NCBI GenBank assembly: GCA_029964075.1 | Contig: CM057140.1 | Span: 7,334,643-7,398,642, forward strand | DNA: 64,000 nucleotides | Direction: 5' to 3' | Source: Patiria pectinifera | Lineage: Eukaryota; Echinodermata; Asteroidea; Valvatida; Asterinidae | Part shown: in pieces, positions 1 through 64,000 of the stretch | Layout of the letters: the number at the start of each line of letters is the position of its first letter | How positions within the stretch are numbered: the stretch's first letter is position 1 | Notes under the pieces: generated by a model | What the model saw: the letters and a program-made list of their open reading frames with translations, nothing else | What the model was told of the DNA's origin: nothing | Database searches by the model: none | Position numbers and translations under genes: made by a program

Positions 1-32
1 TTTTCGACGTTTGTAAATGTTGTATTTTCCCT
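1..32 (-). repeat. end of a piggyBac-like MITE, cut by the window edge
   Basis: The first 32 bases are the reverse complement of the terminus seen at 22261 and 28230 (AGGGAAAATACAACATTTG), and they abut TTAA at 33-36. Two other copies in this window also sit against TTAA or a one-base variant. The TTAA target suggests piggyBac-type mobilisation. No transposase is visible. Confidence 0.5.
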
Positions 33-36
33 TTAA

Positions 37-1639
37 ATCCCCAGCCGGAGTGGAATACAAAAGAAACTACATGTACACATATTAAAGTACAATGAACCAG
101 AACATAGCAACAATCCAGAACATGTAAATGTTCCAGAACACACACTGTCAATCCTTCGACTCATCTCAAAGCACATAATTTTCCACCATTAAATTATGTA
201 CATTTTGTAACAAAATGCAAAATTATGGCATTACAATTGTAAACTTTGAGTTTATTTAATTTGTTTGAAGTGAAAAAAAAATTCGAAAAAAGGTTTCCAG
301 GTTTTTGTTTTTAGCCTTATTGCAGGCAGCATGTTGGAAAACCCCATCCACTTTCATATCATGCTACCTGTGAGATGCTACCCTCGGCAGGCCAGATGAG
401 CAGACAGATGCTACAATCAATTGCTTGATCTGCAGACCAGAGAACTCGTAATGCTACTAACTGCTACTAAGTCCAGAGAAGCACACCAAACCAAAAATAT
501 ATATATATATTTTTTAATTGGATAGAAAAAGAAAATGGGCTAGTTAGTAGTTACGAATGGGATTCTGGGACATGCAGTGTGTGTGTGATGGTTTTCACTC
601 TTGCCTTTTCTTTCTTTGCTTCTGCCATGCCCTGGTTCTATTTTAGTTAATTGAATTTGCCGCATGAAATTTCAATTGTTAAAACATTTGATTGGTTGAG
701 ACTCGATCACGTGGGGTTGTATTAATAATGTAATATAAAGACCGGCTTTAAAAACAAGTGAATAAATGGCCCATAAACCAGCATTGATCCAGCATCATGC
801 AAGCCAATGATTTGCCAAATATACAACAGTCCTATCGTCGCTTGTAACAAAACAGCGTTCAGTGTGCTTATTAAACCACCATCGTATGAAGACTTACAGT
901 ACGTGTGCATATACAGCACAGTTGCTTTGCGCATGCAGAATAAGTCTTCACACACCATGTTCCTACTGAGGATGTTTACGATAAAAGCGTGGATCTGTGA
1001 TTTATTTCTGTAAACACATCACCAACGGACATATTTACTTTTTAGCTTTTCTAAACCAAAAAACATCTTTGTAATTCTGGACTCGAGGAATATGTAAACG
1101 AAATTCCAGCTTCCTCCATCTGGTAAAAATATTAAAACAAATTGTTGTAATTTGTTTCTGTATGGCAGCAGAAGTTCATACCCTGTGCTTCAGTGCAGTC
1201 GTAATGCAATGAAGATGAATAACAACACATTGAATTGACAGGGTAGCATATCGCATGCATATACTAAAATATGGCTTCTCAACATGACCATAAACAGTCT
1301 GCAAATCTCGCCCAAAGAAAAGTCACAAAATTTAAGCATTGTAAACTGTTGATTTCATTAAGTGTAAGGACCAAGTATTAGCAGCATGAAAATGACCGGG
1401 TGGGGAGACGGCCGCTATTTATGGACAGCACCAAAGGGGATTTCATTCCCTAAATCAGTCACAAACTTTGTAGAGGGGTATATAGATAACTCATTTTGCA
1501 GTTTTTCTGCTTGTTCTGGTAAAATTTGAAACATGAATGAAAAAAATCTAGCTAAGCAAACTCTCTTGGCATAAAATATAAACCTGTCTCTCTGCCTTAA
1601 AAAAAAGAAGAAGAAAACTCACAATAAAACTTGCATATT
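37..1639. other. non-genic AT-rich DNA
   Basis: Only short open frames occur here, including an overlapping pair on opposite strands at 722-1013, with no recognisable domain, splice pattern or composition change. A short (TA)n run lies near 497-510. I see no gene and no clear repeat family. Confidence 0.5.
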
Positions 1640-2354
1640 GCATATAAAAACAAAGTGCCAAAATGACTAGGTAAAATTAGCCTCCTCCTCTCCCCAGCCC
1701 AAACAAAAACAGCGTGTGGTTCCATTCTTCAGCCATGTTATACATTCTCGTGTAAATGGTTAGACGAACGGAATATGTTCAGGAAAATAATGTTGTAAAT
1801 CATTTTGGGTGTGTGCAAAATTGGCTTTTATGTTAATGCAACAAGGCCTGACCATCTTTTTACGTGAACACTATTTCAATTTTTTTTTAATGTTCTACTA
1901 CACTCAGCATCCCTATTGTAGCGGAAAGTGTAGGGACTTATAGCTAGTTTATTTACTACGTCATTCCTATTGCAATAACGTAAATTCACTGTGTGTTGGT
2001 GACTGGGCGGAGCGTAAGAGCCCAGTGGCTGCATGCACGTACGCTACTGGTTGCCTAAGGCCCATAGGTTTAGTACATGCATATGTGTTTGTACGGCGTA
2101 TGCTTGTTCACGTGAGGGCTATTCATGTGATCGCGTGGAGGAGTTGTGCTGTGGACGGTAAGGTCGTGTATTGCTCGCGCTCTGTGTTTTGGGTAATGCT
2201 GACGCGCACTGTGTAAATTGCACTGGTCCTGACTGTGCTGAAGTTGCGCTGTGTGATGCTGACGCGCAACCGTACTAGTGAATGTACTGTATGATTGCTG
2301 ACGCTAGCTTGCATGACGCTAGCTTGCATAAAGCGTAAATCAGGTTACGGCTGA

Positions 2355-2578
2355 CAGCGTGTATTTCTTACATTGGCGTGCATTACTTACATTGGCGTGT
2401 GTTATTTACATTGGCGTACACTACTTACATTGGCATACGTTGTTTACATTGGTGTGTTATTTACATGAGCGTACATTGTTTACATTATTGTACGTTGCTG
2501 ACTTAGTGTGCACTGTTTACATAGGTGTACATTGTTGACTTAGTGTACATTGTTTACTTGGTGTACATTGTTTACTTA
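2355..2578. repeat. minisatellite, left part
   Basis: Degenerate tandem units of ~18-22 bp of the form TTTACATTGGCGTACATTG run up to the MITE. The same array resumes at 3715, so the two blocks were one array before the insertion. The array lies wholly within the solo LTR. Confidence 0.75.
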
Positions 2579-3714
2579 GACCCCGTTCCCACTTGATCCA
2601 CCAATTGGGGGATCTGATCCACCTTTTGCCAAATTGCCGGATCAGATCCCCCAATTGGTGGATCAGATCCGGCAATTGTGTGTAGTGGGAACGCTAACCG
2701 TTATAAGGTGGATCAGGATCAGATCCACCTTTTCTGATCCACCTCTGGACCAGGATACAGATCCCCCAATTGGTGGATCAGATCCGGCAATTGCCGGATC
2801 ACGATCAGATGGGAACGCAAAAGGTGGATCTGATCCGGCAATTTGACCTGTTAACATCCGCCCGGTGCACGAGTGGCGCGAAAATGTTGCGGTCTCATGA
2901 ACGAAGAAACACGCTTTCAGGCGTGTAGCTCATGTGAACATTTCCAGCGTATACAACATGCACAATAAACAACCGCTGAACTACGGGCTAGCACCGTGCA
3001 TGCAAAAGCGCACGTGGTATCCTAAAACTACACGTACTATAGGCCTTATTTTTGTTGCGTGTTCGTCCATTACTAAACCTTTTTCATTCCTGAAATTTTA
3101 CTTATTTTTCCATCCATAAATGACTCTGAGTCCGCACTCACCAAAAAACTTCACTTTGGCACAGAATCATGGAAAAGCTTACGAGTATGCGATGAGAATA
3201 GTGCCGATAACGCGGTACGTACGTACGGAGGTGACAAATCTGAAGTATTGATTATAGAAAATTGGAAAATGATGTCGTATACATCATGTGACCGTTTCTA
3301 ACCAATGAGAAGCTTCAGAACCAGGGAATCCCTTATCGATGCATTGGTTTCTGCCGTGATGTCACACAATGAGCGGCTCTGTTGGATTTCACCTGTTAAT
3401 TTATGCACGCACGGATCCTCTACGGATCCGTGATTTATGTTGGTAAATTCGCGTAATTTTTGTCTGTGAATTCTGATAGTGCTGTTTGAAAACTGACGCA
3501 TGCTGGCCTAGCATGCAACCATGCAACAATGGCACTCCCACAGAGCGCGCGTAATTCCGAACTCGGTGACCTTTCGGACCCAACATTTCCGTACGAAAAG
3601 GTGGATCAAGCATAAGTGGGAACGCGACTTGCGGTTTCGTTGCGGTAAGATAACGATCACACCAAAATGCCGGATCTTGATCCACCTTTTTCCAATTCAA
3701 GTGGGAACGCGGTG
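2579..3714. mobile_element. PIF/Harbinger-like MITE, 1136 bp
   Basis: The ends are inverted repeats (left GACCCCGTTCCCACTTGA; right, reversed, CACCGCGTTCCCACTTGA) and the element is flanked by TTA at 2576-2578 and 3715-3717. A 3-bp TTA/TAA duplication is characteristic of PIF/Harbinger. The subterminal regions (2590-2850 and 3597-3705) are crowded with direct and inverted GATCCACC and GATCCGGCAATTG motifs. No transposase frame is present, so it is non-autonomous. It landed within a minisatellite unit, which makes the empty site easy to read. Confidence 0.7.
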
Positions 3715-3895
3715 TTAGTGTACATTGTTGACTTAGCCGTGCATTGTTTACTTAGCCGTGCATTGTTTACATTAGTGTACATTGTTGACTTAGTGTACGT
3801 TGTTGACTTAGTCGTATATTGTTTACATTAGTATACATTGTTGACTTAGTCATGCATTGTTTACATTGGGCGCATTGTTCAAGCTGTGCGCGTTG
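3715..3895. repeat. minisatellite, right part
   Basis: Continuation of the array at 2355-2578, units of ~20 bp such as GTGTACATTGTTGACTTA, ending in unique sequence near 3895. Confidence 0.7.
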
Positions 3896-4432
3896 CTGCT
3901 TAGTTGAGCTGTCACTTAACTCCCAAGTGTAATTAAGTGACCCTGATAATTAACAACCTCATTAAGACTCAATCACTACTGGATATTTCTTGATTATTGT
4001 ATAATAAATTACGATTATATTTGTTGTGCCGACATTCCTGTGGTCCAGGTGGATTTGCTGTTGGTTAATTGTGCAATTAACAGAGGGTAATCACAATCAT
4101 CATAATCGGCGGTATATTTCCTCCAAAATGGACCTGCTCCCTCTGCCTTGAGGTCGCTCTGAGTGGTCTCTCGTCTTGGGAAAGCTTGCGTTCAAGGAAG
4201 ATCAGCTACACTCTAATAGGTGTCAGACTTGGTCCCAACAAACTTAGGTTTGGCCCAGGGAGATCCCCGCCACACTATATTTGATTTTTACACTTGTTTA
4301 GATTCAAAAACAAAATGTAACTGCAAAAATTATGATGTCTCTGTTTTATACTTCTTACACACTTAGGCTTAAAGCTGACTGTAGTGAAACTCTGTTGAGC
4401 AAAGAGAAAGCATGTGGCACTATCCGGTTTGT

Positions 4433-4600
4433 AAGTGTGACGTCATCTCAACTTAGTCATGATGGTGTAGCATGGCACCAATGGAACCGGAAGTTAACAC
4501 AACTTGAGTGATTATCCAATGGGCGCTCGTAGTCAGTGGTGCGTGCGCGTGTATGACGAAGTCACTTACGAACCGGATATGGGAAGGAGGTACATGTACA
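4433..4600. repeat. dispersed repeat, shared with 12430-12585
   Basis: This segment and 12430-12585 are alignable along ~155 bp, including GGAACCGGAAGTTAAC, TCCAATGGGCGCT and a GTGCG-rich stretch followed by AACGAACCGG-like sequence. It lies just upstream of a P-like exon end, so it may be the 5' part of the same mobile sequence. Function unknown. Confidence 0.55.
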
Positions 4601-4716
4601 TCGCCACAACCACACCGCCCTTCTACTCACCAACAGTCTACACATATGTATGGGAGCCTCTCCCGGCTGCCGTTTCTGAGAAGAAGAAGTGTACATCTGG
4701 AGATGAGACCTTTCAG
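4504..4716 (+). pseudogene. possible 5' exon of the P-like copy
   Basis: A + strand frame is open from 4504 and ends in ...KKKCTSGDETFQ at 4716, directly followed by GTGAGG, a strong donor. The last ~30 bp are conserved in every unit of the 42.4-64 kb array on its minus strand, but there the donor is TTGAGG. In the array this exon would start after an AG at a different place, because the upstream sequence differs. The protein matches no domain I know. Its orientation agrees with the transposase exon at 8672-8881. It may be an exon of the old transposon or of a captured host gene; confidence in its coding role is low. Confidence 0.35.
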
Positions 4717-4960
4717 GTGAGGGATTATTTGTTTAGTTTTTGCAAGTTATTGATTCTATTGAATAGTTGGGGAGATTTGGACTTGACAAGTGTTGTGATG
4801 GTAGAAGGTTTTATTTGCAGATCAGTACCATTTCCATGATTTTCAGTGAAAGGGACTGATGCAGTAGTATTTTAAACACAACCGGTTTGCACAAATTGCA
4901 AAGGGCAGGGCATGTTTCTATTTTATTTATTTTTATTTTATTTATTTCTGGTAATGAAAC

Positions 4961-5404
4961 TGTAGTAATTCGTGTTTTCTCCCGAAATGAGTTCTACTAC
5001 TGTTTATCAAGCCTCGTGTCTGTTCTTACAAGTCGTGAAAAACGGCACACAAAATGTTGGTTGTTTACAAGTTTTAATGCTCTCAAAACTCACAAGTTCG
5101 TCATGCACCTGCTATCCAATGATTAACAAACTTCTGGAATGTCAGTAGGCTTAAGCACATATCAATTGACTGAATAAAACTTGGTTGAGGAAACTTTCAA
5201 CGTTGGAATAAGACTTGCACAAAGCAGAATCAAAACGATAAGTGAGAGGTCACCAACATGTCACACTGCGCAAACGCAGCACAGTGAGAGTGAACTCCGG
5301 TGCCTATGGCAACCAAAACTTATTAACATAGTTATTTGTATGGAACGCCTGTTGGAGGGAAAAGTACAAACAATTAATTATATACACATGTACATGTCAC
5401 TACA
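4961..5404 (-). repeat. 3' LTR of the Ty3/Gypsy element
   Basis: 444 bp, TG...CA ends, about 99% like the partner LTR at 7874-8317 by eye. The purine-rich tract lies just inside it at about 5405-5420 when read on the minus strand. Confidence 0.88.
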
Positions 5405-5469
5405 GTAGCTCCCCTCTAGATTGTAAGAGAAAAATGAAACAATCGATACAAGCAGTTGATAATAACAGT

Positions 5470-6830
5470 CAGTGACAGTCGAATTGTTCATATTTGGCTG
5501 GCCAGTGAACTCGTCGACCAGCTCTGGTGGCTCGTTGTGGAGGAGATGGCGTCTCTGGCGATGGGGGTTGTGAAACCGGCAAAACAGTTCTTGCGGGCGT
5601 GTTCTCGCGAATCTGTTGGGAATGCGCGTTTGTCCAGTCCTCATCAAGATACGCCACTTTCAGACGATCCTTAGCAACCGCATCTCGTCTGCCGTTGAGG
5701 TCCAAAACAAAGTATTTGCTGGCGCGCTTGATGATGCGAAATGGTCCATCATACGGAGGTTGTAGGGGTTTTCTCACTGCATCATGCCGAACAAAAACGT
5801 GTGTGCACTTGTCTAGGTCAGCTGGAATGTGTGATTGTCGCTGTTGTGGCCTGGGCGGAGTGGGACGAATGTCCTGCATGTGACCACGCAGCCTGTGAAC
5901 ATACACACTGGGGTCGAGCTCAGCATGATCATTGTTAGGCACAATAAACTCACCAGGCAGCCTGACTGTGGTACCGAACACCATTTCTGCTGGAGAGAAA
6001 CCGATATCTGACTTGATAGCGGCTCTGCTGCCTAACAGGACGAGGGGAAGAGATTCCGTCCAACGGTATTTGATGGTAGGCGCGCACCAAATCAATCTTG
6101 GAGAACAGCGTGCACCCGTGAAGGTTGGAGGAAAAATCCTGCAGGTGTGGAATTGGGTAGCAGTCCGGAATGGTGTTCTTGTTGAGGGCGCGGTAATCAC
6201 CACACGGACGCCAATCCCCGGGAGTTGACTTAGGCACCATGTGCAACGGAGAGAACCATTCGCTACTGGAAGGGCGAACAATTCCAAGGCTAAGCATATG
6301 GTCAAACTCAGCCTTGGCAAGTGGTAGTCTGTCCAGGGCAAGTCGACGGGGTCTAGCCGCAACCGGGGGGGCCATGAGTTTCGATGTGGTGCGTGATGTT
6401 GTGCCGTACCTCCGTTTGCTTATACACAGGACGCACTACATCAGGATACCGGCTAAGAAGCTCGTCGTATTGTGATGAAGTTGCATTCACAAACATGGGG
6501 CTCGCGGACAGGGTACCAGACATTATTCCTTGTATGGCAAGACTAGTTATGGAATCGACAAGCCGCTGGTTCTTTACATCGACTAGTAGGTTGAACTGCC
6601 AAAGAAAATCAGCTCCAATAATAGGGGTTGGCAAGTCGGCAACAATAAAAACCCAACGGAATACTCGGCGAAGTCCCAAATCTAAAGTCAGAGACTTCTC
6701 GCCGTAAGTTACAATAGGTGAGTGATTGACCGCTTGTAGCTGTATAGAAGTAGGTTGAGCTCGTGACTTGTGACTGCGTGGCAAAACACTCACCTCAGCG
6801 CCGGTGTCAACTAGGAAACGAGTGCCTGTG
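5470..6830 (-). pseudogene. pol remains: protease, partial RT, partial integrase
   Basis: Protease with DTGA lies near 6800-6811. Reverse-transcriptase N-terminal motifs ([40 protein letters not shown]) lie near 6000-6370, and an integrase C-terminal stretch with [10 protein letters not shown] and PYDGPFRI lies about 5470-6000. All are standard Ty3/Gypsy pol parts in the standard order. As a unit it is incomplete and broken; it is treated here as a fossil. Confidence 0.82.
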
Positions 6831-6945
6831 GTCTTGTCAGTTACATGGAAGAGGCAACTTGTTGTATCGCTGCCAGACCGACCTGTCGCCGCTAGTCGTT
6901 GGCTTGGCCTTTTTCCTGGTTCCGCTGTGGTTCTGTGCGTCGCAA

Positions 6946-7830
6946 ACAAGGACTGGTGCATTTTCGTGCATTAGTTCCGTACTTCCAATGATACCAGCAT
7001 TGGCGGTCGCCGGATGGCTGGTTATCCGCAGAAGGGGTTGGACTACGTTGTCTGGGTCGACTGCGGGAGGAAGAGCGGGGACGGCCTTGTCGCTGCATGC
7101 CCTGTAGCTGAAAAGTCAAGGCCTGCACTTGCCGAGTCAGGTCATCAACCTTTGCGTGCAGAGTGAGTACCTCAGGGGAGGCGTGTCGTTGCGGGGGGTG
7201 GAGGGTTGGTGAAGAAACCATGGAAATTTGCGATGCCGGCGTAGAGTGGGCAGACACCTCAACAATTTTGTCAGCCAAATCTGCCAGTGCTCCAATTCCC
7301 ACAGTGTCCGCTGTGGAGGCCAAAATGGACTGGACGGTGTGGGGAAGTCGCTGTACAAACAACTGCTTCAAAATCTTCTCCTCCAGCTTGTTGTCCCCCA
7401 AAAGCTGGTGCATGCGCCGCAACAACTGCGAGGACTTGCGATCTCCCAATTCCTCTGAAGTAAGCAGCTGGTGTAATCGTTTCTGCTCAGAAGCTGAAGT
7501 GCGGCGAATGAGTTCAGATTTCAGCTTATCGGAGCAGTCCGTGGATGGGGGTGTAATCAGGATATCCCGCACCTCTTGTGCGACCTCCGGTTGCAAAGAT
7601 CCGATAACGTAGGCAAAACGAGTCTCCTGGGTAGTGATATGGCGGATGACAAACTGAGCCTCCACCTGGGTAAACCACAGGATTGGGTCGTTAAGCCAAA
7701 ATGGAGGGAGTTTGAGGCTTACTGCAGCTTGCATCGGCATGACAGGCGGTTGAAATGGGTTAGAGGGAGGTGGAGTTGGAGTTGGAGGTGGTGTACCCTT
7801 TGTCCCATCAGGTTTAACTTCCACAGACAT
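6946..7830 (-). pseudogene. gag region with CHCC motif
   Basis: A gag-like reading region starts near the 5' LTR. It has a proline-rich N-terminus, a capsid-like middle (LPPFWLNDPILWFTQVEAQF), a basic SR-rich tail, and a C-terminal CHCC motif CWYHWKYGTNARKCTSPC at about 6946-6999. The motif type is known from CsRn1 elements. Part of a broken element. Confidence 0.8.
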
Positions 7831-7873
7831 GGCTTGTGCAGAAGGTTACAATTGTTCAAAACAGGGTCACCAG

Positions 7874-8317
7874 TGTAGTAATTCGTGTTTTCTCCCGAAA
7901 TGAGTTCTACTACTGTTTATCAAGCCTCGTGTCTGTTCTTACAAGTCGTGAAAAACGGCACACAAAATGTTGGTTGTTTACAAGTTTTAATGCTCTCAAA
8001 ACTCACAAGTTCGTCATGCACCTGCTGTCCAATGATTAACAAACTTCTGGAATGTCAGTAGGCTTAAGCACATATCAATTGACTGAATAAAACTTGGTTG
8101 AGGAAACTTTCAACGTTGGAATAAGACTTGCACAAAGCAGAATCAAAACGATAAGTGAGAGGTCACCAACATGTCACACTTCGCAAACGCAGCACAGCGA
8201 GAGTGAACTCCGGTGCCTATGGCAACCAAAACTTATTAACATAGTTATTTGTATGGAACGCCTGTTGGAGCGAAAAGTACAAACAATTAATTATATACAC
8301 ATGTACATGCCACTACA
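7874..8317 (-). repeat. 5' LTR of the Ty3/Gypsy element
   Basis: 444 bp. Just inside it (about 7853-7872, minus strand) is the primer site TGGTGACCC, followed by sequence compatible with the 3' part of tRNA-Trp. This LTR should hold the element's promoter. Confidence 0.88.
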
Positions 8318-8436
8318 AAACCAAGGATTCCTCAAAAGTGCCCTAGGCACTGTAGCCCGAAAGCCTGACAAAACCTGTGGAGAGAAGACAATGAGAAGAT
8401 ATTACAGTTTTAGAGGTGGGAGGAAAAGCCCAGAAG

Positions 8437-8590
8437 AATATTTTGGGAAAAACCCATGGAATTAGGTAGGGACTGAAAACCCAATCCACATAATGGCCCA
8501 GGCGTGATTCGAACCCGGGTCACAGCGATGAAAGGCAAGGAAAGTACCGCTTCGCCAATCTGATTCTCCAATCTGCTGAATATCAATGAA
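8437..8590 (-). mobile_element. tRNA-derived SINE inside the P-like copy
   Basis: Reading the minus strand, an A-box-like TGGCGAAGCGGT and a B box GGTTCGAATCA are followed by a GGTTTTC...CCTCCCACCTCT tail region. The same SINE sits at the same place in every unit of the 42.4-64 kb array, so it was inserted before the two loci separated. Confidence 0.7.
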
Positions 8591-8671
8591 ACGTCAATGA
8601 AGCCATCTTAGTATTCAATCAATAATCCACATGATCCACTTTAACGATATCTGCTGTTGTTCAAGTTCAAG

Positions 8672-8881
8672 CCTAACTTTAACTATCCTGCACATCCAGG
8701 CACATCAGTCTATGTGTTTCTTGATCCATCTCATATGATCAAGCTCACCAAGGAACCTCCTGCACAAGTTTAAGGCAGTGAAGTGGCCTGACCAAGGAGT
8801 CATCCAGTGGGAAATGCCGGAGCGTCTTAACAACCTTCAAGCAACTCAACAACTTCAACTGGCTAACAAAGTCACCAAGAG
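8672..8881 (+). pseudogene. P-element (THAP9-like) transposase exon, frameshifted
   Basis: The + strand reads GTSVYVFLDPSHMIKLT, then, after a one-base shift, RNLLHKFKAVKWPDQ, QWEMPERLNNLQ and QLQLANKVTKR. P-element and THAP9 transposases have the block D-x-x-H-M-x-K-L-x-R-N followed by a W-containing segment and LANKLTKR, so family assignment is solid. The exon ends at 8881 before GTGAGT. The extra A that shifts the frame (CTCACCAAGGAACCTC) is also in all array copies, so it predates the amplification. The upstream ~170 bp of the exon found in the array are missing here. Non-functional. Confidence 0.75.
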
Positions 8882-9275
8882 GTGAGTTGATTATGCAAGT
8901 ATTTCTTATGCACACACATAATATGAGAAAGCTGTATTATCGGTAAGGAAGTTGTTTTGTTTATAAAAAGTATATAAGGTTGCTTCTAAAAATAAGTGAG
9001 TGCAAGTAATTATTTATGTTCCCCATTTGGTGAAAAAAAGGTTAAAAGCCTAGTATGCACTTCCCATACCAGTGTTTTAGATTTTAGAATGAAAATAATG
9101 CAGTAGCGAAAAACACCTACTTTAGCAGTCCAAGAAAATGGAGACAATGACTTAGATTTGTCCTTAAAAAGCCCGTCTATCGATATGGCATACTTAAAGT
9201 TTCCTTAAAGGAGTGTTAATCCAGGCTTGCAGTAACAAAAATCTGAAAATTATATTTGTATTCATTTTTTTTTAC

Positions 9276-9470
9276 CTGACCCACTTAGCAATGACAAGCA
9301 AAAATCTTAATGAGTCATTAATCGGCAAATGAATGTCATCAAGGTTCCAACTTATGAATATCTGATTGGTATAAGTGAAGTGACCTAACTGGGCATGTTG
9401 GACAAGCTTCAGCAGGTTTTGATGGTCATCATGGCAGCCGCAGGTACAAGCTTCTGGTGTGCGACCTTGT
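9276..9470 (-). other. candidate exon, opposite strand to the transposase exon
   Basis: On the minus strand an AG at 9471-9472 precedes a 195-bp stretch open in one frame, with EACTCGCHDDHQNLLKLV, QHAQLGHFTYTNQIFISWN and LPINDSLRFLLVIAKWVR, followed by CAG|GTAAAA. The array units keep the 3' two thirds of it with few amino-acid changes and the donor (GTGAAA). I do not recognise the protein. The opposite orientation to the P-like exon is odd: either it belongs to another gene trapped in the unit, or the open frame is chance. Confidence 0.3.
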
Positions 9471-9480
9471 CTTGCAAAAT

Positions 9481-10268
9481 ACAAAAAAAAATGCACAAAA
9501 GTAACTATATCATAACAAATCATCCTCCTTACCCTTACATAAAAATAGAACCACTTTTGAAAATTCATCTTTATTATATGTTTAGGCCCTTACAATACAC
9601 CATTTTTGTTTTCCCTCAACAAAGTCTTGGGAGGCACTAACGAGTCCTAAATTTTTTACGACTGTAGACCCTTTTGTATCTTAAAGTTTAGGTTAAGTTT
9701 TTGAAGAAAATGTATAACTTCTACGTGCTTTCATGGATTTTGATAAAACTTAGATGCGGTGACTCCCATATCTAGGGATTGACCGCAAAAAATGGCGACA
9801 CATGTGATCTGCGGATCACTTGTATATCTGATGAGACAATCTTGGGCAACTTTATACTCTTTGTGCAGTATCGCTCAAAAAAAATGGTGATTTTCACAAA
9901 AACCGTAGCGTATTTTTCATATTTTTTTCCTGTTTGTTTTTAGTAATAACATGCTGTTAATAATAACAAATTTAGGAAGAATTTCTTAACCTAGCACATT
10001 TTTACTACCAAAATCATAGTTCCCACTTCCCCATGCCACAAATTCAGATCTTGTGTGCCATTTGAATTACGGGAACAAATGAAAACAAATTGGGAGTTCA
10101 CAATTTGTAAACGACACAGACTGCCTTTTCGCAGCCTCCTCTGCTCTAAGTGGTATTATTTGGGGTACAATTTTGTAGGTAAAATCATTGTCATTTTGGC
10201 AAATTCATGTATATTGCCAGAATAAATCTGAGTCTATGTAATAGACCATGGCGAATGTCTATCACATT
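9481..10268. other. non-genic AT-rich DNA
   Basis: No open frame with recognisable content and no clear TIR or LTR structure. Confidence 0.4.
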
Positions 10269-10575
10269 TGAACAGATTCGCTGATTAATTAGGTTAGGGT
10301 TGCTTGGTTGGATTGTGCGTAAAGCGCTCGCCTCTCACCAAGGTGACCACGGTTCGAATCCTGGTCATGGATCACATGTGAGTAGAGTTGTGCTTTGGTT
10401 CTTTCCACGAGGGTTTTTCTCCGGGCCCTCTGGTTTTCCTCCCTCCGGAAAAATCAAACACTTTTGATCTCTGGCTGTGCTCCGTGGTCATATATGGGTC
10501 GATGTGGCCGGCAGCCATAGGTGCCTAAACGTGCCAGCGGCCCGACCACGTTGTAGCCACGTCTTTCGCAATTCA
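10269..10575 (+). mobile_element. tRNA-derived SINE
   Basis: A tRNA-related head (A-box-like around 10297-10320, B box GGTTCGAATCC near 10352) is followed by the body GGGTTTTTCTCCGGGCCCTCTGG and TTTTCCTCCCTCC, a core like that of several animal SINE families. It ends near 10575. It differs from the SINE in the P-like unit, though the TTTTC...CTCC tail region is similar. Confidence 0.7.
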
Positions 10576-11076
10576 GCAAACCAGCTGCGAGTAAGGATGA
10601 TTTTTATTATAAATTTTTATTAGACAACTGCACATTATAACTCTTGATAATGGGTAAAAAAAACACCTGTGACACGCATTCTGTATCGTGTTATGCGATA
10701 TGCGCCCAGCTGTTGTTGTAAAACAGTGTATTTGAATTGACCAATCAAACCATTATTCCTGATTTGCTGGAATGAAATGGCGTCTCGATTTAGTGAAGTC
10801 GACTCCGATTTAGTAAAGTCAACTCCAATTGGCTGGCGCGCGACTTGTATATATCTGCATGTCTAGACATATAAGACTTTATACAGGACTGGGCTCCATT
10901 GATAAACGGGTGATACTCAGACTATACATAGTGCTGCAATTCACTGAACAAAATTGCTTCTTCTTTTTTTTGGATATTTTAAAGGCAGGGAAGTGATCAG
11001 GCGATTTAGAGAGCACATTATAACTCTTAATTTTGTATTGAAATACATGTAATTGAAAAGAAGGATCCCTCCAGTG
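10576..11076. other. non-genic spacer
   Basis: No gene seen. The string GCACATTATAACTCTT occurs twice (about 10630 and 11012), hinting at a small repeat. Confidence 0.35.
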
Positions 11077-12029
11077 CAGTGGCGTAGCCAGGAATTTTTC
11101 AGTGGTGGGGCGCTGGGGGGGCTGGAACATTTCATGAGAGGGGGCGTCAAGCAGGGGCGTCAATCGCTTCTCAAAAGTGGGGTGGGGGGGGACATACCTT
11201 GATCATAACTGATGCAAGCGCGAAGCCCTTACGGCGTGGGGTTCGGGGCCCGCTTAAGGGCCCCGAAAAAAATTGGATTCTAGATGTTCTGTGGTGTGAT
11301 TTGAAGCAATTTCTTACGACTTTCCTCCATGCTTTAACTAATATTTTTTTGGCAAAAGATAATGATTTGAACATCGTTTTCAAGGTCGGAGACATTGAAT
11401 CAGCTATCGGTATTCTGAGCTATTGGCGTGGGGTTCAGGGCCCGCTTAAGGGCCCTGAAAAAGATTTTTGATGCTCTGTGGTGTGATCTGAGGCAGTTTC
11501 TTACCACTTTAACCAATAATTATGTTAGCACAAAAGATAATAATTTAAACATAATTTTCGAGGTTTTCTCAGCTAAAGGCATAAGAAAATTTTGTGAACA
11601 ATGTTTTCGAGGTTGGAGTCATTGAATCAGCTACCAGAATTCTAAGCTATAGGCGTGGTTTAAGGGCCCCGAAAATGTTGGATTCTAAATGCTCTGTGGT
11701 GCTATCTGAGGCATTTTCCGACCACTTAAACCAATATTTTCTAAGCAAAAGATACATTGTAGTACATAATAGGGCCCTGTAAATGAGACACGAGTTCAAA
11801 AATGGGGGGAAGGGGGACATTTGATATTGTGTCCCCCACCCTTCAAAAGGTGTGGGGGGAACATGTCCCCCTGTCCCCCCCCCCCGGATTGACGCCCATG
11901 GCGTCATGTAGATCAATGATATTTTTTTTAGAAACTCAAAATCTCAGTGGGGGCGACTGGGGGGGCAACAAGGTTTCATGGGGGGGTGGTCGCCCCCCCC
12001 CCCACGCCCCCCCGGTGGCTACGCCACTG
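11077..12029. mobile_element. hAT-like non-autonomous element, 953 bp
   Basis: Perfect 13-bp inverted ends CAGTGGCGTAGCC...GGCTACGCCACTG, flanked by an 8-bp duplication with one mismatch (CTCCAGTG at 11069-11076, CTCCGGTG at 12030-12037). Eight-base targets and CAG-type ends fit hAT. The edges hold long G or C runs; the middle holds three imperfect direct repeats. No transposase remains. Confidence 0.75.
11222..11780. repeat. three ~200-bp direct repeats inside the hAT-like element
   Basis: Units begin near 11229, 11425 and 11650, each with GCGTGGGGTTC-like sequence, a GGGCCC...GGGCCC pair, then CTCTGTGGTG and a run to the next copy. They give the element an internal tandem structure that autonomous hAT copies would not need. 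Confidence 0.65.
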
Positions 12030-12429
12030 CTCCGGTGAAAACGCCAGTGAAAATAGGATCTATATGATGGAATGAATTTCACTCTGTCTTGGCCCTTCAT
12101 GTATTTATGGTCAGATTGAGTAAATTGCCTGATCAAATTTGGTGTCTTTTCCAATTTGTTTTCGGTGGTCAACACAGCCGCCCTTCTGCGGTGTGTCAAG
12201 CGATTTGAAAGCATCTGTACTAATACATTTCAGGGTTTTCTTTAGCATAATGGAAATGTGCACTTGTTCATGTCCCCCGCCTATTTTAACCAGGTTCGTA
12301 CAGATTTTAACCCTATCAGGCGGTTACTTTGGGAGTCTTCTCATGACTGAAGGGGTGGATTACAGCACATTGTGACCCCACATACATTTTCATATGCTTT
12401 GACCGATTTTTCCACTGTCCAGTTAGTGT

Positions 12430-12585
12430 GACATCATCGCAATTCAACCGTGCGTACTTCACACGGTGTACTATGGGTGTAGCATAGCACGAATGGAACC
12501 GGAAGTTAACGCACCACGAGCGTGTATCCAATGGGCGCTAGTTCTCAGTGGTGCGCACGCGTATTTTTACTAACGAACCGGAATT
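12430..12585. repeat. dispersed repeat, second copy of 4433-4600
   Basis: Alignable with 4433-4600 in the same orientation (GGAACCGGAAGTTAAC and TCCAATGGGCGCTAG shared). No ends can be defined. Confidence 0.55.
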
Positions 12586-12777
12586 GGCAGGAATATTGGT
12601 TGACCATTATTCTAATAATATGACGTCCTTGATTTTTCTATTATGTTTGCCAATCCTGTTAAAACAATATTTTGGGCATAATTTCTGTATTTTCCATGTA
12701 AATGGTGTTAAATTTGGAGTACACATTCATCCCAATCGCGTAATTGTTTGCCTCTATTGTCACTGTTAGAGGGACTA

Positions 12778-13150
12778 ATATGGTTTATATAACCAACATA
12801 CAGATCCTTGTCATTTGATTGGTGGAACTCACATCACGTGACATTCGTTATTACCATAGAGCTATATTAAATTAATATAGCTCTATGGTTATTACTCACA
12901 TTCACGCTGGGGCTCAAAAAGTCCCATTCGCCCATGGGGAAATGGGAAATACAATTGAACAGTGAGGATTGATGCTTGTTCCATGATGCGGTATTTGTGT
13001 GCAAATGCCACAGATATAGAATAAAATTCTTTATATAACCGACATACATATCCTTGTCATTTGTTTGGTGGAACTGAAATCACGTGACCTTCGTTATTAC
13101 TCCCATTCACTATCCGCCCATGGGGAATGGGAAATACTCATAGGTATAGA
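12778..13150. repeat. tandem duplication, two ~120-bp blocks
   Basis: Blocks at about 12781-12960 and 13030-13140 share TTTATATAACC-ACATACA, TCCTTGTCATTTG, TGGTGGAACT, ATCACGTGAC, TTCGTTATTAC and CCCATGGGGAA. Only the first carries the palindromic insert at 12853-12889. A related fragment is near 14450-14490. Confidence 0.65.
12853..12889. repeat. 37-bp perfect palindrome inserted in one repeat copy
   Basis: Two 18-base arms (ACCATAGAGCTATATTAA and its exact complement) around one base. It is flanked by TTATTA on both sides, while the sister copy at 13030 has one TTATTA and no insert. This looks like a minimal insertion of two fused inverted ends. Confidence 0.75.
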
Positions 13151-14949
13151 ATAAAACGACTAGATCGGCAGCGTCGTGTGTACGCGCCATAGAGTGTGCA
13201 CAACTGTTCCCGTTCCCGCATGGACGCTCTACGCGCAATAGTGCGTGGGGCAAAACGTGCGTTACGCGCACCTACATTCCAGTAGGTTTGTGCACAAACT
13301 TGCATTTGTATGTCCGTAAAAGTAACATTTTTTACCAGTATTTATTATGTATCCAACAAAATTCAATATACATTTTCAAGCTGAATAGTCACCTCAAAAT
13401 AGTAGTGCGCGTTGCTAAAAATCTCCAAATAAATGTCAGCTTAGGTGATAAAATGTGTATAAAGACATTGTTTACAAACAACAATGAAAAGGAAAATGTA
13501 GAATGTAAAAACTGCTTTAAATTACCGTTGAATTATTAAGAAAATCGTGAAATGTTTCAATGGATTATTTAGATAGATTATTATCTTTTTGGGACGGGAA
13601 AAATTTACTTGGATTGCATTATATGTGTCAGACCTTTTAATGACAATAATATTGCCCTTGAAAACCGTTTTAAGAATGAAATTAAATTACACTCCCGTAA
13701 CGTTCCGGACTTCTGAATAATCTAATTAACTCCTCAAGTTTATTTACATTGTGCTCGACTTTTGGTACCCATTTAGTTCAACATTGTGAGATTCTTGCGC
13801 CTTCTTGAAGATGTTCAGATGCTGGATACGCCACTAGAGGTCCAGAGGAAAATAACACAAATATATTTGTTCTATTTTTAAAAAATAAGTTAGTGAATTA
13901 AAGGGCTGGGGAGGGGCGTGCATCCCCGGCCCCCCAGTATCCAACAGTACAAAACTGCATTACGGCGTAATGACATACCCTGAGGAGGGACAATGAAAAA
14001 AAAATGTTCTGGGTGCTGTCCCTTAAGAGCTGCCGTGAATTTAAATTAAAGGACAGCACAACTACGGAAATAAGATGTTCAAAATTATCATTGTTCTGTT
14101 TGTTGATGAAGAAAATAACACTCAAAGAGCAGGATGCCAGGGTTTTTAAGCAACGCGCACCAGCATTTTAAAACGGGAAAAAAATACGAGAAATAAAATG
14201 GAGCAAACTTCGAATGAACATGCAGCTTGATAACTCATTTTGAATTTTGTTGAAGAAATAACTTCTTCAGGTCAAAAATATTACTTTTGCAGACATAAAA
14301 ATATGTCTTTCCATACAAACCTACGGGAAAAAAGGTGCACGTATTGCTCCAACGAGCCAGCGCTACAGAGTTGGGTTCAAGCATTTTCGCGAAGGGGTGG
14401 TTTGGAGGAGAGAAACACATTTTCCACCAATTTTGTATTGAAATAAAAGATCAAGTATATCAAATGACAAGGATCTTTATGTGAGTAATATAAAACAAAT
14501 TTGAGTGGCTTTAAATTGTGAAATGGGAGGATATTTTCGCTCGGTAAAATCTGGACTTTTCCAGTTCACTCGGCTTCGCCTCAATATTTGTATATTATTC
14601 CAAATTTTGGTTGTTTTGGGGTTTTTTTTTTCAACCCAAATTGTTACAACTGAAGTAAATATGCGTAATTATAGTGATAATCTTTAAATGCGCTGCAACT
14701 GTTTCATGTGATAACTATCAGAAAAGGTACCTAAAAAAAAGGTACAGATTGAGAGTTGTAACATTTATATGGGCTTTTCGCCAATGGTCGCCATGTGTTA
14801 GATACTGAGCATTGCATTGTTGTTAATCAGGTTGCAGTGAATTTTAGTCTAAATATAATAATTGATAGGTTTTGGAAATGGAAATATTTCTGATTTAAAG
14901 TTATTAGAACGATGCTTTTAATTTCGTTCTATTTCGCCCTGTTCAACCG
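13151..14949. other. non-genic AT-rich DNA
   Basis: Short open frames only. A CpG-rich patch at 13165-13275 (TACGCGCC, TACGCGCA) stands out from its AT-rich surroundings but matches nothing I know. Confidence 0.4.
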
Positions 14950-16665
14950 AACAAAATATCATTAATTGGCTGTTTGTGCACTTTTACCGAAACAGCCTTT
15001 GTTTTCTTTAAGATTTTCTTTTTTCTTTTTGACTGGTCGGGCACAACCTGACCACTCTTTGGATCTGTTGTGATTAATCTTTCTTTGAGTGGTCAGGCAC
15101 AACTCGACCACTCTCTATTATTGTTTACGATTAATCTTTCTCTTTTTTCCGTACAGCATGTTTCCGAGGGTTTTCTCTTAAACGGTTTATGATATGAACT
15201 TGTAACTTTCAATATATATCAACCCTCATTCTAAGTGGTGCATATTACTCTAACATCATTATGACGTCATCGGGTGTCAAATTACAAGCGATTTTCGTAA
15301 AAAAATGACAATCTTCTGTCACCTATAACTCTTGAACAAAAGGACCAATCATGTTCCAACCTTGTAATCAGATAGACCATTATTTGATAAACGTTTCATG
15401 TCGTATACGTGAACTAACTTGACCTGGTATTCCGGTTCTACCGGAGGGTCAAATTTAGATGAATTCAAAATGAAGACATTAGCCTGAAATCAAAACAAAG
15501 CACCGTTTCTTCCAAACGGTTTACGGTATGATCCTAAAACCTAGTGTGAACTTGTACCATGTTACGAAGATGTTATAAATTTTGTGACGTCATCATGACG
15601 TCATCAGGTATCAATTTACAAGCGATTCAAGGGCAAATTTTGACAAAATAGTTTGCCCTATATCTTTTGAACTAAATAGCCACCCGATCCCGTTAGCTTG
15701 GTGGTCGAGTGGTAAGACGTCTGCACTAGAAAGCAGGAGGTCATGGGTTCGAGTCCCACCCGAGTTATTTTTTCCAACTTTCACTTGGGAGGTAACACAC
15801 TGAGTATACAGTGTTTAAAACATCGGTGAAAGGCAAAACCTAATTTGATAAATAGAGAATCGTGTTCGTTTTTTTCGTGAGGTTGTAGACTATGCCATGA
15901 GAAACATTTCTTGTTCCCGGACACAAAACCGCTTGACCTTCACTTCCGGTGTTACTGGAAGTGCTAAAAACCGAATATAACTCAAAAGCGGAATCATTTT
16001 ACTACACACATATAAATTATGAAAGTGTTAAGTGAGGAATGCCAGACAAAAACGCAGTGTGATGATGTCATCTTTCGAAAGGGCGCCCCCTAGCGACACT
16101 TAAAACAGTGTTTGCTTTCTTTAAGTTGAAAACCATCCATTCAAATTTTATCAAAATCGCCCCTTGATATTCTTTGAAAAACCACAAATAACTTGGAAAG
16201 GTTTCAAATTCATGATGTCATCGGACCGGAAGTTACTTCTTTAAGAATTTGAAAACGACCCGCATTTTAAGTCTATTTTACACCATTCGATCCATGTCGT
16301 ATATCTTTGTAGCCCAAATAATGATATCCATTACAATGTTCACTTTTTGCATGCTTTCAAATACTGTGACGTTATCAAACCGGAAGTTAGATGTTATGAA
16401 CACATACACTTACATTTTTCATATTTTCATATATTATTTAACTTCTGCACAATGAACATGTATCCACTCCGAACTAAATCAGTATTCACTTCCCTTTTTT
16501 TAATAATTACGTCATCAAGCCAGAAATAACTTAAATGTGTACATTTAATGTTTACTGAATTTTATCACAAAATAATTGATTGTACTGTAAAGGATTTAAT
16601 TTTTTATCCTTTGTTCTTACAAAAAATATTCATAACTTAACTCGGCAGTATTTAATGAAAAAATT
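14950..16665. repeat. large dispersed repeat, copy A
   Basis: Aligns with copy B (16666-19190) in blocks: TTTTCTCTTAAACGG, AAGTGGTGCATATTACTC, ACAAGCGATTTTCGT, GCTTGACCT with CCGG pairs, GAACTTGTACCATGTTACG, AAAGGGCGCC, GACCGGAAGTTA and others. Near 15030-15110 a ~60-bp GGTCGGGCACAACC-type motif is repeated. Copy A has a tRNA-like sequence at 15695-15766 that copy B lacks. No protein frame is evident. Confidence 0.7.
15695..15766 (+). tRNA. tRNA-like sequence (pseudogene or SINE head)
   Basis: Acceptor bases AGCTTGG pair with CCGAGTT (two wobbles). A 3-bp D stem, an anticodon arm TCTGC/GCAGG with an eight-base loop ACTAGAAA, and a T arm with TTCGAGT follow. A box TGGTCGAGTGG and B box GGTTCGAGTCC are good. 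The loop resembles tRNA-Ser(AGA) but has one base too many and the variable arm is short, so a true serine tRNA is unlikely. It is absent from copy B of the host repeat, so it arrived by insertion. Confidence 0.45.
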
Positions 16666-19190
16666 GCCTGCCCGACCACTCTGCGTTTGTAACAACAAAC
16701 GCGAACCTCTAGTTCATTCTTTCTTTTTTTTTTTCCGGACAATACTTCTCCGCGAGTTTTCTTTTAAACGGTATATGGTATGCGCTTGTAACTTAGAATA
16801 TATCGCCACTCATCCGAAGTGGTGCATATTACTCTGACGTCATGATTACGTCATCAGATGTCAAATTACAAGCGATTTTCGTTGAAATAATGACATTATT
16901 TTTTCACCTATAACTCTCGAACTAAACATTCAATGATGTTTGTATTCTGTAATCAGAAAGACCATTAATTGCTTAACATTTTTTGTTGTGAACGTGAAAT
17001 CGCTTGACCTATACTTCCGGGTCTACTGGAAGGTCAAAAATAAGTGAATTCAAAATGAAGACGTAAGCCTGAAATAAAAACAAAGCAAAATTTCTTCCGA
17101 ACGGTTTACGGTATGATCACAAAACCTTGTGCGAACTTGTACCATGTTACGAAGATGTTACAAATTTTGTTTCGGCATCTGGTCTTTGTTGACTATAAGA
17201 AGGCATTTGATTCAGTTAATCATGCACTTTTTTTTTTGCAAAGCTATGATATCTTGGCGTGGAGGAGGATGTGATGCGGCTACTTCAGGATCTTTACATC
17301 AACTCAAATGGCAAGCTCCGGTGGAAAGGTCGGATGACAGACGAGTTTGAGACACCAGTCGGAGTACGCCAAGGCTGTCCATTGTCACCAACACTCTTCA
17401 GCCTCTACACGGAGTGTCTCATGCGAGAGTGGTACAATCGCACAGCACACCTAACGGCTCCAGATGTCAGTGGTATCCCCCTAAAGGAGATCAGATATGC
17501 TGACGACCTGGTACTGATGGCACTGTGCAGAGCTGATGCTGAAGAGATGCTTACTACCCTGGGTGATATATCTGACGGGTATGGGTTAGCCATCCACCCT
17601 GGTTAAGACTGCATATATGATCATCCAGCCAACAACCGATGACAGCACCATCACATACCGCTCGGCACAAATACCTCGTGTCACATCTTTCAAGTATCTA
17701 GGGGTGTTGATCGACCACACACTAGACGACAGCAAGGAGGTTCGGATGCGGTTAGGTATGGGCAGATCCACTCTTCGGCAGTGCAAGTATCTGCGCTCCC
17801 CCGCGTCAGCCTTGAGGTAAAGGTACAGCTTGCTCGGGCCCTAGTCATATCAATGGTACTGTATGGTGCCACCACCCTGTCGTTGAAGGCAGCTGACATC
17901 AAACGCCTAGACAGTTTTGGCCGAACCATTTGGCGTCACCTGCTCAACATCAAATGGCAAGATCATGTGACAAATGAAAGACTGATGGAGATGATCGGCG
18001 ACCGGTGGTGCTTCAGCAGTAGCACTGTGATGCAACGAAAGGCAGCATGGTTGGGCCATGTGGTTTGGCATGGCGGCATGGCGGCAGCTGTAGTGGATGG
18101 GATGCCATAGGGATGTCGTCGCTCCGCCAAAGATGCGCTGGGTGGACAACATCCGTGAATGGTCTGGGTGTGACACCAACGAACTGAAAGCAGCAGCACT
18201 GGAAAGACGGGCTGTGGTGGGAGCGGCGCCAGTGATCCCAACTGTGTATAATTTGAGGAGGAGACCACAGGCAAATGCCTATGTCTAACGAATGAATGAA
18301 TGATCATGACGTCATCAGGTATCAAATTACAAGCGATTAAAGGGTAAGTTTTGACAAAATAGTTTGTGTTATATCTTTTGAACTAAATCTCCATTTAGTT
18401 CAAAAGATATAACACAAACTATTTGGTTCGTTTTTTTCGTGAGGTTGTAGACTATGGAATGAGAAACATTACTTGTTCCCGGACACAAAACCGCTTGACC
18501 TTTATTTCCGGTGTTACCGGAAGTGCAATAAAAACGAATATAACTCAAAAGCGGAAGCATTTTACTATAGACATATATATTATGCAAGTGTTTAGTAAGA
18601 AATGCAAGTCCCGAAGAACAGTGTGATGACGTCATCATCCGAAAGGGCGCCTCCTAGCGGCACATAAAATAGTGTTTGTTTTCTTTAATCTGAAGACCAT
18701 CGGTTCAAATTTTACCAAATCGCTCCTTGATATTCTTTGATTAACCACAAATGACTTGGCAAGGTTTCAAATTCATGACGTCATCAGACCGGAAGTTACG
18801 TCTATGAGAATTTGAAAACGATCATATTTTGAATTAAATTCTATCATTTGATCCATGTCGTATATCTTCGTTGCCCAAATAACGATATCCATAACAATGT
18901 TAACCTTTTGCTTCCAAATATTAGTGACGACATGAAACCGGAAGTTAGATGTTATAAATGCATACAATTATATTTTCCATATTTCCATACGTTATTCAAC
19001 TTCACAATAAACATTTATCCACTCCGAACTAAGTCAGTATTCACTTCCTTAAAAATGACGTCATCAAGCTAGAAATAACTCATATATGTACATAAAATGT
19101 ATATGGAAATTTATCACACCGTTTAAAGATGCATTTTTAAACAAAATAATTTATTGTGATGGAAAGGATTTAATTTCGTGGTCTTTTTTT
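16666..19190. repeat. large dispersed repeat, copy B, split by a LINE
   Basis: Second copy of the 14950-16665 repeat in direct orientation, interrupted at 17171-18298 by a LINE fragment. A 34-base inverted stretch near 18365-18420 (ATATCTTTTGAACTAAAT and its complement) is a hairpin not present in copy A. The two copies abut with almost no spacer, so this is a tandem duplication. Confidence 0.7.
17171..18298 (+). mobile_element. 5'-truncated LINE reverse transcriptase, frameshifted (RTE-like?)
   Basis: The + strand encodes reverse-transcriptase motifs in order: FVDYKKAFDSVNH, VGVRQGCPLSPTLFSLY, RYADDLVLM, SFKYLGVLID, then a C-terminal region with RLDSFGRTIWRHLLNIKWQD, AWLGHV and RWVDNIREW, typical of LINEs of the RTE or related QGCPLSP group. 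Coding continuity needs at least four frame changes (near 17250, 17606, 17790 and 18108), so it is dead. The 3' end is a short run of ATGA repeats (ACGAATGAATGAATGA), the usual simple tail of such LINEs. The 5' end starts inside the RT domain, so N-terminal and endonuclease parts are gone. Copy A of the flanking repeat gives the empty site. Confidence 0.8.
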
Positions 19191-19835
19191 TTTCCTTTTT
19201 TTTCCCCAGCCATTCCCCATAGCATTTGTACACGTTTTTACATTGGAAGGCACTTTGGTTACTAAAATCAATCCGATTTACTTTATACTCGGCACACACT
19301 TAGACCAGCATCTGAAGGTGTGCCCCGAACATTGACGTCATCATAACGTCATCACGAGTTACGTGACGTCACATAATATGCATTTTTTCTATTGTGACCA
19401 TTGTCTAGCAGAATTCGGCTAGATCTGACAGATAGGGCTATATCTCCAGAACTGCAGGTGGGTATGTACCTAGACCGGGATGTCCTATAAATGAAAATTA
19501 ACTTGACGCCATGATGACGTCTTCATGTGATATATGACGTCATATAAAAATAAACATATTGTGAAGGTGTATATCTCCAGAACTGCAAGTCCGATTGGGT
19601 TGAAACTTGGTATGTACCTAAACCGGGAAGTTTTATAGATGAAAAATGAAGTGACGTCACGATGACGTCATCACATGACATGTGACGTCATATTGAAAGC
19701 ATATTTTGAAGGCATATCTACAGAACTACAGGTCTGATTTGGTTGAAACTTGGTATGTACGTATTAGGTTCGATAGGCCATACATATATGCACAAAATTT
19801 CGATAAATGTGTGACGTCATAAAAAGTCCTTCATG
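19191..19835. repeat. ~125-bp tandem units rich in TGACGTCA
   Basis: Three to four degenerate units share TATCTCCAGAACTGCAGGT, GAAACTTGGTATGTACCTA, ACCGGGA and one or more TGACGTCA palindromes (seven exact by eye in this block). It continues directly from copy B of the large repeat and ends near a GCCGAAACAGC motif that also occurs at 14988. Confidence 0.65.
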
Positions 19836-20063
19836 ACAGTTCTTGATAAAACTGTTGCCGAAACAGCTATGTGATTGTCCACAATCACACAGGTCTAGTT
19901 CTGTTTACAACACATTAGCCTTGGTCAAGGCGCTAGTTGTTATTCTTCCGGCCGTAACGCGGTAACCGATATCTTCGTTAGCGCTATGCATGCAGTCATA
20001 TGTCTATGCATGCAGTGCATTAGAAATACAGCGCGAACAGCAACCTCACGAGGCCACTATTTT

Positions 20064-20178
20064 TATGCAAATCAGTTGGACCCAATCTAGCTAGAAATCC
20101 AGCGCAAAATAAAGAAAAACATAAGCTTTTGCCGACGATTGAACCAAGGCGCTAAATTGGGTCCAACTGATTTGCATA
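20064..20178. repeat. foldback with 23-bp perfect arms
   Basis: Arms 20064-20086 and 20156-20178 are exact inverted copies (ATGCAAATCAGTTGGACCCA and complement) around a 69-bp loop. Each arm starts with the POU-factor octamer ATGCAAAT. Probably a tiny MITE. Confidence 0.75.
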
Positions 20179-20487
20179 CAAATGGTTTGTGTCCAGCATC
20201 CCCCCATCCCCACACACACACACACCCACCCATACTGATATTTGTATCCTTGTGGGGTAATTTCTTTGTTCTCGTGTACTAAAGTTTTCGAGTTTGAAAG
20301 TGTCCTTTCAAAATGCTCCTATTTTTAAACAGAATGAATTTCTTTGGCTGAAATTTGGACTTAATATCCCTCACATCAAATATTCAATGTGCGACTGATC
20401 AACACACCTTGGAAATTCCCATTTTTTTAGTAAAGTCCATACATCTATTTCGTGATAACATTGTGGAGACAATGTATGCACATATAG
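20179..20487. other. spacer with short (AC)n
   Basis: A short (AC)n run near 20213-20224; nothing else seen. Confidence 0.4.
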
Positions 20488-20945
20488 GGCGTTTTCGAAT
20501 CCCTGTTCTTGACAACACTCGGGTTAACCCGACACGAGAACAGCGGTCTCGAACGTGACGAACAGACCCAAGAGGGCGTTCGCGGATCGATTTTTTCACT
20601 TTCCGGTTGATGGAGGGTTCGGCGAGGTGCAGCTTGAACAAAAATGGCGGACTGTGCAGTTTCGTAAATTGTTTTGTGTGTTTGTTTTTTTTTGCTAATA
20701 CCCTAATGATTGGAATAAGAATACCATTATAGTGCAGGTCTGTAATTTCATCCCCGCATGTCCGGTTTTGCAACAGTCGTCCTCGTTCATTTGGAATGGG
20801 CCAAAGTAAAAATTCAGACGATTGTCGGCCATTTTGCATTGCTTTATATCGATGCGACACGCACCCGCGCGTTCGTAACAACCAGCTCGAGAATACGTTG
20901 TCGTGTTTACACGCGTGTTGTCAAGAACAGGGATTCGAAAACGCC
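20488..20945. mobile_element. TIR element, 458 bp
   Basis: Inverted ends of ~31 bp begin GGCGTTTTCGAATCCCTG and include TTCTTGACAACAC. The target duplication is unclear (ATAG near both ends, not adjacent on the right), so the superfamily is not assigned. The interior is CpG-rich with no transposase. Confidence 0.7.
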
Positions 20946-21247
20946 AATAGAAACTGCCCTGTGGAGACGTATACAATATTTTGTTTTTATATTGTGCACG
21001 TCTCCAGAGGGGTACAGATCACACACACACACCCACCCACCCCTGTTTTACATAAGCTCGAGGACAAGGCTATTGTCTTTTCATTTGTCCCTGTAATATA
21101 ACATTCTTTTGTTCAGAGGTCTACACATAAACGCAATGCTTGTTACAGCTTATTATAGGGGGAAGCAAACCCTGAAAGTTGCATCAATAGTAGGCCAGCC
21201 AAATGTGGAAAAGTTCTCTAGAAAATAATTTCACGGCATTTTTTTAA
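20946..21247. other. spacer with short (AC)n
   Basis: A short (AC)n run near 21020; no gene seen. Confidence 0.35.
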
Positions 21248-21792
21248 TAGGTTTTCCCGGCCAATTTCCTAAAATGTTCATTCACCTTCTAAAAAAATCG
21301 GTCATTCTTTTTGTCTGAATTTGAGAATCAATCTGAACACGCGGTTTCATTTTCGTTACCGGATCATTCGATTCCATTTCAGTTCAATCAAAGAAGTTGA
21401 TTGATCAGCACCTTACGTTTATGTCCATTTGGATTCGTTTACAAGACTTCTTTTGCGATTTTAGAGGGCGATTTCAAACATTCACAACATTCTAGTTCAC
21501 TTTCAGCTTAATGCCATCGGCACCTGAGGATACAATTAGGGTTTTCTTTTTCATTAACCGTCAAATGAGCTGAACCTGAAATCAATTTAGAAAATGTATG
21601 CTTGCGTAAATGAATGCACAGGTAACGTAATTTGCCGTCTGTTTCTCAAAACCGAATGCACGGACAATGAAAACGATTGAACCTTCGTTGCATTGAAATG
21701 GGATTAAAGACGTGCATTCAAATTCAGACGAAAACGAATGACCGATTTTCAGAAGTGAATGAACATTTCAGGAAATGGGCTGGGAAAACCTA
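21248..21792. mobile_element. TIR element of the TAGGTTTTCCC family, 545 bp
   Basis: Ends TAGGTTTTCCCGGCCAATTT and its complement; inverted similarity continues for ~80 bp (AAATGTTCATTCAC, TCGGTCATTC). The same ends occur at 36773, 38396, 40309, 41745 and 27658. Better-preserved members have TA on both sides, which suggests a Tc1/mariner-type TA target. Confidence 0.7.
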
Positions 21793-22260
21793 TATTAAAC
21801 TGCATCCATGCTTGCATTAATCGTTAATACCTGCCGTGTGATAATTTTACTCTCCCTCATATTTGGGTATCCTGTCAACAATGATAACGTTGTAATATTT
21901 AGTCCATCAAACAAAAACGGGGAAAACGAGGTTTCTGTTAATTAGCCTAATTAGTGAAGGGTTGCCTAACGAGGGAGACTTTAAAAAGTTAGAGGAAATA
22001 CCCCAAATAATTTGAAAGAAAATTAATTGGAAGAAAACATTTTGACATTGACATAATTATTGAAAGCGATATGTTGAGAAATACAGGATTTTTTTGGGGA
22101 AAATATGTGGGGGGTTTTCCTAGTAAAAAGCCCATGTTTCCAGCTCTTGCATAAACTTTATTTAGCTCCACTGCGCATGTCTGTCATCACGCGAGGAACC
22201 AGGCGCGAGTAAGCTCGGGAAGTAATCGAACGCACTCAATGTACGCAAAAATTAAGTTAA
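21793..22260. other. spacer
   Basis: AT-rich, no gene or repeat recognised. Confidence 0.35.
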
Positions 22261-22768
22261 AGGGAAAATACAACATTTGTAAACATCAAAAAATAAAACT
22301 ACCAAATCATTAGGAAATACCTTGCTGGACTGTTAGTAACTGACAGTGTAAAGCATCCTGAAAAATCATGGCACCTGGTTATACTGTCATTTTCAAGAAA
22401 AGTGGTATTTTTGTATCAATTTCCAACGCTGATCGGCCGATCAGCGTTGGAAACAACTGGCTTTTTTCCCAAATACTGGCCCGCACTTGTTTGCAATCGA
22501 TTACAAACCTATGAACGGGTACGAGCCGGCTAGACTGGTTCCCTGACCTTAAAATTCCCCAATGTAATGTAAACTGCTCTGTTTTTTTCTTATATGGAGT
22601 CATGGAGTCAGGGACTACATGAAAAGGATCGTTTTTCTTGGTTTTTATAGCAATTTCGAAACCAAAACCTCAAAAAAGTCAGTGTAACTATATTTGCTAT
22701 ATATTTCCAACCCCCCAATTCCATCCATTTCTGAAAATTACAGCAAAAGCAAATGATGTGTATTCCCT
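22261..22768. mobile_element. piggyBac-like MITE, 508 bp
   Basis: Starts AGGGAAAATACAACATTT, ends TGTGTATTCCCT, and is flanked by TTAA at 22257-22260 and 22769-22772. A shorter relative is at 28230-28402 and another end at 1-32. It carries a 34-bp palindrome and ~250 bp absent from the short copy. No transposase frame. Confidence 0.6.
22420..22453. repeat. 34-bp perfect palindrome
   Basis: Exact self-complementary sequence centred on GATCGGCCGATC, with arms starting TTTCCAACGCTGATCGG. There is no loop base, so it would extrude as a cruciform. It lies within the MITE and is absent from its short relative. Confidence 0.85.
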
Positions 22769-22825
22769 TTAAGATGACGTCACACTAACAACCGGCTTTT
22801 TGCAGCGCTCACACAGGGTTACGTA

Positions 22826-23345
22826 ATGAGGAATGTGCATGCCATCTCTTTTAATTTAGAAGTGCTTCAAGCATTCATTGTCGGTGATGCTCCCCGGACT
22901 ACAATTCACGCAAAACAGCTTCTGCCTACACGACATGTTAGAGAACGATACACAGTAGCAATCAAGAATCCTTCTGCAAGGAGAGACTCACTGACACTTC
23001 TACCTTCGAAGTGGGACGGAAACCAGCAGCATTTTTCTAACTGCAGTGTTTGATCCTGATCTAACTTCTCTGCAGAGCATTAAGTTGAAAACACTTGACT
23101 GACGATACAAAAACAGCCTCAAAGACACTATAAAAGCCTTCAAAGAGTAATAATCGGCATTGTCGACAGGTTTGAACCAGTCACCTCGTCTCGAAGCTAT
23201 GACACCCCGTCTTCGAGGAGTTCGTGACGGATTACACTGTCTTTGGATTCCGGCCATGGGAAAAGAATCAAGAAAGGCGAAAAAGCCGTGCGCTTCGAGG
23301 CACAATCTGGGTGTCCAACACGTCAACAGTTTCGGGAAATAAATA
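22826..23345 (+). other. possible decayed coding stretch, unidentified
   Basis: Base composition rises above the AT-rich flanks and two short frames are open (22826-23053 and 23160-23342), but no domain is recognised and they do not join. The stretch may be an old transposon-protein fragment. Little can be said. Confidence 0.15.
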
Positions 23346-23522
23346 CCATACTAGTAAGTCACTTTTTTTCAGTCGCCAAAAAGTTATTTCTATTGTTCTT
23401 TCTGCTATTTTCCCTCCTCGACTCCCACTCTCTACCTCCTTCAACCTTCTGATTCTTCCATGCTTTACCCGCAAGGATTCGAGCCCACAATCTTTTTATT
23501 TAATCACGCTAGCCTTTCCTGC

Positions 23523-24042
23523 CACACCAGTCGAACGATCGTCGACAGTAAGGGGCTATAAAATGTGGCAAAATTTACTGGACCCCCTCCGTAAATATAG
23601 GCCACACTTCCAACCATGTACCAAAACATGTAGAACTTTGTCAAATTTTGATTTTCATATTTAGGCGTAGTTTGTTGTTTATTTTTGCTTAAAAAGCATA
23701 CTCGTCACCCTCCTTATACGCTAATCAAGAATGTGCTGCCTTTTCCAGATATCTATTTTTCGTGAAATTTCCCGATTCGTTTGCACACGTTTGCGTATCA
23801 AAATTTCAACATGAAACTTCACGAAAAATAGACATCTGAAAACGGCAGCACTTTCTGAATAGCATATAAAGAGGGTGAGTATGCGTCTTAAGCAAAAATA
23901 AACTACAAACTACGCCTAAATATGAAAATCAAAATTTGACAAATTCTACATGGTTTTGTACATGTTGGAAAGTGTGGCCTTTTATTTACGGAGGTAGTCC
24001 AGTAAATTGGCCATATTTATTGTCTGCTGTCGAACTGATGTG
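23523..24042. mobile_element. long foldback element (~240-nt arms)
   Basis: The left arm (23523-23772) and right arm (about 23810-24042) are inverted copies at an estimated 85-88% identity, sharing TCAAATTTTGATTTTCATAT, ATTTAGGCGTAGTTTGT and TATTTTTCGTGAA, around a spacer of ~40 bp. A transcript would form a long hairpin. No protein is encoded. Confidence 0.8.
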
Positions 24043-24889
24043 GGCCTCCAAAGTGTGCTCTAAAAAAACACATTTTTCCTAAATGTCTTCATATTTCCTT
24101 CCCTTTCTGGAATCGTCTTAGGTGAAATCACAAGGTGGGGTGAACATTGAAGTTTTAACTGGCAGATAACTGACGTATTTAGTATGGTACTCATTCCCAT
24201 TTTCGTTTCTCATCAAATATACCTGAATTTTTTTTTGAGATCCAAGAATATTCCACTACGAAAATCTACATGGTTCGCGTCTGACCGTTCTTCTTTGAAA
24301 ACTACATTCTACCAAAACTCTATATGTCGTAATCTTTCCATCCATCGCTAGCATCACCGGTCCTATCATCCAGTACCGCCTCTCATGAAACGTGGTCGGA
24401 CTCCATAATTTTGTCCAGGTCGCACAATCAAAGAACTGATTTTTTTTTGGCATTTAAACCTTCTGGTTTTTGGCAATCAACGCTCACAACAAATTTTCCA
24501 TTAAACATGCACCATACCGCAGTTCAACATAGCGATAGTGCTAAGCCTTTTTCAAATTCCTGCCGCAAATTGAGCGACAAGTGCGCACACAAAAAGAGTA
24601 GGTAATCGACCGTTTTCCTGGCCAAACTAATTCTAAGGTTCAAAAATATATTTCTAGATTTTAGTGTAACAGTCTGTCGCAAATGAACCGCTATCGTTCC
24701 TAGATTGATCGGCTTGGGGTTTTTTGGTGTCTTCATTGCGTTCCGACGCCATTCATTTCAACAGAAAATTAATTCACTTAGCCATCGTGTAATCTAGCTC
24801 TAAGAATAGATCATTAAATTCCTCGTAGATGACGCTTACAAGGCGTTTCGAATCACGAATTAATTTTTTTCAAATAACTACCTTGCCAT
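24043..24889. other. non-genic AT-rich DNA
   Basis: Several short open frames on both strands, none recognisable. Confidence 0.35.
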
Positions 24890-25090
24890 GGCCTATAGCG
24901 GTTAAGAGCACCGAACCGGACTCATGCTCTGCAGACGCAGCACTTTTTGCCCTTAAGCAAGGCACTTAACAGTAATTACTTCGTCCTTCGGCTGTGACGT
25001 AAAGCTGTAGGTCCCGTGCGTACATTTACTGCACGTAAAAGAAGAGATGTTTCTGGCCTCCTTGTTAAAACTCCCCTGCAAGAATCCCTA
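24890..25090 (+). mobile_element. SINE fragment with tRNA-related head
   Basis: GGCCTATAGCGGTTAAGAGC is an A-box-bearing head. The body has CCCTTAAGCAAGGCACTTAA and GACGTAAAGCTGTAGGTCCC, strings typical of invertebrate SINEs. The B box is degraded. Confidence 0.6.
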
Positions 25091-25477
25091 GGGGAAAAAA
25101 AACAAGTACCAAATTAGATCACACCAGCTTACGTAACAATAAAGCGCTTGCTTAATTACTGATTTGATCTCTAATTCGTCTATAGTTTTGACGATCAGCG
25201 TTGATTTCCTGCCCGATAAAATAGTTTCATTTGTCATAAAATGCGTTGCATTATACTTGTCATTGTCGCCAAGACTCACGCTGTATTACGTCCCCTGTAA
25301 TACGGTTTGCTCCACCCTTCGAAGAGTTCGGTTGCACGTGAGGTTTCCTTCCTCACCCTCTCTTGGATTTATACATATCGTGGAATTATACTTACCTTGG
25401 ATTAAACTGAATATAATTTCGAATGACGGAAACCAACAGGTTTTTATTATTTTGTGTAATTTTTGGGATTATTATGC

Positions 25478-26030
25478 CCCGGCGAAGCCGAAGGGCATAC
25501 TTGTTTCTGTCTTGTCCTTCCGTGTGTGTGTGTGTGTGTGCGGGGGGGGGGGGTGTTTGGGTGTGTGTGTATGTCACACTTTTGCTTTCATCACGATAGC
25601 TCAAGATAGACTTGATGGATTGTCATGAAACTTGGCATTTAGTTTGATAGTGGGTTCCCCAAGAAGCCTTTTGAATTTGAGGGCTACATGTATAAGGTCA
25701 AGGTCAATATGGCTAAAACAAAAGAAAATTATTTCATTATGGCTAAAACAAAAGAAATGCATTATGATAACGTAAACAAAAGAAGTGCTTGTCATCACGA
25801 TAACTCAAATTAGCATTGATGTATTGTCATGAAACTTCAAAGATGGCTTGCTAGTGGAACCCCCAAGAAGCCTATTGAATTTGGGGGTTACAGGTCAATG
25901 GTCAAGGTCAATATGGCTAAAACAAAAAAATGCATTATGATAACATAAACAAAAGAAGTGCTTGTCATCGCGATAACTCAATTTAGACTTGGTGTATTGT
26001 CATGAAACTTGTCAAGTAGCTTTCAAGTGG
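25478..26030. repeat. GGCGAAGCC hairpin repeat with (GT)n and ~185-bp tandem units
   Basis: Begins with the nested hairpin ATGCCCCGGCGAAGCC/GGGCAT, then (GT)n and a G run (25523-25572), then about two and a half units of ~185 bp (CATCACGATAACTCAA, TATTGTCATGAAACTT, CCCAAGAAGCC, AGGTCAATATGGCTAAAAC). Confidence 0.7.
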
Positions 26031-26349
26031 TACATCTCTTTCTACTTCATTCTGTAGGATCTTGTTGTTTTTTTACTTCACATTTAATTACACAACACCT
26101 ACCCTGTGAAACCAGTTTTAATTCAGAGGGGAGGGGGGTGCCACAGGTCAAGATCAGTGTTAACTAAACAAATCAATGGTTATGTAACTGAATAGTCCCA
26201 CAGAACCAGATAAGCTTGTATAAATTATCATATCAAGAGGGTGGCAGTGTCAAGTTATGGGACGGTTAGGGTGGAGGGGCATTTGTGTTGGAAGACACAC
26301 TTTTCTTGTTATTAATGTACCTCTCATTTTTGCACTTTTCCTATCTCCC

Positions 26350-26600
26350 AGTTGTTTCTTCAACAAGTCCGCTGTGACGACCTCTGCCGGCATTGTCGCT
26401 TCCTCTTACAATTCCATACCAAGAGCATCAACGGTCAGCATCACCACGATCTGGTGTGCCCATCGGTCATCAACTGGGCTTCGGAGGATACTTTCACCAA
26501 GTTCTACAAAAGCAACATTTTGCATGGCATCCAACTGAAGTTATTGACGTTCGCGAACTGACGAAATGTATTTCAAAATTATATAAAGGTACTTTACTCA
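26350..26600 (+). other. candidate exon, unidentified
   Basis: After a pyrimidine-rich tract and CCCAG the sequence becomes GC-richer and stays open in more than one frame for ~200 bp. One frame reads CRHCRFLLQFHTKS; another reads through to AAG|GTACTT. I recognise no family and cannot choose the frame. It may be a remnant of a host or transposon gene. Confidence 0.2.
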
Positions 26601-26829
26601 AAGTATAATGTGAATGACATGAGTTCATTGGAGTAGAGAATAGTCTGTGGGAGCACCTCACATTTTTGTTGGGGGGGGGGGGAGCAGGATTTTGTTATAG
26701 TTGAAATCTGGTAGAAACGGGTGGTAACGCTGATGCTATTCTACAAGCGTTTTGACATGTTGATTAAATTTATTACATACAGTTTGTGTTGTTATTTTGC
26801 TTTTTTGGGTTGTACTCTTTGACAGTGAG

Positions 26830-26965
26830 AGATAAGAGCCAAGCCTCATCAGAAAAGAACAAGCCGACATCACATAAAAAGCTCCAGAGTGCACCACTAG
26901 GAGAAGAATGCATACCGAAGACAAGAAAGCTTAAAGCAAAATTCAGAAACCTTGATCTTACCGGG
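26830..26965 (+). other. candidate exon, unidentified
   Basis: Preceded by TTTGACAG, open as VRDKSQASSEKNKPTSHKK then ECIPKTRKLKAKFRNLDLTG, and followed by GTATGT. The peptide is lysine- and serine-rich and matches nothing I know. It lies 0.3 kb downstream of the candidate at 26350 on the same strand, but the two are not shown to be linked. Confidence 0.2.
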
Positions 26966-26994
26966 AAGTATGTCATACTTTAAGTAATAACTAA

Positions 26995-27658
26995 ATTTTC
27001 GTCTGGAATTTTTGACGTCTTCGATATCATTTCAATTCAACGAAAGTTCAATTGTTTTCATTGTACGGTTTTGAGAAACAGACGGCCAATTACGTTACCT
27101 GTGCATAGTTACGCAAGCAAACTTTTTGTAAATTGATTTCATTTACAGCTAATTTGATCTAATTTGATTTTGAAACCCCTAGTTTCAAAACAATTAGTTC
27201 ACTCTTAGTTTAATGCGTGCCGATAGCATTAAACTAAGAGTGAAACAATTTTTTGAAATCTAAAAGTCTCCTCCACGTGTTTCACATTAAAATGAAGCGT
27301 AACTGTATATATATTTACTACTTTTTTGTCTACTTTTCAAGAAATCGAATTTACACCTAAAAATTTTCGGCCCCACTTTTGTTGTTTTAAAGTAGGATTT
27401 CAACTTTTCACTAACCTCGCGTAGTTTCTTGGCCGAACAGTGCATGTATCCAGGTACTCTTCTTATTTTTGTGTAGTCTCAAATACAGTCTCGTAAAATC
27501 TAGCGTAGGCTTTTGGACCATACGTGCGTGACCTCGGGACAAGAAACTGAGGTCACGCGGCCACTGACAGTTCAGGGTGATTCGCAAATTTAGACAAAAA
27601 TGAATGACAGATTTTCAGATGTGAATGAAAATTTTAGGAAATAGGCCAGGGAAACCTA
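26995..27658. mobile_element. decayed TAGGTTTTCCC-family element with internal hairpin
   Basis: 27000-27170 matches the reverse complement of 21580-21740, and 27600-27658 matches the end AATAGGCC...GGGAAACCTA. The left terminus is not recognisable. A hairpin with 19-bp perfect arms (27198-27216, 27226-27244; CACTCTTAGTTTAATGC) replaces the related single-copy sequence. Confidence 0.6.
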
Positions 27659-28229
27659 TAATAAATATCAAGCATGTAACTTTTTCTCAGATTTCCTCTT
27701 TTTATTCCCATTCTGTCAATCAAAATAGAAAAACACTGTACAAAGTCTTGTGAATTGTGGAATTTCCTCTTTTCTTTGTGAAAATACAGTTCGGCAATTC
27801 TCCATGGGAGAGGAAAGAATGTAAAAAATAAATATTTACATATTTCACAAATGTTCTTTTTTTCCCCTTCAAATCATGTATGTTGAGAAAAGATTCTACT
27901 ATAAATATAAATGAAAAATAAAAACTTTAAAATAGAAATTTCTTGGCATTTTCCCAAGTGGTAACGGAATTACGAAATGGTAACGGAATTACGCATGCAC
28001 AAAGTATGCACATTTCATCCAGATTATGTACATGACATATTGAATAGGAGATTTGCATGTAGCCTTGGACAATAACTTTAAAAACTAAATTACTTAGTTA
28101 AATTATTTCCCTCTTTAATTTGCTATTATACAATTAAACATAATCAGGTGTTCCACTAATATTTTTTACCTTTCCTTTCCTTTTTACATTTGCTATTTAA
28201 AAAATGCTAATAGTTGTTTGGATGCTTGA
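27659..28229. other. AT-rich spacer
   Basis: No gene or repeat recognised apart from a short direct repeat GGTAACGGAATTACG at about 27960-27995. Confidence 0.35.
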
Positions 28230-28402
28230 AGGGAATATACAACATTTGCAAACATCAAAAAATAAAACAACCAAGTTTTTACGAAATACCATACTAGGAC
28301 GTTGGTAAATGACAGTCTAAAGTATCCTGTAAAATTATGACTATTATACTAATCCCTCAAATAGTTCTGAAAATTACAGCAAAACCATGATGTACATTGC
28401 CT
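28230..28402. mobile_element. short piggyBac-like MITE, 173 bp
   Basis: Same ends and flanks as the 22261 element (TTGA left, TTAA right). Shares ACATCAAAAAATAAAAC and AAATTACAGCAAAA with it. Internally shorter. Confidence 0.6.
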
Positions 28403-28634
28403 TTAAATATGTGTTGCTAAAGCTATTTTCTGATACCCACAGAAAATATATTCCACAAGTATATGAAAGTTGAGTACCAACTTGTACTTCTACTCAGTAA
28501 CTTTACATCTTTCCTTGCTCAGAGATGCCAACTAGTACAGTTTGATTGTATTTTGCACGATAAACTAGTGAAATACGATAATACAATTGTTCATAGTAAA
28601 GTTCGATTTTCGGTAAAAAAAAAATACATTGCTA

Positions 28635-29003
28635 AGGCCAAACAAAATAAGTCTCCGGTTTCTGGTATGGAGCTTGCCCAAAAAGTGGTGCAAGCGGCTT
28701 TTTTTTTTTTTTTTAACCTGATTTTTTTTGCCTCAAATGTCGGCTGATGACTGCAAATGGTGCCCGACTAGACTTAGTGCAAATACATGGGAGTCCAGAA
28801 AGGCCACATAAAGCTTATTCTCGATCATAACCCCATCTAAAAACACGTTAAAATTGTGCAGCAGCAGGATGCCAGTCAAACGAGTGAATCTGGCGGTTTT
28901 GAGACATCATCTTTCATTGAAAAAAAAACTTTTCCATTTTGCCGAAGCGCATGGCTACGGCGACGCGCGCGCATACCAGAAACCGGAGACTTTTTTTTTG
29001 GCC
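28635..29003. mobile_element. TIR MITE, 369 bp, TA target
   Basis: Ends AGGCCAAAC...AAGTCTCCGG and complement; inverted similarity extends ~35 bp through GGTTTCTGGTATG. Flanked by TA on both sides. Long T runs near 28700 and 28990. No transposase. Confidence 0.65.
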
Positions 29004-30586
29004 TAACCAGCAGTGCAGCCATCACCAGACTGCTTCCATTTGACTTTGACCTAAAAAAATGAAGGCCAGACATGTTTAGGCCTGCATTTACATTTTGACT
29101 TGCAAATTTTTACTTAGCTTTCCTCTTGTGCCATTTTATAAACTTCTAAAATTTGTATTGTGATGAGTTTATGTTGAATTCAATGTTTATGTATTGCATT
29201 TACCTATTAATTAATTATTTTCAAAACTTCAGAGTTTTATTAATTTATGCGAGAACTCAAATAGGCTTGTCCTCCGTCCGTAATTCCGTTACCGATATTT
29301 TTTTTTTAGCGGTCCATCAATTCTGTTGGGTCTTGGCTCCCTTTCCATGCCTAGCCTAGCATAGAACATATTTTCTTGGGAATGAATAATCCTTGACAAA
29401 GTGACAAATGGGCGTTACCAAAGAATGGGCCCAGTTGCATGCCTGAAATATAATTAATTCTTAAAATATATAATTAATTCTTAAAAAAGGTGAACCTCAA
29501 TATTGTTTTTTTTCCCTTTTACTTTTTTTAATATTTCATTCAAAGCTTTTGTAAACAAAATCTTAATTTTGTTGAGGTTGATCCCACAACCTCCTTGGCT
29601 AGCGTTTTAAGAACTATCTACCACATAATCTTTGGGTTACAAGTCTCTGCAGAATTGATGCGTTGTTACTTTTGAATTATCCACCCCCTAGTGCCGAGGT
29701 TTAAATTTGTTCCAGGAATACGTTTTGTAACATTTCTCTCAAGAGTTAAATTAGCAGAAGTACTCAGAAAGCTCATCTTTTCAGCAAAATTTGTTTACCT
29801 TGAAATGATTTGAGTTAGTCTGATAGTAATTTTGTTGGCCTTACAAATATGCTGAACTTCCTTGTTACTCTCCAAATTATGTTTCAATGACTTTTTTTTC
29901 TTCAGTACATTGCGTAGTGTATTTCTTGAAAATTAAATAACTGTCAAGTTTACGTTCTTAGTTTTGTTTTGGTATGTTTGTGCAGCACCCTCCCCTTTAA
30001 AAAGCTTCAGTGTTATAGTTGCTGCCTTTTCGAAGTACAAAGCATGCCAAAGAGGCAGAAATGAACACTGGAAGAATAAAGTAGAGAGTATTGAAACATA
30101 GATCAGTATTATAATAAACCCAGTGAAAAAAAATTACAGGAAAAATGTTGCAACCTGACGCCACTTCAGCGGTTCCGTTTGTTCACTTTCCATAACTCTC
30201 CACTTTGTAGTGGAGAGATATGGAGAGTCAAAAAATTTCTCAAGTACTTCCCGACTTGTCCGGAAACTGGGCACCCATAACAACTATTTGTTTTCGTGTT
30301 CCAGAATATTCCCCAAAATTGCCGTTGATCTTATCAATGACAACTGGCTGAAGGCAGGAAACCACTGCCACCATTATACTGAAAGTCCTACTCACCACTC
30401 CCCACCCGTGTCTTTCTGTGTTTTTCCTTCCACATACTGCAAACGCAATAAACTGTTCAAGAAAATTATTTGCCCGATCGACACTTGCGAACTCTCATCG
30501 TTCCTTTTAACCCAACCTAGTCAAGACCCCCCCCATTGGTTTGTACACAGTATGCCCGGAGGCGAGGAAGACAATTTTGACCATTG
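29004..30586. other. AT-rich DNA; one 126-codon open frame at 30210-30590
   Basis: The frame at 30210-30590 (+) is open for 126 codons, ends next to the minisatellite, and reads MERYGESKNF...EEDNFDHW. It has no recognisable domain, and I do not call it a gene. The rest is AT-rich with short frames only. Confidence 0.35.
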
Positions 30587-33500
30587 GTGACTCTCACCGC
30601 GCCGTGGGAACGACTCGTACCGCTTTGCTTAACGACTCTCATCGTTTAAACGACTCTTAACCACGCCGCTTAGGACTCTCACCGTGTTGCTCAACGACTC
30701 TCACCGCGCCATTTAAACGTCTCTCACCGCGTTGCTTACCAACTCTCACCGCGCCTTTTAAACGACTCTCACCGCGTTGCTTTTACGACTCTCAGCGCGC
30801 CGTGTTAACGACTCACACCGCGATGCTTAACGTTTCTTACTGCGGTGCTTAAGATTCTCACCGCGCCGTTTTAAACGTCTCTCATCTTGCCGTTAAGACG
30901 TTGTCACCGCGTTGCTTTAACGACTCGCACCGCATTGCATTAATGACTTGTCAACGCGCTGCTTTAATGACTCTCACCGCGTTGTTTAACAACTCACACC
31001 GCATTGCATTGCATTAACGATTCTCAACGCGTTGCTTTAACGACTCTCACCGCGTTGCTTTAACGACTCTCACCGCGTTGCTGAACGCCTCTCGCTGCGA
31101 TTGCTTAGCGACTCTCACAGCGTTGCTGAGCGACTCGCACCGCGTTGTTTAACGACTCACACCGCATTGCATTAACGACTCTCAGCGCGTTGCATTAACG
31201 ACTCTCAGCGCGTTGCTTTAACGACTCTTTAACGACTCTCAGCGCGTTGCATTAACGACTCTCAGCGCGTTGCTTTAACGACTCTCAGCGCGTTGCATTA
31301 ACGACTCTCACCGCGTTGCTTAAGCGACTCTCACAGCGTTGCTGAACGCCTCTCGCTGCGATTGCTTACCGACTCTCGCAGCGTTGTTTAACGACTCACA
31401 CCGCATTGCATTAAGACTCTCAACGCGTTGCTTTAACGACTCTCAGCGCGTTGCTTAAGCAACTCTCACAGCGTTGCTGAACGCCTCTCGCTGCGATTGC
31501 TTACCGACTCTCGCAGCGTTGTTTAACGACTCCACCGCATTGCATTAACGACTCTCAACGCGTTGCATTAACGACTCTCAACGCGTTGCTTTAACGACTC
31601 TCAGCGCTGCGCGATTGCTTAGCGACTCTCACAGCGTTGCTGAACGTCTCGCACCGCGTTGTTTAACGACTCACACCGCATTGCATTAACGACTCTCAGC
31701 GCGTTGCTTTAACGACTCTCAGCGCGTTGCATTAACGACTCTCACCGCGTTGCTTAAGCGACTCTCACAGCGTTGCTGAACGCCTCTCGCTGCGATTGCT
31801 TAGCGACTCTCACAGCGTTGTTTAACGACTCACACCGCATTGCATTAACGACTCTCAGCGCGTTGCTTAAGCGACTCTCAGCGCGTTGCTTTAACGACTG
31901 TCACCGCGTTGCTGAACGCTTTAACGACTCACATCGCATTGCATTAACGACTCTCAGCGCGTTGCTTTAACGACTCTCAGCGCGTTGCATTAACGACTCT
32001 CACCGCGTTGCTTAAGCGACTCTCACAGCGTTGCTGAACGCCTCTCGCTGCGATTGCTTAGCGACTCTCGCAGCGTTGTTTAACGACTCACACCGCATTG
32101 CATTAAGACTCTCAACGCGTTGCTTTAACGACTCTCAGCGCGTTGCTTAAGCAACTCTCACAGCGTTGCTGAACGCCTCTCGCTGCGATTGCTTAGCGAC
32201 TCTCACAGCGTTGTTTAACGACTCACACCGCATTGCATTAACGACTCTCAGCGCGTTGCTTAAGCGACTCTCAGCGCGTTGCTTTAACGACTGTCACCGC
32301 GTTGCTGAACGCCTCTCGCTGCGATTGCTTAGCGACTCTCACAGCGTTGCTGAACGCCTCTCGCTGCGATTGCTTACCGACTCTCGCAGCGTTGTTTAAC
32401 GACTCACACCGCATTGCATTAACGACTCTCAACGCGTTGCTTTAACGACTGTCACCGCGTTGCTGAACGCCTCTCGCTGCGATTGCTTAGCGACTCTCAC
32501 AGCGTTGCTGAACGCCTCTCGCTGCGATTGCTTAGCGACTCTCACAGCGTTGCTGAGCGTCTCGCACCGCGTTGTTTAACGACTCACACCGCATTGCATT
32601 AACGACTCTCAGCGCGTTGCATTAACGACTCTCAGCGCGTTGCTTTAACGACTCTTACAGCGTTGCTAAACGCCTCTCGCTGCGATTGCTTGGGGCCCTC
32701 ACAGTGTTGCTGAACGACTCTCAGTGCGATTGCTTAGCGACCCTCACAGTGTTGTTTAACGACTCACACCGCATTGCATTAACGACTCTCAGCGCGTTGC
32801 TTTAACGACTCTCAGCGCGTTGCATTAACGACTCTCACCTTGTTGCTTAAGCGACTCTCACAGCGTTGCTGAACGCCTCTCGCTGCGATTGCTTAGCGAC
32901 TCTCGCAGCGTTGTTTAACGACTCACACCGCATTGCATTAAGACTCTCAACGCGTTGCTTTAACGACTCTCAGCGCGTTGCTTAAGCAACTCTCACAGCG
33001 TTGCTGAACGCCTCTCGCTGCGATTGCTTAGCGACTCTCACAGCGTTGCTTTAACGACTGTCAGCGCGTTGCTTTAACGACTCTCAGCGCGTTGCTTTAA
33101 CGACTCTCACCGCGTTGCTTAAGCGACTCTCACAGCGTTGCTGAACACCTCTCGCTGCGATTGTTTAGCGACTCTTACAGCGTTGTTTACCGACTCTCAC
33201 AGCGTTGTTTAACGACTCACACCGCATTGCATTAACGACTCTCAACGCGTTGCTTTAACGACTCTCAGCGCGTTGCTTAAGCAACTCTCACAGCGTTGCT
33301 GAACGCCTCTCGCTGCGATTGCTTACCGACTCTCACAGCGTTGTTTAACGACTCACACCGCATTGCATTAACGACTCTCAACGCGTTGCTTTAACGACTC
33401 TCAGCGCGTTGCTGTACGCCTCTCGCTGCGATTGCTTAGCGACTGTCACAGCGTTGCTGAACGCCTCTCGCTGCGATTGCTTAGCGACTCTCACAGCGTT

Positions 33501-35328
33501 GCTTTAACGACTGTCAGCGCGTTGCTTTAACGACTCTCAGCGCGTTGCTTTAACGACTCTCACCGCGTTGCTTAAGCGACTCTCACAGCGTTGCTGAACA
33601 CCTCTCGCTGCGATTGTTTAGCGACTCTCGCAGCGTTGTTTAACGACTCACACCGCATTGCATTAAGACTCTCAACGCGTTGCTTTAACGACTCTCAGCG
33701 CGTTGCTTAAGCAACTCTCACAGCGTTGCTGAACGCCTCTCGCTGCGATTGCTTACCGACTCTCACAGCGTTGTTTAACGACTCACACCGCATTGCATTA
33801 ACGACTCTCAACGCGTTGCTTTAACGACTCTCAGCGCGTTGCTGTACGCCTCTCGCTGCGATTGCTTAGCGACTGTCACAGCGTTGCTGAACGCCTCTCG
33901 CTGCGATTGCTTACCGACTCTCACAGCGTTGTTTAACGACTCACACCGCATTGCATTAACGACTCTCAACGCGTTGCTTTAACGACTGTCAGCGCGTTGC
34001 TTTAACGACTCTCAGCGCGTTGCTTTAACGACTCTCACCGCGTTGCTTAAGCGACTCTCACAGCGTTGTTTAACGACTAACACCGCATTGCATTAACGAC
34101 TCAGCGCGTTGCATTAACGACTCTCACAGTGTTGTTTAACGACTCTCGCTGCGATTGCTTAGCGACTCTCACAACGTTGTTTGACGACTCACACCGCATT
34201 GCATTAACGACTCTCAACGCGTTGCTTTAACGACTCTCAGCGCGTTGCTTTAACGACTGTCACCGCGTTGCTGAACGCCTCTCGCTGCGATTGCTTAGCG
34301 ACTCTCACAGCGTTGTTTAACGACTCACACCGCATTGCATTAACGACTCTCAACGCGTTGCTTTAACGACTCTCACAGTGTTGTTTAACGACTCTCACAG
34401 TGTTGTTTAACGACTCTCACCGCGTTGCTTTAACGACTCTCACCGCGTTGCATTAACGACTCTCACAGTGTTGTTTAACGACTCTCACCGCGTTGTTGAA
34501 CGCCCCTCGCTGCGATTGCTTAGGGACCCTCACAGTGTTGTTTCATAACTCACACCGCATTGCATTAACGACTCTCAGCGCGTTGCTTTAACGACTCTCA
34601 GCGCGTTGCTTTAACGACTCTCAGCGCGTTGCTTTAACGACTCTCAGCGCGTTGCTTTAACGACTCTAAGCGCGTTGTTTAAGCGACTCTCACAGCGTTT
34701 CTGAACGCCTCTCGCTGCGATTGCTTAGCGACTCTCACAGCATTGTTTAACGACTCTCAACGCGTTGCTTTAACGACTCTCACAGTGTTGTTTAACGACT
34801 CTCACAGTGTTGTTTAACGACTCTCACCGCGTTGCTTTAACGACTCTCACCGCGTTGCATTAACGACTCTCACAGTGTTGTTTAATGACTCTCACCGCGT
34901 TGCTGAACGGCTCTCGCTGCGATTGCTAAGCGACCCTCACAGTGTTGTTTAACGACTCACACCGCATTGCATTAACGACTCTCAGCGCGTTGCCTTAACG
35001 ACTCTCAGCACGTTGCTTAACGACTCTCACCGCGTTGCTTTAACGACTCTCACAGCGTTGCTGAACGCCTCTCGCTGCGATTGTTTAGCGACTCTTACAG
35101 CGTTGTTTAACGACTCACACCGCATTGCATTAAGACTCTTAACGCGTTGCTTTAACGACTGTCACCGCGTTGCTGAACGCCTCTCGTTGCAATTGCTTAG
35201 CGACTGTCACAGCGTTGCTGAGCGACTCACATCGCATTTCATTAACGACTCTCAACGCGTTGCTTTAACGACTCTCAGCGAGTTGCTTAAACGACTCTCA
35301 GCGCGTTGCTGAACGACTGGCACTGCGT
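30587..35328. repeat. CpG-rich 22-23 bp minisatellite, ~205 units
   Basis: Units such as AACGACTCTCAGCGCGTTGC (plus 3 bases), with variants CACACCGCATTGCATT, CTCGCTGCGATTGCTTA and CACAGCGTTGCTGAA. The left ~500 bp is the most divergent; the middle is more uniform and has higher-order repeats, for example 33031 onward recurring at 33484 (453 bp, ~20 units). Each unit carries two to four CpGs, in contrast to the AT-rich flanks. Open frames inside are by-products of the period. Confidence 0.95.
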
Positions 35329-36772
35329 GCTTGGCACTACCCGGAGCAATCTGATTTGAGGAGCCAGAAACTCGCCTTTCACACCTCTGCCGTCGGTTTT
35401 AAACAGGGGTCGGCACGATGAGCCAAGCAGGAGTTTGGGTGGGAGGCCATTTGAGATGCTGGCCATATGGGACATTAAATGGTTCAGGAAAGGCTCAATT
35501 TCCCCCCCTCCATCCCAGCCATCCTTACCCTTTAACCCCCGTGAGTGCGGTACTGCAGAAATACTGTACAACATCTTCATATTTGGATGCCAGGCACTAA
35601 AGAGTTGGTGATATTTTGCATTTAAATAAAATACAGGTCCTCAAAATTAATGTTAGCCCTAAAAGGGGGCGGATTCCCCTTTTTTTTCCGGTACCCTTGA
35701 AAAATTATTTATTTCGCACCCCGAGCTGTCCTGACCTTTTAGCCTCGAGTCTTACCAAAAACATAAAAAAAATATTCGGCGCTACCCACCGTCAAAACCG
35801 AATTTTCCTAAATACGTTGTATACACATTTGAATTACCATACATGTTTATGAATGATCAATTAGCCCATAATTCTAAAACCCTTTATTCTATAATTATAA
35901 TTTTTTGGGGGGGGGGGTATGTTTATGTTCAGTTGTTCTCACATGTACCGAGTTTCACAATTTTTCGTCACTCGATGGCCGAGGTCATGGGGTGGGGCGG
36001 AATTTGTGTGAAATGACCAAAAAAAAATAATTTCATTTTCCATTTCCCCATGTTTTCTTCAGCAAAACCTATCAATACATTAATAACATTTATTATAAAT
36101 ATTAATAATTCAACCAAATGTGATGTGCAAAAACCCTTCCGGAAGGCAAATTTTAGGTGAAAATGACTCATGAACTTTGACCTCAGGCCAAGGTCACTAT
36201 AAAGGTCAATAGAAAAAATGGCAACATCAATTTTCTTGTTTTCAGGACTCATGACATAAGATTACATTTAATGGTTGCCTTAATTAACATGAAATAATAT
36301 GTTAATCAGCATGTTAATATTTTAAAATATCCAAAATAATATACAAAGGGGCTTGTTTTATGTTTACAAGCTCGTATATCCAGGCTTTTGTTAACGGGGT
36401 TGTTGGGTATTTAGATTTAGATTTTGCATAACTGATCCCAATTTTTCTGCTATTAAAATATTTTAAAAGCGGGGGGGGGGAGGTACCAATTTTTGAAAAG
36501 ATGAAACTGTTACAGGATAAAGGGTACAAGCTTAAAACAAAGCTTAAACTGCAATAATTAATCAAGGGAAGATTTTCAAACTGTCTTTCTTTTTAGCCAA
36601 ATTAGTCAGGCAATTTAATAAATAATTCACAGATGGATTCGACATTTTTTGGGGGGCAATTGAGAATGTGAACTTCAATCGTTACATAAATTGTACAAAA
36701 AAGCAATCAAATAACATCAAGCTTACTATAAAACTGGAATAGGTTAACCATTCACACAAATAATCACAAGTA
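35329..36772. other. non-genic DNA
   Basis: No gene recognised. Homopolymer G runs near 35910 and 36472. Confidence 0.4.
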
Positions 36773-38396
36773 TAGGTTTTCCCGTCCAATTTCGCACTTA
36801 GTGCATGCAAGAGTATAAATAGTTCATTCAATTTTGCTATAGGGCAACCAAAATTCATTCAAAATCGCCATAGAGCAGTCCAAAAAGAAAAACAGTCATT
36901 CAGAATCACCACACAGCAGCCAAAATTTCATAATGGGCATTCAGATTCGCCATAGAGCAATCAAAAGTGTAAAAACAACATTCAGATTTGCCATAGTGCA
37001 TTCAAGTTAGCACGGAAGGACACGTGACTGAAGATAGAGCATTCAATTTCGACATAGGGTATTCATGTTCATAACTAGTGCATTCAACTTAGCACTGTAT
37101 TTACATTACTTGTATACAGTAATACATATTCAAATATTCTTTGCGCGTTTTTCCCAACCTGCAATATGTGTGCCACCAATGACCATTCATAAAACTTCAC
37201 TGGACAATTTACATTTGTTTTTACATATGCCTGGAATTCGATAGTTGTATTTGTTTTGTCTCCTAGAGCTGAAACGTAAATTATAGAAGCATTGGCCTGC
37301 TTATTGAGCAAGTTATTTTGTTCCTCACCAGCGCTTGGCGCAAATTGTATATATATTTCTTTCATCTCCTTTGGTAATGCATTCTTTGCATTTTACCTTT
37401 TGCTTTCCACATATAATTATCAGCAGCTTGAGAATTTACATTGGCAGACATTACGCAATTAACATCAATGGCTGAAAAAAATGACTGAGTTTTGAGCTTT
37501 GAACTTTAACATGTAAATTTCCTACCAAAGATCAGTAAAATATAACCATCTGCAGTTGCGATATCATATTAAGTATATACATTTAGTTATAATTATGTTT
37601 TAAAAAGAATATAAAAGGTTCAACAAAGAATTATTATAAGGGAAGAAAACCGTAATCAATGTCTTAAGTTGTGATGAAAATATTGTTTTAAATGATTAAA
37701 GTCATATGAAAACAGATACAAGATAAACAACACAAAAAGTAAATATATATACATGTATATACAATATGAAAGAAGAAAATCTATGATTTATGTCTCTAGT
37801 CAATGCATATAATTGAAGAGATGGTGCAAAACACCAAAAGAAAATATACATTATGAAAGAAAAGTTACAAAGATAAAAAAGGCATACGAATTAACAGAGG
37901 GAAATGTAAGGAAATTTTCCCTCTGTTAATCATCTGCCTTTGGGCCATCCAATAAATATGATTTTTATTCGGCGACTTAATATAGACAAAGCAAGCTCAT
38001 AAAGTGGAAGAAGATATAAACATGAGAAAGCTATAAAAAAAAACAGATAGAAAAAAAATTTCATGTACTAAATTGGATGCACAAATTGTATAATTGGATG
38101 CCCTATGGCAAAATTGAATGCTCTAACTTAGCTCGAGGGGGTTTCAAGGGCGAACTTGGTTGCACTATGTACGAATTCGTATGCCGATTGGCGAATTTGG
38201 TTGCCCTAAAGCGATTATGAATGCCGATTGGTCATTTTTGCTGCACTATAGCGAATTTGAATGCCGATTGGTGATTTTGGCTGCCCTATAGCGAATTTGA
38301 ATGCCGATTGGTGATTTTGGCTGCCCTATCCGAGAAATTGAATGACCTATTTATACTTTCTCATGCACTAAGTGCGAAATTGGACGGGAAAACCTA
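36773..38396. mobile_element. TAGGTTTTCCC-family TIR element with motif-built arms, copy 1
   Basis: Flanked by TA (36771-36772, 38397-38398). Ends TAGGTTTTCCCGTCCAATTT and complement. Each ~320-bp arm is a string of short variants on CATTCAAAATCGCCATAG and GGGCAGCCAAAA, mirrored in the other arm as TTGAATGCCGATTGG and GGCTGCCCTATAG. The centre is AT-rich with a hairpin at 37890-37930. No transposase. Confidence 0.8.
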
Positions 38397-38398
38397 TA

Positions 38399-40306
38399 TT
38401 TAAAAACATATTTGTTGGAAAAGAGGGCATGCTTGTGGGGGTCTTGTGCACATTAAGTAATGTAAAGTTTTTAAGATGTTTATGCTTCCAGAAAAAGCAT
38501 AACTTTGATTGTCTCGACCAAATAATTTCTAACATTTTCAAAGTTCAGTCTCTTAGCTGGATTTCTTTTTGCTGCGAACAAAGTCTTCATGTTTAATGTA
38601 ATATGTACATTGACTGAAAATGGATATCCTATTGAATGAAAACAGGGTTATCCAAGCCCAACCATAAAATTCAGGCCCGGAAGCTATCTGAAGGCCTTTA
38701 TAGCTGTACGGTGCAAAGTAGAACTTGTGCGAGCATCATTAAGTAATTTGTAAAGTTCATTTAAAGGACATGTAGATGTGAGTGAATATGGTACATAATT
38801 CCATAATATCCAGATACTGGATAAAAACATCACTGTTCAGGTCCTCGGGTACCCCGTTCCGATGCACACGCCAATGTGTCTCCCAGCGACTCTTCACGAA
38901 TAAAAAGACGATGTACTTCAAAGTTGCCACTGAAGCTGCTCCAGGCACTGACAGCTAACATGGGCGTTATAGCTGGGAAAAGAAAAAAATAGGTAATTAT
39001 CCAATTATTAAACCACAATTTTCTGCTAGTTATTATCTTTTGGAAGGGGATATGGGGGCACGTGCGCCCCAGGTGGAGGTTCATGCCCCTCCTTGTGGCT
39101 CCCCTTTCCCCAGTATTGTTGTGGAGGGATCGTTTTTCAAGATCGATACCTTTTCCGCTTTGGGGAAAACAGGGTCGTCTGCTTTTGGGTGAGAATATCT
39201 CGAAAAGTCAATAGTCAACCCGACAAAAAAATGAAAAGAAAATGATCATCATTTTTATGTGAAGCCTTGAAACCTGTGGGAGTATTTTAAAAAAGAATTT
39301 CAAGGTATGCGCATTTTAGCACTAGTGTCTTGTATGGGATTTGTTTTGCAGGGTTGCACCCTTATTTTTTCGCTTTTGCGAAATTGCCGTGATTAATTTG
39401 CTCTTGCCGTGGCTAATTCAATCTCAGTTAGGAGTTTTACTTTCTACTCCAACAACTCAGTCTACAAATTCAATTTTCTTAAGCTTAATTCGGAAATTTC
39501 TAAAAATCACAAATCTCTGAGTGTACAACGACACAATCCAAAATCAAATCTAACTGTAGAATATGGCTCTAAAATTCAGCCGTAACTCTTGTTTAAATTC
39601 AGCCTTAGCTCCAAAATTCAATTCCAAATTCAGACCAATCAAGTATCAACAATTGGGATCTAAAATCCAACCGTGACTATATCACAATTCAAAATTCACT
39701 TCTGTTAAATATAAATACTTCTGTTTGGTTCTGATATATCAAAGTAATCAACCTTTCGGATTAGAACGCTCAATTCGACAATTTCAAATATCAATACTTC
39801 TGTTCACACTTAATTCCTTCAAACAGCTAAATAGACTTATATTTGTAATGATTATTCCAAAACCAAAATCTCAGCTTTCTGCAAATTTAAAACTTTACAT
39901 TTCTAACTGTTTAGTGAGGCACTTTCCTTAGTAGAGGGTCTCGTCTCCGTGGCACGTTTCCAGCTGATAGGACACGGTCAATCGGCACGGGACACACTAT
40001 GTACAGACTGACATCGTAGTCGTTCTTCAGTCGTTTCTACATGCATTCATCATGAACCCGACTCGTACTGTGAAGTTTCCGGCCATCTACAATATAAAAC
40101 AGTTACCGAAACCCATCCAGTATTTTGTTCTAAAATTACAATATATCCATAAATCTCAAGATGTCACGTATAGTTAGACTTCGTGTCAAAGTTGCACTTC
40201 ATCTCAATGTATCATTTCAAGCACTTTTTACCAAGAAATTTATTATTCTTAATCACAATCAATTGGTATAAACTACAGATTCAAATTTTCGGAAGTTGAG
40301 ATATAA
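38399..40306. other. non-genic DNA; weak exon-like stretch at about 38820-38975 (minus)
   Basis: On the minus strand a tract ending TTTTCCCAG precedes ~150 bp of GC-richer sequence open in two frames. One contains LKYIVFLFVKSRWETHWRVH. No family is recognised. The rest shows nothing. Confidence 0.25.
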
Positions 40307-40308
40307 TA

Positions 40309-41745
40309 TAGGTTTTCCCGTCCAATTTCGCACTTAGTGTGCATGCAAGAGTATAAATAGTTCATTCAATTTTGCTATAGGGCAACCAAAAATTCAAACT
40401 AGTCATTCAAAATCGCCATAGGGCAGTCCAACAAGAAAAACAGTCATTCAGAATCACCATACGGCAGCCAAAAATTCATAATGGGCATTCAGATTCGCCA
40501 TAGAGCAATCAAAAGTGTAAAAGCAACATTCAGATTCGCCATAGTGCATTCAAGATAGCACGGAAGGACACGTGACTGAAGATAGAGCATTCAATTTCGC
40601 CATTGGGTATTCATGTTCATAACTAGTGCATTAAATTTTGCACTGTATTTACATGACTTGTATACAGTCATACATATTCAAATATTCTTTGCGCGTTTTT
40701 CCCAACCTGCAATATGTGTGCCACCAATGACCATTCATAAAACTTCACTGGACAATTTACATTTTTTTTTTACAGATGCCCGGACTTCGATAATTGTATT
40801 TGTTTTGTCTCCTAGAGGTGAAATGTAAATTATAGAAGCATTGGCCTGCTTATATTGCGCAAGTTATTTTGTTCCTCACCAGCGCCTTGGCGCAAATTGT
40901 ATATATATTTCTTTCATCTCCTTTGGTAATGCATTCTTTGCATTTCACCTTTTGGTTTCCACATATAGTTATCAGCAGCTTTAGAATTTACATTGGCAGA
41001 CATTACGCAATTAACATCAATTGTTACACATTCCTTTTCCTCCAAATGTACTGTGTATATTGGGTTAAATTTTAGAAAGGTATACATGCTATGTTTTATG
41101 TCTCTAGTCAATGCATATAATTGAAGAGATGGTGCAAATGACCACAAGTAAATATACATTATGAAAAAAAATTTACAAAGCTAAAAAAAAGGCATATAAA
41201 TTAACAGAGGAAAATGTAAGAAAATTTTCCCCATGTTAATTCATATGCCTTTGGGCCATCCGATAAATATGATTTTTATTCGGCGACTTAATATAGACAA
41301 AGTAAGCTCATAAAGTGGAAGAAGATATAAACATTAGAAAGCTATAAAAAAAAAATAGAAAAAAAATACATGTGCTAAATTGGATGCACAAATTGTATAA
41401 TTGGATGCCCTATGGCGAAATAGAATGCTCTAACTTAGCTCGAGGGGGTTTCAAGGGCAAACTTGGTTGCACTATGTACGAATTCGTATGCCGATTGGCG
41501 AATTTGGTTGCCCTACAGCGATTATGAATGCCAATTGGCCATCTTGGCTGCACTGTAGCGAATTTGAATGCCGATTGGTGATTTTGGCTGCCCTATAGCG
41601 AATTTGAATGCCGATTGGTTATTTTGGCTGCCCTATCCGCGAAATTGAATGACCTATTTATACTTTCTCATGCATTATGTGCGAAATTGAATGACCTATC
41701 TTTACTTTTGCATGCACTAAGTGCGAAATTGGACGGGAAAACCTA
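40309..41745. mobile_element. TAGGTTTTCCC-family TIR element, copy 2
   Basis: Closely similar to 36773-38396 throughout, flanked by TA (40307-40308, 41746-41747). It is shorter by ~190 bp in the centre and has one extra motif (ATTGAATGACCTATCTTTAC) in the right arm. The two copies are 1.9 kb apart in the same orientation. Confidence 0.8.
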
Positions 41746-41747
41746 TA

Positions 41748-42368
41748 TTAAATACAACACTTACGGTTATTTCTTCATTATGATACTTGTGAAGGCTGAG
41801 TGATGCTCTGAACGTGGTCTACAGGACCGGGAAGGTGGCTTTTAGCCTTGCCGAGACTATTTTGGCACTGATTTTGCCAATCTGGCGGATCAGACAAGAT
41901 CGGTGGCAGATTTCACCGATCTGCTGACGAAAACCTGCTGTTTCAGGCGTCTCCTAGCAAGATGGTACCGGTCTCTGTCACACTCAACTCAGATCTCTCT
42001 AATTTTGTTGGTGTGTCTTCTCTCTCGATCAGAGAATGCACTGAAAACGCACACAATTCTACTTGACAAAAACCAACATTCTTTCTCACAATACTCACAT
42101 TCACAGAAACAAACGGACATCAATAACCATGGCCACACGGACAATAATAATTACGTAACCCGACGCACGGTGTTTTAGCACGTTGACCAAATCAATGCCT
42201 TGATTTTCAGTGGCTGGAAAAGAAACTACCGGCAAAATGTGCGTACATGATTGGAGAAAAACTTATGGCATGATCTACTATACAATACGGGGGTGGCGCG
42301 AAAGCCGTAGCGCGCGTAATAAATACAATTACGTAACAGAAACGAAGCGAATTAAAAACGATTGTGAC
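41748..42368. other. spacer before the array
   Basis: No gene recognised. A 91-codon frame at 41903-42178 has no visible domain. Confidence 0.35.
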
Positions 42369-44106
42369 AAGTTGGAACAATGATAACATTCATTTGCCGA
42401 TTAATGACTCATTAAGATTTTTGGTTGTCATAGCTAAGTGGGTCAGGTGGAAAAAAAATGAATACAAAAGCAATACAAGTAATTATAAAAAATATTGGTG
42501 AATTTGACAAATATAATGTTCAGATTTTTTTTAATGAAAGCCTTGGATTATCACTCCTTTAAGAAAACTTAAAGCAATCCATATCGATAGACAGGCTTTT
42601 TAAGGACAAATCTAAGTAATTGTCTCCATTGCACGGCCCAAGTTTTCTTGGACTGCTAAAGAAGGTGTTTTCCCCTCCTGCATTATTTTCCTCCGAAAAT
42701 CTAAAGCACTGAAATAGGAAGTGCATACTAGGCTTTTAAGCTTTTTTTTCACCAAAATGGGGAACATAAATAACTAGTTGCACTTGCTTATTTTTAAAAG
42801 CAACCTTATGTACTTTGGATCAACAAAACAATTTCCTTACCGATACACAGCGTTCTCAAATTGTGTGTGTGCATAAGAAATACTTGCATAATCAACTCAC
42901 CTCTTGGTGACTTTGTTAGCCAGTTGAAGTTGTTGAGTTGCTTGAAGGTTGTTAAGACGCTCCGGCATTTCCCACTGGATGACTCCTTGGTCAGGCCACT
43001 TCACTGCCTTAAACTTGTGCAGGAGGTTCCTTGGTGAGCTTGATCATGTGAGATGGATCAAGGAAGACATAGACTGATGTGCCTGGATGTGCAGGATGGT
43101 TGAAGTTAGGCTGAAGTTGATCCTTATTGAAACTTGCACTAATGACATAGCTACCTCTTCACTGTCTTCTTCAGTGACCCAAAGTCAACATATCTGGAAT
43201 GCTCGCTTAAGACCTCCATCATATTCTACATGTTGATTACAGTTAGCAGCAACCTATAAAAACAACAGCAGATATCGTAAAACTGGATCGCGTGGATTAT
43301 TTTTATTGAATACTAAGATGGCTTCATTGACGTTTCATTGATATTCAGCAGATTGGGGAATCAGGTTGGCGTAGCGGTACTTTCCTCGCCTTCCACCGCT
43401 GTGACCCGGGTTCGAATCACACCTGGGCCAATATGTGGATTGGGTTTTCAAGTCCCTACCTGATTCCGTGGGTTTTCCCCAAAATATTTTTCTGGGCTTT
43501 TCCTCCCACCTCTAAAACTGTAATATCTTCTCATTGTCGACTCTCTACAGATTTCGTCAGGCTTTCAGGCTACAGTGCCTAGGGCACTTTTGAGGAATCC
43601 TTGATTTCAGTACCAGAAAGAAATAAAATAAAAATAAATAAAATAGCAACATGCCCTGCCCTATGCAATTTGTGCAAACCTTTGTTAAAAATACTACCGC
43701 ATCAGTCCTTTTCACTGAAAATCCTGGAAATGGTACTGATCTGCAAATAAAACCTTCTACCCTTACAACACTTGTCGAGTCCAAATCTCCCCAACTTTTT
43801 AATAGAATCAATAACTTGCAAAAACTAAACAAATAATCCCTCAACTGAAACGTCTCATTTCCAGATGTACACTTCTGAACATTGAAATAGAACACTGAAA
43901 ACAAAATTGAAATTAGTGTTCACATTAAAAGATGGTCAAGCCTTGTTGCATTACCATAAAAGCCAATTTTGCACACACACAAAATGATTCATATCATTGT
44001 TTTCCTGAACCAATTCTGTTCTCATAAGCAATTGCATGAGAATGTATAATATGTATGCTTGGCACGGGACGCTAATTTTACATTGTCATTTTGAAGTTGT
44101 TTCGCC

Positions 44107-44264
44107 ATGATTGACCATCAAAACCTGCTGAAGCTTGTCCAACATGCCCAGTTAGGTCACTTCACTAATAGCAATCAGATATTCATAAGTTGGAACCTTG
44201 ATGGCATTCATTTGCCGATTAATGACTCATTAAGATTTTTGGTTGTCATAGCTAAGTGGGTCAG
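44107..44264 (+). other. candidate exon in the array unit (copy 2 shown)
   Basis: Open from ATG as MIDHQNLLKLVQHAQLGHF, NSNQIFISWN and PINDSLRFLVVIAKWVR, then CAG|GTGAAA. It corresponds to the 3' part of 9276-9470. The first codons differ because the array's unit junction falls just upstream. In the last array copies a base is missing in the ATGATTGACC stretch, which shifts the start. No family is recognised; it may not be coding. Confidence 0.25.
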
Positions 44265-44717
44265 GTGAAAAAAAAATGAATACAAAAGCAATACAAGTAA
44301 TTATAAAAAATATTGGTGAATTTGACAAATATAATGTTCAGATTTTTTTTACTGAAAGCCTTGGATTATCACTCCTTTAAGAAAACTTAAAGCAAGCCAT
44401 ATCGATAGACAGGCTTTTAAGGACAAATCTAAGTAATTGTCTCCATTGCACGGCCCAAGTTTTCTTGGACTGCTAAAGAAGGTGTTTTCCCCTCCTGCAT
44501 TATTTTCCTCCGAAAATCTAAAGCACTGAAATAGGAAGTGCATACTAGGCTTTTAAGCTTTTTTTTCACCAAAATGGGGAACATAAATAACTAGTTGCAC
44601 TTGCTTATTTTTAAAAGCAACCTTATGTACTTTGGATCAACAAAACAATTTCCTTACCGATACACAGCGTTCTCAAATTGTGTGTGTGCATAAGAAATAC
44701 TTGCATAATCAACTCAC

Positions 44718-45070
44718 CTCTTGGTGACTTTGTTAGCCAGTTGAAGTTGTTGAGTTGCTTGAAGGTTGTTAAGACGCTCCGGCATTTCCCACTGGATGAC
44801 TCCTTGGTCAGGCCACTTCACTGCCTTAAACTTGTGCAGGAGGTTCCTTGGTGAGCTTGATCATGTGAGATGGATCAAGGAAGACATAGACTGATGTGCC
44901 TGGATGTGCAGGATGGTTGAAGTTAGGCTGAAGTTGATCCTTATTGAAACTTGCACTAATGACATAGCTACCTCTTCACTGTCTTCTTCAGTGACCCAAA
45001 GTCAACATATCTGGAATGCTCGCTTAAGACCTCCATCATATTCTACATGTTGATTACAGTTAGCAGCAAC
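44718..45070 (-). pseudogene. P-element-like transposase exon, array copy 2 (12 copies in total)
   Basis: The exon runs from a TTTTTATAG acceptor to an AAGAG|GTGAGT donor on the minus strand. It encodes GTSVYVFLDPSHMIKLT, then one base out of frame RNLLHKFKAVKWPDQ and LQLANKVTKR, the conserved block of P/THAP9 transposases. The other copies have their low-coordinate ends at 42901, 46534, 48351, 50159, 51973, 53787, 55599, 57414, 59231, 61051 and 62871, and each spans 353 bp. The frameshift is in every copy. The first ~120 bp of the exon also contain an in-frame stop, so no copy can make transposase. Confidence 0.75.
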
Positions 45071-45164
45071 CTATAAAAACAACAGCAGATATCGTAAAAC
45101 TGGATCGCGTGGATTATTTTTATTGAATACTAAGATGGCTTCATTGACGTTTCATTGATATTCA

Positions 45165-45345
45165 GCAGATTGGGGAATCAGGTTGGCGTAGCGGTACTTT
45201 CCTCGCCTTCCACCGCTGTGACCCGGGTTCGAATCACACCTGGGCCAATATGTGGATTGGGTTTTCAAGTCCCTACCTGATTCCGTGGGTTTTCCCCAAA
45301 ATATTTTTCTGGGCTTTTCCTCCCACCTCTAAAACTGTAATATCT
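45165..45345 (+). mobile_element. tRNA-derived SINE in the array unit (copy 2 shown)
   Basis: A-box-like TGGCGTAGCGGT and B box GGTTCGAATCA are ~50 bp apart, ending the head in GGGCCA. The body has GGGTTTTCCCCAAAA and TTTTCCTCCCACC. One copy per unit, at the same place as in the dispersed P-like copy, on the opposite strand to the transposase exon. It could supply a pol III start in every unit. Confidence 0.7.
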
Positions 45346-48300
45346 TCTCATTGTCGACTCTCTACAGATTTCGTCAGGCTTTCAGGCTACAGTGCCTAGG
45401 GCACTTTTGAGGAATCCTTGATTTCAGTACCAGAAAGAAATAAAATAAAAATAAATAAAATAGCAACATGCCCTGCCCTATGCAATTTGTGCAAACCTTT
45501 TGTTAAAAATACTACCGCATCAGTCCTTTTCACTGAAAATCCTGGAAATGGTACTGATCTGCAAATAAAACCTTCTACCCTTACAACACTTGTCGAGTCC
45601 AAATCTCCCCAACTTTTTAATAGAATCAATAACTTGCAAAAACTAAACAAATAATCCCTCAACTGAAACGTCTCATTTCCAGATGTACACTTCTGAACAT
45701 TGAAATAGAACACTGAAAACAAAATTGAAATTAGTGTTCACATTAAAAGATGGTCAAGCCTTGTTGCATTACCATAAAAGCCAATTTTGCACACACACAA
45801 AATGATTCATATCATTGTTTTCCTGAACCAATTCTGTTCTCATAAGCAATTGCATGAGAATGTATAACATGTATGCTTGGAGGGGGAGGCTAATTTTACA
45901 TTGTCATTTTGAAGTTGTTTCGCCATGATTGACCATCAAAACCTGCTGAAGCTTGTCCAACATGCCCAGTTAGGTCACTTCACTAATAGCAATCAGATAT
46001 TCATAAGTTGGAACCTTGATGGCATTCATTTGCCGATTAATGACTCATTAAGATTTTTGGTTGTCATAGCTAAGTGGGTCAGGTGAAAAAAATGAATACA
46101 AAAGCAATACAAGTAATTATAAAAAATATTGGTGAATTTGACAAATATAATGTTCAGATTTTTTTTACTGAAAGCCTTGGATTATCACTCCTTTAAGAAA
46201 ACTTAAAGCAAGCCATATCGATAGACAGGCTTTTAAGGACAAATCTAAGTAATTGTCTCCATTGCACGGCCCAAGTTTTCTTGGACTGCTAAAGAAGGTG
46301 TTTTCCCCTCCTGCATTATTTTCCTCCGAAAATCTAAAGCACTGAAATAGGAAGTGCATACTAGGCTTTTAAGCTTTTTTTTCACCAAAATGGGGAACAT
46401 AAATAACTAGTTGCACTTGCTTATTTTTAAAAGCAACCTTATGTACTTTGGATCAACAAAACAATTTCCTTACCGATACACAGCGTTCTCAAATTGTGTG
46501 TGTGCATAAGAAATACTTGCATAATCAACTCACCTCTTGGTGACTTTGTTAGCCAGTTGAAGTTGTTGAGTTGCTTGAAGGTTGTTAAGACGCTCCGGCA
46601 TTTCCCACTGGATGACTCCTTGGTCAGGCCACTTCACTGCCTTAAACTTGTGCAGGAGGTTCCTTGGTGAGCTTGATCATGTGAGATGGATCAAGGAAGA
46701 CATAGACTGATGTGCCTGGATGTGCAGGATGGTTGAAGTTAGGCTGAAGTTGATCCTTATTGAAACTTGCACTAATGACATAGCTACCTCTTCACTGTCT
46801 TCTTCAGTGACCCAAAGTCAACATATCTGGAATGCTCGCTTAAGACCTCCATCATATTCTACATGTTGATTACAGTTAGCAGCAACCTATAAAAACAACA
46901 GCAGATATCGTAAAACTGGATCGCGTGGATTATTTTTATTGAATACTAAGATGGCTTCATTGACGTTTCATTGATATTCAGCAGATTGGGGAATCAGGTT
47001 GGCGTAGCGGTACTTTCCTCGCCTTCCACCGCTGTGACCCGGGTTCGAATCACACCTGGGCCAATATGTGGATTGGGTTTTCAAGTCCCTACCTGATTCC
47101 GTGGGTTTCCCCAAAATATTTTTCTGGGCTTTTCCTCCCACCTCTAAAACTGTAATATCTTCTCATTGTCGACTCTCTACAGATTTCGTCAGGCTTTCAG
47201 GCTACAGTGCCTAGGGCACTTTTGAGGAATCCTTGATTTCAGTACCAGAAAGAAATAAAATAAAAATAAATAAAATAGCAACATGCCCTGCCCTATGCAA
47301 TTTGTGCAAACCTTTTGTTAAAAATACTACCGCATCAGTCCTTTTCACTGAAAATCCTGGAAATGGTACTGATCTGCAAATAAAACCTTCTACCCTTACA
47401 ACACTTGTCGAGTCCAAATCTCCCCAACTTTTTAATAGAATCAATAACTTGCAAAAACTAAACAAATAATCCCTCAACTGAAACGTCTCATTTCCAGATG
47501 TACACTTCTGAACATTGAAATAGAACACTGAAAACAAAATTGAAATTAGTGTTCACATTAAAAGATGGTCAAGCCTTGTTGCATTACCATAAAAGCCAAT
47601 TTTGCACACACACAAAATGATTCATATCATTGTTTTCCTGAACCAATTCTGTTCTCATAAGCAATTGCATGAGAATGTATAACATGTATGCTTGGAGGGG
47701 GAGGCTAATTTTACATTGTCATTTTGAAGTTGTTTCGCCATGATTGACCATCAAAACCTGCTGAAGCTTGTCCAACATGCCCAGTTAGGTCACTTCACTA
47801 ATAGCAATCAGATATTCATAAGTTGGAACCTTGATGGCATTCATTTGCCGATTAATGACTCATTAAGATTTTTGGTTGTCATAGCTAAGTGGGTCAGGTG
47901 AAAAAAAAATGAATACAAAAGCAATACAAGTAATTATAAAAAATATTGGTGAATTTGACAAATATAATGTTCAGATTTTTTTTACTGAAAGCCTTGGATT
48001 ATCACTCCTTTAAGAAAACTTAAAGCAAGCCATATCGATAGACAGGCTTTTAAGGACAAATCTAAGTAATTGTCTCCATTGCACGGCCCAAGTTTTCTTG
48101 GACTGCTAAAGAAGGTGTTTTCCCCTCCTGCATTATTTTCCTCCGAAAATCTAAAGCACTGAAATAGGAAGTGCATACTAGGCTTTTAAGCTTTTTTTTC
48201 ACCAAAATGGGGAACATAAATAACTAGTTGCACTTGCTTATTTTTAAAAGCAACCTTATGTACTTTGGATCAACAAAACAATTTCCTTACCGATACACAG

Positions 48301-51300
48301 CGTTCTCAAATTGTGTGTGTGCATAAGAAATACTTGCATAATCAACTCACCTCTTGGTGACTTTGTTAGCCAGTTGAAGTTGTTGAGTTGCTTGAAGGTT
48401 GTTAAGACGCTCCGGCATTTCCCACTGGATGACTCCTTGGTCAGGCCACTTCACTGCCTTAAACTTGTGCAGGAGGTTCCTTGGTGAGCTTGATCATGTG
48501 AGATGGATCAAGGAAGACATAGACTGATGTGCCTGGATGTGCAGGATGGTTGAAGTTAGGCTGAAGTTGATCCTTATTGAAACTTGCACTAATGACATAG
48601 CTACCTCTTCACTGTCTTCTTCAGTGACCCAAAGTCAACATATCTGGAATGCTCGCTTAAGACCTCCATCATATTCTACATGTTGATTACAGTTAGCAGC
48701 AACCTATAAAAACAACAGCAGATATCGTAAAACTGGATCGCGTGGATTATTTTTATTGAATACTAAGATGGCTTCATTGACGTTTCATTGATATTCAGCA
48801 GATTGGGGAATCAGGTTGGCGTAGCGGTACTTTCCTCGCCTTCCACCGCTGTGACCCGGGTTCGAATCACACCTGGGCCAATATGTGGATTGGGTTTTCA
48901 AGTCCCTACCTGATTCCGTGGGTTTTCCCCAAAATATTTTTCTGGGCTTTTCCTCCCACCTCTAAAACTGTAATATCTTCTCATTGTCGACTCTCTACAG
49001 ATTTCGTCAGGCTTTCAGGCTACAGTGCCTAGGGCACTTTTGAGGAATCCTTGATTTCAGTACCAGAAAGAAATAAAATAAAAATAAATAAAATAGCAAC
49101 ATGCCCTGCCCTATGCAATTTGTGCAAACCTTTTGTTAAAAATACTACTGCATCAGTCCTTTTCACTGAAAATCCTGGAAATGGTACTGATCTGCAAATA
49201 AAACCTTCTACCCTTACAACACTTGTCGAGTCCAAATCTCCCCAACTTTTTAATAGAATCAATAACTTGCAAAAACTAAACAAATAATCCCTCAACTGAA
49301 ACGTCTCATTTCCAGATGTACACTTCTGAACATTGAAATAGAACACTGAAAACAAAATTGAAATTAGTGTTCACATTAAAAGATGGTCAAGCCTTGTTGC
49401 ATTACCATAAAAGCCAATTTTGCACACACACAAAATGATTCATATCATTGTTTTCCTGAACCAATTCTGTTCTCATAAGCAATTGCATGAGAATGTATAA
49501 CATGTATGCTTGGAGGAGGCTAATTTTACATTGTCATTTTGAAGTTGTTTCGCCATGATTGACCATCAAAACCTGCTGAAGCTTGTCCAACATGCCCAGT
49601 TAGGTCACTTCACTAATAGCAATCAGATATTCATAAGTTGGAACCTTGATGGCATTCATTTGCCGATTAATGACTCATTAAGATTTTTGGTTGTCATAGC
49701 TAAGTGGGTCAGGTGAAAAAAATGAATACAAAAGCAATACAAGTAATTATAAAAATATTGGTGAATTTGACAAATATAATGTTCAGATTTTTTTTACTGA
49801 AAGCCTTGGATTATCACTCCTTTAAGAAAACTTAAAGCAAGCCATATCGATAGACAGGCTTTTAAGGACAAATCTAAGTAATTGTCTCCATTGCACGGCC
49901 CAAGTTTTCTTGGACTGCTAAAGAAGGTGTTTTCCTCCTGCATTATTTTCCTCCGAAAATCTAAAGCACTGAAATAGGAAGTGCATACTAGGCTTTTAAG
50001 CTTTTTTCACCAAAATGGGGAACATAAATAACTAGTTGCACTTGCTTATTTTTAAAAGCAACCTTATGTACTTTGGATCAACAAAACAATTTCCTTACCG
50101 ATACACAGCGTTCTCAAATTGTGTGTGTGCATAAGAAATACTTGCATAATCAACTCACCTCTTGGTGACTTTGTTAGCCAGTTGAAGTTGTTGAGTTGCT
50201 TGAAGGTTGTTAAGACGCTCCGGCATTTCCCACTGGATGACTCCTTGGTCAGGCCACTTCACTGCCTTAAACTTGTGCAGGAGGTTCCTTGGTGAGCTTG
50301 ATCATGTGAGATGGATCAAGGAAGACATAGACTGATGTGCCTGGATGTGCAGGATGGTTGAAGTTAGGCTGAAGTTGATCCTTATTGAAACTTGCACTAA
50401 TGACATAGCTACCTCTTCACTGTCTTCTTCAGTGACCCAAAGTCAACATATCTGGAATGCTCGCTTAAGACCTCCATCATATTCTACATGTTGATTACAG
50501 TTAGCAGCAACCTATAAAAACAACAGCAGATATCGTAAAACTGGATCGCGTGGATTATTTTTATTGAATACTAAGATGGCTTCATTGACGTTTCATTGAT
50601 ATTCAGCAGATTGGGGAATCAGGTTGGCGTAGCGGTACTTTCCTCGCCTTCCACCGCTGTGACCCGGGTTCGAATCACACCTGGGCCAATATGTGGATTG
50701 GGTTTTCAAGTCCCTACCTGATTCCGTGGGTTTTCCCCAAAATATTTTTCTGGGCTTTTCCTCCCACCTCTAAAACTGTAATATCTTCTCATTGTCGACT
50801 CTCTACAGATTTCGTCAGGCTTTCAGGCTACAGTGCCTAGGGCACTTTTGAGGAATCCTTGATTTCAGTACCAGAAAGAAATAAAATAAAAATAAATAAA
50901 ATAGCAACATGCCCTGCCCTATGCAATTTGTGCAAACCTTTGTTAAAAATACTACCGCATCAGTCCTTTTCACTGAAAATCCTGGAAATGGTACTGATCT
51001 GCAAATAAAACCTTCTACCCTTACAACACTTGTCGAGTCCAAATCTCCCCAACTTTTTAATAGAATCAATAACTTGCAAAAACTAAACAAATAATCCCTC
51101 AACTGAAACGTCTCATTTCCAGATGTACACTTCTGAACATTGAAATAGAACACTGAAAACAAAATTGAAATTAGTGTTCACATTAAAAGATGGTCAAGCC
51201 TTGTTGCATTACCATAAAAGCCAATTTTGCACACACACAAAATGATTCATATCATTGTTTTCCTGAACCAATTCTGTTCTCATAAGCAATTGCATGAGAA

Positions 51301-54300
51301 TGTATAACATGTATGCTTGGAGGAGGCTAATTTTACATTGTCATTTTGAAGTTGTTTCGCCATGATTGACCATCAAAACCTGCTGAAGCTTGTCCAACAT
51401 GCCCAGTTAGGTCACTTCACTAATAGCAATCAGATATTCATAAGTTGGAACCTTGATGGCATTCATTTGCCGATTAATGACTCATTAAGATTTTTGGTTG
51501 TCATAGCTAAGTGGGTCAGGTGAAAAAAAAATGAATACAAAAGCAATACAAGTAATTTTTGAAAATATTGGTGAATTTGACAAATATAATGTTCAGATTT
51601 TTTTTACTGAAAGCCTTGGATTATCACTCCTTTAAGAAAACTTAAAGCAAGCCATATCGATAGACAGGCTTTTAAGGACAAATCTAAGTAATTGTCTCCA
51701 TTGCACGGCCCAAGTTTTCTTGGACTGCTAAAGAAGGTGTTTTCCCCTCCTGCATTATTTTCCTCCGAAAATCTAAAGCACTGAAATAGGAAGTGCATAC
51801 TAGGCTTTTAAGCTTTTTTTTCACCAAAATGGGGAACATAAATAACTAGTTGCACTTGCTTATTTTTAAAAGCAACCTTATGTACTTTGGATCAACAAAA
51901 CAATTTCCTTACCGATACACAGCGTTCTCAAATTGTGTGTGTGCATAAGAAATACTTGCATAATCAACTCACCTCTTGGTGACTTTGTTAGCCAGTTGAA
52001 GTTGTTGAGTTGCTTGAAGGTTGTTAAGACGCTCCGGCATTTCCCACTGGATGACTCCTTGGTCAGGCCACTTCACTGCCTTAAACTTGTGCAGGAGGTT
52101 CCTTGGTGAGCTTGATCATGTGAGATGGATCAAGGAAGACATAGACTGATGTGCCTGGATGTGCAGGATGGTTGAAGTTAGGCTGAAGTTGATCCTTATT
52201 GAAACTTGCACTAATGACATAGCTACCTCTTCACTGTCTTCTTCAGTGACCCAAAGTCAACATATCTGGAATGCTCGCTTAAGACCTCCATCATATTCTA
52301 CATGTTGATTACAGTTAGCAGCAACCTATAAAAACAACAGCAGATATCGTAAAACTGGATCGCGTGGATTATTTTTATTGAATACTAAGATGGCTTCATT
52401 GACGTTTCATTGATATTCAGCAGATTGGGGAATCAGGTTGGCGTAGCGGTACTTTCCTCGCCTTCCACCGCTGTGACCCGGGTTCGAATCACACCTGGGC
52501 CAATATGTGGATTGGGTTTTCAAGTCCCTACCTGATTCCGTGGGTTTTCCCCAAAATATTTTTCTGGGCTTTTCCTCCCACCTCTAAAACTGTAATATCT
52601 TCTCATTGTCGACTCTCTACAGATTTCGTCAGGCTTTCAGGCTACAGTGCCTAGGGCACTTTTGAGGAATCCTTGATTTCAGTACCAGAAAGAAATAAAA
52701 TAAAAATAAATAAAATAGCAACATGCCCTGCCCTATGCAATTTGTGCAAACCTTTGTTAAAAATACTACCGCATCAGTCCTTTTCACTGAAAATCCTGGA
52801 AATGGTACTGATCTGCAAATAAAACCTTCTACCCTTACAACACTTGTCGAGTCCAAATCTCCCCAACTTTTTAATAGAATCAATAACTTGCAAAAACTAA
52901 ACAAATAATCCCTCAACTGAAACGTCTCATTTCCAGATGTACACTTCTGAACATTGAAATAGAACACTGAAAACAAAATTGAAATTAGTGTTCACATTAA
53001 AAGATGGTCAAGCCTTGTTGCATTACCATAAAAGCCAATTTTGCACACACACAAAATGATTCATATCATTGTTTTCCTGAACCAATTCTGTTCTCATAAG
53101 CAATTGCATGAGAATGTATAACATGTATGCTTGGAGGAGGCTAATTTTACATTGTCATTTTGAAGTTGTTTCGCCATGATTGACCATCAAAACCTGCTGA
53201 AGCTTGTCCAACATGCCCAGTTAGGTCACTTCACTAATAGCAATCAGATATTCATAAGTTGGAACCTTGATGGCATTCATTTGCCGATTAATGACTCATT
53301 AAGATTTTTGGTTGTCATAGCTAAGTGGGTCAGGTGAAAAAAAAATGAATACAAAAGCAATACAAGTAATTATAAAAAATATTGGTGAATTTGACAAATA
53401 TAATGTTCAGATTTTTTTTACTGAAAGCCTTGGATTATCACTCCTTTAAGAAAACTTAAAGCAAGCCATATCGATAGACAGGCTTTTAAGGACAAATCTA
53501 AGTAATTGTCTCCATTGCACGGCCCAAGTTTTCTTGGACTGCTAAAGAAGGTGTTTTCCCCTCCTGCATTATTTTCCTCCGAAAATCTAAAGCACTGAAA
53601 TAGGAAGTGCATACTAGGCTTTTAAGCTTTTTTTTCACCAAAATGGGGAACATAAATAACTAGTTGCACTTGCTTATTTTTAAAAGCAACCTTATGTACT
53701 TTGGATCAACAAAACAATTTCCTTACCGATACACAGCGTTCTCAAATTGTGTGTGTGCATAAGAAATACTTGCATAATCAACTCACCTCTTGGTGACTTT
53801 GTTAGCCAGTTGAAGTTGTTGAGTTGCTTGAAGGTTGTTAAGACGCTCCGGCATTTCCCACTGGATGACTCCTTGGTCAGGCCACTTCACTGCCTTAAAC
53901 TTGTGCAGGAGGTTCCTTGGTGAGCTTGATCATGTGAGATGGATCAAGGAAGACATAGACTGATGTGCCTGGATGTGCAGGATGGTTGAAGTTAGGCTGA
54001 AGTTGATCCTTATTGAAACTTGCACTAATGACATAGCTACCTCTTCACTGTCTTCTTCAGTGACCCAAAGTCAACATATCTGGAATGCTCGCTTAAGACC
54101 TCCATCATATTCTACATGTTGATTACAGTTAGCAGCAACCTATAAAAACAACAGCAGATATCGTAAAACTGGATCGCGTGGATTATTTTTATTGAATACT
54201 AAGATGGCTTCATTGACGTTTCATTGATATTCAGCAGATTGGGGAATCAGGTTGGCGTAGCGGTACTTTCCTCGCCTTCCACCGCTGTGACCCGGGTTCG

Positions 54301-57300
54301 AATCACACCTGGGCCAATATGTGGATTGGGTTTTCAAGTCCCTACCTGATTCCGTGGGTTTCCCCAAAATATTTTTCTGGGCTTTTCCTCCCACCTCTAA
54401 AACTGTAATATCTTCTCATTGTCGACTCTCTACAGATTTCGTCAGGCTTTCAGGCTACAGTGCCTAGGGCACTTTTGAGGAATCCTTGATTTCAGTACCA
54501 GAAAGAAATAAAATAAAAATAAATAAAATAGCAACATGCCCTGCCCTATGCAATTTGTGCAAACCTTTTGTTAAAAATACTACCGCATCAGTCCTTTTCA
54601 CTGAAAATCCTGGAAATGGTACTGATCTGCAAATAAAACCTTCTACCCTTACAACACTTGTCGAGTCCAAATCTCCCCAACTTTTTAATAGAATCAATAA
54701 CTTGCAAAAACTAAACAAATAATCCCTCAACTGAAACGTCTCATTTCCAGATGTACACTTCTGAACATTGAAATAGAACACTGAAAACAAAATTGAAATT
54801 AGTGTTCACATTAAAAGATGGTCAAGCCTTGTTGCATTACCATAAAAGCCAATTTTGCACACACACAAAATGATTCATATCATTGTTTTCCTGAACCAAT
54901 TCTGTTCTCATAAGCAATTGCATGAGAATGTATAACATGTATGCTTGGAGGGAGGCTAATTTTACATTGTCATTTTGAAGTTGTTTCGCCATGATTGACC
55001 ATCAAAACCTGCTGAAGCTTGTCCAACATGCCCAGTTAGGTCACTTCACTAATAGCAATCAGATATTCATAAGTTGGAACCTTGATGGCATTCATTTGCC
55101 GATTAATGACTCATTAAGATTTTTGGTTGTCATAGCTAAGTGGGTCAGGTGAAAAAAATGAATACAAAAGCAATACAAGTAATTATAAAAAATATTGGTG
55201 AATTTGACAAATATAATGTTCAGATTTTTTTTACTGAAAGCCTTGGATTATCACTCCTTTAAGAAAACTTAAAGCAAGCCATATCGATAGACAGGCTTTT
55301 AAGGACAAATCTAAGTAATTGTCTCCATTGCACGGCCCAAGTTTTCTTGGACTGCTAAAGAAGGTGTTTTCCTCCTGCATTATTTTCCTCCGAAAATCTA
55401 AAGCACTGAAATATGAATTGCATACTAGGCTTTTAACCTTTTGTTTTCACCAAAATGGGGAACATAAATAACTAGTTGCACTTGCTTATTTTTAAAAGCA
55501 ACCTTATGTACTTTGGATCAACAAAACAATTTCCTTACCGATACACAGCGTTCTCAAATTGTGTGTGTGCATAAGAAATACTTGCATAATCAACTCACCT
55601 CTTGGTGACTTTGTTAGCCAGTTGAAGTTGTTGAGTTGCTTGAAGGTTGTTAAGACGCTCCGGCATTTCCCACTGGATGACTCCTTGGTCAGGCCACTTC
55701 ACTGCCTTAAACTTGTGCAGGAGGTTCCTTGGTGAGCTTGATCATGTGAGATGGATCAAGGAAGACATAGACTGATGTGCCTGGATGTGCAGGATGGTTG
55801 AAGTTAGGCTGAAGTTGATCCTTATTGAAACTTGCACTAATGACATAGCTACCTCTTCACTGTCTTCTTCAGTGACCCAAAGTCAACATATCTGGAATGC
55901 TCGCTTAAGACCTCCATCATATTCTACATGTTGATTACAGTTAGCAGCAACCTATAAAAACAACAGCAGATATCGTAAAACTGGATCGCGTGGATTATTT
56001 TTATTGAATACTAAGATGGCTTCATTGACGTTTCATTGATATTCAGCAGATTGGGGAATCAGGTTGGCGTAGCGGTACTTTCCTCGCCTTCCACCGCTGT
56101 GACCCGGGTTCGAATCACACCTGGGCCAATATGTGGATTGGGTTTTCAAGTCCCTACCTGATTCCGTGGGTTTCCCCAAAATATTTTTCTGGGCTTTTCC
56201 TCCCACCTCTAAAACTGTAATATCTTCTCATTGTCGACTCTCTACAGATTTCGTCAGGCTTTCAGGCTACAGTGCCTAGGGCACTTTTGAGGAATCCTTG
56301 ATTTCAGTACCAGAAAGAAATAAAATAAAAATAAATAAAATAGCAACATGCCCTGCCCTATGCAATTTGTGCAAACCTTTTGTTAAAAATACTACCGCAT
56401 CAGTCCTTTTCACTGAAAATCCTGGAAATGGTACTGATCTGCAAATAAAACCTTCTACCCTTACAACACTTGTCGAGTCCAAATCTCCCCAACTTTTTAA
56501 TAGAATCAATAACTTGCAAAAACTAAACAAATAATCCCTCAACTGAAACGTCTCATTTCCAGATGTACACTTCTGAACATTGAAATAGAACACTGAAAAC
56601 AAAATTGAAATTAGTGTTCACATTAAAAGATGGTCAAGCCTTGTTGCATTACCATAAAAGCCAATTTTGCACACACACAAAATGATTCATATCATTGTTT
56701 TCCTGAACCAATTCTGTTCTCATAAGCAATTGCATGAGAATGTATAACATGTATGCTTGGAGGGAGGCTAATTTTACATTGTCATTTTGAAGTTGTTTCG
56801 CCATGATTGACCATCAAAACCTGCTGAAGCTTGTCCAACATGCCCAGTTAGGTCACTTCACTAATAGCAATCAGATATTCATAAGTTGGAACCTTGATGG
56901 CATTCATTTGCCGATTAATGACTCATTAAGATTTTTGGTTGTCATAGCTAAGTGGGTCAGGTGAAAAAAAAATGAATACAAAAGCAATACAAGTAATTAT
57001 AAAAAATATTGGTGAATTTGACAAATATAATGTTCAGATTCTTTTAACTGAAAGCCTTGGATTATCACTCCTTTAAGAAAACTTAAAGCAAGCCATATCG
57101 ATAGACAGGCTTTTAAGGACAAATCTAAGTAATTGTCTCCATTGCACGGCCCAAGTTTTCTTGGACTGCTAAAGAAGGTGTTTTCCCCTCCTGCATTATT
57201 TTCCTCCGAAAATCTAAAGCACTGAAATAGGAAGTGCATACTAGGCTTTTAAGCTTTTTTTTCACCAAAATGGGGAACATAAATAACTAGTTGCACTTGC

Positions 57301-60300
57301 TTATTTTTAAAAGCAACCTTATGTACTTTGGATCAACAAAACAATTTCCTTACCGATACACAGCGTTCTCAAATTGTGTGTGTGCATAAGAAATACTTGC
57401 ATAATCAACTCACCTCTTGGTGACTTTGTTAGCCAGTTGAAGTTGTTGAGTTGCTTGAAGGTTGTTAAGACGCTCCGGCATTTCCCACTGGATGACTCCT
57501 TGGTCAGGCCACTTCACTGCCTTAAACTTGTGCAGGAGGTTCCTTGGTGAGCTTGATCATGTGAGATGGATCAAGGAAGACATAGACTGATGTGCCTGGA
57601 TGTGCAGGATGGTTGAAGTTAGGCTGAAGTTGATCCTTATTGAAACTTGCACTAATGACATAGCTACCTCTTCACTGTCTTCTTCAGTGACCCAAAGTCA
57701 ACATATCTGGAATGCTCGCTTAAGACCTCCATCATATTCTACATGTTGATTACAGTTAGCAGCAACCTATAAAAACAACAGCAGATATCGTAAAACTGGA
57801 TCGCGTGGATTATTTTTATTGAATACTAAGATGGCTTCATTGACGTTTCATTGATATTCAGCAGATTGGGGAATCAGGTTGGCGTAGCGGTACTTTCCTC
57901 GCCTTCCACCGCTGTGACCCGGGTTCGAATCACACCTGGGCCAATATGTGGATTGGGTTTTCAAGTCCCTACCTGATTCCGTGGGTTTTCCCCAAAATAT
58001 TTTTCTGGGCTTTTCCTCCCACCTCTAAAACTGTAATATCTTCTCATTGTCGACTCTCTACAGATTTCGTCAGGCTTTCAGGCTACAGTGCCTAGGGCAC
58101 TTTTGAGGATCCTTGATTTCAGTACCAGAAAGAAATAAAATAAAAATAAATAAAATAGCAACATGCCCTGCCCTATGCAATTTGTGCAAACCTTTTGTTA
58201 AAAATACTACCGCATCAGTCCTTTTCACTGAAAATCCTGGAAATGGTACTGATCTGCAAATAAAACCTTCTACCCTTACAACACTTGTCGAGTCCAAATC
58301 TCCCCAACTTTTTAATAGAATCAATAACTTGCAAAAACTAAACAAATAATCCCTCAACTGAAACGTCTCATTTCCAGATGTACACTTCTGAACATTGAAA
58401 TAGAACACTGAAAACAAAATTGAAATTAGTGTTCACATTAAAAGATGGTCAAGCCTTGTTGCATTACCATAAAAGCCAATTTTGCACACACACAAAATGA
58501 TTCATATCATTGTTTTCCTGAACCAATTCTGTTCTCATAAGCAATTGCATGAGAATGTATAACATGTATGCTTGGAGGGGGAGGCTAATTTTACATTGTC
58601 ATTTTGAAGTTGTTTCGCCATGATTGACCATCAAAACCTGCTGAAGCTTGTCCAACATGCCCAGTTAGGTCACTTCACTAATAGCAATCAGATATTCATA
58701 AGTTGGAACCTTGATGGCATTCATTTGCCGATTAATGACTCATTAAGATTTTTGGTTGTCATAGCTAAGTGGGTCAGGTGAAAAAAAAATGAATACAAAA
58801 GCAATACAAGTAATTATAAAAAATATTGGTGAATTTGACAAATATAATGTTCAGATTTTTTTTACTGAAAGCCTTGGATTATCACTCCTTTAAGAAAACT
58901 TAAAGCAAGCCATATCGATAGACAGGCTTTTAAGGACAAATCTAAGTAATTGTCTCCATTGCACGGCCCAAGTTTTCTTGGACTGCTAAAGAAGGTGTTT
59001 TCCCCTCCTGCATTATTTTCCTCCGAAAATCTAAAGCACTGAAATAGGAAGTGCATACTAGGCTTTTAAGCTTTTTTTTCACCAAAATGGGGAACATAAA
59101 TAACTAGTTGCACTTGCTTATTTTTAAAAGCAACCTTATGTACTTTGGATCAACAAAACAATTTCCTTACCGATACACAGCGTTCTCAAATTGTGTGTGT
59201 GCATAAGAAATACTTGCATAATCAACTCACCTCTTGGTGACTTTGTTAGCCAGTTGAAGTTGTTGAGTTGCTTGAAGGTTGTTAAGACGCTCCGGCATTT
59301 CCCACTGGATGACTCCTTGGTCAGGCCACTTCACTGCCTTAAACTTGTGCAGGAGGTTCCTTGGTGAGCTTGATCATGTGAGATGGATCAAGGAAGACAT
59401 AGACTGATGTGCCTGGATGTGCAGGATGGTTGAAGTTAGGCTGAAGTTGATCCTTATTGAAACTTGCACTAATGACATAGCTACCTCTTCACTGTCTTCT
59501 TCAGTGACCCAAAGTCAACATATCTGGAATGCTCGCTTAAGACCTCCATCATATTCTACATGTTGATTACAGTTAGCAGCAACCTATAAAAACAACAGCA
59601 GATATCGTAAAACTGGATCGCGTGGATTATTTTTATTGAATACTAAGATGGCTTCATTGACGTTTCATTGATATTCAGCAGATTGGGGAATCAGGTTGGC
59701 GTAGCGGTACTTTCCTCGCCTTCCACCGCTGTGACCCGGGTTCGAATCACACCTGGGCCAATATGTGGATTGGGTTTTCAAGTCCCTACCTGATTCCGTG
59801 GGTTTTCCCCAAAATATTTTTCTGGGCTTTTCCTCCCACCTCTAAAACTGTAATATCTTCTCATTGTCGACTCTCTACAGATTTCGTCAGGCTTTCAGGC
59901 TACAGTGCCTAGGGCACTTTTGAGGAATCCTTGATTTCAGTACCAGAAAGAAATAAAATAAAAATAAATAAAATAGCAACATGCCCTGCCCTATGCAATT
60001 TGTGCAAACCTTTTGTTTAAAATACTACTGCATCAGTCCTTTTCACTGAAAATCCTGGAAATGGTACTGATCTGCAAATAAAACCTTCTACCCTTACAAC
60101 ACTTGTCGAGTCCAAATCTCCCCAACTTTTTAATAGAATCAATAACTTGCAAAAACTAAACAAATAATCCCTCAACTGAAACGTCTCATTTCCAGATGTA
60201 CACTTCTGAACATTGAAATAGAACACTGAAAACAAAATTGAAATTAGTGTTCACATTAAAAGATGGTCAAGCCTTGTTGCATTACCATAAAAGCCAATTT

Positions 60301-63300
60301 TGCACACACACAAAATGATTCATGACATTGTTTTCCTGAACCAATTCTGTTTTCATAAGCAATTGCATGAGAATGTATAACATGTATGCTTGGAGGGGGA
60401 GGCTAATTTTACATAGTCATTTTGAAGTTGTTTCGCCATGATGACCATCAAAACCTGCTGAAGCTTGTCCAACATGCCCAGTTAGGTCACTTCACTAATA
60501 CCAATCAGATATTCATAAGTTGGAACCTTGATGACATTCATTTGCCGATTAATGACTCATTAAGATTTTTGGTTGTCATAGCTAAGTGGGTCAGGTGAAA
60601 AAAAAAATGAATACAAAAGCAATACAAGTAATTATAAAAAATATTGGTGAATTTGACAAATATAATGTTCAGATTTTTTTTACTAAAAGCCTTGGATTAT
60701 CACTCCTTTAAGAAAACTTAAAGCAAGCCATATCGATAGACAGGCTTTTAAGGACAAATCTAAGTAATTGTCTCCATTGCACGGCCCAAGTTTTCTTGGA
60801 CTGCTAAAGAAGGTGTTTTCCCCTCCTGCATTATTTTCCTCCGAAAATCTAAAGCACTGAAATAGGAAGTGCATACTAGGCTTTTAAGCTTTTGTTTTCA
60901 CCAAAATGGGGAACATAAATAACTAGTTGCACTTGCTTATTTTTAAAAGCAACCTTATGTACTTTGGATCAACAAAACAATTTCCTTACCGATAATACAG
61001 CTTTCTCATATTATGTGTGTGCATAAGAAATACTTGCATAATCAACTCACCTCTTGGTGACTTTGTTAGCCAGTTGAAGTTGTTGAGTTGCTTGAAGGTT
61101 GTTAAGACGCTCCGGCATTTCCCACTGGATGACTCCTTGGTCAGGCCACTTCACTGCCTTAAACTTGTGCAGGAGGTTCCTTGGTGAGCTTGATCATGTG
61201 AGATGGATCAAGGAAGACATAGACTGATGTGCCTGGATGTGCAGGATGGTTGAAGTTAGGCTGAAGTTGATCCTTATTGAAACTTGCACTAATGACATAG
61301 CTACCTCTTCACTGTCTTCTTCAGTGACCCAAAGTCAACATATCTGGAATGCTCGCTTAAGACCTCCATCATATTCTACATGTTGATTACAGTTAGCAGC
61401 AACCTATAAAAACAACAGCAGATATCGTAAAACTGGATCGCGTGGATTATTTTTATTGAATACTAAGATGGCTTCATTGACGTTTCATTGATATTCAGCA
61501 GATTGGGGAATCAGGTTGGCGTAGCGGTACTTTCCTCGCCTTCCACCGCTGTGACCCGGGTTCGAATCACACCTGGGCCAATATGTGGATTGGGTTTTCA
61601 AGTCCCTACCTGATTCCGTGGGTTTTCCCCAAAATATTTTTCTGGGCTTTTCCTCCCACCTCTAAAACTGTAATATCTTCTCATTGTCGACTCTCTACAG
61701 ATTTCGTCAGGCTTTCAGGCTACAGTGCCTAGGGCACTTTTGAGGAATCCTTGATTTCAGTACCAGAAAGAAATAAAATAAAAATAAATAAAATAGCAAC
61801 ATGCCCTGCCCTATGCAATTTGTGCAAACCTTTAGTTTAAAATACTACTGCATCAGTCCTTTTCACTGAAAATCCTGGAAATGGTACTGATCTGCAAATA
61901 AAACCTTCTACCCTTACAACACTTGTCGAGTCCAAATCTCCCCAACTATTTAATAGAATCAATAACTTGCAAAAACTAAACAAATAATCCCTCAACTGAA
62001 ACGTCTCATTTCCAGATGTACACTTCTGAACATTGAAATAGAACACTGAAAACAAAATTGAAATTAGTGTTCACATTAAAAGATGGTCAAGCCTTGTTGC
62101 ATTACCATAAAAGCCAATTTTGCACACACACAAAATGATTCATGACATTGTTTTCCTGAACCAATTCTGTTTTCATAAGCAATTGCATGAGAATGTATAA
62201 CATGTATGCTTGGAGGGGGAGGCTAATTTTACATAGTCATTTTGAAGTTGTTTCGCCATGATGACCATCAAAACCTGCTGAAGCTTGTCCAACATGCCCA
62301 GTTAGGTCACTTCACTAATACCAATCAGATATTCATAAGTTGGAACCTTGATGACATTCATTTGCCGATTAATGACTCATTAAGATTTTTGGTTGTCATA
62401 GCTAAGTGGGTCAGGTGAAAAAAAAAATGAATACAAAAGCAATACAAGTAATTATAAAAAATATTGGTGAATTTGACAAATATAATGTTCAGATTTTTTT
62501 TACTAAAAGCCTTGGATTATCACTCCTTTAAGAAAACTTAAAGCAAGCCATATCGATAGACAGGCTTTTAAGGACAAATCTAAGTAATTGTCTCCATTGC
62601 ACGGCCCAAGTTTTCTTGGACTGCTAAAGAAGGTGTTTTCCCCTCCTGCATTATTTTCCTCCGAAAATCTAAAGCACTGAAATAGGAAGTGCATACTAGG
62701 CTTTTAAGCTTTTGTTTTCACCAAAATGGGGAACATAAATAACTAGTTGCACTTGCTTATTTTTAAAAGCAACCTTATGATCTTTGGATCAACAAAACAA
62801 TTTCCTTACCGATAATACAGCTTTCTCATATTATGTGTGTGCATAAGAAATACTTGCATAATCAACTCACCTCTTGGTGACTTTGTTAGCCAGTTGAAGT
62901 TGTTGAGTTGCTTGAAGGTTGTTAAGACGCTCCGGCATTTCCCACTGGATGACTCCTTGGTCAGGCCACTTCACTGCCTTAAACTTGTGCAGGAGGTTCC
63001 TTGGTGAGCTTGATCATGTGAGATGGATCAAGGAAGACATAGACTGATGTGCCTGGATGTGCAGGATGGTTGAAGTTAGGCTGAAGTTGATCCTTATTGA
63101 AACTTGCACTAATGACATAGCTACCTCTTCACTGTCTTCTTCAGTGACCCAAAGTCAACATATCTGGAATGCTCGCTTAAGACCTCCATCATATTCTACA
63201 TGTTGATTACAGTTAGCAGCAACCTATAAAAACAACAGCAGATATCGTAAAACTGGATCGCGTGGATTATTTTTATTGAATACTAAGATGGCTTCATTGA

Positions 63301-64000
63301 CGTTTCATTGATATTCAGCAGATTGGGGAATCAGGTTGGCGTAGCGGTACTTTCCTCGCCTTCCACCGCTGTGACCCGGGTTCGAATCACACCTGGGCCA
63401 ATATGTGGATTGGGTTTTCAAGTCCCTACCTGATTCCGTGGGTTTTCCCCAAAATATTTTTCTGGGCTTTTCCTCCCACCTCTAAAACTGTAATATCTTC
63501 TCATTGTCGACTCTCTACAGATTTCGTCAGGCTTTCAGGCTACAGTGCCTAGGGCACTTTTGAGGAATCCTTGATTTCAGTACCAGAAAGAAATAAAATA
63601 AAAATAAATAAAATAGCAACATGCCCTGCCCTATGCAATTTGTGCAAACCTTTTGTTTAAAATACTACTGCATCAGTCCTTTTCACTGAAAATCCTGGAA
63701 ATGGTACTGATCTGCAAATAAAACCTTCTACCCTTACAACACTTGTCGAGTCCAAATCTCCCCAACTATTTAATAGAATCAATAACTTGCAAAAACTAAA
63801 CAAATAATCCCTCAACTGAAACGTCTCATTTCCAGATGTACACTTCTGAACATTGAAATAGAACACTGAAAACAAAATTGAAATTAGTGTTCACATTAAA
63901 AGATGGTCAAGCCTTGTTGCATTACCATAAAAGCCAATTTTGCACACACACAAAATGATTCATAACATTGTTTTCCTGAACCAATTCTGTTCTCATAAGC

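Follow-up and report, generated by a model that had tools for sequence, protein, structure and literature searches.

Near-identical units of about 1815 bp, each holding a dead fragment of a P-type transposase gene, run head to tail for 24.1 kb on contig C12 of Patiria pectinifera. This array is confirmed as real and is not a chance likeness. It begins at position 42369 of the window (the whole 64,000-nucleotide stretch that was analysed) and continues for 2.5 kb beyond the window end, with no N along its length. A second array, built mainly on a distinct unit from the same remnant, lies at a paralogous site on C15. We think it probable that the array is an amplified pseudogene fragment without function: a dead gene would have been duplicated in tandem by end joining and then multiplied by unequal exchange.

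Extent and anatomy of the C12 array

Compared with the window by blastn, one unit matched 11 complete copies over 42744-62711, preceded by a partial one of 375 bp at 42369 and followed by another that the window end cuts off. When the following 20 kb of genome was added, the array ended at 66499 and comprised 13 complete units and two partial ends; the twelve units counted in the earlier sequence-only reading were thus nearly right. Complete units are 1781-1820 bp long and all share one orientation. Their pairwise identity is 98.8-100%, with a mean of 99.5% (13 complete units, partial ends excluded and gaps left out), as homogeneous as a satellite or tandem array should be. Units 2, 3, 6 and 9 show no differences at aligned bases, so the assembler could have miscounted them and the exact copy number is assembly-dependent. 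The main features are as follows.

42369-64000, on to 66499 (G000:C12:7377011-7401141), plus strand: tandem array of ~1815-bp units (blastn and extended window)
50002-51815, plus strand: representative unit, the fifth complete one; unit position 1 is window position 50001 (blastn)
50159-50511, minus strand: P-transposase exon-3 remnant, with pieces of RNase H N and the start of the GTP-binding domain (profile match, exon comparison, bases)
51103-51133, minus strand: 3' end of exon 2 (exon comparison, bases read)
50610-50903, plus strand: SINE in intron 2, on the strand opposite to the transposase; A box 50625, B box 50667 (pattern match)

On the minus strand, each unit carries the remnant of a P-transposase exon (Pfam TNP-like_GBD) with introns on both sides, and a stub of the preceding exon. 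PF21788 (TNP-like_GBD) matched the unit with an E value of 1e-5 and 26.4 bits against a Pfam cut-off of 24.8, and an inverted relative of the unit in the window also passed this cut-off. The exon order of the unit matches that of a P gene family in the same genome with HTH, RNase H N, GBD and RNase H C domains. These matches support the earlier proposal of a P-type transposase origin and place the source gene in the P-element/THAP9 superfamily. Many tandem copies of the GBD exon occur at least on C12 and C15, and only there among the 150 of 171 candidates scored.

The gene fragment is badly damaged. Exon 3 measures 353 bp in the unit versus about 570 bp in the P family, its middle has been deleted, and the remnant shows a frameshift and an in-frame stop. 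Both the acceptor and the donor of exon 3 are intact in 13/13 units; the exon-2 donor reads TT in place of GT in the same 13, so the splice sites noted earlier stand for exon 3 and fall for exon 2. The unit holds two exon remnants only and, as judged from exon order, no gene 5' end; it has no intact reading frame carrying the catalytic residues. It cannot code, as had been claimed from the letters. Because the defects are common to all units, the damage predates amplification.

The SINE that had been reported in each unit is indeed there: A and B boxes fit tRNA-type patterns in 13/13 units, and SINE-like copies lie on many further contigs. On the SINE strand, T runs begin 36 bp (4 T), 64 bp (4 T) and 78 bp (5 T) beyond the first base of the B box. 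A Pol III transcript would be expected to end at such runs, long before it reaches the exon. Rfam at gathering scores gave no match within the array; its sole match in the window is tRNA-like, at 15695-15767. A scan for bacterial promoters and terminators returned matches at chance level only, with bacterial models that are not apt for animal DNA.

A second array on C15 and the origin of both

The array is not confined to a single locus, a point that the sequence-only reading had raised for checking. Array sequence is also found on C15, as a second array, and older relatives of the unit are found on C17. Much of the window before the C12 array has a counterpart on C15. The features of this part of the window, and the C15 array itself, are as follows.

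1-39106, no strand: segmental duplicate whose counterpart is G000:C15:12471037-12517203; the order is colinear, interrupted by inserts and by stretches without a match, and the pieces are 79-97% identical
1734-9435, plus strand: one SINE-bearing relative of the unit in inverted orientation, in pieces 8318-9435, 4685-4959 and 1734-1897; transposase sense plus (blastn)
4961-8317, minus strand: LTR retrotransposon inside the inverted copy, with reverse transcriptase and protease matches (profile match)
30609-35332, no strand: satellite with a 23-bp unit, placed after the inverted copy and before the array (repeat analysis)
C15:12517218-12610470, one orientation: the C15 array (sequence comparison)

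The two LTRs (4961-5404 and 7874-8317) differ at 5/444 sites. Relatives of the 23-bp satellite keep this order on C15, and others precede the C17 copies by about 8 kb.

Beginning 15 bp past the end of the C15 duplicate, the C15 array extends for about 93 kb. It contains several interleaved repeat types, mainly a unit of about 662 bp together with longer composites, and its monomers have a mean identity of 98.2% (lowest pair 93.5%; 86 monomers from 92 starts). Both arrays lie mid-contig, at 7.4 of 15.4 Mb on C12 and at 12.6 of 22.8 Mb on C15. The C12 junction joins unit positions 1358|1359 with a period of 1815, and the C15 junction joins 423|1562 with a period of about 662; these differing junctions have an overlap of 0-1 bp. 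Mean divergence is 0.5% within the C12 array, 1.8% within the C15 array and about 4% between them. The last figure comes from the C12 unit and the last C15 unit: of 1361 sites, 29 and 25 are private and another 3 differ. The most diverged pair of C15 monomers (6.5%) exceeds the average C12/C15 difference. Both arrays are young.

The exon-2 donor bears on their ancestry. TT is present in 13/13 C12 units, in 6/6 long C15 units and in the last C15 unit, and both inverted copies keep GT; hence both arrays come from one array-type ancestor. Since the junctions differ and divergence within each array is below the mean between them, the two amplifications look separate, although they appear to start from one dead gene.

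The most probable history is as follows. A P-type transposase gene copy would have died through deletions, a frameshift and donor loss, and would have acquired the SINE, next to a 23-bp satellite. The segment with the dead gene and the satellite would later have passed as a copy from one of the two contigs, C12 and C15, to the other. Once the two were separate, the fragment would have been tandemly duplicated on each contig independently, at different and essentially non-homologous junctions. Unequal exchange and conversion would then have multiplied the units and preserved their likeness. Unit anatomy, the paralogous location, the differing junctions and the order of divergences are the directly observed parts. 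We infer that end-joining or template switching set off the process, that unequal exchange amplified it and that no function was selected; the earlier suggestion of unequal exchange as a likely amplifier is supported.

The 184-bp block and the P family

Part of the unit evolves slowly, around a match to the P family (L040).

50122-50305, no strand: 184-bp block around the L040 match, invariant in 13/13 units and in the window's inverted copy
50149-50190, minus strand: exact match of 42 bases to the L040 P family, 32 in the exon and 10 in the intron, in 13/13 units

Within the block, 1/184 sites varies among four paralogues that differ at 12% elsewhere. Such near-constancy is unexpected for plain dead DNA and, as far as sequence comparison goes, counts against a functionless array. 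Among C12 units, variable sites number 0/184 in the block versus 31/1630 outside (p 0.07). C15 monomers gave 19/182 versus 137/482 (p 4e-7), and 18/182 versus 96/482 (p 0.002) when six outliers were removed. Variants carried by at least two C15 monomers are weakly depleted in the block (10/182 versus 49/482, p 0.07); those carried by at least four are not (6/182 versus 18/482). The exon part beside the block is similarly singleton-poor in these monomers. We therefore rejected selection as a reading of the rare-variant shortage in the C15 block, because common variants are undepleted and the adjoining exon is also poor in singletons.

Could gene conversion between inverted copies and arrays have homogenised the block, with selection not needed? 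We put the chances of this at about even. The one variable site, 176, reads A in the C12 array unit and the C12 inverted copy and G in the last unit and inverted copy of C15, the pattern that conversion confined to the pair on each chromosome would give. The block also lacks a signal of RNA structure on the transposase-sense strand (z -0.17) and has a weak one on the opposite strand (z -1.93). However, conversion within chromosomes predicts about 7 C12/C15 differences in 184 bp, given 54/1361 elsewhere, and 1 is observed. A further difficulty lies in unit positions 155-301, where the C15 monomer consensus differs from the C12 unit at 2/147 sites and the C15 inverted copy and last unit differ at 1/147; hence monomer sequence has not replaced that of the C15 inverted copy and last unit. 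The monomer consensus is the commonest possible conversion donor on C15.

The P family has at least eight copies at 99-100% identity among the 40 of 127 candidates scored, seven over the full 573-bp query and one over 37-573. Its exons match PF12017 (HTH, 5.6e-15), PF21787 (RNase H N, 2.6e-36) and PF21789 (RNase H C, 1.5e-16), with open exons of 191 and 444 codons. The eight near-identical copies suggest that the family may be able to move. Two copies on C1 are alike throughout the 10 kb compared (98-99%), a likeness that segmental duplication would equally produce. Of two 400-bp pieces flanking a C14 copy, one matched and the other did not. Terminal inverted repeats and an 8-bp target duplication were not found in 10 kb around one relative; a 39-bp inverted pair considered as the family's end proved to be poly-G/poly-C, with no 8-bp duplication. 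The family's ends were not found; judged from exon order, the array junctions are probably not element ends.

Alternative readings and precedents

A circle of the remnant could have been replicated, by rolling-circle or extrachromosomal amplification, and reinserted as a ready tandem array. Complete units in the same phase with a single junction would fit, and passages of PMC9659126 ascribe Bari1 repeat clusters to an anomalous rolling-circle mechanism. Three observations make this unlikely. The edges of the array correspond to unit positions 1442 and 186, away from the junction; the four right-end units 10-13 form a more diverged group, as stepwise exchange predicts, although left-end unit 1 does not; and the interleaved C15 repeat types are hard to derive from one circle.

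The arrays might instead be a silencing locus, whose transcripts would yield piRNAs or siRNAs repressing mobile P elements, a role that would maintain the 184-bp block and favour high copy number. Suppression of dysgenesis by a telomeric P copy is a small-RNA mechanism. Passages of PMC7776569 give the precedent, a P copy in telomere-associated sequence that suppresses dysgenesis in Drosophila melanogaster. A multiplied P family with open exons is present, the slow block surrounds the 42 bases shared with it (27 of them kept in 48/86 C15 monomers), and the units of each array share one orientation. We nevertheless regard this reading as unlikely. Over 362 bp, a stretch that takes in the 42 bases, unit and family are 77.6% identical; the family is itself only putatively mobile, the C1 pair being open to segmental duplication; the unit lacks the gene 5' end; the T runs following the B box tell against the SINE as driver; and common C15 variants are undepleted in the block. 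The exact exon-3 donor word, moreover, is present in 48/86 C15 monomers, with GTTAG in 27. Very improbable, in our view, is a stronger form in which the host would retain the arrays to remember P elements, the block would be selected, and transcripts would silence the recently multiplied family via the exon 3/intron junction of unspliced RNA.

False expansion of a short repeat by the assembler, which several units identical at aligned bases might suggest, is scarcely credible given the varying unit lengths and private changes, the gap-free C12 array and the separate array with a different period at the paralogous site.

How do these arrays compare with known repeats? P units of Drosophila guanche reportedly keep a repressor-like frame, without element ends; the open frame that marks such a repressor cluster is absent here, where the unit has a frameshift, a stop and two exon remnants. 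SGM and Tetris reportedly derive from non-autonomous elements, from the terminal parts of elements or from tandem repeats inside them. P-homologous tandem repeats are on record in D. guanche (Miller et al. 1992, PNAS 89:4018, as cited in passages of PMC3072357 and PMC8616336), and PMC8616336 cites them as the first P-derived host genes. Both cases have P-transposase sequence head to tail; here, however, the repeated piece is frameshifted, comes from inside the gene with parts of two exons and carries a SINE, and two loci were amplified with different units. PMC9659126 and PMC6947457 describe SGM in D. guanche as a transposon-derived satellite, and Tetris in D. virilis is likewise so described. 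These too are tandem arrays from transposon sequence, whereas the unit here, on the accounts available, differs in being an exon-intron-exon stretch of a transposase gene. The Bari1 cluster of D. melanogaster, a tandem cluster of a DNA transposon, has about 80 repeats attributed to a rolling-circle event with reintegration (PMC9659126); here a gene fragment is repeated, and C15 repeat types are interleaved. Tandem P insertions in D. melanogaster also place P copies in tandem, with junctions sized as the P target duplication (same source), whereas ours are within the gene and overlap by 0-1 bp. Outside Drosophila, a literature search covering few subscription papers found no P-transposase tandem array among the titles and opening lines of abstracts that were listed.

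Given the D. guanche precedent, P-derived tandem repeats are not new in kind. New here are the inverted SINE-bearing relative, the C15 duplicate with its second array, the differing junctions, which make the two amplifications look separate, the 42-base match to a P family and the 184-bp block. The birth of a satellite is mostly known only afterwards. One assembly here holds source-like copies, two separate arrays of the same ancestor, both junctions and a near relative with many near-identical copies, so that the order of events (gene death, SINE, chromosomal copying, separate amplification) is readable. The slow 184-bp block is a concrete object for a test. If silencing were true, these tandem arrays would have in the telomeric P copies of flies, which repress P elements, their counterpart.

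The array on C12 and its unit

The window lies at G000:C12:7334643-7398642 in the genome assembly (613.5 Mb, 1020 contigs). Used as a query against it, a mid-array unit matched 11 full copies, flanked by a 375-bp partial copy at 42369 and a copy truncated at the window end. The sequence-only reading had counted twelve near-identical units of ~1815 bp. The array is present, and the count was nearly right: with 20 kb of further sequence added, we observed 13 complete units (1781-1820 bp) and two partial ends, 24.1 kb in total with 0 N, and the array passes the window end to stop at 66499 (window numbering carried on). Pairwise identity among the complete units is 98.8-100% (mean 99.5%, gaps excluded); units 2, 3, 6 and 9 show no differences at aligned bases, and the more diverged group is units 10-13, at the right end. 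Just before the array lies a local duplication (window 36771-38382 versus 40307-41689, 93-94% identity); it contains 40-bp-period repeats, and most of its sequence has no counterpart on contig C15.

Features of the representative unit (window 50001-51815; unit position 1 is 50001)
50511-50159, minus strand: exon 3 remnant of P transposase; acceptor and donor present in 13/13 units
50610-50903, plus strand, opposite to the transposase: intron 2 SINE; A and B boxes in 13/13 units
51133-51103, minus strand: exon 2 end; donor GT changed to TT in 13/13 units

The exon-3 piece matches Pfam TNP-like_GBD at 26.4 bits (cut-off 24.8). Compared with L040, a related P family of the same genome that gives HTH, RNase H N, GBD and RNase H C domain matches, the unit can be aligned exon by exon over exons 2 and 3; its exon 3 lacks the middle and has a frameshift ahead of the GBD part and a stop near that part's start. 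Judged from its sequence, the unit cannot produce transposase, in agreement with the sequence-only reading. Since the damage is common to all units, amplification came later than the damage. Splice sites had also been claimed for each unit, which holds for the exon-3 acceptor and donor but not for the exon-2 donor. The exon-3 donor sits within a short perfect hairpin (window 50155-50168) in 13/13 units, and the hairpin is also found in the L040 family; it could mask the exon-3 splice site.

Relatives on C15 and elsewhere

Window 1-39106 is colinear with C15:12471037-12517203, interrupted by unmatched stretches. A single inverted copy with SINE runs from 9435 to 1734 in the window and is split by the insertion of an LTR retrotransposon (5/444 sites differ between its two LTRs). 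The C15 duplicate also holds an inverted copy and a 23-bp-unit satellite, in unchanged order. In the window this satellite occupies 30609-35332 (~4.7 kb; 71-79% in its long matches); its relatives form arrays on C15, C17, C6 and, weakly, C10, and on C12, C15 and C17 the satellite has P copies close by. We found no colinear C15 match for the 17.5 kb following the C12 array.

A second array starts on C15 15 bases past the duplicate's end and runs to 12610470, ~93 kb including inserts. Its main repeat, ~662 bp, consists of unit positions 1562-1815 plus 1-423. Of 92 monomer starts six were excluded; the 86 usable monomers (636-666 bp) have a mean identity of 98.2% (lowest pair 93.5%). Longer composites bearing ~1.4 kb extra also occur, and the last unit is nearly complete, with SINE. 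Two elements are inserted in this array, with direct terminal repeats of 355 bp (100%) and 161 bp (100%). The insert with the 355-bp repeats (7.9 kb, G000:C15:12568641-12576564) is probably very young because those repeats are identical.

A ~1.4-kb sequence has a few copies at window 15135-19763 and ~nine tandem repeats on C15 at ~12483000-12499000 (loci L010-L012); the duplicated segment thus gave rise to another array. Diverged inverted relatives of it lie past the C12 array, at window-extended 68100-69364. At window 15695-15767 there is a tRNA-like match (RF00005, 45.5 bits; ARAGORN anticodon undetermined), probably a SINE head, and at 17250-17603 a reverse transcriptase fragment (RVT_1, 1.5e-11).

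Genome-wide DNA and protein searches (37/1952 and 150/171 candidates scored, both giving lower bounds) placed related P sequence on at least C12, C15 and C17, with P relatives at 63-80% protein identity in at least the L040 family and C106. C1 yielded two weak matches (34%, E 0.07-0.10), which belong to other P genes. The C17 copies are older (73-97% identity by piece); the one examined has no SINE and contains a partial local duplication, with a sequence related to the 23-bp satellite ~8 kb ahead of it. The P GTP-binding domain has at least 56 matches genome-wide, several within single open frames of 549-748 codons; several P families may therefore be intact.

Order of events and the slow block

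The exon-2 donor is TT in 13/13 C12 units, 6/6 C15 long units and the last C15 unit, and GT in both inverted copies. Hence, both arrays descend from one array-type copy. We compared four paralogues (a C12 unit, the last C15 unit and the two inverted copies) at 1361 ungapped sites outside a slow block. Arrays are separated from inverted copies at 69 sites. A further 29 and 25 sites are each specific to one of the two array-type copies, which puts the difference between the array types at ~4%, more than the mean within-array divergence (0.5% C12, 1.8% C15). Unit junctions fall at 1358|1359 on C12 and 423|1562 on C15, with an overlap of at most 1 base each. Given these different junctions and the higher between-array divergence, the two expansions appear to be separate and to postdate the copying between contigs. 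The same evidence points to end-joining or template switching as the likely trigger, which unequal exchange would have followed; a rival is amplification through a circle intermediate.

Unit 122-305, the slow block, shows no differences among 13/13 C12 units and the window's inverted copy; the next such stretch shared by unit and inverted copy has a length of 55. Among the four paralogues 1/184 block sites vary, versus 165/1361 elsewhere (Fisher 8e-9, an optimistic value since the block was picked after its identity was noticed). Perhaps gene conversion keeps the block alike? The one variable site suggests so, each chromosome's own pair sharing a base there. However, conversion within chromosomes would leave ~7 inter-chromosome differences, not one. 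Agreement with L040 is 154/183 in the block versus 244/346 around it, perhaps a trace of coding constraint from the time before the copies died. Of the older C17 copies, one agrees better inside the block (168/183 versus 232/277), the other hardly so (149/170 versus 281/330). Structure prediction on the block found nothing outstanding in its RNA structure.

The L040 family and known P repeats

Among 40/127 candidates scored, at least eight genome copies match L040 exon 3 at 99-100%, seven of them along the entire 573-bp query and one along 37-573; a ninth copy reaches 95%. The family may therefore have moved recently; as its two C1 copies are alike across 10 kb, part of these copies could instead stem from segmental duplication. 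Across 362 bp the array unit has 77.6% identity to L040, but 42 consecutive bases spanning the exon 3/intron 3 junction are common to L040 and 13/13 C12 units; in 48/86 C15 monomers the stretch shared with L040 is 27 bases. The 42-base sharing is compatible with small-RNA targeting, without proving it. The SINE is a poor candidate driver of exon transcription: on its strand, T runs of 4, 4 and 5 begin 36, 64 and 78 bp past the B-box start.

P-homologous tandem repeats are reportedly on record in Drosophila guanche, and satellites derived from transposons are described as common. Unlike those systems, the unit here is an internal, non-coding gene fragment, and one ancestor appears to have been amplified twice separately, into different units at paralogous sites.
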